In this document: positions 1 through 64,000 of the stretch, piece by piece
Layout: each line of letters opens with the position of its first letter
Position numbering within the stretch: position 1 is the first letter of the stretch
Assembly: GCA_947259495.1 (NCBI GenBank)
Contig: CAMYLV010000008.1
Span: 1 to 64,000 of the forward strand
Direction of reading: 5' to 3'
DNA length: 64,000 nucleotides
Source of the DNA: an uncultured Desulfobacterales bacterium
GTDB lineage: Bacteria; Desulfobacterota; Desulfobacteria; Desulfobacterales; JAHEIW01
Notes under the pieces: model-generated
Told to the model about the DNA's origin: nothing
Database searches by the model: none
Seen by the model: only the letters and a program-made list of their open reading frames with translations
Translations under genes and position numbers: made by a program

Positions 1-251
1 CCATTTCAAAACCCCGTTCCAGCCGATTTGCGGCTTTTGCAAAGCGCTAAGCTTGTTGCACTAATCCGCCTGAGGCGGAGAAAACTCGGGCTAAAGCCCC
101 CAAACAATTCAAGATTTTACGCTCCACTGCACCAGGCGCTTTTTAACAAAAGTCCGCACCGCATAAACAATTTGCTTTTACTGGCTTTCCCGGCCGGCCC
201 GCCAGGCCGCCCTTATGGGCAATTCAATTCTAGCATCTGCTTCCCGAGAAT
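1..251. other. Non-coding start of window
   Basis: No open frame here has a ribosome binding site or recognisable family. Two short perfect hairpins are visible near positions 66-79 (CCGCCTGAGGCGG) and 90-101 (GGGCTAAAGCCC). I see no gene in this stretch. Confidence 0.5.
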
Positions 252-434
252 CTACCGGTTCGTTTGTATCTGCGCGTTAAGACAATCGCAGTATTCGTCA
301 AAGATAAAATACATGCAGCGATGCTGGTGGCTTGATTTCTCAAAAAAGCTGCATTTTTCCTGTTGTTTGGGATCTTCGGCGGTGCAGATGGACATTTTTT
401 CCTTTTTACAGTAGTTGATTTCAGAGCAACTCAT
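252..434 (-). CDS. Small cysteine-rich protein, 60 aa
   Basis: I do not recognise a named family. The start was placed at the ATG at 434 because an AGGAGG Shine-Dalgarno lies eight bases upstream; the frame is open further upstream but without such a site. The product is about 60 residues with seven cysteines (C3, C9, C17, C28, C40, C49, C51), two histidines near residue 36-38 and a closing C-x-C pair. This spacing suggests metal or Fe-S binding, or a disulfide-rich fold, but no precise motif is matched. It has no signal peptide. It stands alone, with non-coding DNA on both sides. The strong ribosome site and non-random Cys content support a real gene; function unknown. Confidence 0.6.
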   Translation of the reverse strand: MSCSEINYCKKEKMSICTAEDPKQQEKCSFFEKSSHQHRCMYFIFDEYCDCLNAQIQTNR

Positions 435-820
435 CCTGAATGCCTCCTGATACAAGCCGTAAACCACAGCGTGAATAGAGGTTGAATATATAGCCACAAG
501 CATAGCAGCACACGGCTATTACCATTCCAAGTAGCAGAATTCATGCCAATTTGTCCGATAATATGTATCTTTTTAATTTCACGAATAAGTGCGACGGGTT
601 AGCCAAAATTAAGGACAGGTAAATTTTTGTTGGGTGGTTAAAGGTTGTCAAATCATTGACCATCTTCGTTATCTGAGCATAAAACCGGGTGAATCAATCA
701 GTCTTGGGTCCGGCGGCCTAACGCTGAAAGTCGGTCCTTCAGGTTGAACTTCAACGTTAATCTGATTATGTTATCTTTAAATTCGGCAAATTTTACCGAA
801 AAGTATGTATTTATTTTCTC
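435..820. other. Intergenic region upstream of ubiE-like gene
   Basis: About 385 bases without a supported gene, between the divergent small Cys-rich gene and the methyltransferase. It must carry both promoters. It is AT-rich, but I could not assign a confident -35/-10 pair. Confidence 0.4.
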
Positions 821-1633
821 ATGGGGATCGGCAAAAAGATGGAATGGCTCGAAGAAAAAGGACGCCAGACGCAAATTAATGACAGGCCCAAAGGTGCTGA
901 TGAGACTTACTTCGGTTATGAGCGCATCAACACCATGGATAAAAACGACCGGGTCATACAGCATTTTAATTCGGTAGCCCATCATTATGATTTTATGAAT
1001 ACCCTGTTAAGTTTCGGAATTCATTACGCCTGGAAACGTTTAGCTGTCAGAATGTTAAATTTGTCCCCCGGTGACCGTATCCTGGATGTGTGCGGCGGAA
1101 CCGGCGACCTGGCAATTCTGGCTGCCAGGGCGGTCGGTCCGGCCGGCCGGGTCGTTATTTACGACATTAATCGCGCCATGATCCAGGCCGGCATGCACAA
1201 AGTGATCGACACCGAAATTGAAAATCGCCTGGGATACATACAGGGAAATGCCGAGTCCATTTCTTTTCCCGAACGCCACTTTGATTCCGCAATGGTGGGA
1301 TTCGGTATCCGCAATGTTACCCGTATGCAAAAAGGATTTGAAGAAATGTACCGTGTGTTGAAGCCCGGTGGGAAAATGATGTGCCTGGAGTTTTCCAAAC
1401 CCACCTGGCCGGTATTCCGCTGGCTATATGATTTTTACTCGTTTTATATCATGCCGTTTCTGGGCCAACTGATTGCCGGCAACAGAAAAGCTTACACCCA
1501 TCTGCCGGAGTCCATCCGCATGTTTCCGCTGCCGGATGAACTTGCAGAATTACTCAAAAAAATCGGTTTTTCACAGGTAACCTACCGCAGCCTGACCAAC
1601 GGAATTGCCGTCATTCATCTGGCAGTCAAGTAA
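821..1633 (+). CDS. ubiE: UbiE/MenG-family demethylmenaquinone/ubiquinone C-methyltransferase
   Basis: SAM-dependent methyltransferase of the UbiE/MenG (COQ5) family, which methylates the quinone ring late in menaquinone or ubiquinone synthesis. For a sulfate-reducer-like organism the substrate is most likely demethylmenaquinone. Visible features: the family N-terminal 'ETYFGYERI' region (about 28-36), 'HHYDFMN' near 54-60, SAM motif I 'ILDVCGGTGDL' at 87-97, the family signature 'GFGIRNV' at 160-166, and 'RVLKPGG' near 180. The product has 270 residues against the usual 230-250. The ATG at 821 has no obvious Shine-Dalgarno, but the conserved N-terminal motif rules out the ATG at 935. A second methyltransferase follows 130 bases downstream, and a UbiA-type prenyltransferase is nearby on the other strand. 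Confidence 0.88.
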   Translation: MGIGKKMEWLEEKGRQTQINDRPKGADETYFGYERINTMDKNDRVIQHFNSVAHHYDFMNTLLSFGIHYAWKRLAVRMLNLSPGDRILDVCGGTGDLAILAARAVGPAGRVVIYDINRAMIQAGMHKVIDTEIENRLGYIQGNAESISFPERHFDSAMVGFGIRNVTRMQKGFEEMYRVLKPGGKMMCLEFSKPTWPVFRWLYDFYSFYIMPFLGQLIAGNRKAYTHLPESIRMFPLPDELAELLKKIGFSQVTYRSLTNGIAVIHLAVK

Positions 1634-1763
1634 AAGTAATCTAAATTTCAGGCTTGCGGTCATTTTTTATTCAGATTTGTTTAGATTTTCGAGATTCGAA
1701 TTTCGAATTTATCAACGAATAATTCAGGCAACCATCTTAAAGCCAAATTTGAAAACTCGTCAC

Positions 1764-2414
1764 ATGAAACTTAACAGATTCGAGCGCTGGTTTGTAAACA
1801 GTCCGGCCAGAAATATCGGACAGCATCTGGTAATGCGGTGGTTTAAAAGCACGGTGGCTTTAAAAACCGGCGGCACCATTTTAGAAGTGGGTTGCGGGCG
1901 TGGTGTCGGTGCCAAACTCATTTGGAAAGCGCATCGACCCGAGCGACTTTACCTGCTAGATTTAGACCTTCAAATGATTGCAAGAGCACACCGCCGAATA
2001 AATGGCAATAACGGCGACGGCATTTCATTTTGCGTGGGGGATGCCGCCCGGCTTCCATTAAGAGACGATTCTGTAGATGCTGTCTTTGGTTTTGGATTCC
2101 TGCACCATGTCCCGGCCTGGCGGGACGGCTTGGCTGAGGTCACCCGCGTGCTGAAACACGGGGGCGTCTATTTTATGGAAGAATATTATCCGAGCCTGTA
2201 TCAAAATTTTGTCACCCGGCATATCCTCGTCCACCCGGATGAAGATCGCTTCAATAGCCAGGATTTGCACCGCGCATTTCAAGACGTCAATCTGACGCTG
2301 ACGCATAGCTTTGAATTGAAACGCATGGGCATTCTGGGTGTGGGCGTCAAAGCGGACAGCCAATCCATCTCCTGCAAGCGCCATGAAGATGCCTGCCAGG
2401 TCGTCCTGGATTGA
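1764..2414 (+). CDS. Class I SAM-dependent methyltransferase
   Basis: A 216-residue class I methyltransferase of the Methyltransf_11 type. Motif I is 'ILEVGCGRGVGA', followed by an acidic 'LLDLDLQM' strand, then 'GDAARLPLRDDSVDAVFGF' and 'VTRVLKHGGVYF', all typical of the fold. The frame is open upstream to 1605, but those residues look like translated intergenic DNA; the ATG at 1764 starts a normal domain and was chosen. The substrate cannot be told from sequence. The position behind the UbiE-like gene suggests a small-molecule or lipid/quinone methyltransferase (inference). It ends just before copy 1 of the two-hairpin repeat, which separates it from the convergent cytochrome b5-like gene. 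Confidence 0.8.
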   Translation: MKLNRFERWFVNSPARNIGQHLVMRWFKSTVALKTGGTILEVGCGRGVGAKLIWKAHRPERLYLLDLDLQMIARAHRRINGNNGDGISFCVGDAARLPLRDDSVDAVFGFGFLHHVPAWRDGLAEVTRVLKHGGVYFMEEYYPSLYQNFVTRHILVHPDEDRFNSQDLHRAFQDVNLTLTHSFELKRMGILGVGVKADSQSISCKRHEDACQVVLD

Positions 2415-2447
2415 GACTCGTTGGCCGGTTTGGCCCGATGAGCCGTT

Positions 2448-2548
2448 TATAGGGATTGTCAAAAAAACGTTCCGTTATGCAAACGTTTTTTCTACAAGCC
2501 CTTATGCCGCCCTTCCGGTTTTTGGAACATTATTATGGAAAGCGGTAT
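2448..2548 (-). repeat. Two-hairpin interspersed repeat, copy 1
   Basis: About 101 bases related to copies at 25.9, 53.8, 55.1 and 63.5 kb. In this orientation it starts TATAGGGATTGTC, has the stem pair AAAAAACGTT / AAACGTTTTTT, then GGAAAGCGGTAT at the far end. The outer stem AGGG / CCCT differs from copy 2 (GTGG / CCAC), so the pairing is conserved while the sequence is not. It lies between two convergent genes and could also act as a bidirectional terminator. Confidence 0.85.
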
Positions 2549-2624
2549 CGCCCGTTCAAACAGGAAAATCTCTGATGGAATAGCGGCCCCAGAGGGCTAC
2601 CCAGGATTCGACTGCACCAATTTT

Positions 2625-3338
2625 CTATTCGACAGGAAACGTCATCGAAGCCCCAAACCATCCAATAACCGTAATCATCGGAATCAGCGCCAGCACAAGG
2701 ATCAGATAAAGAATACTGGCGCCCTGGATGGAATCCAGGACATTTGGATCGGAAATGCGCCAGATGAAAATAATGATCTGGGTGACCAGCAGGGTGAGGG
2801 TAAGCGGTATTTTAATTTTTACCGCCCGCATGGGTTGCGCCATGTAATTTAACCACCAGGTGTATGCACCGGTGGCAATGCCAACGGCGGTGAACAAAAT
2901 CCCGGCCGCCACACAGTGCAGGGCGGTGATCTCCAGTGATTTAATCCCGGTAATCACATATAAAATATTAAAAACCGAAGTGGAAAACGCAAAAACAATT
3001 GGAAAATGAACCGTCATCGGGTGGGGATGGCGCCTGAGCATGGGGTATTTTTCCAAGAGCCAATCCAACGACCGCGGAATCTCTAATTCCACAACGTCTG
3101 CCGCTTCTTCTTTCAGCGTACCGATCTGCGGATATCTTTCTAAAACATCGGTTTCATGCGGCGCCCCCTGGATGTCGGCTGTCAGATCCCCGCCGGCATG
3201 ATGGCGCTTCATGTGCAGACCATTTTTCCAGAACTTGCTGTTGCTTACATCATAGACCTTGCCTTTATAGGCAATATAGATAGGTCGACCCTCTTTACCA
3301 TCGTATTTTTCAAGTTCGGCACTATCAAATTCCTGCAT
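2625..3338 (-). CDS. Cytochrome b5-like heme-binding domain fused to a membrane domain
   Basis: A 237-residue protein. The N-terminal ~75 residues match a cytochrome b5-like heme/steroid-binding domain: 'YIAYKGKVYDVSNSKFW', then 'HHAGGDLT' and 'APHETD', which place the two candidate axial histidines. After a short linker there are about four hydrophobic segments in the C-terminal half, which resemble a DUF2231-type membrane domain. The start at 3338 is set by GAGGAGG seven bases upstream; a longer frame exists without such a site. It begins 25 bases after the stop of the UbiA-type gene, so the two form one minus-strand operon. Likely role: a membrane b-type heme electron carrier connected to a prenylated cofactor or quinone; this is inference. 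Confidence 0.8.
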   Translation of the reverse strand: MQEFDSAELEKYDGKEGRPIYIAYKGKVYDVSNSKFWKNGLHMKRHHAGGDLTADIQGAPHETDVLERYPQIGTLKEEAADVVELEIPRSLDWLLEKYPMLRRHPHPMTVHFPIVFAFSTSVFNILYVITGIKSLEITALHCVAAGILFTAVGIATGAYTWWLNYMAQPMRAVKIKIPLTLTLLVTQIIIFIWRISDPNVLDSIQGASILYLILVLALIPMITVIGWFGASMTFPVE

Positions 3339-3363
3339 CGATAACCTCCTCAAAATTGCCCGA

Positions 3364-4320
3364 TCAGAATACCAGTTTGATAACGACAACAACAAGCATC
3401 GCCAGCGGGTAATAACTGGCTTTGTTAAACAGAATCATGGCATGGGAATTTTCGTCCGTCCGGAACAACTTGATAGTCGGCAACAACAGAAAATAAAACC
3501 CCACCAGAGCAAAGCCGATGATAAATGGAAGCTCGAAGGTGATCGGGGATAATATCAGCAAAACGCCCGATAGGATGACGGTCAGCATAATGGAGCCGAA
3601 TATAATGACATTGGCCTGCTCAAGCCCGAATCGAATGGGAATGGTGCGGGCCCCGAAATGAACATCTTCTTGTAAATCGATCCAATCATTGGGAACATTC
3701 TGGCCGCCGACTTCCCAGAAAAATAACAATAAAAACAATACGATCAGATAGGATGCCGCAGGATTCGGATCAACGGCAAATACGGCTGCGATCGGGCCGG
3801 CGGCTTTAACAACGCCGCTGACAATTGTGCGGGAAGGGCTGACATTCCACATGTAACAATAGATCGTTTCAAGTATGCAACCGCCGACAAAGATTAAAAC
3901 ACAGATGGGGTTTAACAGGTAGGCGCCAACCAGGGCCAAAAACGCCCAGGCAACCGACCAGACAAGTCCTGCTTTAAAGCTGAGGAGGCCACGCGCCATG
4001 GGATGGCGCACCAGCATGGCATCGAGATCCTGGCAATCCTCTACCTCCCTCAGATTTCCCTGTTGAAGTTTCTTTTTGTCCGAACGGTAGCCGACAACAT
4101 CATTGAGGGCGTAAACAGCCGTATAGCCGGCAAAGACGGTAATCAACCCCAATGCAATTATTTTAAATGAAGGAAAATGGCCCAGCCACAGCAATGAAGC
4201 CAGGGCAGCTGTCGACATATCCAGCAAACCATGGGGAGTTCGGGAGAGCGCCCAAAATAGCTTCAGACGGTCAAAGCCTCTAAAATCATACTGGCACGAG
4301 GTTTCGGCCATTGACTTCAT
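3364..4320 (-). CDS. UbiA-family prenyltransferase
   Basis: An integral membrane prenyltransferase (318 aa, about eight or nine transmembrane helices) that attaches an isoprenoid chain to an aromatic or related acceptor. The two Asp-rich Mg-diphosphate motifs are present in diverged form: 'NDVVGYRSD' near residue 73 and 'NDWIDLQED' near 212. Candidate acceptors include quinone precursors (UbiA/MenA type), heme (CtaB) or others; the sequence does not decide. The neighbouring cytochrome b5-like gene and UbiE-like gene make a quinone or prenyl-lipid role plausible. Alternative starts are the ATG at 4320 and a second ATG three codons later; GAAGGA lies upstream of both. Confidence 0.82.
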   Translation of the reverse strand: MKSMAETSCQYDFRGFDRLKLFWALSRTPHGLLDMSTAALASLLWLGHFPSFKIIALGLITVFAGYTAVYALNDVVGYRSDKKKLQQGNLREVEDCQDLDAMLVRHPMARGLLSFKAGLVWSVAWAFLALVGAYLLNPICVLIFVGGCILETIYCYMWNVSPSRTIVSGVVKAAGPIAAVFAVDPNPAASYLIVLFLLLFFWEVGGQNVPNDWIDLQEDVHFGARTIPIRFGLEQANVIIFGSIMLTVILSGVLLILSPITFELPFIIGFALVGFYFLLLPTIKLFRTDENSHAMILFNKASYYPLAMLVVVVIKLVF

Positions 4321-4341
4321 CCTTCATATGAAAACATGTTA

Positions 4342-4436
4342 TTTACCACAGAAAACACCGAGAACACGGAGGTTTAATCCAACACCAAATTAATTCTTAT
4401 AATATTATCCCTGTGTGCCCTGTGAGCTCTGGGGTG
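4342..4436. repeat. Imperfect palindromic tract, ACCACAGA type
   Basis: Left part ACCACAGAAAACACCGAGAA is mirrored by CCCTGTGTGCCCTGTGAGCT on the right, giving a long imperfect stem. It belongs to the same class as tracts near 4.7, 20.5, 27.5, 31.4, 45.8 and 50.9 kb. Confidence 0.65.
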
Positions 4437-4453
4437 ATGTATATTTATTGCAG

Positions 4454-4660
4454 CTATTCTTGCAGCTTGCAGTCTTGATCCCATTCCGGGCATGCAGACT
4501 TTCTTTCGGCAGTGTATTTTTCCATGCACTCACCGCATTCCATGTCGAAGTTAGCGACATTTCCGTATTTTTCTTTGATCTCCTCGGGGGTCAGAACCGT
4601 CAACTCGGTGCAGCCGCATTGCGGGCAGGCTGTTTTAATCTGATAATTCTTTCTGGCCAT
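4454..4660 (-). CDS. Small zinc-ribbon protein, 68 aa
   Basis: A short protein with two CxxC pairs, 'CPQCGC' near residues 12-17 and 'CGEC' near 42-45, consistent with a zinc-ribbon or rubredoxin-like knuckle. The ATG at 4660 was chosen because GAAGGAG lies about eight bases upstream; a longer frame starting at 4681 overlaps that site. No catalytic motif is visible. It stands alone, flanked by palindromic repeat tracts on both sides. Function unknown. Confidence 0.65.
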   Translation of the reverse strand: MARKNYQIKTACPQCGCTELTVLTPEEIKEKYGNVANFDMECGECMEKYTAERKSACPEWDQDCKLQE

Positions 4661-4716
4661 ATAAATTCTCCTTCTCTTCAAAATGGCAAAGGCTTGAAAA
4701 ACATAATGTCAAAAGT

Positions 4717-4790
4717 TAACCACGAAAACACGAAATTTTTTTATTTTTGATTATTTTCGTGTTTTTCTTCTTTCGTGCTTTCGTGGTAAA
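4717..4790. repeat. Imperfect palindromic tract, ACCACGAA type
   Basis: Starts TTAACCACGAAAACACGAAA and ends TTCGTGCTTTCGTGGTAA, forming a long stem with an AT-rich loop. It lies upstream of the zinc-ribbon gene and downstream of fumC, so it may mark a transcript end. Confidence 0.7.
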
Positions 4791-4881
4791 GCGTTTATTC
4801 TTAAATGTGTCCGATATGGCACTTGCAATCAAAATTCTATTTTAGCTCTCTAACAGCCCCTGTTAACCGCTTTAGTGAGAA

Positions 4882-6130
4882 TTATTTGAATTGATCCTGC
4901 AGCCAACCGTCAAATTCTTTTTCACTTAAAATTTTTTCTTCCAGCACAACCTCCCGTATGGTTTTGCCGGAGGCATAGGCTTTTTTGGAAACCGCAGCCG
5001 CCTTATCATATCCGATCTTGGGAACCAATCCGGTCGCCAGCGCCAGGCTTTGCTCGATGTAGCCCGCACAAACTTCCATGTTGGCGCTGATGCCGTCGAT
5101 ACATTTTCTGGCAAACACGTCTGCCGCTGCTGCCAGCAGTTCGATGGACTGTAAAAGGTTGTAGGCCATCACCGGCAACATCACGTTAAGCTCAAAATTG
5201 CCGGCCTGCCCGCCCATCATAATGGTGGTGTCATTGCCCATCACCTGGGCGGCCACCTGAAGGACGGCTTCGGGAATCACCGGATTGACTTTGCCCGGCA
5301 TGATGGAAGAGCCCGGCTGCAAGGGCGGCAGGTTAATTTCGCCGATGCCGCACCGCGGGCCCGAAGCCAGCCAGCGAATATCGTTTGCAATTTTAACCAG
5401 ACTCACAGCCAGGGTTTTCAGAGCGCCGCTGGCCTCTACGGCAGCATCCCGGGCCGCCTGGGCTTCGAAATGATCGGCCGCTTCCTGAAATGCAATGTTG
5501 GTAAGTGAGGAAATCAGCGCAACAACTTTGGCGGCAAATTGTGGATGGGCATTGACTCCGGTCCCGACTGCCGTACCGCCCAGGGCCAACTCGCAAAGCC
5601 GATCTTCGGAAGCAGTTATCCTTTTGATCCCCAGTTCAATCTGGCGCGTGTAGCCGGAAAATTCCTGACCCAGCACCATGGGGACCGCATCCTGTAAATG
5701 GGTCCGGCCAATTTTATGGATTTTTACAAACTCTTGAGCCTTTTTAGCAAGGGATTGCTGAAGCAGCTGAAGGGCGGGAATGAGATCCTCCCGGATGGAT
5801 ATCAGGGCGGCGATATGGATCACCGAAGGGATCACATCGTTGCTCGACTGGCTCAGGTTGACATGATCATTGGGGTGAACCGGTGATTTGCCGCTTTTTT
5901 TGCCGCTTAAAATTTCATTGGCGCGGCAGGCAACCACCTCATTCATATTCATGTTCGTGGAGGTGCCGGAACCGGTCTGAAAGACATTGACGACAAACTG
6001 ATCGTCAAGCTGACCGTTAATGACGTCCTGAGCGGCCGCGTCAATCGCATCGGCCAGATTGGCATCCAATAATCCCAGGTCTTTGTTTCATAACGGTTCC
6101 CATGGTGTCTTTTTCTTTCCGAAATTTCAT
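4882..6130 (-). pseudogene. fumC: Fumarate hydratase class II, internally deleted and frameshifted
   Basis: Class II fumarase (fumarate + water to L-malate, TCA cycle). From about 6087 down to the stop the protein is intact: 'NKDLGLLDANLADAI', 'TGSGTSTNMNMNEV', 'GRTHLQDAVPM', and the family signature 'GSSIMPGKVNP'. The N-terminus is also recognisable but in another frame: the ATG at 6130 gives 'MKFRKEKDTMGTV', the usual class II start. Between 'MGTV' (ending at 6092) and 'NKDLG' (6087) about 45 residues normally present are missing and the frame changes, with a TGA at 6090-6088. The missing part includes the conserved GAQTQR-like segment. A TTG at 6069 could start a 395-residue product, but that lacks the N-terminal domain; full length is about 460. 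Either a real mutation or an assembly error. Confidence 0.85.
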
Positions 6131-6153
6131 CGTTGATGGCACCGGCTGGCAAA

Positions 6154-6411
6154 TTACCGGGGCGGCATGCGCTCAACATTGGCTTTGAGCTGGGCGATTT
6201 CGATACCGAGACTGACACATTGTTTGCCATCCATACACTTTTCGGCATCCCCTTCTTCTAAAAAGGTCTTCAGCTCAATCTTATCTTTTTTCAAATCCAC
6301 CACCCAGGTATTTTGATCCTCATCAAATTCAACGTTGACGTCAATACCGCATTGGCCGATATCCGGATACAATGCAGTAATTCTATGGCAAAGTTCTTCT
6401 TTGTTAATCAT
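6154..6411 (-). CDS. Conserved-looking 85-aa protein of unknown function
   Basis: I do not recognise a family. The ATG at 6411 has AAAGGAG nine bases upstream. The 85 residues are acidic and soluble, with cysteines near 8, 21, 59 and 65, no signal peptide and no transmembrane segment. 'CHRITALYPDIGQCG' and 'CMDGKQC' are the most distinctive pieces; the spacing does not match a standard Fe-S motif. It sits between aconitase and fumC on the same strand, 23 bases before the original fumC start, so it was probably co-transcribed with fumC. Confidence 0.65.
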   Translation of the reverse strand: MINKEELCHRITALYPDIGQCGIDVNVEFDEDQNTWVVDLKKDKIELKTFLEEGDAEKCMDGKQCVSLGIEIAQLKANVERMPPR

Positions 6412-6591
6412 GAATATTCTCCTTTTATCACAACCTCAGTGTAGAGGGAATAGCTTTTTATTCTTGTCCACAGACCGAATTCCATTCATAAAATTAAGGT
6501 TTATCTCTTTTTAAATTTAAACCGTTCAACTTGGCCCTTACCTAATCTAAATCATTTTCGGAGAAATTCAAAACCAAAACGACCCAAAGGG

Positions 6592-8535
6592 CTATGGTTT
6601 TTTATATTTTTTCCTGACCACATTAATTAAACTGCCCTCCAGAATCATCTGGATTTGACGGTCACTAAACGTATAGCTGACTGCAATCAGCTGATTTTGG
6701 GTTTTATTGAAAATTTTTATACGTTTGCCCTGTTCTAAAGCCTGTCGCACTTCTTTGAACACCAGGGTATCATTGACAGCAATGCGGTCCCAGTCAGCCG
6801 GATCGCTGAAGGATAACGGTAAAATGCCGAAATTGATCAGGTTTTGCCAGTGAATGCGGGCAAAGCGCTTGGCAATAACCGCCCTTAAACCCAAAAATCG
6901 CGGCGCAAGTGCGGCGTGTTCCCGGCTGGAGCCCTGGCCGTAATTATCACCGCAGATCACAAAAAAGGCCTGCTGCCCGCGGTCCATCGCCCGTTGGTAA
7001 AAACCCTCATCAACGCGGCTGAATACAAACTTGCTGATTTCCGGAATATTGCTGCGGTACGGCAGCACACTGGCTCCGGCCGGCATGATTTCATCGGTGG
7101 AAATATCATCACCGACTTTAATCAGTACCGGTCCTTCAAGCGTCTGCGGTAATGCATCGAATGCCGGCAGAGGCTTAATATTCGGCCCTTTTTCCAGTTC
7201 AACGGTTCCGGGCTTATCAGCGGGCGCAATCAGCATGTCGGTATTTATACTGATCTTTTTCGGTTCTTTAAATCGCGGATATGCCATGTCCAGATCACGC
7301 GGATCGGTGATCACACCGGTCAGGGCCGAGGCCGTGGCTGTCTCCGGGCTGCACAAATAAACCTGATCCTCCTTGGTACCGGAACGCCCGGGAAAATTTC
7401 GCGGAACCGTCCGCAAACTGATGCGTCCGGTCGCCGGTGCCTGGCCCATCCCGATGCAGCCGCCACAGCCGGCCTGGTGCATTCGAGCACCGGCATGGAT
7501 CAGCTTCTCCAACAACCCCAGCGAGACCAGGTTCTCCAGTATCTGGCGCGAGGTCGGATTGATATCAAAAGAGACCCGATCGTGGGTCTGCCGGCCATCA
7601 ACAATGAGTGCCGAAATCGCAAAATCGCGCAACCCCGGATTGGCTGAAGAGCCGATATAGGCCTGATAGATTTCTCTGCCGGCGACTTCCCGCACCGGGA
7701 CCACATTGCCGGGACTGCTCGGTAGTGCAATTAGCGGCTCCAGTTTGCTCAGATCAATTTCATCATGTTCATCATAGGCCGCTCCCCTGTCGGCATCGAT
7801 TTTCACCCAATCAGCCTCCCGATTTTGGGTTTTCAAAAAGCTTTTAACCGCATTATCTGATGGAAATACGGTGGTGGTAGCCCCCAGCTCGGTGCCCATA
7901 TTGGCAATTACATGTCGATCCATGGCCGAAAGATTCACGAGCCCGGGACCATAGTATTCGATTATTTTTCCCACCCCGCCATCCACTCCGAAGCGGCGCA
8001 GCATTTCTAAAATTACATCTTTGGCACTTATCCAGGCCGGCAGCTTGCCGGTCAATTCAACACCCATAATCCGGGGCATCTTCACAAAAATCGGCTCCCC
8101 GGCCATCGCCATGGCCACCTCTAGACCCCCGGCGCCCATGGCGAGCATCCCCAGTGACCCGGCCGCCGGCGTGTGACTGTCCGAGCCCAGCAGGGTTTTG
8201 CCGGGTACGCCGAAGCGTTCCATGTGCACCGGATGACTGACGCCGTTTCCGGGTCGACTGTACCACAGGCCGAATTTGGCACACGCACTTCGCAAAAACA
8301 GGTGATCATCGGCATTGCGAAAATCAGTCTGCAACAGATTATGATCCACATACTGAGCTGATAGTTCGGTTTTGACCCGTGTAACGCCCATGGCTTCGAA
8401 CTCCAGCATCACCATGGTGCCGGTGGCATCCTGTGTCAGGGTCTGATCGATTTTCAAGCTGATTTCTTCTCCCGGTTCCATCCGCCCTTCAACCAGATGG
8501 GATTCGATTAATTTTTGGGCAACGTTTTGCGCCAT
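6592..8535 (-). CDS. acnA: Aconitate hydratase, short single-chain type
   Basis: Converts citrate to isocitrate in the TCA cycle. At 647 residues it matches the shorter aconitases rather than the ~890-residue AcnA. Visible: 'LLGSDSHTPAAGS' (115-127), cluster cysteines in 'GCGGCIG' (C357, C360), 'LCSPETAT' (C395), 'GDDISTDEIMPAG' opening the swivel domain, and 'GQGSSREHAALAPR' with 'ISFAKRFARIH'-like residues following. At the usual third cluster position (GSCTN in classical aconitase) the protein has 'GSSANPG' (residues 295-301), with Ser in place of Cys. I believe short Aquifex-type aconitases share this, but have not checked. The gene follows trpS by 76 bases. Confidence 0.9.
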   Translation of the reverse strand: MAQNVAQKLIESHLVEGRMEPGEEISLKIDQTLTQDATGTMVMLEFEAMGVTRVKTELSAQYVDHNLLQTDFRNADDHLFLRSACAKFGLWYSRPGNGVSHPVHMERFGVPGKTLLGSDSHTPAAGSLGMLAMGAGGLEVAMAMAGEPIFVKMPRIMGVELTGKLPAWISAKDVILEMLRRFGVDGGVGKIIEYYGPGLVNLSAMDRHVIANMGTELGATTTVFPSDNAVKSFLKTQNREADWVKIDADRGAAYDEHDEIDLSKLEPLIALPSSPGNVVPVREVAGREIYQAYIGSSANPGLRDFAISALIVDGRQTHDRVSFDINPTSRQILENLVSLGLLEKLIHAGARMHQAGCGGCIGMGQAPATGRISLRTVPRNFPGRSGTKEDQVYLCSPETATASALTGVITDPRDLDMAYPRFKEPKKISINTDMLIAPADKPGTVELEKGPNIKPLPAFDALPQTLEGPVLIKVGDDISTDEIMPAGASVLPYRSNIPEISKFVFSRVDEGFYQRAMDRGQQAFFVICGDNYGQGSSREHAALAPRFLGLRAVIAKRFARIHWQNLINFGILPLSFSDPADWDRIAVNDTLVFKEVRQALEQGKRIKIFNKTQNQLIAVSYTFSDRQIQMILEGSLINVVRKKYKKP

Positions 8536-8611
8536 CTTTTTTAACTCTCCTATTTACACGAATATGTTACTTGAAGATCTCCCAGAATTCCAAGAAACAT
8601 CCATGCCGGCA

Positions 8612-9607
8612 TCAACGGCTGATTCCGATAGCCCGGCGTACACGCCCAAGCACCGGTTCGGCTATCGTCCGGGCTTTGTCGGCACCCTGGTCCAATATCC
8701 GATCCAGTTGATTTTTATCGGCCAGCAACTGCTCATAGATGTCCCGCCGGCCGCCAAAGTGTTCATTGAGCAATTCAAACAAATCCTGCTTGATCTCACT
8801 GTAGGCCAATCCGCCGGTGAGATACGCCTTGCGCCGGGACGCAATGGCGTCCTCAGAGGCGAAGTATTTGTAGATATTAAATACATTGCATTCATCCGGA
8901 TTTTTCGGGTCATCCGGGCGTTTGGAGTCTGTAACAATGCGCATCACCTGTTTGTGCAGGGATTTGGCATCGGCAAAAATGGGAATGGTGTTATGGTAAT
9001 TTTTACTCATTTTGCGACCATCGATACCCGGAATGGTCATCACCATTTCCTGGATAAGCGGTTCCGGAAGCGTCAGCACTTTGCCGCAGCTGCTATTCAC
9101 GGCAGCTGCAATATCCCGGGCTATCTCCACGTGCTGGCGTTGATCTTGCCCAACAGGCACCCGGTGGGCACCGTACAGCAAAATATCAGCGGCCATTAAA
9201 ACCGGATAATTAAACAAACCCGCATTGATATCGGCATCCGACTGTTTTCCGGCGCTAAGATTGGCATCAACAGCCGCTTTATAAGCGTGCGCCCGGTTGA
9301 GCAACCCTTTGGCGGTAAAGCAGTTTAAAATCCAGGTAAATTCATAAATCTGCGGGATATCGGACTGCCGGAAAAAAATGACCCTCCCGGGATCCAGTCC
9401 CAACGCCAGCAGGGTGGCGGCAACATCATACACATATTGATTTAAGGTTTCTTTTTCCTTAAGCGTCGTCAGGGCATGATAGTCGGCCACAAAATAAAGG
9501 GTTTGAAATTTTTCAATCAGATCAAACGCAGGTTTGATCATCCCCAGATAATTGCCGATATGCAATGTGCCGGTTGGCTTTATTCCACTTAAAACAATTT
9601 GTTTCAC
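8612..9607 (-). CDS. trpS: Tryptophan--tRNA ligase
   Basis: Class Ic aminoacyl-tRNA synthetase charging tRNA-Trp. The ATP-binding HIGH-type motif is 'GTLHIGNYLG' near residues 10-19, and the KMSKS-type loop is 'GRKMSKNYHN' (Asn in place of the last Ser). 'ADYHALTT' and 'GLFNYPVLMAADILLY' are typical TrpS segments. The GTG at 9607 was chosen because AAGGAGAGG lies eight bases upstream and it gives 331 residues, the normal bacterial length; an ATG at 9700 would add about 30 residues without a ribosome site. It is transcribed toward acnA. Confidence 0.93.
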   Translation of the reverse strand: MKQIVLSGIKPTGTLHIGNYLGMIKPAFDLIEKFQTLYFVADYHALTTLKEKETLNQYVYDVAATLLALGLDPGRVIFFRQSDIPQIYEFTWILNCFTAKGLLNRAHAYKAAVDANLSAGKQSDADINAGLFNYPVLMAADILLYGAHRVPVGQDQRQHVEIARDIAAAVNSSCGKVLTLPEPLIQEMVMTIPGIDGRKMSKNYHNTIPIFADAKSLHKQVMRIVTDSKRPDDPKNPDECNVFNIYKYFASEDAIASRRKAYLTGGLAYSEIKQDLFELLNEHFGGRRDIYEQLLADKNQLDRILDQGADKARTIAEPVLGRVRRAIGISR

Positions 9608-9887
9608 CGGTTCGCCTCTCCTTGACAATTGAGCTATATACCGCCCCAAGACAATTAAATTAAGACTGAAAGATCTAATGACAAGGTTACCGGAGTTCAC
9701 AAAACAAGTGCCTAAAATGAGCTAAAATGCCTGAAGTTAAGGCATTTTGTCCTTTAAAAGATAGAGCGAAGCGACACCACAAATTAGGCACTTCCAACTT
9801 TAGTAAACTTAAGGCACGTTTTTAGGAAAAGAAAATGGGGTAGAGGGAAATATATTGATAGTAAGCGCCATGGCTAAAATATTCTCA

Positions 9888-12800
9888 TCACTCCTTGGGC
9901 CGCTCCATTTTAATGGCAAACATCAACAGGGCCGGAATGACAAACACGGTGAAGATCGTCGAAATGGCCAAACCGCCTAAAACCACGCTACCCAGTCCTC
10001 TGTAAAACTCCGATCCCGGGCCGGGCACCAGTACAAGCGGCAGCATACCAAAAACAGAGGTGGCCGCGCTCATGTAAATGGGTCTCAAGCGGGTGCGCGT
10101 GGATGCCAACACGGCTTCCCGATATGGCATACCGTTGAGTCGGACGTTGTTTAAGGCCTGATGAACAATCAGAATAGCATTGTTGACTACCACGCCGACA
10201 AGAATGATAAATCCCAGCATGGTGAGAATATCAAAGGGCTGGGGAGCAATAAACCAGTTAACCAGTTTGAGCCCCAATAGTCCCCCGACGGCGGCCAATG
10301 GCAGGGTGAACATAATAATCAGCGGATAAATGAAATTGCCGAACAAAGCGGCCATGAGCAAATAGGCGATGAGGGCCGCCAGTACAAAATCCAACTGCAA
10401 GGTTTGACGGGTTTCGGTAAGCTTATCAGCCACACCGCTCTGTCTCACATCGGCTCCCTGCAACATGTTCTGCCCTGCCATCGGCTCGATGACCCGGGTG
10501 GTGATGGTTTCCATGGCTTCCTGCAACGGGATGGAAAACGGCGGGGTAACCTGAAGGGTTATGGTTCGCTGGCGTTCGAGGTGACGGATTTGAGTGATTC
10601 CGGCCGTGCGCTCCAGCTTTGAAAGAGAAGAAATCGGAACGATCCGCCCGCCGGGGATAGCGATCATGGAATGATACAGCTTCTCCGGGGAGTTAATGTC
10701 GGCTTCGGAGGCTTTTAAAATCAGATCGATTTTTTTCTGGCCTTCCTGTTTAAAATCCCCGATGTCTCTGCCGTCCATAAGGACGTCTAACGCAATTCCA
10801 AACTCCCGGGCGTTCATATTAACCGCTTTGAGACGATCCCGCAACGGTACCAGGCGCGCTTCCGGAAACAGCAACTCCAGCGACGGCACCGGCCGTATCT
10901 GAGATTGGGGGATTTCTTGCATAATGGCGCCATACATGGCGCCGGCCACCTGGACGATACGGTTTAAATCATCGCCGCTGATATTGACCTCGATGGTCCG
11001 GCCGCGACCCAGAGAGGTCTGGAACACACCGGCTTGAGTGCTCACACCGAACATCCCGGGAATCGAAAAAATCGTGCGCCTGAACAGCGGCAGCATTTCG
11101 CCGGCCCGCTGTTCATGTGTGCTGGTGGCGCCAAAGAGCATGATCTGCTCGGCACCCACATAAAACATGTTCTCAATGCCGGGAAACCCATTGTGATCTT
11201 TGCCGATATAAGGTGCATTGACGCGATAGATATGCTCTCCGACGGCCATGCGTTCGGCAAATGAAAGTCCCGGGGGCGGAATCAACAGACTAATTACCAG
11301 ATTGCGGTTACCCTGCGGCAAATACTCCGCCTTGGGGAGTAACATCCAGGTGCCTAAAATCGAAACTGTACTGAAAATCAGAACGGTGGCGGTCTGCGTC
11401 ATCCAATTTCGGGTGACCATTTTCACCAAAGCCATAATACCGTCGACGATGCGGGTCCCCATATTACTGCCGACTTGTATGCGCGTCTGACACGAGTCTT
11501 TACTTCCGGCTAATTCGAATAGTTGCCTTGAGAACATCGGGATCACCGAAACAGAAACAAACAGGCTCAAGGCAACGGCAAAGGTGACCGCAATGGCTAT
11601 ATCCCGGAACAGCTGCCCGGCCTCTTGCTCCATAAAAATGACCGGCAAAAAAACGGCAATGGTGGTCAGGGTGGACGCCAGAATGGCACCCCAGACTTCA
11701 CGCGCACCGTCATATGACGCTTGAAAAGCGGATTTTCCCATGTCGCAATGGCGGTCAATGTTTTCAAGCACAACAATGGCACTGTCAATCAGCATACCGA
11801 CGGCGAATGCAATCCCTGCCAGGCTGACCACATTCAAATTGCGACCCATCAAATTCATAAAAATAAATGTACCGATAATGCTGATCGGTATGGCGGTCGC
11901 CACCACAAGCGTTGAGATAAGACTCCTTAAGAACACCAACAATACAATAATGGCGAGGGTGCCACCGATGAGGATATTTTGGCGGACCAGGTTAATGGCG
12001 CCTCGAATGTAGGGTCGTTGATCATATACCCACTCGAGCTTGACTTTTTCAGAGGCCAGTCTTTCGGTGTTCAAACGCTTGACAACAACTTCCAGGCGGT
12101 CGGAAAGCTCAAGGATGTTGGCGTCCGGTTCCGGTTTGACACCGATGGCAATCCCTTCTTTGCCCAGATGCAGCATGGCCGTGGTCAATTTTTCATAGCC
12201 GAATTCAACCTTTGCCAGATCCGAAACCCGGATGCGCTGCTGGCCGGTTGATCGGATAACGATGCTTTCGATATCTGCGGGCGATCTAAATTCACCGATG
12301 GCCCGAATGCGATAATCCCGTCTGCCGACGCCCATGATACCGGCGGAAACATTCATATTTTCAGCTCTGAGGATTTCGATCAACTCGGCTATGGTCAGCC
12401 CGAAAGCCGCTAATTTTTCCGGCTTAACGATGATATGCATTTCATTTTCGATGCCACCGCCGATGAAAAGATCCGCAACACCGGTGGTTCTTTCTATAAA
12501 TTGCCGGATGTTATTTTCAAAATAGGTTCGATACTGGTAGGGCGACCGCTGGTTATCATCGGTGGTTTTTAGAACCATCCAGATCACCGGCGAGGTGGCG
12601 GCACCGGTAGCGGTGATAATGGGTTTATCGACATTTTCCGGATATGAGGGGACTTCGTTGAGCTTGTTTGAAACCCGCAGCAGGGCGTCATCCGGATCGG
12701 TGCCGAGGCTGAATCGCAAGGTAACGCTTCCACGGGAATCAAATGATGAACTTTCCATTTCCACAAGCCCGGGAATGCCTTTTAATACTTTTTCCTGTTC

Positions 12801-13010
12801 CTCGATAATTTCCCGCTCCACCTCGTAAGGGGTGGCGCCGGTCCAGGTTGTGGTGACGCTGATTTCCGGCTCGATGACGGTGGGACTTAACTGATAGGGC
12901 ATGCGTGCCAGTCCGATGATGCCGAACAGGATAATGAGAATGACACCCACTATGACGGTAACCGGATTTTCAATTGAAAATTTAACAGCGTTCATAGTCA
13001 TAATTCTCAT
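9888..13010 (-). CDS. RND-family efflux transporter permease (AcrB/HAE1 type)
   Basis: Inner-membrane proton-driven pump subunit of about 1040 residues, the standard RND size, with an N-terminal helix followed by a large periplasmic loop, five or six helices, a second loop and a helix bundle. 'GIAFAVGMLIDSAIVVLENI' marks the helix carrying the proton-relay Asp residues, and 'GVVVNNAILIVHQ' is its partner in the second half. The first periplasmic part ('ATPYEVEREI') is HAE1-like rather than metal-specific CusA-like; substrate unknown. The ATG at 13010 is used; a TTG at 13019 is possible. A perfect 6-bp hairpin (13012-13026) ends one base before this ATG. The membrane fusion protein gene lies 35 bases upstream. 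No outer-membrane TolC-type gene is adjacent. Confidence 0.9.
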   Translation of the reverse strand: MRIMTMNAVKFSIENPVTVIVGVILIILFGIIGLARMPYQLSPTVIEPEISVTTTWTGATPYEVEREIIEEQEKVLKGIPGLVEMESSSFDSRGSVTLRFSLGTDPDDALLRVSNKLNEVPSYPENVDKPIITATGAATSPVIWMVLKTTDDNQRSPYQYRTYFENNIRQFIERTTGVADLFIGGGIENEMHIIVKPEKLAAFGLTIAELIEILRAENMNVSAGIMGVGRRDYRIRAIGEFRSPADIESIVIRSTGQQRIRVSDLAKVEFGYEKLTTAMLHLGKEGIAIGVKPEPDANILELSDRLEVVVKRLNTERLASEKVKLEWVYDQRPYIRGAINLVRQNILIGGTLAIIVLLVFLRSLISTLVVATAIPISIIGTFIFMNLMGRNLNVVSLAGIAFAVGMLIDSAIVVLENIDRHCDMGKSAFQASYDGAREVWGAILASTLTTIAVFLPVIFMEQEAGQLFRDIAIAVTFAVALSLFVSVSVIPMFSRQLFELAGSKDSCQTRIQVGSNMGTRIVDGIMALVKMVTRNWMTQTATVLIFSTVSILGTWMLLPKAEYLPQGNRNLVISLLIPPPGLSFAERMAVGEHIYRVNAPYIGKDHNGFPGIENMFYVGAEQIMLFGATSTHEQRAGEMLPLFRRTIFSIPGMFGVSTQAGVFQTSLGRGRTIEVNISGDDLNRIVQVAGAMYGAIMQEIPQSQIRPVPSLELLFPEARLVPLRDRLKAVNMNAREFGIALDVLMDGRDIGDFKQEGQKKIDLILKASEADINSPEKLYHSMIAIPGGRIVPISSLSKLERTAGITQIRHLERQRTITLQVTPPFSIPLQEAMETITTRVIEPMAGQNMLQGADVRQSGVADKLTETRQTLQLDFVLAALIAYLLMAALFGNFIYPLIIMFTLPLAAVGGLLGLKLVNWFIAPQPFDILTMLGFIILVGVVVNNAILIVHQALNNVRLNGMPYREAVLASTRTRLRPIYMSAATSVFGMLPLVLVPGPGSEFYRGLGSVVLGGLAISTIFTVFVIPALLMFAIKMERPKE

Positions 13011-13011
13011 T

Positions 13012-13026
13012 GAGCGCAAAGCGCTC
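13012..13026 (-). promoter_or_regulatory. Hairpin between mfp and rnd genes
   Basis: GAGCGC-AAA-GCGCTC, a perfect 6-bp stem. It lies in the short gap between the fusion protein stop and the pump start, over the only GGAG-like ribosome site. It could modulate pump translation; this is inference. Confidence 0.35.
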
Positions 13027-13045
13027 CATGAGAAGCCAATGGTTA

Positions 13046-14131
13046 TCAGTTTTCATACAAAGTTAAAGAGACCATCTGCCCGTTACGCAATCGCTCGTTG
13101 CCTTTGACAACCACCTGCATGCCTTCTGCAAGATCCGCGCTTTGCACCCCGGCAATCTGTTCCTCATAGCCGATAACGTCAACCGGAATCATCCGGGCTT
13201 TAGAATCCTGAACCGCATAAACCACAGTTTGCCCATATACCGCAATGACGGCATCGCGGGGGACAACCAGTGTTTTGTGGGCCTTTCCGACCGGCAGCAC
13301 CACTCTGGCCGACATCCCCTCCATGAGTGCCAGCGTATTCGGCGTTCGAATTTTGACCGGAAACGTCCGGGTGGCAACATCTCCGCGGGGAATGACCGCC
13401 AGGACCGATCCTGAAATTTGATTGCCATTTATGGTCGCTTTGACCGGCATTCCGATTTTAACAAAGGGGATAAATTCTTCGGAAATGTCAGCCATAATAT
13501 CGACCACATCATCTTTGCCTAATATCGCCACCGTGGCGCCCTCCGCAATCCACTCACCCCGATCCACATGGCGCTTGATAACGATCCCGTCAAAAGGGGC
13601 GCGGATGACTTTCTTCTGCAGTTCGATTTTGATGCGCTCAACTTCGGCTTTTAGTGATTCAGCACGCTTTTCAATCCCCTTTACCCGGAAACGGTTTTCG
13701 TCATAGGATTGTTCGGAAATGGCTCTGGTTTTAAATAGTTTTTCGCTGCGCTTAAATTCGATGCGCGCAATTTCCAGCTCGGATAAAGCCTGCTCATAGG
13801 TGGCTGAAGTTGCCAGCAGCCGTTGTTCTAAAATATCCGCTCCCAGCTTGATGAGAACCTGGTTCTTTTTGATTCGCTGTCCCTCCTCAAAGCGCACCTC
13901 TTCAACCGGTCCGCTCAGCTCAGATGCGACGTCTGAAACTTCTTCATAAAAAACGGTCCCGATAAATTCAGCCTGAGGGGTAACATTGCCGGTTTTTACC
14001 GGTGCGACACTCACAACGGCCGGGGGCGGGCCTTTCGGTTTGTCCTGACCCCAGAGAGCCGAAGCAAAAAGGTTCATCAACAATCCGCTTAAAATCAAAA
14101 AGCGCAAAGATCGTTTTAATCTGCCGGACAT
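13046..14131 (-). CDS. RND efflux membrane fusion protein (HlyD/AcrA family)
   Basis: Periplasmic adaptor connecting the RND pump to an outer-membrane channel. It has an N-terminal signal-like hydrophobic stretch ('FLILSGLLMNLFASALW'), a lipoyl-like half ('VEEVRFEEGQRIKKNQVL'), a long coiled-coil hairpin (about 90-160), the second lipoyl half ('IRAPFDGIVIKRHVDRGEW'), then beta-barrel and membrane-proximal domains. The ATG at 14131 is preferred over one four codons earlier because GGAGG lies five bases upstream. It precedes the pump gene in the same operon. An OmpM or TolC partner must be encoded elsewhere. Confidence 0.88.
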   Translation of the reverse strand: MSGRLKRSLRFLILSGLLMNLFASALWGQDKPKGPPPAVVSVAPVKTGNVTPQAEFIGTVFYEEVSDVASELSGPVEEVRFEEGQRIKKNQVLIKLGADILEQRLLATSATYEQALSELEIARIEFKRSEKLFKTRAISEQSYDENRFRVKGIEKRAESLKAEVERIKIELQKKVIRAPFDGIVIKRHVDRGEWIAEGATVAILGKDDVVDIMADISEEFIPFVKIGMPVKATINGNQISGSVLAVIPRGDVATRTFPVKIRTPNTLALMEGMSARVVLPVGKAHKTLVVPRDAVIAVYGQTVVYAVQDSKARMIPVDVIGYEEQIAGVQSADLAEGMQVVVKGNERLRNGQMVSLTLYEN

Positions 14132-14458
14132 GCCAGCCTCCATTTACGTATGCCGAATGCTTGATTTTACCGGTATGCGTGCCATTAAAAATGGGTAAAA
14201 ATTCAATTAAATAGCCCGGTTGTTTATGGTCTAAAATAAGGACATTTGTAAATATGACAAGCAGATAGATTACCACGAAAAGATCTTCAAATGCAATATC
14301 AAGGCCTGCGAAGAAGGTGAGGCATTCAATCGGCGGGACGGATGTGGAATAAGCCCATTTATAAAAATTATACCTGAAATATTCATAGGATAGACTGTCA
14401 GTCTGCCCATCAAATAGGAATTGACAGGCATAGGGCTTTTCCATATGATCACTCGGTG

Positions 14459-14546
14459 TATATCTGAATTTTGCACGCGTCCTCCAGAGGCGGACAAGTC
14501 GGAGGCTTTCATATTCTCATTAATTTTCATGCAAGTTTCAGGGATA
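14459..14546. repeat. MITE-like element, degenerate copy A
   Basis: Shares with the copy at 39.1 kb the words CTGAATTTTGCACG, GGCTTTCATAT and TCTCATTAATTTT, in the same order, with the middle part shorter. Ends are imperfect inverted repeats (TATATCTGAATTTTGCA against TGCAAGTTTCAGGGATA). The rest of the ~440-base gap upstream of sucA holds nothing else I can name. Confidence 0.6.
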
Positions 14547-14569
14547 ACAGTAGCTGACCTGCATTATGA

Positions 14570-17341
14570 ATGAAAAAGGGTAAAATCATCATGGATTTCA
14601 CTGCCGCCTGGAATGCTGAATACATCGAGACGCAATACAAACGGTGGAAAGCGGATCCCACCAGCGTTTCCAAGGACTGGCGCTTTTTTTTTGAAGGGTT
14701 TGATCTGGCGGCTTCCGGCGCACCTGAAACCGGTGAGGGCTTTGACGAGGAACAACTGCTGCGGCAATCCCGGGTCGAGTCGCTTATTTATCGGTACCGT
14801 GATCTGGGGCACTTGCTGGCCTGTCTGGATCCTCTGGTGGCCTGCCCCACCGAACATCCCCTGTTGGATCTGCAAGCCTTTAACCTAACCCCGCAGGATC
14901 TGGATCGTGAATTTTTCACCCGCCGCTTTGCAACATCCGGGCATGCTCCCCTGCAAGAAATTATTCAGGCGCTAAAAGAAACCTACTGTCACTCCATTGG
15001 TGTGGAATTCATGCACCTGCAGGATCCTTCAGAGCGCCGCTGGCTGCTGGATCGCATGGAGCCGATCCGCAACCGGCCCCGCCTGGAGAAGGATACCAAA
15101 AAGCGCATACTGAACAGCCTTGTCAGGGCTGCTCTGTTTGAACAATTTTTGAATAAAAAATACATCGGCGTCACCCGTTTTTCCCTGGAAGGCGGAGAAG
15201 CCCTGATCGCAGCACTTGATTTTTTTATTCAGCATGTGGCCGCATCCGGCGCCAAAGAAATCATTCTCGGTATGGCGCACCGCGGACGGTTAAATGTTCA
15301 GGCCAACATCCTGCAACGGCCATACGAAGATATACTCAGCGAGTTTGAAAGCTGCTACAATCCCGAGGAACTCGTCGGTGCCGGTGATGTCAAATACCAC
15401 AACGGGTATCTGGCCGACCTTAAAACCGCCAATAATCAGCAGCTGCGCATCTTTTTAATGAACAATCCGAGTCATCTCGAAGCGGTTGACCCGGTAGTGG
15501 AGGGATTTGCCCGTGCCCGTCAGGATTTGCTCGGCGATAGCAGCGGAGCACAGGTCCTGCCGCTTTTACTCCACGGCGATGCTGCTTTTGCAGGACAGGG
15601 TATTGTAGCTGAAACCTTGAATATGTCGCAACTGGATGGCTATAAGACCGGCGGCACGATTCACATGATTATCAACAATCAGATCGGTTATACCACGCTT
15701 CCCGAAAATGCACGCTCCACCCGATACTCTACTGATATCGCTAAAATGCTGATGGTACCCATCTTTCACGTGCATGGCGAAAACCCCGAAGCCGTCTTAC
15801 ATGTCATGCAACTGGCCGCTGATTACCGTCGCGAGTACGGCAAGGATGTCGTCATCGATCTGGTCTGCTACCGCCGTTACGGGCATAATGAAGGCGATGA
15901 ACCCTATTTTACCCAGCCCGGAATGTATGACCGCATCCGCCAGCGGCCCTCGTTGCATCAACTTTATGCAGAACAATTGATTTCCGAAGGTATCGCCCGG
16001 CAGGATGATATCGACAAGCTGACTGCAGAAATCAACAACCAGCTGGATCAGGCTTATGCAACCGTTCACGGCAGTGAATGCCCGTTTCCCGAATCTCGCT
16101 TCTATGAAGAGTGGGAAGACATCAGCAGCGCTTATACCCAGGATCCGGTTCCCACAGGTGTCGATAATGACGCCCTGATTTCGCTCGCTAAAAAATTAAA
16201 TACGGTTCCGGGCCACTTCAGCCTGGCCCCGAAACTGCAGCGCCTGCTCAAAAAGCGCCTGGAATCGGTCGAACAGGGTGAAGGCATTGATTGGGCCAAT
16301 GCCGAAGCACTGGCGTTCGCATCTCTGCTGAAAGAAGGCCTCTCCGTGCGCCTGAGTGGCCAGGATAGCAGCCGCGGCACCTTCAGCCAGCGCCACAGCA
16401 CCTTGGTCGACATTCAGAATGAAACGCGCCACTTTCCTTTGAATTCGATCGATGCCGATCAGGCTCGATTTTATGTTTATGACAGCCTTTTGTCGGAAGC
16501 CGGCGTGCTCGGCTTTGAATATGGCTATTCCCTGGCCCGGCCCGACAGTCTGGTAATGTGGGAAGCGCAGTTTGGAGACTTCGTTAATAATGCCCAGTCC
16601 ATCATCGATCTGTTTATTGCCAGCGGGGAAACCAAATGGCAACGTCTCAGCGGTCTGGTGTTGTTGCTGCCCCACGGCTACGAGGGCATGGGGCCTGAAC
16701 ATTCCAGTGCACGGCTTGAGCGGTTTTTGCAGCTTTGCGCCGCCGACAACATCCAGGTGAGCAACCCGACCACACCGGCGCAATATTTTCATTTGTTGCG
16801 ACGCCAGGTTAAAGCGCGGTTTCGTAAGCCTCTTATTGTCATGACGCCCAAAAGCCTGTTGCGCCATCCGCTGGCGGTGTCAAAAATCGACGATCTGTCT
16901 GACGGCCACTTTCTGCCCGTTTTGGATGATCCCGGCGGCTCAAAACAGGCAACCACCGTTTTGGTATGCAGCGGAAAAATCTTTTATGAGCTGCTACAAA
17001 ACCGCAACAAATTGGACAAAAAAGATGTTGCCATTGTGCGGCTCGAACAGTTTTATCCGTTTCCGGAATCACAGCTAAAAAAGATTTTTCAAAAATATCG
17101 TCAGGCCAAGAAATGGTTCTGGATCCAGGAAGAGCCGCAGAACATGGGCGGATGGCAATTTGTGCAGCCGCGCATAAACGCCGCTTCCGGAAAATCATTC
17201 AGCTATATTGGCAGAAAAGCCTCTTCCAGCCCGGCGTCCGGCTTTCCCGGCCTTGCCAAATTAGAACAGCAGGCGATCGTTGCGCAGGCGTTAGGACCGC
17301 CTGCCATCCGTAAACTGAAAGGCAAAGCCGCCGCAGGGTAA
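14570..17341 (+). CDS. sucA: 2-oxoglutarate dehydrogenase E1 component
   Basis: Thiamin-diphosphate E1 subunit that decarboxylates 2-oxoglutarate and passes the succinyl group to E2. The 923 residues match the family length. Seen: the N-terminal E2-binding segment 'WNAEYIETQYKRWK', 'LGMAHRGRLNV' near 235, the ThDP/Mg motif region 'GDAAFAGQGIV' near 337, 'NNQIGYTT', 'YRRYGHNEGDEP', and the transketolase-like C-terminal half with 'LLPHGYEGMGPEHSSAR'. The start is either the ATG at 14570 or, more likely by the family N-terminus, the ATG at 14591. sucB and lpdA follow on the same strand, making the full complex. An NAD-linked dehydrogenase is less usual in strict anaerobes, which often use the ferredoxin enzyme. 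Confidence 0.93.
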   Translation: MKKGKIIMDFTAAWNAEYIETQYKRWKADPTSVSKDWRFFFEGFDLAASGAPETGEGFDEEQLLRQSRVESLIYRYRDLGHLLACLDPLVACPTEHPLLDLQAFNLTPQDLDREFFTRRFATSGHAPLQEIIQALKETYCHSIGVEFMHLQDPSERRWLLDRMEPIRNRPRLEKDTKKRILNSLVRAALFEQFLNKKYIGVTRFSLEGGEALIAALDFFIQHVAASGAKEIILGMAHRGRLNVQANILQRPYEDILSEFESCYNPEELVGAGDVKYHNGYLADLKTANNQQLRIFLMNNPSHLEAVDPVVEGFARARQDLLGDSSGAQVLPLLLHGDAAFAGQGIVAETLNMSQLDGYKTGGTIHMIINNQIGYTTLPENARSTRYSTDIAKMLMVPIFHVHGENPEAVLHVMQLAADYRREYGKDVVIDLVCYRRYGHNEGDEPYFTQPGMYDRIRQRPSLHQLYAEQLISEGIARQDDIDKLTAEINNQLDQAYATVHGSECPFPESRFYEEWEDISSAYTQDPVPTGVDNDALISLAKKLNTVPGHFSLAPKLQRLLKKRLESVEQGEGIDWANAEALAFASLLKEGLSVRLSGQDSSRGTFSQRHSTLVDIQNETRHFPLNSIDADQARFYVYDSLLSEAGVLGFEYGYSLARPDSLVMWEAQFGDFVNNAQSIIDLFIASGETKWQRLSGLVLLLPHGYEGMGPEHSSARLERFLQLCAADNIQVSNPTTPAQYFHLLRRQVKARFRKPLIVMTPKSLLRHPLAVSKIDDLSDGHFLPVLDDPGGSKQATTVLVCSGKIFYELLQNRNKLDKKDVAIVRLEQFYPFPESQLKKIFQKYRQAKKWFWIQEEPQNMGGWQFVQPRINAASGKSFSYIGRKASSSPASGFPGLAKLEQQAIVAQALGPPAIRKLKGKAAAG

Positions 17342-17409
17342 TTGCGGCCGGCTTGCTGCCGGCGTCAAATAAGTTTCCCTCCTTTGCCTTAAAGGCTACG
17401 GAGGACAGG

Positions 17410-17531
17410 CAGGTGTCAGTAAACAGATGACAGATGACAGAAAACAGAGGTCAGATAGCATGCCTCATCTTCACGCTTTTACTGTCTGTCTTCTGACATC
17501 TGTCCTCTGTAAACCGGACACTGAAACCTAA
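17410..17531. repeat. CAGATGACAG-type palindromic tract, copy 1
   Basis: Runs of ACAGATGACAG-like words on the left are mirrored by TCTGACATCTGTCCTCTGT on the right. It sits between sucA and sucB, just after a short hairpin GCCGGC-TTGCT-GCCGGC near 17346-17362. Confidence 0.65.
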
Positions 17532-17622
17532 AGTTCGTTCTATTAGCCAGAAGCAAGGAGCCATTAGCTGATTACGATGCAACTGGAGCGCATTGTTTGT
17601 TGTAAACGAATAAGGAGCCCTT

Positions 17623-18957
17623 ATGATAGTTGAGGTAAAGGTCCCCAGCGTGGGCGAATCCGTAACTGAGGCCTTGCTGGCCCAGTGGTTCAAAAACGAC
17701 GGCGATACGGTAAACAAAGACGAACCGCTATTTGTAATCGAAACCGACAAAGTTACGCTGGAGGTTGTCTCCGAGGCCGCGGGCGTGCTCGCCGTTAAGG
17801 TTCAGGAAGGCGAAACGGTTGCCATCGGCACTGTGGTCGGCACCATTGATACAGCGGCTGCGCCGAAACCCGCCGAACCGCCTCCGACACCTGAAGCACC
17901 TGAAATAAAAGAGACGCAACCGCCGGCCGCAACGCGCGAGGAACCGCAGGAGCCGGCCCCGGAAACGCCCCCACCACCGACCCCGGAACCGCCGCCGCCG
18001 CAACCCGAATCCGCTCCGGCGCGACCGTCGCTTGACCTGGATGACCTGGCGCCGTCTGTACGCCGGCTGATTGCTGAAAAAAACCTGGATCCGGCCCAAA
18101 TTACCGGTACCGGCCCAGCCGGTCGCATCACCAAAGGAGACGTTGTCCTGTTTCTGGAAGGATTGCGACCGCCGGTGCCGGCCTCAGGCGATGAACCGGT
18201 TCAAAAATCCGTCCAGGCTCCGCCGCAGCCGTCAGCCGCAACGCCAAAGGCCGGCGAAGAAGGAACTACGCGCAAGCCGATGAGCCCGATCCGGCAGCGC
18301 ATTGCCTCTCATTTGCTCGCTGCCAAGCAAAAAACGGCCATGCTGACCACCTTTAACGATATCGATATGACACGGGTGCTGGCGCTCCGTGCTCAGTACA
18401 AAGAAAGTTTTAAGGAAAAATATGGCATCTCGCTGGGCATGATGTCGTTTTTTATCAAAGCCTGTGTGGAGGCCCTCAAGGAATTTCCGGAAGTCAATGC
18501 CTATATCGATGATAAGGACATTCTCTACCATCATTATTATCATATCGGTGTTGCCATCGGCTCGGAGAAGGGATTGGTGGTTCCCGTCATCCGTCGTGCC
18601 GATCAGCTCAACTTCGCCGAACTGGAACAGGCCATCGTCGATTTTGTCAACAAAATCAAAGAAAATCGACTGGAACTGGCGGATTTAGAAGGCGGAACGT
18701 TTACCATCAGTAACGGTGGCGTTTTCGGTTCGCTGCTGAGCACACCGATATTAAATATGCCTCAGAGCGGCATTCTGGGGATGCACCGCATCGAAAAGCG
18801 GCCCGTGGTGATCGAGGACCAGATTGTTATTCGGCCCATGATGTATGTTGCCCTCAGTTACGATCACCGTATCATTGATGGTCGTGAAGCCGTCACCTTT
18901 CTCAAGCGCATCAAAGAATGTATCGAGAACCCGGAACGCATGATGATGGAGATTTAA
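17623..18957 (+). CDS. sucB: Dihydrolipoyllysine succinyltransferase E2
   Basis: Core E2 of the 2-oxoglutarate dehydrogenase complex; transfers succinyl from lipoyl-lysine to CoA. Domain order: one lipoyl domain (1-78, lipoylated K43 in '[10 protein letters not shown]'), a Pro/Glu-rich mobile linker (about 83-140), the E3-binding domain ('[12 protein letters not shown]', '[13 protein letters not shown]', about 143-182), a second linker, and the catalytic domain (about 215-444). The catalytic His/Asp motif '[12 protein letters not shown]' is at about 413-424. The ATG at 17623 has AAGGAG upstream. lpdA starts two bases after its stop, so the two are translationally linked. Confidence 0.94.
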
Positions 18958-18959
18958 TT

Positions 18960-20387
18960 ATGGCTGCAAAGAGCACCTACGATGTGATCATTGTCGGCAG
19001 TGGGCCCGGCGGTTATGTAGCCGCCGTGCGCGCCGCCCAGCTGGATTTGAAGGTGGCCTGTATTGAAAAAGCGCCTCGTCTGGGAGGCGTTTGTCTGAAT
19101 GTCGGCTGCATCCCCAGTAAAGCCCTGCTGGACTCAAGCGAATATCTCCAGCTCGCCAAAAGCCAGTTTGCCGATCACGGTATCAAAACCGGCCGCATCA
19201 GCCTGGATCTGGCGGTGATGATGGCGCGCAAAGAAAATGTGGTTCAGGATCTGACGGATAATGTCAAGAGGCTGCTCGAGGGCCATAAAGTGGAAATCAT
19301 TCAGGGCACGGCTCAGCTGGCCGCAGCCGATCAAGTCACGGTCGAATCCGGTTCGGGTTCGTCCAAAAAAAAGCAACGCACCACCTTATCCGCCAAGGCC
19401 ATTATTCTGGCCACCGGCAGTGAAACCGTGCCTTTACCGGATCTGCCCTTTGACGGCCGCCAGATTATCAGCTCCACCGATGCCCTAAAGCTGGACACCG
19501 TGCCCAAACACCTGGGTATCGTGGGCGGTGGTTATATCGGTCTGGAGCTGGGATCGGTCTGGTTGCGGCTGGGCGCCAAGGTGAGTCTGTTTGAAATGCT
19601 GCCTAAAATCGCTACCGGCGTGGACGGCCAGGTGGGGCGCAAACTGCAACGGGTTCTCAAGCGCCAGGGGTTTAAATTTTATATGAATTCGAAAGTCACC
19701 CGGGCCAAAACAATGACCAAAAACATTAGGGTCGAACTGGAATCCAAAGGTAAAAAGGAAACCGTCACCTGTGACAAATTGCTGGTGAGTGTCGGGCGAC
19801 GCCCCTTAACCCGTGGTCTGGGCCTGGACCAGGTGGGCGTGGAAACCGATCCGGAAACCGGATGTGTAAAAGTGGATACCGCTTATCGGACCAATATCCC
19901 ATCGATTTATGCCATCGGCGATCTGATTCCAGGACCCATGCTGGCGCACAAGGCCTCGGCCGAAGGGATCGCCGTGGCCGAAATCATCGCCGGACGCCCC
20001 GGTGAGGTTAATTACGATGCCATCCCGGCGATCATTTACACCTGGCCGGAGGTCGCCAGCGTGGGGCTTACGGAAGAACAGGTCAAAGAGCGCAATATCC
20101 CCTATTGTTCGGGAACGTATCCCTTCACCGGTGCGGGACGGGCCCGCTGTATGGGAGAGACGGAGGGGTTTGTCAAGGTCCTGGCCCATGAAAAAACCGA
20201 CCGGATTTTAGGGGTGCACATCATCGGACCCCGGGCAGCGGATATGATTGCCGAGAGTGTACTGGCGGTTGAGTTGGGGGCTAGTTCGGAGGATATCGCC
20301 CGCACCGTGCACGGGCATCCCACATTTGCGGAGGCGCTGCAGGAAGCCGCTATGGCGGTTCAAAAGTGCTCGATCTACGCCTCATAG
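18960..20387 (+). CDS. lpdA: Dihydrolipoyl dehydrogenase E3
   Basis: FAD- and NAD-dependent flavoprotein reoxidising dihydrolipoamide in the 2-oxoglutarate dehydrogenase complex. The FAD Rossmann motif 'VGSGPGGYVAAVRAAQL' lies at 12-28, the redox disulfide 'GGVCLNVGCIPSK' at C45/C50, the NAD fold 'GGGYIGLELG' near 185, and the catalytic His/Glu in 'HGHPTFAEALQEA' near the end. The ATG at 18960 follows the sucB stop by two bases; an in-frame ATG at 18918 lies within sucB and was rejected. Length 475 aa is normal. It may also serve a glycine cleavage or pyruvate complex elsewhere. Confidence 0.95.
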   Translation: MAAKSTYDVIIVGSGPGGYVAAVRAAQLDLKVACIEKAPRLGGVCLNVGCIPSKALLDSSEYLQLAKSQFADHGIKTGRISLDLAVMMARKENVVQDLTDNVKRLLEGHKVEIIQGTAQLAAADQVTVESGSGSSKKKQRTTLSAKAIILATGSETVPLPDLPFDGRQIISSTDALKLDTVPKHLGIVGGGYIGLELGSVWLRLGAKVSLFEMLPKIATGVDGQVGRKLQRVLKRQGFKFYMNSKVTRAKTMTKNIRVELESKGKKETVTCDKLLVSVGRRPLTRGLGLDQVGVETDPETGCVKVDTAYRTNIPSIYAIGDLIPGPMLAHKASAEGIAVAEIIAGRPGEVNYDAIPAIIYTWPEVASVGLTEEQVKERNIPYCSGTYPFTGAGRARCMGETEGFVKVLAHEKTDRILGVHIIGPRAADMIAESVLAVELGASSEDIARTVHGHPTFAEALQEAAMAVQKCSIYAS

Positions 20388-20463
20388 GTCTTCAAAATAA
20401 TATAGCTGCCTTTGTTTTATCCCCTAAAGTTCCCCTCAGGCCCTATTATTGCAAGCATTTAGG

Positions 20464-20560
20464 CAGAGCGCATGGCGCATAGAGCAAAGCGTTGGATCAA
20501 AAAGAAGTAACTTTCCATTTGTTCCCGCTATGCGCTTTGCGCTTAGCCCTTTGCCATTTG
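20464..20560. repeat. Imperfect palindromic tract, GCGCAAAGCG type
   Basis: AGAGCGCATGGCGCATAGAG on the left mirrors CGCTATGCGCTTTGCGCTTA on the right. It sits between the convergent lpdA and cysK genes. Confidence 0.6.
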
Positions 20561-20601
20561 AGAATCTCTATCGAAGCGCGTTTGAGAAAATTTGATAACT
20601 T

Positions 20602-21528
20602 CTACTCTTCTTGGAAGAGGGGCGTACTAATATATCTTTCCGCCGGGCTGGGAATAATCACCACCATAGTCTTGCCGCTGGATTCAGGGCGCTTGGCCAC
20701 CTCGAGGGCCGCTTTCACCGCTGCACCGGAAGAGATACCGCAGACGATGCCTTCCAATTTGGACAGCACGCGCGATGTTTCAAAGGCATCATCGTTGGAT
20801 ACGGTCACCACGTCATCCAGCAGCGATTGATCAAGTACCTCGGGGATGAAACCGGCACCGATTCCTTGAATTTTGTGCGGTCCTTTTTGGCCGCCGGAGA
20901 GCACTGGAGAATCGGTTGGTTCCACTGCAATGGCTTTAAAAGAAGGTTTGCGCGGTTTGATGGCCTGCGATACACCTGTGATGGTGCCGCCGGTGCCGAC
21001 ACCGGCAATGAGGATGTCCACCCGGCCTTCGGTATCGCGCCAGATTTCTTCGGCGGTTGTTTCCCGGTGAATTCTGGGGTTGGCCGGATTTTTAAACTGA
21101 TTGGGCATAAACGAATCCTTTTCAGACGCCAGTATCTCCTGAGCTGTCTCAATCGCCCCCGGCATGCCATTGGCGCCGGGTGTCAAAACCAGCTCCGCCC
21201 CCATGTGCGTTAACAGCTTGCGCCGTTCGATACTCATGGTATCGGGCATCGTCAAACAAAGGCGATAATTTTTGGCGGCACAGATAAAGGCCAGCGCTAT
21301 GCCCGTGTTTCCGCTGGTGGGTTCGACGATAAGAGTTTTGGGCGTAATGGAACCGTCCAGTTCACCGGCCGCAATCATCGAGGCCGCAATGCGGTCCTTG
21401 ACGCTTCCCAGAGGATTGAAAAATTCCAGTTTGGCCAATATTTCCACATCCAGGCCTTCATTGATTCGATTCAGCCGAACCAGCGGCGTTGAACCGATGG
21501 TGCTGCTGATCATGGAATGATATTTCAT
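20602..21528 (-). CDS. cysK: Cysteine synthase (O-acetylserine sulfhydrylase)
   Basis: PLP enzyme making L-cysteine from O-acetylserine and sulfide. The PLP lysine is K44 in 'PLGSVKDR', the Asn loop is '[12 protein letters not shown]' near 70-81, and the phosphate-binding loop is '[10 protein letters not shown]' near 175. 308 residues is the normal length. GGGAGGT lies about six bases upstream of the ATG at 21528. It follows the serine acetyltransferase gene by 32 bases; the two gene products commonly form a complex. The organism's sulfide would make this an efficient route to cysteine. Confidence 0.93.
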
Positions 21529-21560
21529 GACCGACCTCCCTTCAAAAAAACTTCGTTTTT

Positions 21561-22601
21561 TTAGTGTGCTGCTTTGAGTGACTGCCTCAACTGCTTCTGT
21601 TTTTTCGACTTATAGATCAGTCGCGGGGTCTCGATGACAACGGTGGTATCCGGCGGTACCGATTCAGTCAGCCATACATTCCCGCCGATGACCGAACGGG
21701 CCCCGATAATCGTTTTACCGCCCAGAATGGTTGCACCGGAATATATGATGACATCATCTTCAATGGTGGGATGACGTTTCTGGCCTCTGAATTCGTCACT
21801 GGCGCCTTTGGGGATGGATAAAGCGCCCAGGGTTACCCCTTGATAAATACGGACGTTGTCGCCGATTTCGGTGGTCTCGCCGATGACCACGCCGGTTCCA
21901 TGATCAATCACAAAGCTTTTCCCGATTTTGGCGGCCGGATGGATATCGATCCCGGTAATGCTGTGCGCGTATTCTGTCATAATCCGGGGCAACAGCGGCA
22001 CACCCAGATTCACCAGAAGATGGGCAATCCGATAAACGGTGATGGCCAATATGCCCGGATAGCTGAAAATAACTTCATCGGTGCTTTTGGCTGCCGGGTC
22101 ACCATCGTAGGTTGCGCGCACATCAGCCGTCAGCGCTTTGCGAAGGGCCGGAATGGCTTCCAAAAACTGAAGGGACAGCCGATATCCCTGCTCATCACAT
22201 TCGCTGCAGGGCTGATCATATCGTAAACAGTCATGCCGAATGCTGCGGCAGATCTGTTCGGAGAGAAGATCAAACAGGGAAGTCGCCGATTGCCCCACGG
22301 CGTATTTCAAATTGGCCGGATCAATTTTAGCCCGGCTGAAATATCCCGGAAAAAGGATCTCTCTGAGGCCGTTGAGGATTTCAATGACAGCTTCTTTGGA
22401 TGGAATGGGCTCGTAATCGACGTGCGTATAGCACTCCTGATCGTTGCAACTCTCAATAATGTCTTCGGCAATCGCGGGCAACCGGGCTTTGATCGAGCTC
22501 AGATCCTGGAAGTCTATTTTGCAGGTATCCTGTTTTTTTCGTTCCAATTTTGGTTGACCTCTTCTTTTGGCGAATGACCCCAAATAACTGGATGCTAACA
22601 A
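21561..22601 (-). CDS. cysE: Serine O-acetyltransferase
   Basis: Makes O-acetylserine from serine and acetyl-CoA, the first committed step to cysteine. The C-terminal left-handed beta-helix is clear: '[19 protein letters not shown]', '[19 protein letters not shown]', then '[20 protein letters not shown]'. The catalytic His is in 'HPAAKIG' or 'DHGTGVV'. An N-terminal domain of about 200 residues precedes it, as in EpsC-type enzymes (~310-350 aa). The start is uncertain because no ATG is available: TTG at 22601 gives 346 residues but no ribosome site; TTG at 22547 has AGAGG about ten bases upstream and would give 328. Confidence 0.9.
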
Positions 22602-22688
22602 AAAAGCAAAACGGTTTTATCCGCTCTGCTTTTTATTGTTAAATCGCTTGGCAAAAATAGGGCCTTGACAATAATCACCGGACCGGAT

Positions 22689-22979
22689 TTAAAATTGCAG
22701 TACCGCCGCCATGGCATCTTCATATTTTTTCTTCATTTCGTCCTGGGATGTATCAATTTCTTTTTTCTGGGGGCTGAAATCCGCCGGGCACTCGGTCTGC
22801 AGTGTATTGACAATCCGCTCGATGTCTTCGATGTGTTTATGCAGGTTCTCAACCTGGGCGGCAAGGTTATCCTTGTCGGCACCTCGAAGCTTATCGACTT
22901 TTCGCACCATGTTGTACATTTTCGCCTTCCAGCCGTTAAGCTCTAATTCAATGGAATGACAATAGTCTTTTACATCCAT
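22689..22979 (-). CDS. Small coiled-coil protein, 96 aa
   Basis: Unrecognised family. A soluble, charged, probably all-helical protein with heptad-like spacing through 'KVDKLRGADKDNLAAQVENL' and 'IEDIERIVNTL', ending 'MKKKYEDAMAAVLQF'. It starts with 'MDVKDYCHSIELELNGWKAK'. AAAGGAG lies seven bases upstream of the ATG at 22979, so translation is well supported. It is upstream of cysE on the same strand, about 90 bases away, and diverges from the Rrf2 regulator gene. No functional assignment. Confidence 0.7.
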   Translation of the reverse strand: MDVKDYCHSIELELNGWKAKMYNMVRKVDKLRGADKDNLAAQVENLHKHIEDIERIVNTLQTECPADFSPQKKEIDTSQDEMKKKYEDAMAAVLQF

Positions 22980-23144
22980 AATTGTCTCCTTTCACAAATT
23001 CAGCAAGATTTAGGTAATTCGCTTAATAAGTTAATAATAAACCCGATACCGGTCATGTCAATAAAGGGGTTATACCTGCTGTGTCGTTACCCCGAATTTA
23101 ATCTTAATGGATTTTGGATGACAAAAATGTAAACTGCAGCAATG

Positions 23145-23168
23145 AATATTTTTTTGCTAAAAAATATT
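23145..23168. promoter_or_regulatory. AT-rich perfect palindrome upstream of rrf2
   Basis: AATATTTTTT-TGCT-AAAAAATATT, 10-bp arms. It sits 11 bases before the TTGACA of the predicted rrf2 promoter, in the divergent intergenic region, so it may be an UP element or an operator. Confidence 0.45.
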
Positions 23169-23178
23169 ATTTTTAAGC

Positions 23179-23207
23179 TTGACACGCGAACAGTTTACCG
23201 CTAATCC
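23179..23207 (+). promoter_or_regulatory. Sigma-70-like promoter of rrf2
   Basis: TTGACA at 23179-23184, 17-base spacer, TAATCC at 23202-23207. The downstream stretch around 23207-23226 is AT-rich and could hold an Rrf2 self-binding site. Confidence 0.5.
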
Positions 23208-23257
23208 ATACTAATCTTATATAGATTTAAAAACTCTGAAACCGGGAGCAGAGATAC

Positions 23258-23677
23258 ATGAAACTATCCACAAGAAGCCGCTACGGAGCCAGGATACTGG
23301 TCGATCTGGCCCGCAATAAGGACCAGGGCCCGGTTCAAATCGGCGAAATATCAAAACGCCAGGATATTTCGGTCAAATACCTCGAGCAGCTCATCCGGCC
23401 TTTGAAAAAAGCCAACTTGGTGACCAGCGTGCGTGGCCCCAAGGGGGGACATATACTGGCTGAAAAGCCGGAAAAAATTTCCCTGGGGCAGATCGTGCGG
23501 TTATTTGAGGGGCAGTCCGATCTGGTTGAATGCGTCAGTTTTCCCGAAAAATGCCCCATGTCCGATGATTGCCAGGTTCGCCTGGCCTGGCGCGATGCCA
23601 CTGAGGTTCTGTATGAAAAACTGGATTCCACCACCATCTCCGATTTGATGAATGGTAATAAACCAGAGGATGATTAG
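23258..23677 (+). CDS. Rrf2-family transcriptional regulator (IscR/CymR-like)
   Basis: A 139-residue winged-helix regulator. It opens 'MKLSTRSRYGARILVDLA', the Rrf2 signature, with the recognition region 'ISVKYLEQLIRPLKKANLV' and wing 'SVRGPKGGH'. Three cysteines (C92, C99, C105) match the three-Cys [2Fe-2S] ligand pattern of IscR (C92/C98/C104). It could therefore sense Fe-S status; CymR-type members lack these Cys. It stands between cysE/cysK (divergent) and the SQR operon (same strand), suggesting control of sulfide/cysteine or Fe-S genes. GGGAGC lies upstream of the ATG. Confidence 0.88.
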   Translation: MKLSTRSRYGARILVDLARNKDQGPVQIGEISKRQDISVKYLEQLIRPLKKANLVTSVRGPKGGHILAEKPEKISLGQIVRLFEGQSDLVECVSFPEKCPMSDDCQVRLAWRDATEVLYEKLDSTTISDLMNGNKPEDD

Positions 23678-23854
23678 GCGCCCGGAAGCATTGACCCCCA
23701 AAAACGTAGATCTCATTAGGATAGTAATCCAATATGGGTCGGAAATTGTTTTGGGTACCCCAATGTTGCTTGAGCAAATCAAAATCGTCACAAAAACATA
23801 AGGATTTAATTTCACTTTTTTCCAGTCAACAACTAAATCAAACAGGAGGATGCC

Positions 23855-25096
23855 ATGAAAAAAGTTCTCATTTTAGGATCAGGAGCCGGCGGAACGATGG
23901 TGGCCAGCCAATTGCGCAGGAAGTTAAGCCCCAAAGAGTGGCAGATTACCATCATCGACAATGATGAAATCCACCACTACCAGCCGGGATGGCTGTTTAT
24001 TCCATACGGTGTCTATTCCGCGGAAGATTGTCAAAAACCCAAGCGGGAATTCATCCCCGAGGGCGTTGACTTTGTTCTGGATGAGGTCGTCGGACTCGAT
24101 ACGGATAAACGCGAGGTCAAAGCAAAAAAGGGGTCATATGACTATGATTGGCTCGTTATCGCCACCGGATGCGGCATCGAACCTGAAGAAGTCGAAGGCA
24201 TGATGGATGACTGGCGCAAAAATACTCATGATTTTTACACGCTGGACGGCGCCCTGGCCCTGCACGAAAAAATGAAATACTTCAACAAAGGGCGCGTGGT
24301 GCTTAACATCGCCGAGCTGCCGTACAAATGCCCGGTGGCCCCGATTGAGTTTGTTTTTATGGCCGACTGGTTTTTTGAGACCAAAGGCGCCCGCAATGAC
24401 GTTGAAATTGAACTGGTCACCCCCATGGCCGGCGCATTTTCAAAGCCGATAGCCTCCAGCATCCTGGGCGACATTGCCATCCAAAAGAACATTAAAGTTA
24501 CCCCGAACTTTGATATCGCCCAGGTCAACGCCGATGAAAAAACAATTGAATCGCATAAGGGCGAAAAGGTGGACTACGATTTGCTGGTGGCGATTCCGCC
24601 CAATTTTGGTGCCAAATTTCTGGAAGGCTCCGGCCTAGAGGATCCGCTGCGATTCATCGACACCGACCATTTCACGCTCAAAGCCAAAAATGCTGACCAT
24701 ATTTACGTCGTCGGTGATGCCACCAACGTACCGGCTTCCAAGGCCGGCGCCGTGGCCCATTATGAATCCGAAACGGTGGTGGAAAATTTAATCCGCGAAA
24801 TCGATGGTCAGGAACCGCACGGCACCTTTGACGGCCATGCCACCTGCTTTATCTGCTCGGGCCATGAAAAAGCGTTTCTGATCGATTTTAACTACGAATA
24901 TGAGCCGCTGCCCGGTAAATTTCCCTTTCCGGGCCTCGGTCCTTTCAGCCTGCTGGGCGACAGCTATATGAATTACTGGGGCAAAATGATGTTCAAGTGG
25001 GTCTACTGGAACATGATGCTCAAGGGTGTTGAATTGCCCCTGGAACAACAAATGACGATGGCCGGTAAAATGCGCCACGTCATGACCCAAGCATAA
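23855..25096 (+). CDS. Sulfide:quinone oxidoreductase-like flavoprotein
   Basis: FAD-dependent pyridine-nucleotide-disulfide family member of the SQR/flavocytochrome-c sulfide dehydrogenase type, 413 aa. FAD fold 'ILGSGAGGTMVASQL' at 6-20; redox cysteine candidates C106 ('ATGCGIEP') and C159 ('PYKCPVAPIE'), with a further 'ATCFICSG' near 338; FAD-contacting 'VVGDATNVPASKAGAVAHYE' near 287-306. The C-terminal ~70 residues include amphipathic stretches suited to monotopic membrane binding, and there is no signal peptide. It would oxidise sulfide or a related thiol and reduce a quinone. AGGAGG precedes the ATG. A DUF1641 gene follows by ten bases, a pairing known for SQR-like proteins. Confidence 0.85.
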   Translation: MKKVLILGSGAGGTMVASQLRRKLSPKEWQITIIDNDEIHHYQPGWLFIPYGVYSAEDCQKPKREFIPEGVDFVLDEVVGLDTDKREVKAKKGSYDYDWLVIATGCGIEPEEVEGMMDDWRKNTHDFYTLDGALALHEKMKYFNKGRVVLNIAELPYKCPVAPIEFVFMADWFFETKGARNDVEIELVTPMAGAFSKPIASSILGDIAIQKNIKVTPNFDIAQVNADEKTIESHKGEKVDYDLLVAIPPNFGAKFLEGSGLEDPLRFIDTDHFTLKAKNADHIYVVGDATNVPASKAGAVAHYESETVVENLIREIDGQEPHGTFDGHATCFICSGHEKAFLIDFNYEYEPLPGKFPFPGLGPFSLLGDSYMNYWGKMMFKWVYWNMMLKGVELPLEQQMTMAGKMRHVMTQA

Positions 25097-25106
25097 GGAG
25101 GCCGCC

Positions 25107-25799
25107 ATGACAACCGAAGAACAAATTCTTGAGCGACTCGATCGCATCGAGGCTCAGCTGGCTCCGGTATCTGCCTCGGCCAGGGGTCTCAACGAACTCA
25201 GAGAAGATTTAATTCCCTTGAGCGGGCAGGCATTTCGACTGCTGATCCGGGAGCTGGAGGATGTGGAGTCCGGTTTCCAGCTGGAAGACTTGCTGGCGCT
25301 GATGAAACGCTCGCTGCGCAGCGTCAAGCACATGCAGTTTGCCATGGAGCAGATGGAAAACGTAGTGGACTTTATACTCACCATTGAGCCCCTGCTCAAG
25401 TCATCGGTGCCGCAGCTGATAAACTACCTGGATGACCTCGAGCAAAAAGGCATCCTGCGAATTATTCAATCAACACTTGATGTACGTGCCAAAATCGCAG
25501 CGGCTTACAGTCCCGAAGATGTCGATCAGATCGGTGATGGCCTGGTGGCGCTGCTGGGGCTGGCCCAGAAATTAGGCGATCCGAAGGCCCAGGCCTTTTT
25601 GGAAAAAATGGCCGCACTGCCGTCAAAAGTGGATCTGGAGAAAGCCAAACCGGTGGGACCATTTGGAATGCTGGGAGCCCTTTCCAGCAAGGAGGCCCGC
25701 CAGGGGCTGGGCGTATTGATGGAATTAACCAAGGCCATGGGCGATCTGAAAAATGGCGGCAGCAGCACAGCACTTCAAGAGTCAGAACCGATCGCTTAA
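25107..25799 (+). CDS. DUF1641 protein, SQR partner
   Basis: A 230-residue, mostly helical protein matching DUF1641: 'EQILERLDRIEAQLAPV' at the N-terminus and 'GILRIIQSTLDVRAKI', 'PFGMLGALSSKEARQGLGVL', 'LMELTKAMGDL' in the middle and C-terminal parts. The last segment, around residue 185-205, is the moderately hydrophobic helix typical of the family. It has no enzyme motif. It is co-transcribed with the SQR-like gene (ten-base gap, AAGGAGG at the start) and is probably its membrane or assembly partner. A terminator-like hairpin follows the stop. Confidence 0.82.
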   Translation: MTTEEQILERLDRIEAQLAPVSASARGLNELREDLIPLSGQAFRLLIRELEDVESGFQLEDLLALMKRSLRSVKHMQFAMEQMENVVDFILTIEPLLKSSVPQLINYLDDLEQKGILRIIQSTLDVRAKIAAAYSPEDVDQIGDGLVALLGLAQKLGDPKAQAFLEKMAALPSKVDLEKAKPVGPFGMLGALSSKEARQGLGVLMELTKAMGDLKNGGSSTALQESEPIA

Positions 25800-25805
25800 A
25801 CGCGA

Positions 25806-25856
25806 AAATGAGCCGGGTGCCGCTTGCGATATTCAGCCCGCAAGCGGCTCATTTCG
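25806..25856 (+). terminator. Terminator after SQR-DUF1641 operon
   Basis: GCCGCTTGCG (25819-25828) pairs perfectly with CGCAAGCGGC (25839-25848) around a ten-base loop, flanked by AAATGA/TCATTT. The U-run after it is weak. Confidence 0.65.
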
Positions 25857-25909
25857 AAAAAATGGTGTGTTATAATGTGGGCTGTTGCCTTTTTTCAATC
25901 GTTTTGGCA

Positions 25910-26008
25910 TATAGTGGCTGTTAAAAAAACGTTGCCGTATTCAAACGTTTTTTCTACAACCACTTATACCGCAATTCCGTAAGTCAGATCAATGTGATGG
26001 AAAGCGGT
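25910..26008 (-). repeat. Two-hairpin interspersed repeat, copy 2
   Basis: Same orientation as copy 1. Outer stem GTGG-C-TGT / ACA-A-CCAC differs from copies 1 and 5 by paired changes; inner stem AAAAAACGTT / AAACGTTTTTT is kept; the second hairpin is partly altered. It ends GGAAAGCGGT. Confidence 0.8.
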
Positions 26009-26071
26009 GAAAAAGGCAAAAAAATAATTGGCTTTGGGCCTATAGCGGTAGAAATTTGCTGGAGAACGCAC

Positions 26072-26512
26072 ATGCAAAAACAGATGGTTCAATGTGAGGA
26101 CGGGCGCCGCCGACAGGCGCGCATCCACGGGGTTCCAATAGAAGAAGGCGGGTTCAGGATATGGAAAGCCGGTGTTCGGTTAAAGGGCAAGCACGTGTCC
26201 GGAGAAGCCTGGTACAGTCATCAAACCAAAACCTGGTATTTTATCAGCGATCCGGAGAGCAAACACAGCCATTTGATGGATCGCATCGGTGATACCCTCC
26301 GGGAAGAAAAGCTCAGAAATTTGCGCGATCAATTAAAACAGCTGGTATCGCGACAAAGCATCACGCAAAAAAAGATTGCCGAACATCGCAAGGCCCTGGC
26401 AGATATCGAAAGCCAGCTGGAAATCATCAAAAAGGATATCGTCCGGACCGAAAAAGGGATACCTTTGGAATCCGGCACACCGCTGCAGTATTCACAGGGG
26501 ATCAGAAAATGA
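26072..26512 (+). CDS. Hypothetical protein with C-terminal coiled coil, 146 aa
   Basis: Unrecognised. The ATG at 26072 has GGAGA seven bases upstream; an upstream frame to 25994 runs through the end of the two-hairpin repeat and was rejected. The N-terminal ~60 residues are basic with a small beta-rich look ('RRRQARIHGVPIEEGGFRIW', 'GEAWYSHQTKTWYFISD'). From about residue 72 it is a helical coiled coil ('LRNLRDQLKQLVSRQ', 'KIAEHRKALADIESQLEII'). No signal peptide or transmembrane segment. It is isolated: the following gene is on the other strand. Confidence 0.6.
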   Translation: MQKQMVQCEDGRRRQARIHGVPIEEGGFRIWKAGVRLKGKHVSGEAWYSHQTKTWYFISDPESKHSHLMDRIGDTLREEKLRNLRDQLKQLVSRQSITQKKIAEHRKALADIESQLEIIKKDIVRTEKGIPLESGTPLQYSQGIRK

Positions 26513-26730
26513 TACTCTGCGCGTTAGGATGATGACTGCTTGTAAAATGCAAGCAAGCGAAACGCCGTCTTGTTGTCTCGCCTGCAGCTGATTTTATGTT
26601 CGTTTAAAAAAGCCGTGGATGGTCATTCAAAGTAGTTTTAAACAGCAGATTACACTCAATTACAGCGCCCCGGAAGGCACATCAACGCCCGGGCTGTCAA
26701 ACAAAGCCGGTCTTTTAACACCCTAAAATA

Positions 26731-27078
26731 TCAACCCGCCTCAGCGACCAGTCCGGCGGCATAGGCCTGTCCGGCAAGATCATACGCCGATTGCGGCCAC
26801 ATCAGAAGCGGTATCCCTTCTTCATTGGCGCGATCAATGGTTTCCTGATCGGGGGTCTGCCCACCGGTGAGCACAATCGCCGCCATCTCGTGCAATACGG
26901 CCACATTGACGATGTTCTGGTGGGTTTGCACCGTCAGCCAGATACAGCCGGTGGGCGCATTGGCCATTACATCACTTAAAAGATCACCGCAATACCCGCC
27001 TGCAATTTTCCGGTCCAGCTCATTTTGCCCGGCGGCCACGTGCAAGTTAAAACGGTCAACAAATTCTTTGGCATTCAC
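26731..27078 (-). CDS. DRTGG-domain protein
   Basis: A 115-residue single-domain protein resembling the DRTGG domain: 'LHVAAGQNELDRKIAGGYCGDLLSDVMANA' region, 'GCIWLTVQTHQNIVNVAVL' and 'AAIVLTGGQTPDQETIDRANEEGIPLLM'. Stand-alone DRTGG proteins occur near hydrogenase, Hdr and Fe-S electron-transfer genes in anaerobes and near HPr-kinase-like genes; their ligand is uncertain. The start is the ATG at 27078; a ribosome site (AAAGAAAGGGTGATG) lies upstream. It faces a ~640-base palindrome-rich intergenic region. Confidence 0.75.
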   Translation of the reverse strand: MNAKEFVDRFNLHVAAGQNELDRKIAGGYCGDLLSDVMANAPTGCIWLTVQTHQNIVNVAVLHEMAAIVLTGGQTPDQETIDRANEEGIPLLMWPQSAYDLAGQAYAAGLVAEAG

Positions 27079-27252
27079 GGCTTCATCACCCTTTCTTTTT
27101 TGTAAAATTTGAAACGCTCATTTTAGGTTATACCTGAATTGAGCGATTGTCGAGGTTGCCGCAGCTACAAGGAAGATGGTGTTCCGCTATAGTTGACTAT
27201 GCGGGGCGGCATCTGACACAGTAGATGCGGTAAGATCAGTAAGCCCGAAGGG

Positions 27253-27326
27253 TTTCAAAATAAAAATATTAAAAATGATAGAATTCCTTAAGATAAAAAA
27301 GCATCCCCCATATTTTTATTTTGAAA
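27253..27326. repeat. Perfect 17-bp inverted repeat, 40-base spacer
   Basis: TTTCAAAATAAAAATAT at 27253-27269 and its exact complement ATATTTTTATTTTGAAA at 27310-27326. The right arm runs directly into GAAACGCTCAATTTAGGT, a repeat of the sequence at 27111-27128. Confidence 0.75.
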
Positions 27327-27455
27327 CGCTCAATTTAGGTAAAATATAGTTTCCGATAATTCAAGCTCTTTTTAGCGAGCCGAGTTAAATGAATCCGTTA
27401 GGTAAGATCCGGTTGCTGCTTACAATGGGATGCCTGTTTTTGTTTACATTGTAAT

Positions 27456-27544
27456 TTTACCACGAAGTTCGCGAAGGACACAAAGTGATGAATTGAAAAA
27501 ACCTTATATTAATCTTCGTGCACCTTCGTGTTCTTTGTGGTTTA
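27456..27544. repeat. Imperfect palindromic tract, ACCACGAAG type
   Basis: Left TTACCACGAAGTTCGCGAAG against right CACCTTCGTGTTCTTTGTGG, a long imperfect stem of the same class as the 4.7 and 45.8 kb tracts. Confidence 0.7.
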
Positions 27545-27716
27545 AAAATTTTTAAAAATGAGTCGGAGAATAATGCAGATACCCAAAGGATTTTGGTTGA
27601 ACAATAACAGGCTTCATTTTTATTGCAATTGATTTATCAGGCCCTTTTGGCTATAGTAATTACGCAATCCAGCAGATGCCGTTTGCGGTGTCCCTTTTAT
27701 TCTGGTTAAATCTGAT

Positions 27717-28805
27717 ATGGCCCCGAAAAAGAAACGCCCTGAAAATCAGCCTTCAATTCCCACTGCTATTCCGGGGCTGAACCTCAAACATCTGGTCGAC
27801 TATCTACCCTGCTACGTATCCATTCAAGACCGCGACCTCAACCTTCTTTATGTCAACCAAAAATTCAAAAAAGATTTTGGCGACGGCACCGGTAAAAAAT
27901 GTCACGCGGTTTATAAATGCTCAACTGAGATATGCCCGAACTGTCCCGTTCAAAAGACCTTCGAGGACAGACGCGCACATCTTACCGAGGAGAATGTGAC
28001 GCTAACCGGCGGCGGGGTTCATCAAGTTCTCATTCAAACATCGCCCGTTATCGATAAAAACGGTGTGGTCACCGCTGTTATCGAATTGGCCACCAACATC
28101 ACGCAGCTAAAAAAAGATCGCAAGGAACTGGTCACCCTGGGTCAATCCATCGCTCTGTTATCCCACGGCATTAAGAATATACTGGAAGGACTGCAGGGCG
28201 GTGCCTATATCGTTGATGAAGGATTTAAAGACAACGATATCGAACTGGCCCTAAAAGGCTGGAATATCGTCAATAAAAATATTTTCGATATCGCCGATGT
28301 GGTTCAAAATATTTTATATTCATCAAAAGACCGTCCGCTGAAATACGAGCGCATATCGCCCGGACAGCTGGCCCGGGATTCATTGGCCTTGTTCCGCGAA
28401 AAAGCCGCCCGGCTGAATGTAGAGCTTAAACCGCAGATCAATGAAACCGTCCCCGAGGTTCGCCTGGATATCGCCAGCATCCGCCGAATGTTAAACAACC
28501 TCATCTGGAATGCACTGGAAGCATGTCTGAATCACCCCGGGGAAAAGAAACATTTTGTCCGTGTCAAAACAGATTTGCTGGATGATGAACATTTTATTTT
28601 CGAAATCGCAGATAATGGTGTCGGTATGGACCAGGATACCCAGCGCAATATCTATGAAGAGTTTTTTTCAACCAAAGGCAGTTCAGGAACCGGGCTCGGA
28701 TTGGCGGTGGTGGAAAAAGTCGTCAACCGCCACGGCGGGAAGATTGAGGTAACATCGGCGCCGGGAAAAGGCACAACATTTAAACTTATTTTTAAGATAA
28801 AGTGA
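27717..28805 (+). CDS. Soluble PAS-domain sensor histidine kinase
   Basis: A 362-residue cytoplasmic kinase. N-terminal PAS domain (about 22-130) with four clustered cysteines (C62, C68, C73, C76; 'CSTEICPNC'), possibly a metal or redox site. The phospho-acceptor is H150 in 'LLSHGIKNILEG'. ATPase motifs: N-box 'NNLIWNALEAC', 'DNGVGMD', 'GTGLGLAVV', 'GKGTTF'. No transmembrane segment, so the signal is internal. The H-box context 'HGIKNIL-GL-GG-Y-VD' is shared with the receiver-PAS kinase at 41.7-43.2 kb, so the two are paralogous. A receiver gene follows 120 bases downstream and is the probable partner. Confidence 0.88.
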   Translation: MAPKKKRPENQPSIPTAIPGLNLKHLVDYLPCYVSIQDRDLNLLYVNQKFKKDFGDGTGKKCHAVYKCSTEICPNCPVQKTFEDRRAHLTEENVTLTGGGVHQVLIQTSPVIDKNGVVTAVIELATNITQLKKDRKELVTLGQSIALLSHGIKNILEGLQGGAYIVDEGFKDNDIELALKGWNIVNKNIFDIADVVQNILYSSKDRPLKYERISPGQLARDSLALFREKAARLNVELKPQINETVPEVRLDIASIRRMLNNLIWNALEACLNHPGEKKHFVRVKTDLLDDEHFIFEIADNGVGMDQDTQRNIYEEFFSTKGSSGTGLGLAVVEKVVNRHGGKIEVTSAPGKGTTFKLIFKIK

Positions 28806-28927
28806 TCTATATAATTCCTTGACGAAATGATGCATTTAATCGTATATACCCTAGCGTACGACTATAGTATAAAGTCGGCCGGGTTCAATTTCCGGGGCAC
28901 CATCATTATTCGAAAAAGGAGCTGACC

Positions 28928-29404
28928 ATGGGGAAAAACCTCAAAATCGTTCTGGTCGATGACAACACGGACTTCCTTTTTACCATGGAAACCTTTCTTC
29001 AACGAAATGGTTTTGAGGTGCACACGGCTGAAGATGGACAAAAGGGAATCGATATAATCAAAAAGGAGCAACCCGATCTTATTTTGCTGGATATCATGAT
29101 GGAGACCCTGTTCTCCGGTTTTGAAGTCTGCAAGCAAGTCCGATCTGATGATGATCTGAAGGCTATTCCTATCATCGGTATTTCCGCCATGGGTGATGAA
29201 CTGGACATCAACTACAGCCAGTGGCCCGACTATGAGTATTTCCGGCCCGACATGTTTTTAGAAAAACCGGTTGACAAACAGCGACTGCTGCAGCTGATCC
29301 CGGAAGTGATCCAGAAGGCGCACAAACGCATGCGCAGCCCCAAGTGGAAAAAGGAAATGGATAAAGATTGGGCTCAAAAAGCATCTCAAAAGCAGCGGCC
29401 CTGA
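28928..29404 (+). CDS. Single-domain response regulator (CheY-like)
   Basis: Receiver domain with acidic pair D11/D12, phospho-acceptor D55 in 'LILLDIMMETLFSG', and conserved Lys near 114 ('LEKPVDK'). After D55 it has a short insertion ('ETLFSG') compared with the standard MP-x-MDG loop. The C-terminal ~35 residues are basic ('AHKRMRSPKWKKEMDK') and carry no recognisable output domain. AAAGGAG precedes the ATG at 28928. It is probably the partner of the preceding PAS kinase. Confidence 0.88.
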   Translation: MGKNLKIVLVDDNTDFLFTMETFLQRNGFEVHTAEDGQKGIDIIKKEQPDLILLDIMMETLFSGFEVCKQVRSDDDLKAIPIIGISAMGDELDINYSQWPDYEYFRPDMFLEKPVDKQRLLQLIPEVIQKAHKRMRSPKWKKEMDKDWAQKASQKQRP

Positions 29405-29617
29405 TCCATCGGAGGGCCATGAAGCCTTTTTCTCAATTTTTCTCATATTTTCAAGATTTGATCATTTAGAGAAACTTATTTAATTGCACGGCTGATAATA
29501 TCATTCTGAACATCCGCCTTCGTGGTGTTCCGCTTTGCGTTAGGTCTGAGGCACCCGGCTCTTTTTCAAAGTTAGCATCTTTTGTATCAAAATATTTAAA
29601 AAGGATGTCGCCGGATA

Positions 29618-31354
29618 ATGTTCGATTATCTCTTCTACACCTCCCTCGTCGTTTTCCTCCTGGGTTTGATCTATAAGATTTCTACCTGGTTTACGCGGAA
29701 AATCGGCATCCTGGGAAAAGACATAACGACTGCGCAACGCTTGCAGTCGGCAGTCAGAGGCATCGCAGGTGTCATTTTCAGCTCAAAGATCCTTGCACTC
29801 CTCGAGGCTGTGGTGCTGGATGTCCTGCTGCAACGCCGCGTTTTAAAAGAAAGTCTTTCCCGCTGGCTGGCGCACATGCTTATATTTTACGGTTTCATGC
29901 TGCTGCTGCTCATGCATGCCCTGGAATCGGTGGTATCGGAAGCGTTATTCAGCGAGTATTATTCCACTGTAAATCCGTTTTTCTTTCTGCGGGATTTTTT
30001 CGGCGCCATGGTGCTGGCCGGCGTGATCCTGGCCGCGGTTCGCCGATACCTTGCTCAGCCCCGGCGGCTTCGCACCGGCGGCATGGATCATTACGCCATC
30101 ATGATCGTGGCGGTTATTATGCTGTCCGGAATCGCTCTGGAAGGCCTTAAAATCGCCTCCCACAGCGAATTTACACGGATGGTCGAAGATTACGCCGGCC
30201 TGGATGATGAAGATGAAATCAAGGCCCTCGAGACGCTCTGGGTAAAAGAATACGGCACCGTCTCGCCCACCATCGAAGCACCTTTTGACGCCGAGCTGCT
30301 GGAGACCGGCCGTGAGGTTCACGAAAGCAGCTGCATGGACTGCCATGCGGATGCCCCCTGGGCGTTTACCGGTTTTGCCACAGCCAAGCTCATCAAACCG
30401 CTGGCCTTATGGCTGGATGAACGCAACGGCGTCACCCTGTTGTGGTACGTGCATATTATCGCCTGCTTCCTCGGGCTGGGCTATCTGCCCTTCAGCAAGA
30501 TGTTTCACCTGATTGCCACCCCCATCAGCCTGATGACCAGCCGGGTCATGGGTCTGGCCGAATCGCTGCCGGCCAACGTTGTGACGCGCCAGATCATGGA
30601 GCTGGACGCCTGCACCCACTGCGGAAGTTGCAGCCTGAATTGCTCTGCGGCCATGGTGTTTGAGGCCGTCGGCAACGAATACATTCTACCTTCTGAAAAA
30701 ATGACGCTGCTCAAGCGGCTGGCCACCGGCAAGAAAATAGATGATGCGCAGATGCGCGCCATTCAGGAGGGTGTCTACCTGTGCACCAATTGCGACCGCT
30801 GCACGGTGCGCTGCCCGTCCGGTATCCGGTTAAAGGAATTGTGGTACAGCGTGCGTGAAGCGTTATTGGCAGACGGTCCGCCGCTGCCCCTTGTGTTGAG
30901 CCCCTTTTCTTTTGCCAGGGGGTTGATCGTGCAAAAAACGCTTACAGCCGACAGTTACACCGCTCCGGTTGCAAGGGCCCGGCAGGTGGTATCCGGCCAG
31001 TTTGTCAATTTGATGAATCCAGAAACATCCATCCCGCTTAATGCGCAGACAGGCGCAGAAATGCAGCCGACCGCAAAGGATAGCACCTACACCCATTGCT
31101 TCAGCTGTCAGAGCTGCACAACAGTGTGTCCGGTGGTCGCCAACTATGATGACCCCGAGCAGGTGCTCGGACTGCTGCCACATCAAATCATGTGCAGCCT
31201 GGGTCTGGGATTAAGCGAAATGGCCTCCGGTGCCGGCATGATCTGGGATTGTTTGACCTGCTACAAATGCCAGGAAAACTGCCCGCAACAGGTCGAGGTG
31301 TGTGATATTTTATACCGCTTAAAAAATACCGCCGTAGCATCCATCGAGCACTAA
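29618..31354 (+). CDS. Cytochrome b / CxxCH / HdrC-like iron-sulfur fusion protein
   Basis: A 578-residue membrane electron-transfer protein. Domain order: about five transmembrane helices resembling NarI/DsrM-type cytochrome b (5-22, 87-105, 127-145, 157-178, 275-297) with candidate heme His; a single c-type heme motif 'CMDCH' at 239-243 between helices four and five; then four CxxCxxCxxxC clusters in two pairs: C332-342, C389-399, C494-504, C545-555. The last pair is HdrC-like. hdrB and hdrA homologues follow, so this would connect Hdr-like thiol/FeS chemistry to the quinone pool or periplasm. Having both pairs plus CxxCH in one chain is unusual. The distance to hdrB is 230 bases and includes a palindromic tract. 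Confidence 0.85.
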   Translation: MFDYLFYTSLVVFLLGLIYKISTWFTRKIGILGKDITTAQRLQSAVRGIAGVIFSSKILALLEAVVLDVLLQRRVLKESLSRWLAHMLIFYGFMLLLLMHALESVVSEALFSEYYSTVNPFFFLRDFFGAMVLAGVILAAVRRYLAQPRRLRTGGMDHYAIMIVAVIMLSGIALEGLKIASHSEFTRMVEDYAGLDDEDEIKALETLWVKEYGTVSPTIEAPFDAELLETGREVHESSCMDCHADAPWAFTGFATAKLIKPLALWLDERNGVTLLWYVHIIACFLGLGYLPFSKMFHLIATPISLMTSRVMGLAESLPANVVTRQIMELDACTHCGSCSLNCSAAMVFEAVGNEYILPSEKMTLLKRLATGKKIDDAQMRAIQEGVYLCTNCDRCTVRCPSGIRLKELWYSVREALLADGPPLPLVLSPFSFARGLIVQKTLTADSYTAPVARARQVVSGQFVNLMNPETSIPLNAQTGAEMQPTAKDSTYTHCFSCQSCTTVCPVVANYDDPEQVLGLLPHQIMCSLGLGLSEMASGAGMIWDCLTCYKCQENCPQQVEVCDILYRLKNTAVASIEH

Positions 31355-31422
31355 GGCTCGATGGATAGTTATTCGTTATCCGTTATTGGTTAATCGGAAA
31401 AAAGTTTGATTTGTAAAGCTTC

Positions 31423-31509
31423 TTTAATCACGAAAACACGAAATTGGAAAAGCACGAAATTTTCTTCTAACTTTTCGCGTTTTCATTCATTCGTGCTTTC
31501 GCGATTGAA
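31423..31509. repeat. Imperfect palindromic tract, ATCACGAA type
   Basis: Left AATCACGAAAACACGAAATT against right ATTCGTGCTTTCGCGATTGA. It separates the cytochrome b/HdrC gene from hdrB. Confidence 0.65.
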
Positions 31510-31583
31510 TTTTTTTGTAGAATTTCTCTTTATAACGGGAATTCCGCGGTGCTTAAACCGGATCGCTCTGATTAGGAAAAAAT

Positions 31584-32459
31584 ATGAAATTTGCGTTATT
31601 CCATGGCTGCAACATTCCCGCACGCGTTGAGCAATACGCCGATGCCACCGCAGCGGTGTGTGCCCGGCTGGGCATCGAGCTGGTTGAGATGACCGCCTTC
31701 AACTGCTGCGGGTATCCGGCGCGCAACACAGACCATCGTGCCTATGTCCTGTCGGCCGCCAAAAACCTGGCGGTGGCTGAACAGTCCGGCCTGGATATGC
31801 TGGTGATGTGCAAGTGTTGTTACGGCAGCTTAAAAAAAGCGGAATATTTTTTAAACCAGGACCCGGAGTTGACAGCTGACATCAACCACATCCTGGCCCG
31901 GGAAAACCTGGGGTATGGGAATAAGACCCGTGTCAAACATCTGCTGTCGGTCCTTTATCATGATGTGGGCCTTGAGCGTTTAAAGGATGAGATTTCAAAA
32001 GCATACAGCGGCCTTCAAATAGCGGTCAGCTACGGGTGCCATGCCTTGCGGCCCAGCAACGTAACAGCATTTGACGATCCGGTTTCACCGAAAATCTTTG
32101 ATGAACTGGTGGAAACCACCGGCGCCTTCAGTGTGGCGTGGACCCGCAAACTGGATTGCTGCGGTGCGCCTCTGACCGGCATCAATGATCAGCTGGCAAT
32201 GGATATGGCCCAAAAAAAGATTGACAGTGCCCGGGAAGCAGGCGCCCAATTTATCTGCACCGCCTGCCCCTATACCCAGCTTCAGTTCGACGGGGTGCAA
32301 ATGCGGTTGAACGCACAATCGAATGACGGTAAACCTCTGGCGCCCATATTGTATCCGCAGTTGCTGGGATTAAGCATGGGCATCGATGAAAAAACCCTGG
32401 GCATTTCTAAAAATGAAATTGACCTATCCGAAATCACATCATTTCTAATGGCGGAGTAA
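31584..32459 (+). CDS. hdrB: Heterodisulfide reductase subunit B-like protein
   Basis: A 291-residue HdrB homologue with two CCG domains that hold the non-cubane [4Fe-4S] clusters for disulfide reduction. First set: C9, C41/C42 ('NCCGYP'), C76 with C78/C79. Second set: C152 ('SYGCHALRP'), C192/C193 ('DCCGAP'), C225 and C228 ('CTACPY'). In methanogens HdrB reduces CoM-S-S-CoB; in sulfate reducers the substrate is unknown, with thiol/disulfide or DsrC-like proteins proposed. AGGAA lies upstream of the ATG. hdrA begins two bases after the stop. Confidence 0.9.
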
Positions 32460-32461
32460 TT

Positions 32462-35400
32462 ATGTCGCAAACAGTTACAGGCGCAGTCATGGTGGTAGGC
32501 GGCGGAATTTCCGGCATGCAAGCCGCTTTGGATCTTGCCGATTCCGGTTATTATGTCTACCTGGTGGAAGGCTCGAGCTCCATCGGCGGCATGATGTCGC
32601 AGCTGGACAAAACCTTTCCCACCAATGACTGTGCGATGTGAATTATATCGCCGAAACTGGTCGAGGTCGGCCGGCACATCAACATCGAACTGCTGACGCT
32701 TACCGAAGTGCAGGGCATTAGCGGTGAAGAGGGTAATTTTGAAGTCCAATTAACCCAAAACCCGCGCTATGTCGACATGGACAAGTGTATTGCCTGCAAT
32801 GCCTGTGCGGAAAAATGCCCCAAGAAAGTATCCAATGCCTATGACGGCGGCCTGAGCAAACGCAAGGCGGTTTACGTGCAGTACGCCCAGGCGGTTCCGC
32901 TCAAATACACGATCGATGCCGACACCTGTATTTATTTTCTGAAAGGCAAATGCAAAGCCTGTGAAAAATTTTGCCCCACCGGCGCCATCAACTTCGAAGA
33001 TCAAAAAACGGACATCACCCTGAATGTGGGCGCGGTAGTTTTAGCTACCGGCAGCGAGGCCTTTGATCCGAGCGCTTACGACACCTTCGGCTATGCAACA
33101 TCACCCAACATTGTCACCAGCCTGGAGTTTGAAAGAATTCTGTCGGCCTCCGGACCCTACGGCGGGCACCTGGTGCGGCCTTCGGATAAGACCGAGCCTG
33201 ACAAAATTGCCTGGCTGCAATGCGTGGGGTCCCGGGATACCCACATCGGCGCCCGCGGATACTGTTCGGCCGTCTGCTGCACCTACGCCGTCAAAGAGGC
33301 CATTTTAGCCAAAGAGCACAGCAGCAACGGTTTGGATACGGCCATCTTTTATATCGACATTCGCACCTTCGGCAAAGACTTTGAACGCTACTATAACAAG
33401 GCCAAAGACGAGTTGGGCGTCCGTTTTGTCAAATCGCGCATCACCCATGTCGAACCCATGAACGAAAACGGCAAGCACCTTATTCGTTACGTCGATGCGG
33501 CCGGCCATAGCCGGGCCGAAGAATTTGATATCGTGGTGCTGTCTGTGGGCTTGGGAGCCCATGAAAAGGCCGTTTCCCTGGCTAAAAAGCTGGACGTCGA
33601 TCTGAACGCTTATAATTTTGCCAAATCCGGCGGATTTGATCCGGTTCAGAGCTCGCGACCCGGCATCTATGTTTGCGGCGCCTTCCACGAACCGCAAGAT
33701 ATCCCCACCTCGGTCATCGATGCCAGTGCCGCTGCCGGAAAAGTCGGGACCCGGCTCGCAGATGCCCGCGGGACCCTGACGAAAACCAAAGAGCTGCCTG
33801 AAGAGATCGATATCAAAGGCGAGCCCCCGCGCATCGGTGTTTTTGTCTGCTGCTGCGGCACCAATATCGCCGGATTTGTGGATGTTCCGGCGGTGGTGAA
33901 ATATGCCAAAACTCTGCCGAATGTGGTCTATGCCGAGCAAAATCTGTTTAGCTGCTCGCAGGATACCCAGACCCAGATTTCAGCAACTATCAAAGAGCAC
34001 CGTCTCAACCGGGTTGTAGTGACCGCCTGTACGCCCAAGACCCATGAGCCTCTTTTTCAGGAAACGCTGATTAACGGTGGCTTGAACAAATACCTTTTTG
34101 AGATGGCCAATATTCGAAACCAGTGCTCCTGGGTGCACAAAGACAATATGGACAAGGCCACCGAAAAATCCAAAGACCTGCTGCAAATGGCGGTGGCCAA
34201 AGTGGCACTGCATGAACCCCTGATGGAACCCAGGATGAAAATCAACCAGGCCGCTCTGGTTATCGGCGGTGGTGTGGCCGGTCTGACCGCCGCCAGAACA
34301 TTGGCCGCTCAGGGATATAAAACCGTGGTGGTTGAAAAAGACAAGCAGCTGGGCGGCCAGGCCCGCAACCTGGTTGAAACCTGGCGGGCAGAGCCGGTTG
34401 GTCCGTTTCTGGATGCTTTGATTGCCGACGTCACGGCCGATGAAAACATCGAGATATGGTTAAACGCCAGGGTTGAAAATGTTGAAGGATTTATCGGAAA
34501 TTTTAAAACCACCATCCTGAGCGATGCTGAATGCAAGGTCGTAGAACACGGCGTAACCCTGATTGCTTCAGGTGCCGCAGAGTTTAAATCCGATGATTAT
34601 CTGTACGGCCAGGATCAGCGGGTGCTCACCGGCCTGGAGCTTCAGAAAAAAATTCAGGATGGCGAAGGATTTGATGCCTGCCGCACAGCTGTATTTGTCC
34701 AGTGTGTGGGATCGCGCATCCCCGAGCGTCCCTACTGTTCGAAAGTTTGCTGTACCGGGTCGATTAAAAGCGCCTTGAGCCTCAAAGCCCGAAATCCCGC
34801 CATGGACATTTTTATATTGTACCGGGATCTGCGCGCTTACGGTCTGAGGGAGGATCTTTACCGCGAAGCACGCGAGCAAGGCATCAAATTCATCCGTTAT
34901 GACAACGAAAATGAAATCGGGGTGGGTTCAGCCGAAGATGGCCTGAACATTGCCTTTACGGATCGCGTGCTCAGAAGGCAAATGGCCATCGACAGTGATC
35001 TATTGGTTCTGGCCAGTGCGGTGGTGCCGCAAAAAGCCAACCCCCTGGCGCAGATGTTCAAGGTCTCGCAAAATGATGACGGTTTTTTTGCCGAGGCGCA
35101 CGTCAAGCTGCGGCCCAATGATTTTGCCACCGACGGCGTGTTTGTTTGCGGTCTGGCGCATGCGCCCAAACCCATCGAAGAATCCATTGCCCAGGCGCAG
35201 GCGGCTGCCTCCCGGGCAGTGACGGTTTTATCGGCCCTGGAGATTTCGGCCAGCGGCACGGTGGCCCAGGTGGATCCGAACTGCTGCAGCAGCTGCGGGG
35301 TTTGCGTTTCGATTTGTCCCTATTCAGCGCCGCAATTCATTGAAAACACCGGCAAGGCCGAAATTCAAGCCACACTGTGCAAGGGCTGCGGGCTGTGTGT

Positions 35401-35515
35401 GGCCTCCTGCCGCTCAGGGGCCATTCACCTGAAAGGCTTCGACACCGGTCAGATTATGGCCCAGCTCAAAACGTGCTTGTTTGATCATGCGCCGGCTGAA
35501 TCTACTTTCAGCTGA
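32462..35515 (+). CDS. hdrA: Heterodisulfide reductase subunit A-like selenoprotein
   Basis: A 1017-residue FAD/FeS HdrA homologue whose codon 60 is TGA (32639-32641), read as selenocysteine. Evidence: the frame continues in both directions as good HdrA sequence. Before it: '[19 protein letters not shown]' and 'FPTNDCAM'; after it: '[12 protein letters not shown]'. In HdrA this motif is NDCAMC-x-SPK-LVE, with Cys at the TGA position. Further domains: ferredoxin pairs near 100-175 ('[12 protein letters not shown]', 'CKACEKFCP'), HdrA '[11 protein letters not shown]' near 460, a second FAD fold '[16 protein letters not shown]' near 595, and a C-terminal ferredoxin pair near 940-985. A stem-loop follows the TGA at the expected SECIS distance. 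An ATG at 32708 would give a truncated protein and was rejected. hdrB lies directly upstream. Confidence 0.92.
32651..32670 (+). promoter_or_regulatory. SECIS-like stem-loop of hdrA
   Basis: CCGA ... TCGG closing stem around a GGTC-containing apical loop, starting ten bases after the TGA at 32639-32641. Position and loop resemble bacterial SECIS elements, which recruit SelB. Pairing was judged by eye. Confidence 0.6.
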
Positions 35516-35550
35516 TTACACCTTTAGGCGGGTGTCTTCTTCTTTCATTT

Positions 35551-35711
35551 TGGTTTCAGGTGTCAGTTTTCAGAAGACAGCGGTCAGACGACAGAAGACA
35601 GATGGAAAAATTGGAAGATGAAGCGACCTCTCTGTCCTCTGTTTGCTGTTATCTGTCATCTGTTTGCTGACACCTGACACCAATAATATGTAACTCGAAA
35701 CCTGAAACCTT
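35551..35711. repeat. CAGACGACAG-type palindromic tract, copy 2
   Basis: Contains GTCAGACGACAGAAGACAGA in a 22-base block (35582-35603) identical to one at 48573-48594, and mirrored words CTCTGTCCTCTG and ATCTGTCATCTG. It separates hdrA from the FrhB-like gene. Confidence 0.7.
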
Positions 35712-35753
35712 AGTAAAAAGCAGATAGTCAAACAAATTTGAACAGGTGAACGA

Positions 35754-36875
35754 ATGAAAACCTTTACCAACTTAATTGAAGATGTGCAAAAACCGGGGCT
35801 TTGTCATCGCTGCGGCGGGTGCGTGACTTTCTGCACGGCCATTAACTACGGCGCCCTGGAGCTGGATGGCGAAGGCAAGCCCCGCTATGCCGATGAAGCC
35901 AAATGCATCGAGTGCGGCCTGTGCCATACCATCTGTCCCGAAATCGACGAGCTGGATGCGGAAACCCGCAAAAGTTCGGGCTGGACACCGCCCATCGGGC
36001 GGGTTATTGAAACCAGCATTGCCCGGGCCACGGATCCCAATATCCGTAAAAAAGCCACCGACGGCGGCGTGGTGACCGCCCTGCTGGTGCACCTTTTTAA
36101 ACGCGGCCGTATTGACGGCGCCATTGTCACCAAACCGGCCGGCCCGTTTCAACGTCTGCCGTTTCTGGCTGAATCAGAAAAAGACATTCTCGACGCCGCC
36201 GGCTTTTCCTTTGACACCTCGCACGGCATGACCAGCTTCAGCGATTACTATTTAACCTATTCACAGATCAAAGAATTTGATCCCCTGATCAAAAAAGGAT
36301 TGCAGCGCGTGGCCTTTGTGGGCACCCCCTGTCAAATCAAGGCGGTCCGCAGAATGCAAGCCCTGGGCATCATCCCCTCTGATTCAATTAAATTCTGCCT
36401 GGGGCTGTTTTGCTCGGGAAATTTTGTGTTCGGCAAAAAAGAGCAGGATAAAATCGGCCAGATCGGCGGATTTAAATTTAAAGACGTTAAAAAGATAAAC
36501 ATCAAAGAGGAGCTGATCGTCCATCTGAAAGGCGGGGAAGAAAAAACCATGATGCTCGATGAACTCGAGTTCATGAAACGCTTCGCATGCTACTTCTGCC
36601 CGGATTATTCGGCCGAGTACGCCGACATTTCCTTTGGCGGCATCGGCTCCGAGGAGGGCTGGACCACCGTTATTACCCGCACACCCGTCGGCCGGGCGAT
36701 CTTTGCCGACGCCAGACCTAAAGCCATCGAGGAAAACCGCACCGAAAACTTTTCCAAAATGACGTCCCGGGCGCTTAAAAAGGTGCAGACCTGGTCGGCC
36801 CGTAAAAAAGACGTGGCCGCTCAAAACCGCAAAGTGCTGGACCGCAAATTCCCCGGCATCAAGAAGGATTCTTAA
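35754..36875 (+). CDS. FrhB/FdhB-like iron-sulfur flavoprotein
   Basis: Coenzyme F420 hydrogenase/dehydrogenase beta-subunit family, 373 aa. Two [4Fe-4S] ferredoxin motifs at C17/C20/C23/C27 and C51/C54/C57/C61, then the FrhB N- and C-domains with 'ATDGGVVTALLVHL', 'VAFVGTPCQIKAVRRM' and 'RFACYFCPDYSAEYADISFGG'. Family members hold FAD and pass electrons between ferredoxin/FeS partners and F420, formate dehydrogenase or unknown acceptors. Downstream of hdrA it may be an electron-input or output subunit of the same module. AGGTGA precedes the ATG. It is 240 bases from hdrA because of the repeat tract. Confidence 0.88.
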   Translation: MKTFTNLIEDVQKPGLCHRCGGCVTFCTAINYGALELDGEGKPRYADEAKCIECGLCHTICPEIDELDAETRKSSGWTPPIGRVIETSIARATDPNIRKKATDGGVVTALLVHLFKRGRIDGAIVTKPAGPFQRLPFLAESEKDILDAAGFSFDTSHGMTSFSDYYLTYSQIKEFDPLIKKGLQRVAFVGTPCQIKAVRRMQALGIIPSDSIKFCLGLFCSGNFVFGKKEQDKIGQIGGFKFKDVKKINIKEELIVHLKGGEEKTMMLDELEFMKRFACYFCPDYSAEYADISFGGIGSEEGWTTVITRTPVGRAIFADARPKAIEENRTENFSKMTSRALKKVQTWSARKKDVAAQNRKVLDRKFPGIKKDS

Positions 36876-37041
36876 TTTTTATCCATCCGGTTAACCGTAT
36901 TTCAATGATAATAAACACATAGCCGGCTTGAAAACCGCCCTATCGTTCATAACTTAAGGGTTATTGATAGATCCCTTCCACAAAGAATATCCGGCATGCA
37001 GTTTGCTCTACTATAAGCAATAAATACTAACAAGGTGAAAA

Positions 37042-37500
37042 ATGTCGACAGAGCGCGGCATCGTTGAAAAAGTCGAGCCGGGATGGGCCTGGGTAAAAAC
37101 CAAACGCTCCAGCGCCTGTTCCAGCTGCGGCAGCCGTCATCATTGCCTGACCCAGGGCAGTGACCAGATGGTGGTCAAGGCGCAAAATACGGCTAAGGCC
37201 AAAAAGGGCGATGAAGTTGAGCTGCATTTGAGCACCAAGGCAAAACTCAAAGGCACCGCGATTATGTATCTAATTCCTGTTTTGGGAATTATGGTCGGTG
37301 CTTTTTCAGCCAATCCACTTTCAAAAGCTCTCGGCTTGAATCCATCACTGGGAATGGCCGTGTTTACGTTAACCGGACTGGTTTCAGCCGTTTTTCTGAT
37401 GCGCCATCTGGCAAACCGCATGGATTCCAAACAGGCGCTGACGCCACTGGTAAAACGGGTGGTCTTCAGCGCCCGATCAACGCCAAGCAAGAGGATTTAA
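37042..37500 (+). CDS. rseC: RseC/SoxR-reducing-system family membrane protein
   Basis: A 152-residue protein of the RseC/MucC family. It opens 'GIVEKVEPGWAWVKTKRSSAC', followed by Cys cluster C26, C29, C35 ('CSSCGSRHHC'), then two transmembrane helices (about 72-90 and 105-122) and a basic tail. In other bacteria RseC homologues act with Rnf/Rsx in reducing SoxR or in sigma-E control, and elsewhere occur with ApbE/Rnf genes; here it is next to a multicopper oxidase with a four-base gap. AAGGTGA lies upstream of the ATG. Confidence 0.8.
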   Translation: MSTERGIVEKVEPGWAWVKTKRSSACSSCGSRHHCLTQGSDQMVVKAQNTAKAKKGDEVELHLSTKAKLKGTAIMYLIPVLGIMVGAFSANPLSKALGLNPSLGMAVFTLTGLVSAVFLMRHLANRMDSKQALTPLVKRVVFSARSTPSKRI

Positions 37501-37504
37501 AAAT

Positions 37505-39034
37505 ATGATCAATCGACGTCAATTTCTATATCTGACCGGTGCAGGTGCCGTAAACTTCTTAAATATGAATGGATGGCCACTGGCAAAAGCCGCAATGGCA
37601 TCGTCGGAAAAAAACGATTTTTTTCCCGACGTAGAACTATCTCTGACGGCCACGCCATCTGAGGTACAAATTTTTGCGGGCCAACCCACAACCGTGTGGC
37701 AATACACCGGGCAGGTGATCAAAGGGGATCCCACCAACCTGATGCATCTGGATCAATCTTACTTAGGTCCCATCATTCGCGTTCGCCGGCACCAGAAAGT
37801 TCGAATTCATTTTGAAAATAACCTGCCGGCCAGAAGCATCATTCACTGGCATGGCCTGCATGTGCCGGCCAGGATGGATGGTCATCCCATGTATGTCATT
37901 TCCACGGGAGAAACGTTTACATATGATTTTGAAGTTTTAAATCGCGCTGGTACCTACTGGTATCACCCCCATCCGCATGGCCGCACCGGGCATCAGGTTT
38001 ACGGCGGCCTGGCGGGGCTATTTCTGGTTTCAGATGATGAAGAAGACAAACTAGACTTGCCCTCTGCAAAGCTGGACATACCCCTGGTCATCCAGGATCG
38101 CGCTTTTAATCCCGATAACCAGCTGGTATACCTGCCGCGGGGGATGCACGACAGCATGAACGGCATGCTGGGCGACAGCATCTGTGTGAACGGCAGGCCC
38201 GACTTTAAACTCTCAGTCAGTACCAGAGCCTATCGCTTGCGCATTTTAAACGGTTCCAACTCACGTATCTACAAACTCGCCTGGAGTGACAGCACGCCAT
38301 TGACCGTCATTGCAACCGATGGCGGTCTGCTGGAAAAACCGATCGAGAAAAAATATGTCGTCCTGGGCCCGGCCGAGCGCATCGAGCTGTGGGCGGATTT
38401 CAGCAAATACCCGATCGGAACATCTTTGGAGCTGGTCAGCAAGTATTTTGAAGCCGCCATGCTGGAGGGTGATATGGGGCCGCGCCGGGGGATGAGGGGC
38501 GGTATCCGGCTGCCCAACGGGGCGCCCTTTAGCGTTTTCAAAATCGATGTGGCCGGCAAGGCAAAAGAAACCCGGCTGCTTCCGGATAAGCTGTCTGCTA
38601 TCGAACGCTATCAGCCGCAGGACGCCGATAACTCTGATAACCCGCGGCGGTTTTCTTTTTTTATGCGACACATGCAGGGCCTCATAAACGGCCGCACGTT
38701 TCGCATGCAGGAAGTCGCCGATGATGAAAGGCTCCGGCTCAATTCGACCGAACTGTGGGAGCTTGCCAACGATAATCGTTCAATGGGGATGATGATGATG
38801 CCCATGCCCCATCCGGTGCACCTGCACGGCAAGCAGTTTCAGGTCATTGAACGCAGCGGAACGCTTCACAGCGGGTATGTGGATGAGGGCTGGAAAGACA
38901 CGGTTTTGCTGATGCCCGGCGAACGCGCAAAGATTGTCGTTAATTTTACAGATTACCCGGGGATGTTTTTATATCATTGCCACAATCTGGAGCATGAAGA
39001 CATGGGAATGATGCGCAACTATCTGGTTTCCTAA
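37505..39034 (+). CDS. Tat-exported multicopper oxidase
   Basis: A 509-residue three-domain multicopper oxidase of the CueO/bilirubin-oxidase/spore-coat type. It starts with a Tat signal ('NRRQFLYLTGAGAV'). All copper-ligand motifs are present: 'HWHG' (H114, H116), 'HPHPHG' (154-158), 'HPVHLHG' (H436, H439, H441) and 'YHCHNLEHEDMGMM' (H491, C492, H493, H497, axial M502). It should oxidise a periplasmic substrate and reduce oxygen to water; Cu(I), Mn(II) or phenolics are candidates. Met-rich 'SMGMMMMPMP' before the third motif hints at Cu(I). An oxygen-using enzyme in an otherwise anaerobic gene set suggests oxygen or copper tolerance. Confidence 0.9.
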   Translation: MINRRQFLYLTGAGAVNFLNMNGWPLAKAAMASSEKNDFFPDVELSLTATPSEVQIFAGQPTTVWQYTGQVIKGDPTNLMHLDQSYLGPIIRVRRHQKVRIHFENNLPARSIIHWHGLHVPARMDGHPMYVISTGETFTYDFEVLNRAGTYWYHPHPHGRTGHQVYGGLAGLFLVSDDEEDKLDLPSAKLDIPLVIQDRAFNPDNQLVYLPRGMHDSMNGMLGDSICVNGRPDFKLSVSTRAYRLRILNGSNSRIYKLAWSDSTPLTVIATDGGLLEKPIEKKYVVLGPAERIELWADFSKYPIGTSLELVSKYFEAAMLEGDMGPRRGMRGGIRLPNGAPFSVFKIDVAGKAKETRLLPDKLSAIERYQPQDADNSDNPRRFSFFMRHMQGLINGRTFRMQEVADDERLRLNSTELWELANDNRSMGMMMMPMPHPVHLHGKQFQVIERSGTLHSGYVDEGWKDTVLLMPGERAKIVVNFTDYPGMFLYHCHNLEHEDMGMMRNYLVS

Positions 39035-39064
39035 TACCTGCCAACAAGAATCATTTTCCTGTTT

Positions 39065-39174
39065 AATACCTGAATTTTGCACGAGGCGGGGCTTTCATAT
39101 GCAAGGAGGCACACCTTAATATTAAAAAATCAAATGATAACTTCTCATTAATTTTTATGATAGATTCAGGTATT
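39065..39174. repeat. MITE-like element with perfect terminal inverted repeats, copy B
   Basis: Ends AATACCTGAAT (39065-39075) and ATTCAGGTATT (39164-39174) are exact inverted repeats, 12 bases if flanking TA is counted. No coding capacity. The right end overlaps the stop codon of the cytochrome c gene. Confidence 0.75.
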
Positions 39175-39526
39175 ATTTTAAATTCTGAATATAATGAGTC
39201 AAATCCCAGATTTGGTTTTCTTGCAACTGATTTTTGAAGGCCGGCATCACGCCGCGACCATTGGCAATCTTCCAGGCAAAATCCCCATCCGTATGGTGGC
39301 CGGCTCGCTCTGCCAAATTTACCGGTCTGGGATTCAACGCGGCGGCTAATGGACCATCGCCCTGACCGTTTTTCCCGTGACAGTTGGCACAGAATTGTTC
39401 AAATAACTTTTGGCCCCGTTCAATAGCAGCCGTATCCCTCGGCACAGGATTCGGACGTTGGGCAGCTTCTTCTGGAGCATTCCAAACATGGGCAATATTG
39501 CTTATACATCTCATTTGATTACCCAA
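39173..39526 (-). CDS. Class I cytochrome c, signal peptide apparently lost
   Basis: Small monoheme cytochrome c with 'FCANCHGKNGQGDGPLA', an alanine/proline-rich loop, and 'GRGVMPAFKNQL' carrying the axial Met. The mature start 'AHVWNAPEEAAQ' is normally preceded by a signal peptide. Here only about a dozen residues lie upstream, without a hydrophobic core, and an in-frame TAG lies just before the TTG at 39526. The gene therefore seems 5'-truncated or depends on an unusual start. It is the last gene of the signalling operon, 25 bases after the cytidylate-kinase-like gene, and its stop codon lies in a MITE-like element. Confidence 0.6.
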   Translation of the reverse strand: MGNQMRCISNIAHVWNAPEEAAQRPNPVPRDTAAIERGQKLFEQFCANCHGKNGQGDGPLAAALNPRPVNLAERAGHHTDGDFAWKIANGRGVMPAFKNQLQENQIWDLTHYIQNLK

Positions 39527-39531
39527 TAATT

Positions 39532-39552
39532 GAACCTATCTGAGATAGGTTC
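39532..39552. promoter_or_regulatory. Perfect 9-bp palindrome
   Basis: GAACCTATC-TGA-GATAGGTTC directly after the stop of the cytidylate-kinase-like gene. No T-run follows, so a protein-binding site or an RNA-processing hairpin is as likely as a terminator. Confidence 0.5.
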
Positions 39553-40163
39553 TAAGGATTAATGCGGTTGCACACAATCTGCCTGGCTTCCTCCAGGCTG
39601 ACTTTGCTCATATTCAACACCAGATGATAGAGGAAAGGATCGTCATAGTTGGTTTTACCGAGTTTTTGATAGAGCGCTTTGCGGCGTTTGTCTTCACCTC
39701 TGACAACCCGTGTCGCACGACTTTCTGAAAGGTCATAGTTTTTTTGCATGAACCGCACCCGGTTTTCAAACTCATCGATCATCAGTATGTGAAAAGCATC
39801 CGGATGGTCATCTAAGATGTACTGGCTCCCCCGGCCCAAAATGACCACATCACCTTCATCGGCGATCTGGGCGATAATTAACACCAGATAATCAAGGTAT
39901 ATTTTTTCATCAATATAGCCGCGCTCATCTTTCAGGATCCGGTCCACCAGCGGTTTCGACACCATTCTGGAAACAAACCGGGAAAGCTTGCCACCGGCTT
40001 CATTTTCCACCGTTTCAACCCAGTGGGTCGAAACATTCGCCATTTCCGCAACCTTTTCGATAATTTCGCTATCGGCAAATTCATACCCCAGTTCATCGGC
40101 GATCATTTTACCCAGTGTTTTACCACCGGCGCCGTATTGTCTTGAGATGGTGATGACGGCCAT
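39552..40163 (-). CDS. Cytidylate-kinase-like family protein
   Basis: A 203-residue P-loop protein of the 'cytidylate kinase-like' family. Walker A-like 'ISRQYGAGGKTLGK' (6-19), then 'FADSEIIEKVAEMANVS', 'VVILGRGSQYIL' and an Arg-rich lid 'VVRGEDKRRKALYQK'. Real Cmk has GPxGxGKS; this SRQxGAGGK form is typical of the divergent family, whose substrate is unknown. The ATG at 40163 has GAGGAGG five to eight bases upstream; the longer frame to 40235 was rejected. It is in an operon with UspA and receiver/kinase genes, so a signalling or stress nucleotide role is plausible. Confidence 0.8.
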   Translation of the reverse strand: MAVITISRQYGAGGKTLGKMIADELGYEFADSEIIEKVAEMANVSTHWVETVENEAGGKLSRFVSRMVSKPLVDRILKDERGYIDEKIYLDYLVLIIAQIADEGDVVILGRGSQYILDDHPDAFHILMIDEFENRVRFMQKNYDLSESRATRVVRGEDKRRKALYQKLGKTNYDDPFLYHLVLNMSKVSLEEARQIVCNRINP

Positions 40164-40209
40164 AAAAACCTCCTCGCTCTGACTTTGGGCCTTCGTCCCA
40201 ATTGGAATG

Positions 40210-41094
40210 TCACTCATCCGCTTTTTCAGGAGCAATCAGCAGGGTTGGATAAATAGAGTCTTCGGCAATCTTGCGGGGTGTGCTGCCGAGAAACTTTTCA
40301 ACCCAGGCTGCTTTTGCGGAAGAACCCAAAACAATCATGGTTGCCTGACAATCTTTGGCCGCTTTTTCAATTTCTTCGTCCGGATCGCCGATGTAAACAT
40401 GCTCTCGGGCTTTGATCCCGGCAGCCTCAAAACTTTCACAAATTTCATCGAGTTTATCGCGCGCTTCCTTGCGCGTTTTTTGAATCGCCATGGCTGAAGG
40501 GCCTTTTAACGCTCTCTCATCAGCCACGTGGACCAGGTGAACCTCCTGCACTGTGTCTTTTATTGCTTTTATATATTCGACAGCCCGTAAGCTGCCCGGG
40601 GACCAATCGATTGCCAGAAGCGGTCGTTCAAATGGCTCTTCAACTGATATGGCTGTTTCCGAAAGTTGCTTGTAAACCAGCACGGGCGTATATGCCCGTC
40701 GAAGCAACTCGGTCACATCCGAACCCGAATACAGGTGTTCAAGAACACCCTTGTGCGACCGCCCGATAACAATCAGATCGGCATCCTCTTTCCGGGAGGC
40801 TTGAATAACCTCGGGCACCAGGCTTCCAACCACGATATAAACACCGACCTCCATCCCCTGCTCAAAGAGATTTTCGGCCCAGTCGATAAACCGGATATTG
40901 GCAGCTTCACGCAACCGAATCTCTTCATCTTTCTGGTAGCCTTTGCCCCTGCGCATGGCCACCCGATCCCTTTCGATGACATTCACAAACACAACATGCT
41001 CCAGCGCACTTTTTCTCAAACTCAGCAGCGACCGCAACGCATCAAAGCCCAATTCTTCAAACTTGGTCACAAAAAGCAGTTTTTTAATTTTCAT
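40210..41094 (-). CDS. Tandem-domain universal stress protein
   Basis: Two UspA domains in one chain (294 aa). The first (about 1-145) has 'DLIVIGRSHKGVLEHLYSGS' and the second (about 160-290) has the ATP-binding 'IVLGSSAKAAWVEKFLGST'. G-x2-G-x9-GS/T spacing suggests at least the first domain binds ATP. It is in the minus-strand operon with the NhaD-type antiporter, kinases and receiver; gap to the receiver gene 44 bases. Likely a stress or energy-state sensor (inference). Confidence 0.88.
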   Translation of the reverse strand: MKIKKLLFVTKFEELGFDALRSLLSLRKSALEHVVFVNVIERDRVAMRRGKGYQKDEEIRLREAANIRFIDWAENLFEQGMEVGVYIVVGSLVPEVIQASRKEDADLIVIGRSHKGVLEHLYSGSDVTELLRRAYTPVLVYKQLSETAISVEEPFERPLLAIDWSPGSLRAVEYIKAIKDTVQEVHLVHVADERALKGPSAMAIQKTRKEARDKLDEICESFEAAGIKAREHVYIGDPDEEIEKAAKDCQATMIVLGSSAKAAWVEKFLGSTPRKIAEDSIYPTLLIAPEKADE

Positions 41095-41138
41095 GCTATG
41101 GGTACCTCTTGCTCGGATTGGCGAAATAAAACTGGCAC

Positions 41139-41531
41139 TCAGCCCAGCACTTTTTTGATCACATCAGCCAGTTCATCGGGTTCCACCGGTTTTTCCAGAT
41201 AAATTTCAGGTTCCGGTATTTGCGCACCGCCAAATTCGGTTAAGGCCTTCTGGGATCGCAGAAATGTCTTTTTGGCGATCCCCGAAAGGATAATCACCTT
41301 AACATCTTTTAAGGCTTTTGCAGTTTTCAACTCCCGATATAACCGCACCCCGCTCTGGCGAGGCATCAAAACATCGAGGATAATCAGATCCGGCTTTTCG
41401 GCTTTAATCATCTTTAGACCGCTTTCGCCATCTTCTGCCTCCAGCGGCGTATAGCCATTTTCTTCCAAGACCGTTACACTAAACAGCCGCACATCAGCAT
41501 CATCATCGACGACCAGAACTTTTTTGCTCAT
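41139..41531 (-). CDS. Single-domain response regulator
   Basis: A 130-residue receiver with acidic D9-D11, phospho-acceptor D53 ('LIILDVLMPRQSG'), 'ILSG' and the Lys in 'YLEKPVEPDELADV'. There is a short insertion before the Lys ('KALTEFGGAQIPEPE'). No output domain. Located between the receiver-PAS kinase and UspA genes; it probably receives phosphate from one or both kinases upstream. AGGAGG precedes the start. Confidence 0.9.
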   Translation of the reverse strand: MSKKVLVVDDDADVRLFSVTVLEENGYTPLEAEDGESGLKMIKAEKPDLIILDVLMPRQSGVRLYRELKTAKALKDVKVIILSGIAKKTFLRSQKALTEFGGAQIPEPEIYLEKPVEPDELADVIKKVLG

Positions 41532-41560
41532 AATATGGTTCCTCCTCGCTAAGCAGGTTT

Positions 41561-41679
41561 ACGGTGTCAGGTGTCAGGCGCCAGAATCCGAAGATCTGAA
41601 ACCGCTGCGGGTCGAATGCTGACCACTGATACCTGAGACCTTTTATATTTAACGATCGAACCTTGAACGTGAGACCAGA
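41561..41679. repeat. GGTGTCAGG-type tract, copy 3
   Basis: A weaker member of the CAGATGACAG class: GTGTCAGGTGTCAGGCGCCA at the left and CTGACCACTGATACCTGAGA at the right give an imperfect stem. It splits the operon between the kinase and receiver genes. Confidence 0.5.
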
Positions 41680-41692
41680 GAAATGATCAATC

Positions 41693-43210
41693 TCAAGTTT
41701 CCGATAGCTTATAGGGCATTCGAACAATAAACGTTGTCCCTTTGCCGGGTTTGGAGTTCACATTAATGGTTCCTTTGTGTTCTTCAATCAGCTTGCGTGT
41801 GACCATCAAGCCCAGTCCGGTTCCGCGGTGACCCTTGGTACTGAAAAAAGATGTAAATAGTTTTTTGGCAACCGCTTTATCCATGCCGAGGCCGTTGTCG
41901 CTGATCTCAAATTGGATAATGTTATCTTTTTCATGGATTGTTTTCAAGACAACGCGAAAGTTTTTACTGGTGTCTTCATCAAACAGGCAGGCGTCCACGG
42001 CATTGGACATCAAATTCAATAAAACTTCGTGAACGCTGTTGGGGTCCATTAAGACCTCGCCAATCGAATCGTCAAAATCTTTGACGAGTTTGACATTATT
42101 TTCGCGGGCCTGATCATGAACCAGCGTGCATACATCATCGGCGATCTGGTTGGGTAAACAGGCTTCGAATTCCGGCTCGCGTTCCTTGGAGTAGGAAAGC
42201 AGATCCATCACCAGATTCGAGGTGCGGCCGATGTTGCGCTTGATCATATCCCAGCCTTTTTTAAGCTTATCAGATTCATTTTTATTTATACCAATATCAA
42301 CCAGATAACTGCCGCCTTTGAGCCCGTGCAAAATATTTTTGATCCCGTGTGCCAGCCCAGCGACCGTTTGGCCGATAGCGGCCAGGCGTTCGGATTTGAG
42401 CAGTTCTTTTTCAAGCCGTTTGATTTCCCTCAAATCCTGAAAAAAAGCCACCGTGCCCACCGGCCGCTCACTCTCCTGCAAAATTGTGCCTGAAAACCGT
42501 ACCGGTATATTGTCACCGTCTTTGGAGGCGATGGTCGTTTCTCTCCAGGCCAGGTTTTTGATATTATTTTCTCCTCGCAAGGCGGCTTGAAGATCAGCAG
42601 CCAGCTCGGCCGGAAATAAATCGCCGGCCTGCATTTTATTGATGGTTTCAGCGGGAGTGTATCCGAAGATCTGCCTGGCAATGGGATTATAAATAACGAT
42701 TTTTAGATTTTTATCGGTGGCGACGATACCATCGTTGGAGCTGCGAATCAGATTAATTTGAAAATTGGATCGCCTGCGCACCTCCCGGGTGGCTTCATCA
42801 ACCTTTCTTTCAAGATCGGTGGTGTATTCTTTGAGCTGTTGCCGGATATCGAATTTTTCTCTGGCGCGGCGCAGCGCAATCGAAAGAGCTTCATCTCTGA
42901 CGGGCTTGTTAATAAAATCCGAAGCCCCGTGTTTGAGGGCCTCGATGGCATTTTCAATGTCACCGTGGCCGGTGATGATGATCACCTCGGTATCAACGTT
43001 GAGGTCTTTAATTTTTTTTAGAACTTCAATACCGTCCATACCGGGCATTTTAATATCGGTGATGACGATATCCGGTTTTTCTTTTTCAAAGGCCACAATG
43101 CCCTCGGTTCCATTCGGGGCAGAGACGACATCATAGCCATCCGCTTTTAAGGACATTGACAGAACCCGCAGAATGTCGGGTTCATCGTCGATGAGCAATA
43201 ATTTCTCCAT
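41693..43210 (-). CDS. Receiver-PAS-histidine kinase hybrid
   Basis: A 505-residue cytoplasmic protein: receiver (1-118; D52 in 'IVITDIKMPGMDG', Lys102), coiled coil (about 119-150), PAS (150-262), then dimerisation domain with H288 in 'GLAHGIKNILHG', and ATPase with 'NLMSNAVDAC', 'DNGLGMD', 'GTGLGLMV' and 'GKGTTF'. The receiver at the N-terminus suggests it is itself controlled by phosphorylation, plausibly by the kinase encoded seven bases upstream. The H-box context resembles the PAS kinase at 27.7 kb. Confidence 0.9.
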   Translation of the reverse strand: MEKLLLIDDEPDILRVLSMSLKADGYDVVSAPNGTEGIVAFEKEKPDIVITDIKMPGMDGIEVLKKIKDLNVDTEVIIITGHGDIENAIEALKHGASDFINKPVRDEALSIALRRAREKFDIRQQLKEYTTDLERKVDEATREVRRRSNFQINLIRSSNDGIVATDKNLKIVIYNPIARQIFGYTPAETINKMQAGDLFPAELAADLQAALRGENNIKNLAWRETTIASKDGDNIPVRFSGTILQESERPVGTVAFFQDLREIKRLEKELLKSERLAAIGQTVAGLAHGIKNILHGLKGGSYLVDIGINKNESDKLKKGWDMIKRNIGRTSNLVMDLLSYSKEREPEFEACLPNQIADDVCTLVHDQARENNVKLVKDFDDSIGEVLMDPNSVHEVLLNLMSNAVDACLFDEDTSKNFRVVLKTIHEKDNIIQFEISDNGLGMDKAVAKKLFTSFFSTKGHRGTGLGLMVTRKLIEEHKGTINVNSKPGKGTTFIVRMPYKLSET

Positions 43211-43217
43211 AGTGCAA

Positions 43218-45743
43218 TTATACTTCAGATGCTTGCGGAAATTTTAGGGTAAAAGTGGTGCCCTTGCCGACCTCGCTTTCAATTTCAATGGAACCTTTGT
43301 AGTCCTGTACGATCCCATAGCTGATACTGACGCCCAGCCCGGTGCCTTTGCCGACTTTTTTGGTGGTGTAAAAAGGCTCAAAAATTTTATTTTTAACTTC
43401 TTCGCTCATCCCAATGCCGGTATCGATTACTCTAACGCAAACGTGGCCATTTTCAGCAAATGATTTGATCGTCAAACGCTTTGCTTTGTTGCTGATGTCG
43501 GGCCGGTTGTCTTTTTCGTCCATGGCGTCAATGGCGTTTGACACCAGATTGATAAACACCTGCTCCAGGCGGTTATGCTCGGCGAGAATATCCGGAACAT
43601 CCGTTCCCAGATCCAGCTCGACTTCGACATCGTGCACCTTTAACTGATGGCCCAGGACTTTGAAAACATCGTTTACGGGATCGTTGATGTTCACCCGGCT
43701 GCGAACCGGCTCGGATTGCCGGGCAAAATCCCGCACGTGTTTGATCACTCCGCTGGCGCGTTCGACGTTGACGACAATATCATTGGCCATGGACCGCAGG
43801 TCTTCATCTGCAATTTTTTGACCGCGGTTAAGCATTTTGAGAAAAAAATCGGCACACACCTGAATCACATTCAGGGGTTGATTGATTTCATGGGCCATGC
43901 CGGCGGCCATCACACCCAGGGTCGTCATCTTGCCGGCCTGAATCAGCTGGGTTTCTTTCTCGACCACTTCAGTGATATCGGTGGTGGCAACGACAATCAC
44001 ATCCGCCTCGCCATATTTGGCAAAACTCATATTGATATTGACGAAAAACGGCTCGCCGCCCTTGCGATAATGCCGCTTTTTGGTAAACAGCAGCGATTTG
44101 TCATCAGAAAGATTTTTCAGTCCTTCAGCCAGCTCTTCATCGCTTTCATCCCCCAGCTGCAGAAACGGGGTTCCTAATAATTCCTCTCGTAAATAGCCAT
44201 AGCTGTCCTGAGCCCGTTGGTTCGTATCCAGAATCTTAAATGTAAGGCTGTCGAGAATGAAAATCGGATGCGGATCGCTGTTGAACAGGGTACGATATTT
44301 TTCTTCGGATTTGATATATTGGTCCTGCAGGGTCGCATTTTCAATGGCAACCCCGATGCGGTTGCCGATCAACTCCAGCACATTTTTAAGGTCACGGGTA
44401 AAATGCTTGGGCCTTTTACTGCCGATTCGAATCACGCCAAAAGCTCCCCGTTCCTTGCTGCTGACGGGTATGTACGCCAGCGAAATTAGCTTTTCCTCTT
44501 CTAAAAGACAGATTTCATCCGGGCAGCCGTCAGGCAGATCCTCGTAGATCATAAACTCATTGCTGTCGGCCACCTGCCGAATCACGCTGTTTTCATCGGC
44601 GGTGCTGACTTTTCGGAAGACTTCTTCGGATAAACCCTGACAATAGCGCAAATGGAATTGGCCGTCATCTTCCATTAAATAAATGCATATACCGTCGGCC
44701 TCTAAAAAATTCATGACCTCCTGAACGGATTGGTTGATCCTCTCATCCAGATCCGCGGGCGCGTTTAAAGCCGTATAAATCGAACAAAGCGTCGTCAGCT
44801 CCCGGGTGTGCATTTCGCGTTCTTCTTCGGCCTTCTTATCTTCAGTCTTATCCCAGAGGGTTTCAATAGCACCGACGATGCTGCCGTCCGGAGCCTTTAT
44901 GGGAGCTGCTGTAAACCAGCACAATTTGCCGCTTTCTCCCATGCGGGGGAAAAACACCTCGGCCTCGTAGGCTTCTTCAATCAGAGCGGATTTGCGCCAG
45001 TGCTCGCCGTACAGGTTCTTAATTTCATCTTCACTAATCTGGTCTAATATGACGTCGGCCATGGTAGGGCGTTCCAACCCCCAGAACGGTATGGAGGGCC
45101 GCGAGGTTCCCACCATCGTGTCGGCGGCAGCACCGGTCAGTTTTTCCATGGCTCTGTTCCAGTGGGTGACGACATGATCCTTGTTGAGCACAAAGGTCGG
45201 AATGGTGCTGCCTTCGATGATTTGAGAAAGGGCCTTTTTACTTTCGATCAAGCCCCTTTCGATTTCAACATAGCGTTCACTTCTTTCTCTAATGACGTCT
45301 GCCAGGCGGTCGGCAAATTGTTCAAACAAACAATCAATCTGAGCTGCTTTAAAATTGTTTCGGCGTAATTCTTTTAACGCGCTTCTCTTTTCGGCTTCCA
45401 CCTGCAAAGCGCTCCAGATGGCCCTGGCTGCGACATGATCAATCAGCTCAACGCCATCAGATTTTTCTCTGCTTATTATTCCTGCGAGTTCTTCATCGGT
45501 GGTCATCTCCATTAGTATCTGCAGATTTTTTAGAGAATAAAGATCACGATAATCAGCTGTGGTAAATATTCCCATCTGTTTTGCATATACCCGTCCTTCG
45601 GCCTGGCTATCGATATCGGCGACGCCTAAAATGGCGGGGTGGCAATCTTCAAACGGCTTGCTGAACAGCAGTTGCAACATTTTTTTACAAAAATTGCCGC
45701 CGCCCACAATCGCAATATTGGATTTAAGCATTTTTTCCAGCAT
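43218..45743 (-). CDS. Sensor histidine kinase with N-terminal Rossmann-like domain
   Basis: An 841-residue soluble kinase with unusual N-terminus. Residues about 7-125 look like an NAD(P)-type Rossmann domain: 'SNIAIVGGGNFCKKMLQLL', then 'ILGVADIDSQAEGRVYAKQM', like homoserine- or aspartate-dehydrogenase-type nucleotide-binding folds. Next: PAS with PAC (about 170-300), GAF (about 320-480), PAS (about 485-600), dimerisation domain with His near 617 in 'GMAHEINQPLN', and ATPase with 'NLVSNAIDAM', 'DTGIGMS' and 'GTGLGVSI'. No transmembrane helix. An NADH- or redox-linked sensor is a fair inference. GGAG lies upstream of the ATG at 45743. Confidence 0.88.
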   Translation of the reverse strand: MLEKMLKSNIAIVGGGNFCKKMLQLLFSKPFEDCHPAILGVADIDSQAEGRVYAKQMGIFTTADYRDLYSLKNLQILMEMTTDEELAGIISREKSDGVELIDHVAARAIWSALQVEAEKRSALKELRRNNFKAAQIDCLFEQFADRLADVIRERSERYVEIERGLIESKKALSQIIEGSTIPTFVLNKDHVVTHWNRAMEKLTGAAADTMVGTSRPSIPFWGLERPTMADVILDQISEDEIKNLYGEHWRKSALIEEAYEAEVFFPRMGESGKLCWFTAAPIKAPDGSIVGAIETLWDKTEDKKAEEEREMHTRELTTLCSIYTALNAPADLDERINQSVQEVMNFLEADGICIYLMEDDGQFHLRYCQGLSEEVFRKVSTADENSVIRQVADSNEFMIYEDLPDGCPDEICLLEEEKLISLAYIPVSSKERGAFGVIRIGSKRPKHFTRDLKNVLELIGNRIGVAIENATLQDQYIKSEEKYRTLFNSDPHPIFILDSLTFKILDTNQRAQDSYGYLREELLGTPFLQLGDESDEELAEGLKNLSDDKSLLFTKKRHYRKGGEPFFVNINMSFAKYGEADVIVVATTDITEVVEKETQLIQAGKMTTLGVMAAGMAHEINQPLNVIQVCADFFLKMLNRGQKIADEDLRSMANDIVVNVERASGVIKHVRDFARQSEPVRSRVNINDPVNDVFKVLGHQLKVHDVEVELDLGTDVPDILAEHNRLEQVFINLVSNAIDAMDEKDNRPDISNKAKRLTIKSFAENGHVCVRVIDTGIGMSEEVKNKIFEPFYTTKKVGKGTGLGVSISYGIVQDYKGSIEIESEVGKGTTFTLKFPQASEV

Positions 45744-45829
45744 GTAACATCTCCAATTTTAGGGGACTACCTCAAACAACTAAATCAATAGCGAATATTG
45801 GGCATTCTCTGGTCAGTTAGACTTTAGTT

Positions 45830-45915
45830 TTCACCACAAAGATCACGAAGGTTTTAAAAATCTTTTAATCTTCTCACTTCGTGTCCTTAGTGAGCTTCGT
45901 GAGCTTCGTGGTAAA
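45830..45915. repeat. Imperfect palindromic tract, ACCACAAAG type
   Basis: Left TCACCACAAAGATCACGAAG against right AGTGAGCTTCGTGAGCTTCG followed by TGGTAAA. It separates the NhaD-type gene from the kinase. Confidence 0.7.
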
Positions 45916-45928
45916 TAATCAAATCTTC

Positions 45929-47494
45929 TTAAAAGAACACGAACGATACGAAAACAAAGGTTGGAATCAGAAATATCAGCGAGTATTTTAAAATATAGCC
46001 GAAAAAACTCGGCATCGGCGTTCCGGCCTCTTCGGAAATCGAACGCACCATAAAGTTGGGCGCATTGCCGATATAGCTGCAGGCACCAAAAAAGACCGCG
46101 GCGGCGGAAATGGCTTTTAAATATATTGCATTTTCGGTCATCAGCAGCGGAACCGCCTGGGCTTCCGAAGCCCCGGAATAAAATGCGCCCAGGGCGCTGT
46201 TAAAAAAAGTAAGATAAGTCGGCGCATTGTCGAGAAAGCTCGACAGCCCCCCGGTTACCCAAAAATAATGCACGGGCTGCGTAACGCCGTTTACTAAAAA
46301 GGCCAGGGCACCGTGGGATCCGGCTTTTAAAATCAGCAAACACGGGATCATGGTGATAAATATGCCGATAAACAAATATGCCACTTCGATAATGGGAAAC
46401 CAGGTAAAGTCATTATCATCCCGTAATTGAATAGGCGTTGCTACCAGAGATAGAATTCCCATTAAAATTAGTAAGCCATCCCGAGCCCAGTCTTGAATAG
46501 ACCTGTGAACGCCAAATGTATTGACCTCGCCCCAGTCCACGATTCCGCTCATCAAAACGGCGCCCACAATACCGGCTAAAAATAAAAAATTGTACACACC
46601 CTCAAGTTTCAGAGGCGCTTTGGCACCTTCTTCTTCGGGGGCGGATACCCCTTCTTTACGATAGTGGTAGGTGTCAAGTATAAAATAGATCACCAGCAAA
46701 ATGATGACAACCAGCAGCATGTGGGGCAGAATGTTAAACGTCCAGAAAAAGGAGACGCCGTGCAAAAAACCCAAGAAGAGCGGGGGATCCCCGAGCGGCG
46801 TCAGAGAGCCGCCGACATTGGCAACCAGAAATATGAAAAATACCACCATAAAGGTGCGGTTTTTACGAAAATTGTTGGCCCGCAGAAATGGACGGATCAG
46901 CAGCATGGCGGCACCGGTGGTCCCCATCCAGGAAGCCAGCAAGGTGCCAATGATCAGCATACTTAAATTGACAAGCGGGGTCCCGCGCAAGGTCCCGCGC
47001 AACAAAATGCCGCCGGAAACCGTATATAACGACCACAGCAAAATAATAAAGGGAACATAATCGGCCAGAATGATATGCAGAATCTCATACAGCGCCGCCC
47101 CTTTAAATGCGATCAGAAAAGGTATGGCCAGTGTTGCGGCCCAGAATCCGGATATTTTCCCGAAATGATGATGCCAAAAATCCGGCAAAATAAGCGGGAA
47201 AAGCGCAATGGACAGCAAAATGCAGGCAAAGGGGATACAGCTCCACAGGGGCAAAAATTCACCGATGTTTTCATGCCCCTCCCCATGGTGTGCGTCGGCT
47301 TTTTGATGGGATGCTGAAGTGTTGTGAGGGTCTTGTTGGGCTGCCGGGCTGTCGACGTGTTCGGAAGGCTGGGCGTTTGCTGGTTCCGCATGTTCGGGTT
47401 GAGAGGCGGTGGCCACACCAGCAATGAGTATTAAAATGAAAATAACTGTAAGGAGGATTTGAAAAACAGCCGTCTTATCTCTCAGGATTTTCAT
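45929..47494 (-). CDS. NhaD-type sodium:proton antiporter
   Basis: A 521-residue ion-transporter-superfamily membrane protein with about 12-13 helices. An N-terminal hydrophobic/signal-like segment (10-30) is followed by a His/Gln-rich extracellular stretch (about 33-75; 'HQKADAHHGEGHEN'), then helices. 'GTTGAAMLLIRPFLRAN', 'NVGGSLTPLGDPPLFLGFL', 'LSSFLDNAPTYLTFF' and 'GNAPNFMVRSI' are typical of NhaD/ArsB/citrate-transporter-type re-entrant regions. It heads the minus-strand signalling operon. Sodium-proton exchange is the most likely role; dicarboxylate transport is less likely. Confidence 0.85.
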   Translation of the reverse strand: MKILRDKTAVFQILLTVIFILILIAGVATASQPEHAEPANAQPSEHVDSPAAQQDPHNTSASHQKADAHHGEGHENIGEFLPLWSCIPFACILLSIALFPLILPDFWHHHFGKISGFWAATLAIPFLIAFKGAALYEILHIILADYVPFIILLWSLYTVSGGILLRGTLRGTPLVNLSMLIIGTLLASWMGTTGAAMLLIRPFLRANNFRKNRTFMVVFFIFLVANVGGSLTPLGDPPLFLGFLHGVSFFWTFNILPHMLLVVIILLVIYFILDTYHYRKEGVSAPEEEGAKAPLKLEGVYNFLFLAGIVGAVLMSGIVDWGEVNTFGVHRSIQDWARDGLLILMGILSLVATPIQLRDDNDFTWFPIIEVAYLFIGIFITMIPCLLILKAGSHGALAFLVNGVTQPVHYFWVTGGLSSFLDNAPTYLTFFNSALGAFYSGASEAQAVPLLMTENAIYLKAISAAAVFFGACSYIGNAPNFMVRSISEEAGTPMPSFFGYILKYSLIFLIPTFVFVSFVFF

Positions 47495-47583
47495 CTAAAC
47501 CTTCCCCCCGCTGTCAAAGTCACGATCCTTACGTCATATGAAAAGGACCGTTTTACGTTATCAAAGTCTGCCAGGTTTATAAA

Positions 47584-48483
47584 CTATTTTGTAATAAAGG
47601 TACCTGTTAGGGTGACGCTATATTTTCGCAGATAATCTTCCGGATGGTAAGACAGTTTGGCCTTGCGAAGTCCGTCGTCATTTAAATCCTGTTCCCGATT
47701 GACAAAAGTATAATCAGCAGCGGAATTCGCCAGAAACATCTGGTTGATGGCCTGGTAAATCCCCTTGTACTGGGTATCCCCTTTTTCAAAATGAATGAGC
47801 AGCATGTCGCGTGTGAGTGCTTCGGCAACGGTATAGGCCACCATTGAACCCTCAACCATCACCGCACCGCCAAACAAACCGGCCAACTGCTTCCATTCTC
47901 TTAGAATTCTAAAAATAGCACGATTTTCAGAAGAGAGAATATCGGATGATTCGCAGTCGCGCCAGGTGCACCAGTCGGTTTGCATGGCCATGGCCTGTTC
48001 CACCATATCGGCCCCGAACGGCAGATAGGTGAAATCGTACTTGCGGTTGAATTGATTGACCAGGTTCTTTTTTTTATGATAGGGCTTGCCTTTTAGCTCG
48101 ATCAAATCCGCCACCCGGTAAAGATAATCCCAGTTGCCCCTTTCTTCTTCAATTTGGGTCGCCTGCGCTAATCTTTCGCGCCACAGATTTGCCAGCATTT
48201 CCGGAACCCGGGTAAATACCGAATGCATAAGGGCGTTGGCCTGCAATCGGCTTTGCCAGTCAACAGCATCCCACAAACCGACGGGCGCCCACAGGACCTC
48301 ATCGGGCCGGCTTTGACGGATCCAGACCAAATCCTCATTCCAGGCCCAGCGCAGCCCGTATTCTTCCGACCAGGCCCACAGATTCAAAAAGCTGTAATCA
48401 GATGCAATCTGGGGACATTGCGCCAGAATTGCCAGGTAGTCTTCCTGCCGGTCAAGACTGATGGGTTCGAAGTGGAGGGTCAT
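47584..48483 (-). CDS. DUF2156 (phosphatidylglycerol lysyltransferase C-terminal-like) protein
   Basis: A 299-residue soluble protein of the DUF2156 family, two GNAT-like domains. Typical pieces: 'DYSFLNLWAWSEEYGLRW', 'GKPYHKKKNLVNQFNRKY', 'IHFEKGDTQYKGIYQAINQMF' and the C-terminal 'FVNREQDLNDDGLRKAKLSYHP'. Some members are tRNA-dependent or acyl transferases; for the stand-alone soluble form the substrate is unknown. The ATG at 48483 is followed by clean family sequence. Isolated from its neighbours. Confidence 0.85.
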   Translation of the reverse strand: MTLHFEPISLDRQEDYLAILAQCPQIASDYSFLNLWAWSEEYGLRWAWNEDLVWIRQSRPDEVLWAPVGLWDAVDWQSRLQANALMHSVFTRVPEMLANLWRERLAQATQIEEERGNWDYLYRVADLIELKGKPYHKKKNLVNQFNRKYDFTYLPFGADMVEQAMAMQTDWCTWRDCESSDILSSENRAIFRILREWKQLAGLFGGAVMVEGSMVAYTVAEALTRDMLLIHFEKGDTQYKGIYQAINQMFLANSAADYTFVNREQDLNDDGLRKAKLSYHPEDYLRKYSVTLTGTFITK

Positions 48484-48541
48484 AATGTCGAATTCGTCTT
48501 TCGGGCTGCGGTTTAACGGCGTCGCGTTTTGGTTGTCTTCA

Positions 48542-48676
48542 AGTTATTAGGTTTCGGGTTTCAGGAATCAGAGGTCAGACGACAGAAGACAGATAGTAAA
48601 ATCTGGATGATGAAGCATCCAATCTGACATCTGTTTTCTGTCCTCTGTATTCTGTTCCCTGACATCTGAGACTTTA
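48542..48676. repeat. CAGACGACAG-type palindromic tract, copy 4
   Basis: Contains the 22-base block (48573-48594) identical to that at 35582-35603, mirrored by CTGACATCTGTTTTCTGTCC. It separates the FMN reductase stop from the DUF2156 gene start. Confidence 0.7.
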
Positions 48677-49267
48677 GCCAGCAATGACGTGGGCGAACCG
48701 TTTGCCGGTGCTATATGCCTCTTCAAGATATCCGGGATGTTTTAAAACATCATCCTGGAAGTCGAGCTGGCGGTATAAAAGCGTTTGCCAGAGCTCCATA
48801 TCCAAAACATCAAAGAAGTATTTTATCGTCAGTAGCATTCCATCAAAAAGCTTTTTGCCCTTGGTGGCGCCGGCGGATATAAACAGTCCTTTACGTCTGA
48901 AGGCCTGTGTGCCTGAGGCAGTTTTATCGACCCAGTACTTTTTAACCCACAGGGATTGAAAGCGATCCATCAGGATCTTGGTGTGGGAACTGACCGTATA
49001 AAAAAAGACCGGCGATGCCAGAATGAGCCCGCGGGCATCCAGAATTTTATCGCGCACATCCTGGAAATCATCTTTGATGGCACATTCACCGGCTTGCAGG
49101 CAGCCGTAAATTTCAAGGCAGGGTGAGAGTTTCAGATCGCGCAGCACAATCTCTTCGACATCAGCACCGGCATCCCGCGCTCCTTCGACGGCTTTTTTTA
49201 GCAGCGCGGCGGTATTGCCCTTGCGCCGGGGACTGCCGTAAATGGCTATTATTTTTGGTTTTTGCAT
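48674..49267 (-). CDS. NADPH-dependent FMN reductase / flavodoxin-like protein
   Basis: A 197-residue flavodoxin-fold protein. FMN phosphate loop 'YGSPRRKGNTAALL' (10-23), 'LILASPVFFYTVSSHTKILMDR' (81-102), and 'FISAGATKGKKLFDGMLLT'. Two cysteines in 'LSPCLEIYGCLQAGEC' (50-63) resemble the Cys motif of iron-sulfur flavoproteins, but the compact C-x2-C-x2-C pattern is not complete. It likely reduces a quinone or FMN with NAD(P)H. Confidence 0.83.
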   Translation of the reverse strand: MQKPKIIAIYGSPRRKGNTAALLKKAVEGARDAGADVEEIVLRDLKLSPCLEIYGCLQAGECAIKDDFQDVRDKILDARGLILASPVFFYTVSSHTKILMDRFQSLWVKKYWVDKTASGTQAFRRKGLFISAGATKGKKLFDGMLLTIKYFFDVLDMELWQTLLYRQLDFQDDVLKHPGYLEEAYSTGKRFAHVIAG

Positions 49268-49425
49268 TGCCTCCTCAATATCAGCATTGGTTCAACTCAC
49301 AATCAGCGCTTTACTTCTTGTTTAGGTTAGCCGGTTGGCCGGTTTCCTGTTAGCCGGTTATAAATTGGTAGAATTCCATTTTAACGGGCTAAACTGGCAA
49401 ACGGGCTCATCGGCTCAACCGATTT

Positions 49426-50220
49426 TTAAATTTCTAATACCAAGCCTATCGGGCAATGATCGGAGCCGAAAATATCGTTGTCGATAAAGGTGTCTTTGAT
49501 CCAGCCTTTCTTGATGATATCATCGGTTACGAAAAAGTAATCGATCCGCCAACCGATATTGCGCTCTCGGGCCTTGAAGCGGTAAGTCCACCACGAGTAT
49601 TTTTCGGTATCCGGATAAAAATGTCTGAAGGTGTCGACATAGCCGTTCTGGACGATGCGGTCCAGCCAATCCCGCTCTATTCTTAAGAAACCGGAGGTCT
49701 TTTCATTGGCTTTGGGGTTTTTCAAATCGATTTCGTTGTGGGCCGTATTATAGTCACCGGTAATAATAAGGCTGCGGCCCTGTTTTTTATAAGAATCGGT
49801 ATATTCAAAAAATTTTTCGTAAAAATCAAGCTTATACTGCAACCTTTCATCGCTCATCTGGCCGTTCGGAAAGTAAACGTTAAAAAAGATAAAATCATCA
49901 AAATCCAGCTCGATAACGCGTCCTTCTTGATCGAATTCGGCAATCCCCAGTTCGGTATTAGCGCGTTTGGGCTGAAGCCGTGAGTAAGTGCCGACACCGC
50001 TGTAGCCCTTTTTCGCCGTAGCATGCGACCAGCAGGATTCATAACCCGCGATGTTCTTCATCTCATCGGTCAGCTGGTTTTTCTGAATCTTGGTCTCCTG
50101 GATGGCGAAAATATCCGGATCCATCTGCTGAAAAACTGCAAAAAAATCCTTTTTAATAACCGCCCGCAGACCGTTTATGTTCCAGGAGATCAATCTGATC
50201 CGTTTCTTCTTTTTCGCCAT
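49426..50220 (-). CDS. xth: Exodeoxyribonuclease III / AP endonuclease
   Basis: Base-excision-repair nuclease of the ExoIII/APE1 family, 264 aa. All motifs are visible: 'LISWNINGLRAV' (10-21), 'AIQETKIQ' (39-46), 'YSGVGTYSR' near 74, 'TGDYNTAHNEIDL' near 150, 'WRIDYFFVTDD' near 224, and 'FGSDHCPIGL' near the end with the catalytic Asp-His pair. No signal peptide. The gene is monocistronic or co-transcribed with the 182-aa protein gene upstream (43 bases apart). Confidence 0.93.
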   Translation of the reverse strand: MAKKKKRIRLISWNINGLRAVIKKDFFAVFQQMDPDIFAIQETKIQKNQLTDEMKNIAGYESCWSHATAKKGYSGVGTYSRLQPKRANTELGIAEFDQEGRVIELDFDDFIFFNVYFPNGQMSDERLQYKLDFYEKFFEYTDSYKKQGRSLIITGDYNTAHNEIDLKNPKANEKTSGFLRIERDWLDRIVQNGYVDTFRHFYPDTEKYSWWTYRFKARERNIGWRIDYFFVTDDIIKKGWIKDTFIDNDIFGSDHCPIGLVLEI

Positions 50221-50263
50221 CTTTTGATTCCAATTCGTAGAGCCATCATATTGGACCCTTTAT

Positions 50264-50812
50264 TTATTCCCCCAGCAAGGCTCTGACTTTCACCAGGCTG
50301 TCGCTGTTCCCAAGCATTTCCAGGATCTCCTTAATGGACCGCAGGCACTCCCGCATGATTGCGGTTTTGGGTCGCGATGAGCCCAGCTGGGCATCGATGG
50401 CTTTTAAGTCGGCCATTAATTCCGAAAGACCGTCAAAGTCAAGCCCCAGGTTACCGGTCTGGGCTTTAAGCGCATCGGCTGCGCGTTGAACCGCCTGGCA
50501 GCTCTGCGCATCCATAATTGGTTGATCGCTAAGCTTGCCGGCGGATTCCCCCATTGGCTCCGCGCCTCCCATCAGGCCTTTGACTTCAGCCGCACCTTCG
50601 CTGCTGATGCCAATACCGCCGGACAGAGTCCTGATTTCCACCAACTGCAGGCCGATTAAGGTTTCCGCCACCCGGGCACTGGTATCGCGTTCCATTCCCA
50701 AACGCTCGCCGACATCATACATGGAAACCTGCGCGGCCGTATCCCCGTTGGTTTGCTCAAACAGCTGAATCAAATATTGACGGCCGCTTTCATCCAGTTC
50801 GCTACTGCTCAT
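50264..50812 (-). CDS. Hypothetical 182-aa protein with winged-helix-like N-terminus
   Basis: Unrecognised. The N-terminal ~70 residues ('RQYLIQLFEQTNGDTAAQVS', 'VGERLGMERDTSARVAETLI', 'LVEIRTLSGGIGISSEG') resemble a winged-helix DNA- or effector-binding domain. The C-terminal ~80 residues are helical with 'DFDGLSELMADLKAIDAQL'. No membrane segment or signal peptide. Upstream of exoIII on the same strand. Confidence 0.6.
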   Translation of the reverse strand: MSSSELDESGRQYLIQLFEQTNGDTAAQVSMYDVGERLGMERDTSARVAETLIGLQLVEIRTLSGGIGISSEGAAEVKGLMGGAEPMGESAGKLSDQPIMDAQSCQAVQRAADALKAQTGNLGLDFDGLSELMADLKAIDAQLGSSRPKTAIMRECLRSIKEILEMLGNSDSLVKVRALLGE

Positions 50813-50870
50813 AGATTTAATCGCATCCTTTCAATTTGTGCATTTCTGCACAGTGTTATTTAAAAATTAT

Positions 50871-50946
50871 CCGCACGCAAAGCCGCAAAGCTCGCAAAGA
50901 AGAAAAATCTTTGCGCCTTGGCGTCTTGGCGTCTTGGCGTGAGCCT
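50871..50946. repeat. Palindromic tract with GGCGTCTT triplication
   Basis: Left CACGCAAAGCCGCAAAGCTC pairs imperfectly with the right part, which contains CTTGGCGT repeated three times (TTGGCGTCTTGGCGTCTTGG). Same general class as the ACCACGAAG tracts. Confidence 0.65.
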
Positions 50947-50990
50947 TTCATGATATCAGCTTCTCATCGGATGCGCTTTGAATACAGTTT

Positions 50991-51890
50991 TTAAGAGACA
51001 ACTGCCTGAATAGCCGATTTAATATCCGGATACCGAAATTCAAAACCGTGGCTTAAAAGTTTATCAGGTATCGTGCGCTGGCTGTCCAGCAACACATTGC
51101 CGAATTCTCCAAGCACCGCGCGGATCATAAATGCCGGTGCGGGCATGAACGCCGGCCGGCCCAGTACTTCACCCAGGGTATTGGCCAGCTCGCGGTTTCT
51201 CGCGGGATTGGGTGCACAAAAATTAAGCGGGCCGTTGACCTGGGGCTGTTCAACAATAAACACGATGGCTGCCATCAGGTCTGTCAAATGCATCCAGGGA
51301 AACCATTGCGAACCGCTGCCGATGGGCCCGCCCACAAAAGACTTGAAAGCCGGGATCATCTTGGCCAGTGCTCCGCCGTCTTTTCCCAGAATGACACCAA
51401 ATCGCATTAACGCAACCCGGAGTCCTTTATCCGTTGCCTTTAAGGCCTCTGCTTCCCAGTCTATTGAAACAGAAGCCAAAAAATCAGTGCCGGGTTTTTC
51501 GTCTTCTTTTAAAAGGTCATCGCCGCGGTTGCCGTAATATCCGGCACCGGAAGCACTGCAGAGAACCACCGATTGATCGGCCGGCAATGCATTTACCACA
51601 TTGCGGGTTGTTAATATGCGACTGTCATAAATCTGTTTTTTATAGCTTTCGCTCCAGCGCTTAAAAATTGATTTTCCGGCCAGATTTACCACAGCATCGA
51701 CATCATTCAGTGATTCCTGCCAGCCACCCGGCTGGGTTGTGTCCGCTGAGATATAATGATACCGGTCGGCGGTAATCCGTTTTTGAGTTGCCGCCCGGCC
51801 AACCGCTATGACGGAGTGGCCTTTATCAAGAAGATAATCCGAAAGGTTTGAGCCGACGAATCCCAGGCCACCCGTGATCAGTATCTTCAT
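50991..51890 (-). CDS. TIGR01777-family NAD-dependent epimerase/dehydratase (YfcH-like)
   Basis: A 299-residue extended-SDR protein: N-terminal 'ITGGLGFVGSNLSDYLL' (4-20), 'VVNLAGKSIFKRWSESYKKQ' and the conserved C-terminal DUF1731-like tail 'LLSHGFEFRYPDIKSAIQAV'. 'SGAGYYGNRGD' holds the tyrosine. YfcH/SulA-type members are of unknown substrate, sometimes linked to cell-division inhibition. Divergent in function from sugar epimerases. Confidence 0.85.
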   Translation of the reverse strand: MKILITGGLGFVGSNLSDYLLDKGHSVIAVGRAATQKRITADRYHYISADTTQPGGWQESLNDVDAVVNLAGKSIFKRWSESYKKQIYDSRILTTRNVVNALPADQSVVLCSASGAGYYGNRGDDLLKEDEKPGTDFLASVSIDWEAEALKATDKGLRVALMRFGVILGKDGGALAKMIPAFKSFVGGPIGSGSQWFPWMHLTDLMAAIVFIVEQPQVNGPLNFCAPNPARNRELANTLGEVLGRPAFMPAPAFMIRAVLGEFGNVLLDSQRTIPDKLLSHGFEFRYPDIKSAIQAVVS

Positions 51891-51932
51891 ATGCCACCTC
51901 CTGCGAAAGGATCAACGGTTAGGGGTTCAGAC

Positions 51933-51962
51933 ATAAAAGAAAAGCGGGCCGTGGTGCCCGCC
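51933..51962 (-). terminator. Terminator of fur gene
   Basis: On the minus strand GCGGGC-ACCACG-GCCCGC followed by TTTTCTTTT. It lies downstream of the fur stop, after a MITE-like remnant. Confidence 0.75.
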
Positions 51963-51963
51963 A

Positions 51964-52026
51964 ATACCTGAATTTTGCTCAAGAATGTAATTTTAACGCC
52001 TCATTAGTAGTCACGCCAGATTCAGC
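51964..52026. repeat. MITE-like element, degenerate copy C
   Basis: Starts AATACCTGAATTTTGC, as copy B at 39.1 kb, and ends GATTCAG. The interior differs and is shorter. Confidence 0.5.
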
Positions 52027-52068
52027 CAAAAATTGCCCCAAAGAATGGGGCTTATATTTCTGGAATGC

Positions 52069-52488
52069 TCAACGCCGGTTTGCATCACGATTGGTTTTAT
52101 CCGAACAATTCGGGCACACTCCGAAAAATTCCAGCCGATGCCCGATAATTTTATAATCGGCCGGCATCAACCCCGCCACATCAATTTCGATATCAGGTGC
52201 CAGGGGCGCGTCAGCAATCCGGTCGCAACGAACACAACGAATATGGCAATGCTCGGAAGGATTGCCGTCAAACCGTTTCAAGGAACAGCCGGGTTCAAGC
52301 TTTTTGATATCACCGGATTCAGACAGGATCTCTAGGTTGCGATATACCGTGCCCAGACTGATGCGCGGCAACCGCTTACGGACCATCTCATAAACCTCAT
52401 CCGCACTCGGATGGGTATTCACTTTGCGGAGCTCTTCTAAAATCACCTGGCGCTGACGCGTCATCCGAAGGTTGGGATGCTTTTGCAA
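52069..52488 (-). CDS. fur: Fur-family transcriptional regulator (PerR-like)
   Basis: A 139-residue Fur homologue. Winged helix with 'MTRQRQVILEELRKVNTHPSADEVY' and recognition segment 'ISLGTVYRNLEILSES'. Zinc site: CxxC pairs 'CVRC' and 'CPNC'. The regulatory metal site has 'SEHCHIRC'. Length and 'GDIKKLEPG' could be Fur, PerR or Zur; PerR is the best guess given peroxide stress needs of anaerobes. It is 88 bases downstream of citrate synthase on the same strand. Confidence 0.88.
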   Translation of the reverse strand: MQKHPNLRMTRQRQVILEELRKVNTHPSADEVYEMVRKRLPRISLGTVYRNLEILSESGDIKKLEPGCSLKRFDGNPSEHCHIRCVRCDRIADAPLAPDIEIDVAGLMPADYKIIGHRLEFFGVCPNCSDKTNRDANRR

Positions 52489-52575
52489 ACTGTTTCTGCC
52501 TCCTGCTGAAAATCAAGAAATAAAAAATGGCCTGTTATTTACCATTGCCAAGCCGGCACTTTGTTTCAAGAAAAA

Positions 52576-53760
52576 TTAGCCCCGATCTTCAATGGGCTCC
52601 AATTCACAGACATCCGGTCCGCAGTAATCGCCGACATATTCCGACTCCGGTCGGTACAGCATGGGTTTGGGTGCGGCACCGGCAAAATATTCTTCGATGA
52701 CGTGGGCGGTCCAACCGGATATTCTTGAAATTGCAAACACCGGTGTGAACAGGTCAATTGGAATTCCCATGGCATAATAGAGGGAAGCGCTGTAAAAATC
52801 AACATTTACATAGATATCTTTGCCCTTACGCCTATTAAATTCAGCTTTGCCTGTATTTTCTAGCAGTTGTGACATTTCATACCAGCGGGTGTCCCCAATG
52901 CGTTCACCCATCCGCTTCGACATGGGCGCTAAAATATGAGCGCGGGGATCATCGGTGTCATAGACGGCATGTCCCAGTCCAAAAATTTTGCGGCCGGCAT
53001 CAAATTGCTGATTCACATAATCTTCAACTTTATCCACCGAACCGATCTCGTTTAGCATCTCCATAACCCGCATATTGGCGCCCCCGTGAAGCTCGCCGGA
53101 TAAAGATCCGACCGCGGCACCGACGGAGGCATACATATGCGCCCGGGTGGAGGCCACCTCGCGGGCCGCAAAGGTTGACGCATTAAATGAATGTTCGGCA
53201 TGCAGCACCAGGCAGGCATCTATAAAGCGGGCCACTTCTTCGTCCGGTTCCTGGCCTTTGAGCATGTAAAGGAAATTGGCGGCATGATCCAGTTTGGGCA
53301 ATGCCTTAAGCGGTTCTTTATCGTTGCGAATGCGATCCCAGGCGGCAAGGACGGTCGGAAATTTTGCAATCAGCCGGATGGCCATTCGCACGGCGGCTTC
53401 CTGCGCTTGATCGGTGATATCAGGATCATGATTGGCCAGCAGGGAAACGCCGGCCTGCAAAATATCCATAACCAGCGCGTTTTTCGGCCGCGTTTTCAAA
53501 GCGGCAATCACCTCCGGCGGTATGTCTCTTTCCGCAGCCAGCTGATCCTTAAACGCTTTTAATTCAGCCGCATTCGGCAATTTTTCAAAAAGCAGCAAAT
53601 AAGCGACTTCTTCAAAAGTGGACTTATTTGCCAGATCCTGAATCAAATAGCCCCGGTAGATCAATTTTCCGGCGGCTCCCTGGACGTCGCTAATGCGGGT
53701 GTCGGCAATGACAACACCTCGCAATCCTGTATTTAACATCGGTTTGCATACATCTTCCAT
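52576..53760 (-). CDS. gltA: Citrate synthase
   Basis: Condenses oxaloacetate and acetyl-CoA, first step of the TCA cycle. Short (394 aa) Si-type of the two-domain kind. Catalytic residues: H225 ('ELHGGAN'), H264 ('GLGHAVYDTDDPRA') and D321 ('VNVDFYSA'); H190 in 'LHAEHSFNAST' is the oxaloacetate-site His. No N-terminal extension as in the NADH-inhibited type. A 2-methylcitrate synthase activity cannot be excluded. Copy 3 of the two-hairpin repeat lies about 50 bases before its start. Confidence 0.92.
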   Translation of the reverse strand: MEDVCKPMLNTGLRGVVIADTRISDVQGAAGKLIYRGYLIQDLANKSTFEEVAYLLLFEKLPNAAELKAFKDQLAAERDIPPEVIAALKTRPKNALVMDILQAGVSLLANHDPDITDQAQEAAVRMAIRLIAKFPTVLAAWDRIRNDKEPLKALPKLDHAANFLYMLKGQEPDEEVARFIDACLVLHAEHSFNASTFAAREVASTRAHMYASVGAAVGSLSGELHGGANMRVMEMLNEIGSVDKVEDYVNQQFDAGRKIFGLGHAVYDTDDPRAHILAPMSKRMGERIGDTRWYEMSQLLENTGKAEFNRRKGKDIYVNVDFYSASLYYAMGIPIDLFTPVFAISRISGWTAHVIEEYFAGAAPKPMLYRPESEYVGDYCGPDVCELEPIEDRG

Positions 53761-53807
53761 ACATCACCTCTTCGTTTTCTTTACTCACAAAGGAATGAAG
53801 TTCATAT

Positions 53808-53907
53808 TATACCGTTTTCCATAATAATGTTCCGGAATACGGAAGTGCGGCATAAGGGGTTGTAGAAAAAAAAATTTGTATACCGCAACGTTTTTTTGAC
53901 AACCCAA
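53808..53907 (+). repeat. Two-hairpin interspersed repeat, copy 3
   Basis: Reads TATACCGTTTTCC ... TTCCGGAATACGGAA ... GTGCGGCATAAGGGGTTGTAG ... AACGTTTTTTTGACAACCC. The first hairpin is intact (TTCCG / CGGAA inside an ATACCG / GCGGCAT closing stem); the second stem has lost some pairing. Confidence 0.85.
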
Positions 53908-54247
53908 ATAAGCGCTATAATTTTAAAATGGATTTTGTAATGTGAAATGTCAAGAGGAAAATAGAATAATAAGAGGCGATTGGCGCTTATGCAGTGCACA
54001 AGTTGGGTCCGCCTTCGGCGGATTGCGGCCGTCGACAAATATCCTCTGACCGGTTTATGCTTCACCGGACAGGGGGCAAACCAGTTTGTCGATTCTCCGA
54101 AAACCCATCTCAAAAATGCATCTAACGCCCAATAGCTTTGTTGTAAACAGATTCAAAATACTCGAATACTAACGTGTATGCTCCGTTTTTGAGTCGGTTT
54201 ACGTCGCGCTATTGGACATGATCTACTATTTTTGAGATCGCTTTGCA
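53908..54247. other. Intergenic region between repeat copy 3 and FTR-like gene
   Basis: About 340 bases without a supported gene. It holds a perfect small hairpin TCCGCC-TTC-GGCGGA near 54008-54022. Reading frames here run through repeat sequence and have no ribosome site. Confidence 0.45.
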
Positions 54248-54583
54248 TCAATAGGGCATTTTTTCCGGCGGACGGCGTTCGGGTACATATTCATGCGGGA
54301 TTTTGCCGTCGTTCCATTCCCGGGTAACATACAGGTTGCAGTAGCAGCTGCCGAACTCTTTGATATCCGGAACACTGTAAACACAGGGGCAAAAGATGTC
54401 ACGATCCAATTCCTTGTCGCCCGAAAGCAAGCGGCAAGGACAGCCCATGTAGCCGTAATTCTCCTTGTTGGCAATCAAAGCTTCCAGAAGTTCAAAGGTT
54501 CGCTCTTTATCTTTATTAAAATAGTAGCCTTTGGCCTCCTGCACCTTTTTCATTCGGTCATAGAGTTCCTGTGGTGTCATCAC
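54248..54583 (-). CDS. Ferredoxin:thioredoxin reductase catalytic-like protein
   Basis: A 111-residue protein of the FTR beta (catalytic) family. Redox-active and cluster cysteines: 'CPC' (C48, C50), 'CPC' (C65, C67) and 'CYC' (C80, C82). In plant and cyanobacterial FTR the last motif is CHC; here the His is Tyr. It would pass ferredoxin electrons to a thioredoxin-like disulfide. It overlaps the glutaredoxin-like gene by four bases (ATGA), so they are translated together and the Grx-like protein is the likely partner. No variable FTR alpha subunit is visible. Confidence 0.87.
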   Translation of the reverse strand: MMTPQELYDRMKKVQEAKGYYFNKDKERTFELLEALIANKENYGYMGCPCRLLSGDKELDRDIFCPCVYSVPDIKEFGSCYCNLYVTREWNDGKIPHEYVPERRPPEKMPY

Positions 54584-54834
54584 ATTCCCAGTGCCTCCTT
54601 AATTTCTTTTTCTTTGTAACCGACAACGACGGTTTCGCCAATGATAATGGTTGGAAACGAGCAACGCGGATTAAATTTTTTAACATCCTCAATAATGGCT
54701 TTGCGTTCATCGCCCTCGAGTTTATCCACATCGACAAATTCATATTTTATGGTACATTCGCCCAGAAATTTTTTGGTTGCCCTACAGTGGCTGCAGGTGC
54801 TCAAGGAATACATTTTAACTTTCGGCTGCGACAT
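54580..54834 (-). CDS. Glutaredoxin-like protein
   Basis: An 84-residue thioredoxin-fold protein with active site 'CSHC' (14-17) in 'LSTCSHCRATKKFL', cis-Pro in 'SFPTIIIGETVVVGY', and the GSH-type alpha-beta order. Like NrdH or GlrX members of anaerobes, it may be reduced by the FTR-like protein encoded just downstream (four-base overlap). It starts 1.05 kb from the divergent cooS. Confidence 0.88.
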   Translation of the reverse strand: MSQPKVKMYSLSTCSHCRATKKFLGECTIKYEFVDVDKLEGDERKAIIEDVKKFNPRCSFPTIIIGETVVVGYKEKEIKEALGM

Positions 54835-55079
54835 TGGAACATCCTTTCGTGATGTCAGATTTGTTTGTCAATGGTTTTCGGAAATCGGCTAAAACAACGG
54901 CGCACTTGAAATTTTGACCCGCCAGACGGTTGCCACACGTTGAAATGTGAGGAGTCTTGCAAAATAGTATAAAATTCACCTTATTTCAATTAGAAAATTA
55001 AAATGCCTAATGGTTTGCAATAATTGGCAGTCAACATGCATTTATGCGCCGCAGCAGACCATGTTTACCAACTGGAAAT

Positions 55080-55182
55080 TATACCGCTTACCACAATAAT
55101 GCTTCGAAATACGGAAATACGGCATAAATGGTTGTAGAAAAAAACGTTTGCATACGGCAACGCTTTTTTAACAATCACTATA
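55080..55182 (+). repeat. Two-hairpin interspersed repeat, copy 4
   Basis: TATACCGCTTACC ... TTCGAAATACGGAA ... TACGGCATAAATGGTTGTAG ... AAAAAACGTTTGCATACGGC ... AACGCTTTTTTAACAATCACTATA. Begins and ends TATA. Confidence 0.85.
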
Positions 55183-55487
55183 AATCAAATTCCATACCAG
55201 ATGCTTGGAAACAAGAAAAAATTAATACGTATTAATTTTAAATACTTGAGCTGTTGCCGAATTGTTTGGCGCCGCTCAGACCTTAAATTTGAGACGATTT
55301 GAGACACTTGGGCGCCTTCCCGGGTATGGCAAATCCAAACACGCAAAATGAAAGATCAGCACATCAGGCAAGACACCACAGAGTGTCGATGTAAATGCCT
55401 GACATACGGCCAACGAAATCATCTTTAAACAAGATCAACGATCTAAAATAAGGTGTTAAAATCCAGCATTAATGCGGGTGTCTGTAT

Positions 55488-55515
55488 TGTTTCATCTCAT
55501 GCATGGTATGAGACA
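55488..55515. promoter_or_regulatory. 28-bp imperfect palindrome upstream of cooS
   Basis: TGTTTCAT-N12-ATGAGACA with inner CATGCATG; 11 of 14 base pairs match. It lies about 160 bases upstream of the sigma-54-type promoter, the usual distance for an enhancer-binding-protein site. Confidence 0.55.
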
Positions 55516-55672
55516 TATCTGTATCATAAGACAAGAATCAGGACCCAACAGGATCTGGAGTCCAGTTTTTTTGACAGGTGAAAAAGATTATCTATCGAAT
55601 ATTTTTTCGCTATTCCAACGCTTTGCGCCATTAATGGGGTAAATAGAGATTGTGATATGCGACATAAATAAA

Positions 55673-55690
55673 TTGGCATAAAAATTGCCA
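55673..55690 (+). promoter_or_regulatory. Sigma-54-type promoter of cooS
   Basis: TTGGCATAAAAATTGCCA. GG at 55675-55676 and GC at 55687-55688 are exactly ten bases apart, and the flanks match TTGGCA...TTGC. The transcript would start near 55700, 180 bases before cooS. Confidence 0.65.
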
Positions 55691-55881
55691 ATAAACAGTT
55701 GATAAATTATATATATTTTACTTTTGTAAGAGTCTTGACAAAAAAATGCTTTTAGCTTATTGAGAATTATTACTAATTACACACATCTAACTTAAGTGCC
55801 CACATAAACATTCATAACCTTCATTAGATGAAACTCAACCCAATTTAATCTTAACTGATAGTTCCAGAAGGGAGGAATAAT

Positions 55882-57858
55882 ATGCCAGACGAAAAAAAAG
55901 TGATTCCTAAAAAGAAACAGCTGGATCCCAGGGAACTCACCACCTGTGAAGCCACTGCAATGATGCTCGCAAAGGCCCGCAAAGACGGTGTCGAGCTTGC
56001 CTTTGATCGGGCCCAAAACATGAAACCCTGCCCTATCGGGGCGGATTCAGCCTGCTGCAAGCACTGCTTTATGGGCCCCTGCCGGCTGAATGCCAAAGAC
56101 CCATACGCAAAAACCGGGGTTTGCGGTGCCACCATCGATACCATCATGTCGCGCAACTTTGCGCGTGCCGTAGCAGCGGGCTGTTCAGCTCACACCGACC
56201 ACGGAATGGCCATGCTGGATTTATTTCGAGAGGTTCTGGAAGGCCACATCAAGGACTATGAGATAAAAAACGTCCAAAAATTGCTCTATGTGGCCAAGGA
56301 AATGGATATCGAAACCAAAGACCGTGAGATCAAAGATATCGCCATGGATCTGTATAAAGAGCTGGAAAGAACCTATACCCAGGTCGATGGCGAAATTCCG
56401 TTTGTCAAACGGGTTCCGGAAAAGACCCTGGAAACCTGGCGCAAGGAAGGCATCGTGCCGCGCGGCGCCATGCGTGAAATCATGGAACTCATGCATCGGT
56501 CTGCCATCGGCGTCGACCAGCATTACGCCAACATCACCAAACAATGCAGCCGTGTTGCATTGGCCGACGGTTGGGGCGGATCCATGGTCGCCACCGAGAT
56601 TGCCGACATTTTATTCGGCACCCCGTCCCCTGTGGCAATTGAGACCAACATGGGCGTCCTGAAGGAAGATCAGGTCAACATTATTGTCCACGGCCATGAG
56701 CCCAATCTGTTTGAATCCATGGTCGCATCGGTGGCCGAGCCGACGCTGATACAGGCCGCCAAGGATGCCGGCGCCAAAGGCCTCAACCTGGTGGGGATGT
56801 GCTGCTCGGGTTTGGAAATGTTTTCACGCCACGGCACTCCGCATGCCGGTAACTTCATGTCCACCGAGACCATCCTGGTGACCGGTGCGGTGGATGCCAT
56901 GGTGGTCGATGTGCAGTGCATCAAACAGGCGCTGGCCCAGGTGGCGGAATGCTACAAAACCCAGCTGATCACCACCAACCCGCGCGCGCGGATTGAAGGT
57001 GGTAAGCATATCGAATTTCACGAAGACAAACCCAAAGACTGCACCGATGAAATCGTCATTCAAGCCATCGGCCGTTTTAAGAACCGGGGCGTGGAAGTAG
57101 AGATTCCCCAAATTGTCAATACCGGTGTGCACGGCTTTTCCCATGAGTACATCAACTACATGCTCGGTGGAACCTTCCGGGCCTCATATACACCGCTGAA
57201 CGACAACATCATTAATGGACGCATCCGCGGTGTTGCCGGTGTGGTGGGATGCAACAATCCCCGCATGAAACAGGACTACGTACATGTCGAGCTGGTCAAA
57301 GAGCTGATCAAAAACGACGTGCTGGTGGTCCAGACCGGATGCTCGCAAATAGCGCTGGCCAAAGCCGGGCTGACTACACCGGAAGCCGCCCATCTGGCCG
57401 GTCCCGGTCTCAAAGAAGTCTGTGAGACGGTGGGTATGCCGCCGGTGCTGGGCCTGGGTGCCTGTGTGGACAACAGCCGCATCCTGATCGCCTGTGCTGA
57501 AATGGTTAAAACCGGCGGGCTGGGGGAAAGCATCGCCGATCTGCCGGTAGCCGGATGCGCTCCAGAGTATATGAGCGAAAAAGCGATCACCATCGGACAG
57601 TATTTTGTGGCCTCCGGTGTGTTTACGGTCTTCGGGGTGACATTCCCCATTACCGAAGGCACCAAATTCCACAAGCACCTGTTTGAAGAACTTGAGGATC
57701 TGGGCATGGGCAAATGGGGCTTTGCCACAGATCCATTTGAGATCGCCCGCATGATGATTGCCCATATCGACAAGAAACGCAAAGCGCTGGGCATCGACAA
57801 AGCCCGCGAGCGTGTCCTGATGGATATGGCCGATCGCCGCGATATGGATGCGGCTTAA
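55882..57858 (+). CDS. cooS: Carbon monoxide dehydrogenase, catalytic subunit CooS
   Basis: Ni-Fe CO dehydrogenase (CO + H2O to CO2 + 2 H+ + 2 e-), 658 aa. D-cluster C50, C58; B-cluster C59, C62, C67, C81, the same spacing as CODH-II. C-cluster ligands are present: 'HGHEPN', 'MCCSGLE', 'VDVQCIKQA', 'VVGCNNPRM', 'QTGCSQIA' and 'GCAPEYMSEKA', the last holding the catalytic Lys. No CooF ferredoxin, CooC nickel-loading ATPase, CooA sensor or acetyl-CoA synthase gene is next to it, so electron acceptor and maturation lie elsewhere. GGGAGG precedes the ATG. A strong bidirectional terminator follows. Confidence 0.96.
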   Translation: MPDEKKVIPKKKQLDPRELTTCEATAMMLAKARKDGVELAFDRAQNMKPCPIGADSACCKHCFMGPCRLNAKDPYAKTGVCGATIDTIMSRNFARAVAAGCSAHTDHGMAMLDLFREVLEGHIKDYEIKNVQKLLYVAKEMDIETKDREIKDIAMDLYKELERTYTQVDGEIPFVKRVPEKTLETWRKEGIVPRGAMREIMELMHRSAIGVDQHYANITKQCSRVALADGWGGSMVATEIADILFGTPSPVAIETNMGVLKEDQVNIIVHGHEPNLFESMVASVAEPTLIQAAKDAGAKGLNLVGMCCSGLEMFSRHGTPHAGNFMSTETILVTGAVDAMVVDVQCIKQALAQVAECYKTQLITTNPRARIEGGKHIEFHEDKPKDCTDEIVIQAIGRFKNRGVEVEIPQIVNTGVHGFSHEYINYMLGGTFRASYTPLNDNIINGRIRGVAGVVGCNNPRMKQDYVHVELVKELIKNDVLVVQTGCSQIALAKAGLTTPEAAHLAGPGLKEVCETVGMPPVLGLGACVDNSRILIACAEMVKTGGLGESIADLPVAGCAPEYMSEKAITIGQYFVASGVFTVFGVTFPITEGTKFHKHLFEELEDLGMGKWGFATDPFEIARMMIAHIDKKRKALGIDKARERVLMDMADRRDMDAA

Positions 57859-57878
57859 ACCGACAAGCCGCTGATCAT

Positions 57879-57914
57879 AAAAAATGGGGCCCCAACCCGG
57901 GCCCCATTTTTTTT
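57879..57914. terminator. Bidirectional terminator after cooS
   Basis: ATGGGGCCC (57884-57892) and GGGCCCCAT (57899-57907) form a nine-pair GC-rich stem, extended by flanking A and T runs. It serves cooS and the convergent nitroreductase-like gene. Confidence 0.93.
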
Positions 57915-57941
57915 GTGCTAAAATTAATAAACAGGTTTATG

Positions 57942-59108
57942 TCACGATTTAGCAATGTGGGCCTCAAGACCGCGGCGTGGAGCGGGTTCAATTTGTGGGC
58001 CATAACCTAATCTTGCCCACATCTGCACCGTATAGCGGGGAGAAGACGCACCGAGAAGATTATGTATTTCTTTGTATGAAGCCTGTTGCTCGGGGTACTC
58101 TTGCAGCGCCTGTTGGAGTGGTTGCATTGAAATCCCATGAGCCGTGCCCGAAAGCTGGACGCGCACATAAGCACGACCGGCATTCACCTGGGTTGTTCGG
58201 CCGTTGCCTTCAGTAATCATCCAGATAAAGCCGGGTGTTGATTCAAGGTTCTTGTTAAAGTTCTCAATTTGGTCAACCGTAGCGGAATCATCCGGTTTCG
58301 GTGCTTTCGAGCGATCAAATAGACCCAGGCGCACCAGTACACTTAGAAACGGATCGTTGATTGATATACCGTCGCGGTATTTGGCGATCTCACGCGCACC
58401 CACTCGTAATACTTTATAAGTCTCTAAAATTTTCGCTGGTGTTGTCAGCTCAATACGCCAGGCCTCAGCAGCAATAGCCCGGTGTTTTTCTAATGTATCG
58501 GACTGATCCAAACCGACAAACCCAAAACGTATGGGATACGATCTCATGCTATTTGCCATGCTTTGAACTACATCCGCAGGGACAGCTTTGCTCATGTCGT
58601 ATACTTCACGATTCGTATGGCGCTTCAGTATCTGACCAAATAATGGGTCCTTAACAATGTTGGGATCTTTTGCGAGCCGGATACGGGCTAGAGGACGTCG
58701 ATCAATTTCCTCAGGACCAAACTCACCCAGCGGGAACAACTCAATATTTGCGCGTATTCCGCGTTCACGCGCAGCCATATCAACGAGCTCGAGGAACGTC
58801 CCGTGGCTCATCATTATTTGTCGGTAATATGGATCCGTTTCCGGCAACAATCTCGTAAGATCACAATAAAGCATGATCTCGTTGGGTGTTCTCAAATCAA
58901 CCAGCCAGGACTGCAGGTTATGGGAATGAGGTGCGAGGATCGCGTAGCTCAAGATCCATTTGCGCACATCTGTCCCTGGCTTCGGGCCCTGCCAAGCCGC
59001 TATCGCCTCCGGTGGCATTTCACTGCTGCACGCCGTAAGCCCGGCCGTTGCAGAAAAAACAACACCACCACCAATAAGCCGAATGAAAGAACGTCTGTTC
59101 ATATTCAC
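57942..59108 (-). CDS. Acg-family nitroreductase-like lipoprotein
   Basis: A 388-residue FMN-nitroreductase-like protein related to the Acg family. N-terminal Tat signal 'NRRSFIRLIGGGVVF' with a lipobox-like 'LTACSS' (C27), suggesting a membrane-anchored periplasmic protein. 'APHSHNLQSWLVDL' near 58-71 and 'RHTNREVYDMSKAVP' near 163 are typical. Catalytic details are not clear, and no typical NTR dimer contact is complete. Could reduce quinones or nitro compounds, or act as a flavin-binding stress protein. Convergent with cooS. Confidence 0.8.
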   Translation of the reverse strand: MNMNRRSFIRLIGGGVVFSATAGLTACSSEMPPEAIAAWQGPKPGTDVRKWILSYAILAPHSHNLQSWLVDLRTPNEIMLYCDLTRLLPETDPYYRQIMMSHGTFLELVDMAARERGIRANIELFPLGEFGPEEIDRRPLARIRLAKDPNIVKDPLFGQILKRHTNREVYDMSKAVPADVVQSMANSMRSYPIRFGFVGLDQSDTLEKHRAIAAEAWRIELTTPAKILETYKVLRVGAREIAKYRDGISINDPFLSVLVRLGLFDRSKAPKPDDSATVDQIENFNKNLESTPGFIWMITEGNGRTTQVNAGRAYVRVQLSGTAHGISMQPLQQALQEYPEQQASYKEIHNLLGASSPRYTVQMWARLGYGPQIEPAPRRGLEAHIAKS

Positions 59109-59126
59109 CTCTGTTGGATTTTATAA

Positions 59127-59300
59127 CGGTCTTTGCCATGCCTTTCCCTTAACGCTCACCACACCGGCTCTTTACCGATGCAGCTTAAGGTGGTTTGAAG
59201 CCTGCCCCTGCAAGCCGACTCCGAGGGGCCTTCCCTCATCTTCCGTGCAGTTACGCACACTTTATATTAAAAGTGCGCTCGTGGCGCACTTGGAGAAATC
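59127..59300. other. Structured non-coding fragment, origin unclear
   Basis: The minus-strand reading holds GTGC-GTAACT-GCAC, GCCCCT ... AGGGGC and a perfect hairpin AAGTGCGC-TCGTG-GCGCACTT (59271-59291). The dense GC-rich stems suggest a structured RNA or remnant. From memory the block resembles DNA found near group II introns, but no reverse transcriptase gene is seen. Confidence 0.3.
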
Positions 59301-59395
59301 TGCAGGTTTTAAAACTGAAAAGACACCTGTGATACCAGCAAAAATTTGTAGTTTATCTGAAAAGGGTTAAATCGCAATATTTTGTTATGCCAATT

Positions 59396-62300
59396 TCAAT
59401 TGGTATTTCTACCGCTTTCGCCAACTATGATAAACGGGGCCCAAAATAAAGGATGTGCATAACTTGAGATTATCTTACCGCTAACACTCTCTTTCAAACC
59501 AGCGTCATCAATTAAATCAAGCATGGAATTTCTAAAAGCTTTTGCACGGGAAAGCCTTTTATCCTTTTTCTGGTACTTAAATAGTCGATTAATCAACTTT
59601 CGTGCCGAAGTCGTCTCCACTGGCCACATACTGACTAAAATGGCCCGGGTGCCGGCATAGAAAAATGAACGACCAAGGCCGGAGTATGCCTCGGCAGCCA
59701 CTCCATGGGACGCACCGGTATTGCAAGCAGATAATATAACCCAATCCGCATTCAATTTAATTTTTAATATTTCTTCCACGGTAAGCAACCCATCTTCATG
59801 TGAACCTGTAATTGCAGGTGAGCTAAAAGCAAGGGCTGGCTGATCCAGGCCATCCAAATCACCCGGTAATAGTGCGTGTGTTGCAAAAGCGATGATCCGC
59901 CGATCTGACAAATCCATTCTTTTGACGTTATGTTCCGTTGCGCTTTTTCCTAAAAATATATCGCGGGCTGGATCAGCATTCAAGGTTTCGGCAATGCCTT
60001 TTATTTCGTCAGCTGTATCGGGCAAACGATTCAATGATTCAAGACGGCTTGACACAATAGTATCGCTGTCAAGGTTTCCTGTTTTAGTGATCCGAATACC
60101 ACGCACATTCAGATTTTTATCCAGGCTTGCGAGCTGAATTTTTTGAGTAGATTTTTCTCTTTCTGCACGCGCCAGTTGTTCTTTGTTAAAGAAAGGATCG
60201 CCGAAGCCTGCAAACGCCTTTCGACCGGGGTCGGCTTCCGGTAGCTTTCTTAATGTAATAAGAGATGAAACGGAGGGCAGCCTGGTGATCGAAACTTTTC
60301 GGATAAGCCATGGAACCTGGCGGTAGTTGCTAAACAATTCATTTTCTTGTTTACTAAGTCTTACAGGGGATGTGGGCAGAACTGAGAACGGCAATTGACC
60401 CAATAACCCGGGGGAAACTATGATTAACTCACTGGCATCGTACCAGCTTTCTTCAACCGGTTTGAGCAGATTACGGTAAAGTTCGTGAGCCAGGCTAAGA
60501 TCAAATTCAGGAATATCGCCCAATGTCCTTGGCTTAGGGTCTAAGGCTGCCCGCAAGCGGGTAATAATCTTGCCGATAGTATTTTTGCCGAGCTTTACAA
60601 TGAAAAATTTCATCTCGCCTCTGTAAGGCAAAGCCCAGACATACGTATGGTTTTTGGATGTGTAGATGGAGATAAGTGCTTCGCCGGATCGAAGGTACGC
60701 TTGTGATAGTGCGGGCGTTGCAGGTTGGGGATTTATAAAGTCTGAGTATTTCGGAAATCGCCTTTTAATTTCCTCCAGCAGGGCGGCCCTGGCTTTGCTG
60801 AAAGTTTTTATTCTTATAGCCATTTTTTTAATGGCCGTTGGATCTTGTTGCTCCTCTGGGGCAGCCAGGGCCTCCGTCAGCATCGATTGCAAAGCGCGGG
60901 TCTGCTGTTGGGTATCTTGCTCTCTTCTAATGAGATCAGATAATTCGGGCTCTACGGCTATTACTCTTGCGCCGCTGGCGCCCACAGCACTCTGGACCAT
61001 ATAGCCGCGAATGGCATCAACAAGTTTGAACGCTTCGGCTGAGCTGTCGATTCCAAGCTCCTCTTCTAAACGACTTCCCTGAATCTGAGCTAATAAATCA
61101 ACATATTTTTCAACAATGATTTCAAATCGCTGTTTACTGGAAAAATCCCCTTCGCTAAATATATTGGCTGCGAGCAATATGGGAATGGATTCAGAAAAAT
61201 CGCTTATAGCCTGCTTGAATCTTGTCATTCTGGTATTGGCTATGCCACGCAGACCTAAAATCTCGGCAGTCCCGTAGTGCTTTTCACCAAAATTTTTGGC
61301 ATAGACTCCATAAGTCGAAGAAATAAATTGCATGGCTTCTTCAGTACGGTCTGTCATCAGCAGGGAAAGCATCAGATTAGGGTTGCGTGCAAACAACTTA
61401 TTGTAAAGCTGTTGATTGATAATCATATCTGCCCTGGCAAGATCGTACACTTTCATCGCTTCGGGAAATTTTTGCTGGTCGGCCAACACATTGCCGTATT
61501 TCATCCTGATTTCACCCATTAAATAGGAGTCAGTGGAAAGATTTGAGTTCTCGATGATGCCAAGCCCGCTATTAATTAATTTTTGCGCTTCTTGCAATCG
61601 ACCTTGTTTTTGGAGTGTTTCCCCAAGATGTCCGATGGTATATACAGTTGCTAATGACGCTTTGCCTGTAAGACCAATGGCATTGGTTAAGGCCTGGCGT
61701 CCCTCAAGTTCAGCTTCAATCAAACGCTTTTGTTCTCTAAGAATATTCGCCAGCCAAGCTCTAAAAATTAAATATTCTAGCGGATAATCCTTTTTTCTTG
61801 AGGATAACAGTTTTAGCGTAATCCTCCACTGTTCTTCTGCTTCGGCAAATCGGCCTTGGGCTTCCAGAACATAAGCCTTCATTTTTGCAGCCTTGATTCT
61901 AGCCCAAACATTGCTAATATTGTACCTTAAGATTTGGTCACAAAGTTCAACTCCTCTATCTCTTAGTTTTTCCGCAGATTCAATATCACCAATACGGGAA
62001 TATACACCCACCAAACTGGAATAAGCTCCGATACTATCTGCTTTGCGCAAACTGCGTTTAAGCAGTTCGATGGAACGATTGTAGTTGCCGACCCAAAATT
62101 CCATTTCGCCGAGCATATCCAGAAACCTGGCATCCACCATTTCAGCCTTCTCCGCATAAAGTAAGGCGGTTCGCAAATCTTCCAGTGTCTGAATTAAACG
62201 ACCAAGCTGCAAAGCCGCTTCTCCTCTTCTTTTAAAAAAATAGGCCAGATCAACATCGTCAGCGCTCTGTGGAGGGAATTTGCCTGCCACAGCTTTGAAT

Positions 62301-62560
62301 TTACTCACAATTGCCTGATCAAATTGGGTGGGTTGATCTAAAACAGCCAGAACATCATTTATGCGGCGAGGAGGTGGAACGAATGATTCATCACCCAACG
62401 TAACAGTGACCTTTTTAGCTTCCTCCAAAGACATTTTTGGGCCTGCACACGCCGGGAAAAGAACCAGTGTGATAAATAAAATACAGACTGTGCTTTGGGG
62501 AAGGGTGTTTATTCTGGATCTCAAAGAAATTTCTTTAAAAATTAATTTTAGTTGGATCAT
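59396..62560 (-). CDS. TPR-CHAT protease-like lipoprotein
   Basis: A 1054-residue protein. N-terminal hydrophobic segment ending in a lipobox ('VLFPAC', C38), so likely membrane-anchored. Residues about 90-450 form TPR-like helical repeats ('AALQLGRLIQTLEDLRTALLYAEKA' region, 'EGRQALTNAIGLTGKA' and others). The C-terminal ~300 residues are a CHAT (caspase-like, separase-related) domain with catalytic His895 ('FATHALLPGD') and Cys946 ('VILSACNTGA'), plus 'RAILVSMWPVETTSA' and 'HPLFWAPFIIVG'. CHAT proteins occur in signalling, death and defence (including gasdermin and CRISPR type III-E); here no partner is adjacent, and lipoprotein anchoring is unusual. Function uncertain. Confidence 0.88.
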   Translation of the reverse strand: MIQLKLIFKEISLRSRINTLPQSTVCILFITLVLFPACAGPKMSLEEAKKVTVTLGDESFVPPPRRINDVLAVLDQPTQFDQAIVSKFKAVAGKFPPQSADDVDLAYFFKRRGEAALQLGRLIQTLEDLRTALLYAEKAEMVDARFLDMLGEMEFWVGNYNRSIELLKRSLRKADSIGAYSSLVGVYSRIGDIESAEKLRDRGVELCDQILRYNISNVWARIKAAKMKAYVLEAQGRFAEAEEQWRITLKLLSSRKKDYPLEYLIFRAWLANILREQKRLIEAELEGRQALTNAIGLTGKASLATVYTIGHLGETLQKQGRLQEAQKLINSGLGIIENSNLSTDSYLMGEIRMKYGNVLADQQKFPEAMKVYDLARADMIINQQLYNKLFARNPNLMLSLLMTDRTEEAMQFISSTYGVYAKNFGEKHYGTAEILGLRGIANTRMTRFKQAISDFSESIPILLAANIFSEGDFSSKQRFEIIVEKYVDLLAQIQGSRLEEELGIDSSAEAFKLVDAIRGYMVQSAVGASGARVIAVEPELSDLIRREQDTQQQTRALQSMLTEALAAPEEQQDPTAIKKMAIRIKTFSKARAALLEEIKRRFPKYSDFINPQPATPALSQAYLRSGEALISIYTSKNHTYVWALPYRGEMKFFIVKLGKNTIGKIITRLRAALDPKPRTLGDIPEFDLSLAHELYRNLLKPVEESWYDASELIIVSPGLLGQLPFSVLPTSPVRLSKQENELFSNYRQVPWLIRKVSITRLPSVSSLITLRKLPEADPGRKAFAGFGDPFFNKEQLARAEREKSTQKIQLASLDKNLNVRGIRITKTGNLDSDTIVSSRLESLNRLPDTADEIKGIAETLNADPARDIFLGKSATEHNVKRMDLSDRRIIAFATHALLPGDLDGLDQPALAFSSPAITGSHEDGLLTVEEILKIKLNADWVILSACNTGASHGVAAEAYSGLGRSFFYAGTRAILVSMWPVETTSARKLINRLFKYQKKDKRLSRAKAFRNSMLDLIDDAGLKESVSGKIISSYAHPLFWAPFIIVGESGRNTN

Positions 62561-63210
62561 AGCTGAAGATCCTTTGGAAATATAGCTCCTAATATTATTA
62601 GATTAAATACGTTGCTAGTTTAGTATCGGAAACTGTAAATGACGCCTTTACATGAATGCTAAATGAGAGCTGAGACTTGGTTCGCGTTAATAGATGGGAA
62701 GTTGCCAGAAGTCAGTTGGAGAAAGAGAATTAAAATCGTTTTAGGCCTCTTTATACAATACTTTATTGCGTGAGGTCAAATAAAATTGATAACGGTATGG
62801 TGAGCGTTTTAATGAACGCAAAATGCGTCTTCGATTGCAGATACCTTGCTAAAAAACAAAATATCAGCCAATTGCAGATAAATTTGAGAATACATGGATT
62901 TTGTCAATTTTGCAGTATGAAAGGAATATCACAAGACTTTTCAGATTGCGGATGACACACTTACAAATATACAAAATTTCAACCTTACGAAAATTGCGGA
63001 CTACGTGCCCTAATTAAATCCGGCCTATGGCCAGGGCTAAAATGTGTGGGTTCAGCCTTCCTTCAATCAACTAATCGTATTCGCTCAAAAAGTCAAAAGG
63101 ACAGTTCCGGAGAACTGCCCTTGACCAGAGGTTCAAATACAAATAAATGTAGCCGTTCCTCTCAATTGGCTACAAGCTTCAAAAAATATTGGCTAAAACA
63201 AATAATAATT
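62561..63210. other. Intergenic region, no clear gene
   Basis: About 650 bases. Short frames (for example 62770-62955) lack ribosome sites and family resemblance. A perfect 6-bp hairpin CAGTTC-CGGA-GAACTG is at 63102-63117. Otherwise I see nothing. Confidence 0.45.
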
Positions 63211-63381
63211 TTATCTGAATATGGCTCTGCGCTCTATTACAATCCTGTTATTTTCCGCCCATCCTTTTCTGCGGTCAAGATCGCTCCTTCGAAATCGCAA
63301 TGCTCTTCTCTCAGGAAAATGATCAAAATCTGAGCATTTTCGTCTATCTATTATTAAACGTCTTCCGCCATTATCTTTCAT
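63211..63381 (-). CDS. Small Arg-rich repetitive protein, 56 aa
   Basis: The ATG at 63381 has TAGGAG eight bases upstream. The protein repeats a basic 'GRR/DRR/ERR' pattern: 'GGRRLIIDRRKC', 'PERRALRFRRSDLDRRKG', 'IVIERRAIF'. Such short RR-repeat proteins are, to my memory, frequent in delta-proteobacteria; function unknown. A longer frame to 63600 includes translated repeat copy 5 and was rejected. Confidence 0.6.
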   Translation of the reverse strand: MKDNGGRRLIIDRRKCSDFDHFPERRALRFRRSDLDRRKGWAENNRIVIERRAIFR

Positions 63382-63504
63382 TTTTTTATCTCCTATTTTT
63401 TCTGTTCCATCTCTTTCAGTTTCCTTTAAATCGAAAAAAATTGATGGATCTTCAATAATACTGCAGACACAGTATTTTTGATGATCAGGAACAAAAAGAG
63501 CACT

Positions 63505-63608
63505 TATACCGCTTTCCATAATAATGTTCCGTAATAGGGATGTGCGGCATAAGGGGTTGTAGAAAGAAACGTTTCGAGTACCGGAGCGTTTTTTTGACAA
63601 TCCCTATA
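63505..63608 (+). repeat. Two-hairpin interspersed repeat, copy 5
   Basis: TATACCGCTTTCC ... TTCCGTAATAGGGA ... TGCGGCATAAGGGGTTGTAG ... GAAACGTTTCGAGTACCGG ... GCGTTTTTTTGACAATCCCTATA. Begins and ends TATA; outer stem GGG-TTGT / ACAA-CCC kept. Confidence 0.85.
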
Positions 63609-63782
63609 GAAATGAATAGCGATTAAAAAAAACCTTCAGATCACAATTTACAAATTGCAAAACCTATACCGTTTTTCACTGAAAATTTTTTATCGATAAT
63701 TCAGCAGGATAAGAATGGCATGCTATAATTTGAAAATGAGAATGTGTAAAATACTATACGGGATGTAAGATATTTTATAATT

Positions 63783-64000
63783 TTAATTTATCAACGTATC
63801 CGCAAGGAATTCCATAAAGCACTTCCAGGATTTTTTATCTGCAGTTTCCTGATACCGGTTACCACCAAAAACGGTAAAAGCGTGCTGGGCCCCGCCGTAG
63901 GTGATCATTTCATGGGCAACGCCAGCTGATTCCAGTTCATTCGCCAAATCAGCGAACTGGTCCATGGTAATGGCGGTATCGGCGGAACCGTGCATAATCA
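63783..64000 (-). CDS. Dienelactone hydrolase family protein, partial
   Basis: The 3' end of an alpha/beta-hydrolase gene that continues past the window edge. The visible ~72 residues hold the catalytic Asp ('HGSADTAIT') and His ('YGGAQHAFTVFGG'), with the family tail 'KSWKCFMEFLADTL'. The frame is open to the edge; the next codon upstream is Ile, fitting the usual hydrophobic strand before HG. The nucleophile (usually Cys or Ser) lies outside the window. Confidence 0.75.
   Translation of the reverse strand, partial: IMHGSADTAITMDQFADLANELESAGVAHEMITYGGAQHAFTVFGGNRYQETADKKSWKCFMEFLADTLIN

Follow-up and report, generated by a model that had tools for sequence, protein, structure and literature searches.

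QmoABC is composed of HdrA-like flavoproteins and an HdrC/cytochrome b fusion, and FlxABCD-HdrABC has a soluble HdrC. Desulfobacterium autotrophicum HRM2 encodes HdrF1–F3, which are described as carrying a membrane segment with HdrC and HdrB homology; HdrF1 is made of two genes, and the HdrF genes adjoin GlpAB or EtfBA, the proposed electron sources (PMC2702500). In the mycobacterial EtfD, a cytochrome b of five helices forms a wire to menaquinone together with CCG domains and a pair of cubane clusters, and by the account cited the protein is non-catalytic through His583 as an extra ligand and Thr539 replacing a cysteine (PMC13083937). In Sporomusa, MetVF with HdrCBA-MvhD is reported to be membrane-associated and to have methyl-THF:AQDS activity (PMC9430772). 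For this system and the Thermacetogenium MTHFR, HdrABC is the proposed link of methylene-THF reductase to the membrane or quinone (PMC9430772, PMC6895022), and the question in acetogens is how such enzymes reach the quinone pool: one published scheme puts a question mark on a hypothetical Q-cycle protein (PMC9430772), and the MTHFR is called membrane-associated, not membrane-integral (PMC6895022). In HotSeep-1, HdrA adjoins a heme-c protein that also carries a CCG domain and is a proposed cytochrome c oxidoreductase (PMC10553843). The locus described here appears to couple a soluble, electron-splitting flavoenzyme to the membrane via a heme protein.

Organization of the locus and its family

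The window is a stretch of 64,000 nucleotides from an uncultured Desulfobacterales bacterium. Four genes on its forward strand span positions 29618–36875 in the order FUS, HdrB, HdrA and FrhB-like (Table 1). Gene order, motifs, Pfam domains and an in-frame TGA confirm the content given by the first-pass annotation, namely a cytochrome b/CxxCH/HdrC fusion (FUS), HdrB, a two-FAD selenocysteine HdrA and an FrhB-like flavoprotein. HdrB and HdrA are separated by 2 bp; with a strong hairpin over the FUS stop codon and intergenic gaps of 229 and 238 bp, the four genes may or may not be co-transcribed. The hairpin over the FUS stop codon is a possible terminator or attenuator; terminator-like sites in the region numbered 17 against 14.6 expected, and the scan was not significant. 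The PAS histidine kinase is a probable regulator, and a histidine kinase and response regulator lie upstream in the window clade and in L133 and L169. The homologue in L043 of the divergent 115-aa ORF, as distinct from the window ORF, matches HPr-kinase-N weakly over the Pfam cut-off and DRTGG just under it.

Table 1. Features of the locus and its upstream region (window positions)
Feature	Position	Strand	Remarks
Conserved divergent ORF, 115 aa	26731..27078	-	Same cluster adjoins the locus in relatives
PAS histidine kinase	27717..28805	+	Pfam
Response regulator, receiver domain the only one found	28928..29404	+	Pfam; conserved neighbour
FUS: NarI-like cytochrome b, CxxCH and HdrC-like four-cluster ferredoxin domain, 578 aa	29618..31354	+	
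CMDCH heme-c motif, TM4-TM5 loop	30332..30346	+	Residues 239-243
Strong hairpin over FUS stop codon, candidate terminator or attenuator	31339..31366	+	
HdrB, two CCG domains	31584..32459	+	TIGR03288, 5odc_B alignment
Thr codon ACC, residue 231, at site of archaeal HdrB bridging Cys234	32274..32276	+	
HdrA, two FAD domains, selenocysteine	32462..35515	+	
In-frame TGA (Sec60) within NDCAMU of HdrA	32639..32641	+	
FrhB-like flavoprotein with N-terminal ferredoxin-type Fer4 domain	35754..36875	+	

Relatives carry these four genes in the same order, at 50–92% identity, so the arrangement is not due to chance. The search for this order proposed at first pass found it again, but the conserved unit is the FUS/HdrB pair rather than the four-gene set, the FrhB version being one of several. 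Of the 389 genomes sampled from the order, 180 have a FUS match, and HdrB adjoins FUS in 101 of 105 assessable loci. The partners following this pair are HdrA and FrhB (as in the window), HdrA with MvhD and Flx, HdrA with MvhD and MetVF, GlpAB, Wood-Ljungdahl genes, or none seen; Flx-like genes come after FUS-HdrB-HdrA in 19/79 loci, and at some loci the pair lies behind AcsC/AcsE genes. In cultured Desulfobacter, FUS and HdrB were seen without these partners. A near-constant pair with changing partners points to FUS-HdrB as an adapter. No ETF was found among the scanned neighbours, and a search of 72,556 records for plasmid spread gave no match at E 1e-40.

The membrane protein FUS

The Fer4 dicluster domains of FUS score over the Pfam cut-off, and all 16 cluster cysteines are invariant in an alignment of 17 rows, the window included. 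The NarI gamma match of the window protein is weak (E 0.0041, 17.2 bits against a cut-off of 22.9); the model is matched at E<=1 in 17/17 members, with a best value of 8.8e-9. Two histidine pairs, His86/His100 and His279/His297, fit the NarI plan in their positions, as do the loop charges, and their spacing is that of NarI. The closest solved fold to the predicted structure is EtfD (Foldseek E 3e-5, TM-scores 0.36/0.29, model pLDDT 66.5), with confidence too low in the FeS half; most other rows had E over 0.05 and were disregarded, except HdrC and NarI. The FUS tree holds 109 rows, omitting six duplicate loci (L040, L041, L042, L043, L054, L058), the fragments L056, L082 and L166, and L044 and L057 (<400 aa). 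The same duplicates are left out of the HdrB, HdrA and heme-motif counts.

The TM4-TM5 loop that holds the CxxCH motif is acidic. The motif occurs in 111/114 FUS loci, pointing to a periplasmic partner for most members. The whole loop is deleted in L079 and L210, where the b-heme histidines are retained and the rest is intact, so the family can do without heme c. This refines the heme role proposed at first pass, and the periplasmic heme c is best read as an accessory port. A Tmc-like route without quinone, in which c-type cytochromes fed by H2 or formate would pass electrons through heme c and the b hemes to HdrB/HdrA and on to ferredoxin or the FrhB partner, would suit both the frequency of the motif and a host that carries dsrA and is for that reason probably a sulfate reducer. 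It is unlikely given the two loop deletions, the single heme and the lack of a cytochrome c gene among the neighbours scanned.

HdrB, HdrA and the FrhB-like protein

HdrB matches TIGR03288 with E 6.3e-71 and 239 bits, below the cut-off of 345.15. Across 103 HdrB sequences, eight of the ten cluster ligands are invariant and the bridging cysteines of the catalytic irons alone vary. Cys81 is absent in 12 and Cys234 in 17, the two are never lost together, and both are present in 73. The window HdrB keeps nine of the ten non-cubane cluster cysteines and has Thr for Cys234, and its clade has Thr or Ser there. All ten are retained in another HdrB of this genome, encoded on contig 20 in the usual HdrC-HdrB-HdrA arrangement. 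The bridging cysteines are described as linking the catalytic irons and being displaced by substrate (PMC13083937). With Thr in place of one of them, the thiol/disulfide reaction put forward at first pass becomes less likely for this module. Position 80 is Cys in 103/103 HdrB and position 228 in 80/103, the window included, and these neighbours might stand in for the lost cysteine. Selective loss of one bridging cysteine may serve as a signature for members still capable of disulfide chemistry.

A membrane-bound counterpart of DsrMK or TmcBC that draws on menaquinol or cytochrome c to reduce disulfides (e.g., the DsrC trisulfide) is unlikely for the window, where position 234 is Thr or Ser throughout the clade and HdrA and FrhB would be superfluous; it may well hold for other members, most of which keep both bridging cysteines. 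HdrB does have CCG domains, and the discussion cited proposes DsrC as a target of Hdr-like complexes in sulfate reducers (PMC10553843).

A strict coupling of Cys234 loss to FrhB is rejected: among 65 scored rows, 7 have loss and FrhB, 3 loss only, 2 FrhB only and 53 neither. FrhB is present yet Cys234 kept in L184, L195 and L210, the last a third such locus beyond the scored rows, and Cys234 is lost with no adjacent FrhB in L045, L123 and L174. In two of the seven rows with both (L172 and L176), FrhB is divergent and encoded on the opposite strand. On the tree, independent pairs numbered 1 for, 0 against and 4 without difference, too few to decide on a coupling. L045 and L123 are disrupted, with the L045 HdrA retained only up to about residue 470; the L123 genome has HdrA 1–524 in L123 and 781–1016 plus FrhB about 0.5 Mb off in L205, the result of a rearrangement or of misassembly. 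An unlinked FrhB is present in the L174 genome; the L045 genome (G005) has none.

The listed HdrA start at 32708 is an ORF-list artefact of the in-frame TGA, the true start being 32462. The motif NDCAMU/NDCALU occurs in 52/71 HdrA, the window included, with Cys instead in 8/71; in 11/71 either the motif or the segment that would hold it is missing. With this TGA at a Cys/Sec site and selB over cut-off in the genome, HdrA qualifies as a selenoprotein; as for a SECIS element, the hairpin downstream of the TGA is no better than shuffles. HdrA contains two FAD domains, an inserted ferredoxin domain and a C-terminal ferredoxin domain. In alignment with 5odc_A the inserted domain is kept, with 5 extra residues close to the second cluster, and the HdrA2 equivalog score is 945.5 against a cut-off of 1100. 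Bifurcation by HdrA is plausible on these grounds.

Both FrhB_FdhB domains, N and C, of the FrhB-like protein are over the Pfam cut-off. The CofE model has no match in its own genome, and CofD is over cut-off in 0/58 genomes, with weak under-cut-off matches in 11, its own among them. With these two F420-biosynthesis markers missing, F420 is an unlikely partner. It is very unlikely that the FrhB-like protein serves as the entry point of a [NiFe] hydrogenase in the cytoplasm, or of another unlinked enzyme, with H2 the real donor: homologues at 52–64% identity do adjoin MvhD and hydrogenase-like genes in L184 (a VhuG-like small subunit, 221.5 bits against a cut-off of 450), L206 and L207 (small and large subunits by eye) and L208 (large, by eye), but the neighbours scanned around the window locus include no hydrogenase gene, and none was seen in the L210 stretch, where FrhB follows HdrA.

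Proposed electron path and comparison with known systems

The leading explanation, tentative and somewhat short of an even chance, is a membrane-bound HdrABC-type menaquinone oxidoreductase in which HdrB is mainly a wire and HdrA splits electrons. FUS would replace the soluble HdrC: five helices would hold it in the membrane, and it would carry two b hemes, a periplasmic c heme and four cytoplasmic [4Fe-4S] clusters. HdrB would bridge FUS and HdrA, its disulfide chemistry disabled or altered by the Cys234 replacement. HdrA would receive a hydride pair, supplied or relayed by the FrhB-like protein, and send one electron to ferredoxin via the inserted domain and the other through HdrB and FUS to menaquinone; the module may instead work in the opposite direction, as a quinone reductase that confurcates. 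It would be an Hdr-based counterpart of EtfABCX. The sequence itself shows the components and their order, the conserved ligands, the topology signals, the exchange of partners, the replaced Cys234 and the absence of the F420 markers, whereas assembly into a complex, loading of the cofactors, the role of menaquinone, bifurcation and the direction of electron flow are inferred. The first-pass proposal of a membrane-linked Hdr module, probably tied to the quinone pool, is supported.

This menaquinone oxidoreductase is favoured by the constancy of FUS-HdrB amid changing partners, the NarI-like plan, the low-confidence EtfD fold match, the variation confined to the bridging cysteines beside an intact contig 20 HdrB, the inserted domain of HdrA, the dispensable heme-c loop and the membrane association reported for the Sporomusa complex (PMC9430772). 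It is weakened by the hairpin and gaps within the locus, the possible substitution by Cys 80/228, the different changes by which EtfD lost catalysis, the loose tie between Cys234 loss and FrhB, and the retention of the c heme in nearly all loci. A broader and more speculative proposal is a modular family of membrane-embedded bifurcating or confurcating Hdr quinone reductases, in which one dock (cytochrome b/c-HdrC with an HdrB drifting towards a non-catalytic wire) would accept interchangeable front ends for NADH, methyl-THF, H2, glycerol-3-phosphate or the FrhB substrate. In its MetVF form it would supply the connection at the membrane that is missing between methyl-THF and menaquinone in sulfate reducers with a reverse Wood-Ljungdahl pathway. 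The FUS family, matched in nearly half of the sampled genomes, is a concrete candidate for the membrane subunit sought in acetogens.

Curated models agree with the first-pass separation from QmoABC and TmcABCD. QmoC is the top NCBIfam match of FUS at 68 bits against a cut-off of 300, and the N-terminal cytochrome part of FUS matches QmoC 188–320 of 360, a reversed domain order. FUS reaches 22.1 of 735 bits for TmcB and 27.5 of 750 for HmcF, and no Dsr model is among the curated-model matches listed for it. HdrB and HdrA fall below the equivalog cut-offs of the CoB-CoM HdrABC, and HdrB lacks its full ten-cysteine set; HdrA shares with flavin-bifurcating HdrA the FAD domain with an inserted ferredoxin domain. 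FrhB stands in place of the MvhD and Flx of FlxABCD-HdrABC. The HotSeep-1 protein, likened by description and not by sequence, has heme c and CCG on one chain (PMC10553843). In Sporomusa and Thermacetogenium the association is described as loose or non-integral, whereas here the HdrC part itself carries the cytochrome b (PMC9430772, PMC6895022).

No earlier description of a membrane FUS-HdrB module was found in the open-licence literature, and mention elsewhere is possible. HdrF and EtfD were absent from the complexes listed at first pass. In architecture FUS-HdrB would fit HdrF as a split form, likened by description and not by sequence; the described HdrF context is GlpAB/EtfBA, in contrast to HdrA or FrhB here, and the passages cited mention no heme c (PMC2702500). 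EtfD is described as a single chain into which the CCG domains are fused, with one b heme, neither heme c nor HdrA, and ETF as partner (PMC13083937), whereas CCG is on a separate chain here. Since its non-catalytic state arose by other changes, with a different cysteine replaced, EtfD is a precedent in principle and not at the same position (PMC13083937). As these systems are described in the sources cited, the window module is a variant of known Hdr-type complexes, with HdrF and EtfD as its closest named relatives.

Gene set and anatomy of the fusion protein

The histidine kinase and response regulator genes are followed in the same orientation by the genes encoding the fusion protein (FUS), HdrB, HdrA and the FrhB-like protein. 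FUS contains histidine pairs at 86/100 and 279/297 that, together with hydropathy and charge, fit the five-helix plan of NarI. Helices 4 and 5 are joined by an acidic loop (7 Lys and Arg versus 20 Asp and Glu) that contains the motif CMDCH at residues 239–243. Due to this fit and the position of the motif, heme c is predicted to lie on the periplasmic side, and the four [4Fe-4S] clusters should be cytoplasmic. An alignment of 17 sequences, one of them from the window, shows no variation at any of the 16 cluster cysteines, at the residues of CxxCH or at His279 and His297; His86 and His100 are each conserved at 90% or more. The domains of HdrA are, in order, the core, an N-terminal domain, a second FAD domain and a C-terminal ferredoxin domain; codon 60 is TGA.

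Features of the window and their positions
Feature	Position	Strand	Remark
Aconitase, 2-oxoglutarate dehydrogenase E1, E2, E3-like protein, citrate transporter, citrate synthase	6592-20387 and 45929-53760		TCA-cycle genes, all within one window
Pyr_redox_2 protein, DUF1641 protein, ORF without family	23855-26512		kept upstream of the locus in close relatives (L040, L044, L058, L063)
PAS histidine kinase and response regulator	27717-29404	+
FUS	29618-31354	+	cytochrome b N-terminal, FeS part C-terminal
HdrB	31584-32459	+
HdrA	32462-35515	+
FrhB-like protein	35754-36875	+
RseC-like protein, then CueO-like multicopper oxidase	37042-39034		immediately after FrhB
Prismane/CO-dehydrogenase family protein	55882
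Group II intron D1-D4-2	59136-59237	-	above Rfam threshold

The Pyr_redox_2 protein is sulfide:quinone-reductase-like by context. No RseC-like/CueO-like pair was found after FrhB in the relatives' loci L043, L044, L054 and L063.

The FUS–HdrB pair and its changing partners

The neighbourhood comparison covered 120 loci, or 114 once duplicates were removed. Of 105 loci that extend 900 bp or more to the right, 101 have HdrB adjoining FUS, the four others being L069, L152, L153 and L166. The sequence continues for 5.6 kb to the right in 79 loci, and downstream partners on the same strand in these are HdrA (57), MvhD (28), Flx-like (19), FrhB (8) and MetV (4). Further arrangements are GlpA-GlpB-FUS (L053, L078), GlpB-FUS-HdrB (L196) and FUS-HdrB-MetV-MetF (L057). 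AcsC- and AcsE-like genes precede the pair in L180, L185 and L193 (in the L193 family scan AcsC was over cut-off and the methyltransferase under it), NuoE/NuoF-like genes follow it in L180, L193 and L194, and the pair alone is seen in Desulfobacter records (L047-L052). MetF, MetV, FlpD and the NAD-binding FlxA-like protein were named by Pfam, using one representative each; Glp, Nuo, FlxB and FlxC are presumptive assignments, made in part by eye.

The ten rows of the window clade group together with support (SH-aLRT 99) and have the order HK-RR-FUS-HdrB-HdrA-FrhB on every contig that is unbroken and reaches far enough. The clade's sister, L133, encodes HK-RR-FUS-HdrB and retains Cys234 of HdrB (archaeal numbering, 5odc_B). 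L169 has the clade's order at 50–66% identity and branches elsewhere. In a single-contig relative (L045:8001-12138) the HdrA gene ends after approximately residue 470, FUS and HdrB remain, and no FrhB was found in the genome. Genome G058 has HdrA in two pieces that lie far apart (L123:8660-10231 and L205:5506-7503, FrhB beside the second), through either rearrangement or misassembly.

The CxxCH of FUS is found in 111 of 114 loci, and two of the remaining three are fragments. FUS of L079 and the later-found L210 lacks the heme-c loop and keeps the b-heme histidines and cluster motifs. Our reading is that FUS is built around the b-heme path, to which heme c adds a port that most of the family retains. 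In L055, L170, L171, L180, L183, L185 and L194, FUS carries another CxxCH string (CTNCH/CTDCH) at the site of a [4Fe-4S] motif, where it probably binds no heme.

The window FrhB-like protein is closest to 8rja_E and 8riu_B, from F420-reducing formylmethanofuran and CO dehydrogenase complexes of ethane-oxidising archaea (PMC11493965, excerpt). Two F420 markers are missing (CofE without a match in the host genome; CofD over cut-off in none of 58 genomes, with weak matches below it in 11 including the host). FrhB homologues lie behind HdrA (L210), a C-terminal HdrA piece (L205) or HdrA-MvhD (L207, L208, L209), or in the order MvhD-FrhB (L206), and by eye hydrogenase-like subunits adjoin them in L206, L207 and L208. 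Given the missing markers and these neighbours, FrhB looks like a flavin port of HdrA for a small-molecule partner that is probably not F420. By eye, a short DNA-binding-like domain with the string HRNTVTNW or HRNTITNW precedes HdrA or is joined to it in one chain (L207:11057-14401, L209:1447-4767, L208:1215-1664).

Cluster ligands of HdrB

Window HdrB aligns with 5odc_B over 282 of 291 residues. In Hdr, Cys81 and Cys234 bridge to catalytic irons and are displaced by ligand (PMC13083937, the EtfD paper, excerpt). When the ten cluster ligands were compared across 103 HdrB, eight were cysteine wherever the sequence extends; Cys81 is Gly in 12, and Cys234 is Thr in 12, as at Thr231 of the window protein, and Ser in 5. 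The two are never both lost, and 73 proteins retain both. HdrB of the window module may act mainly as an electron wire. On the FUS tree, loss of Cys234 requires three changes. None of the 29 rows with MvhD shows it, against 10 of the 47 without, and these counts are not independent. All 12 Gly81 loci, likewise not independent, have MvhD, MetV or Acs neighbours. Cys80, universal among these HdrB, or the common Cys228 might compensate for the lost bridging cysteine.

Host, energetics and comparison with known systems

The host genome (4.4 Mb, 97% complete) carries dsrA, selB, a cdhC-type acetyl-CoA synthase subunit and several more HdrA homologues; its contig 20 has an ordinary HdrC-HdrB-HdrA set whose HdrB retains ten of ten ligands. 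At E<=1e-60, FUS is matched in 180 of 389 genomes sampled from the order. At phylum level the figure is 54 of 395, and some of the phylum matches span just half of the protein. Relatives found by sequence are mostly labelled Desulfobacterales or Deltaproteobacteria. Among 72,556 plasmid records, none matched FUS at E 1e-40.

With menaquinone at about -75 mV, NADH at -320 mV and ferredoxin near -450 mV, electron splitting to ferredoxin and menaquinone is feasible. The methyl-THF/methylene-THF couple, at -200 mV (PMC9430772, excerpt), could reduce menaquinone directly.

Among the matches listed, no curated NCBIfam model matched by FUS, HdrB or HdrA reaches its cut-off. Searches of an open-licence library that lacks two key reviews gave no description of a c-heme fusion with HdrB/HdrA. 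Nearest in kind to the FUS module are HdrF, described in 2009 with a putative function, and EtfD. In EtfD, catalysis is lost by other means: one cluster has gained a His ligand, and at the other a Thr replaces a different cysteine (PMC13083937, excerpt). Window HdrB has its Thr at the Cys234 position.
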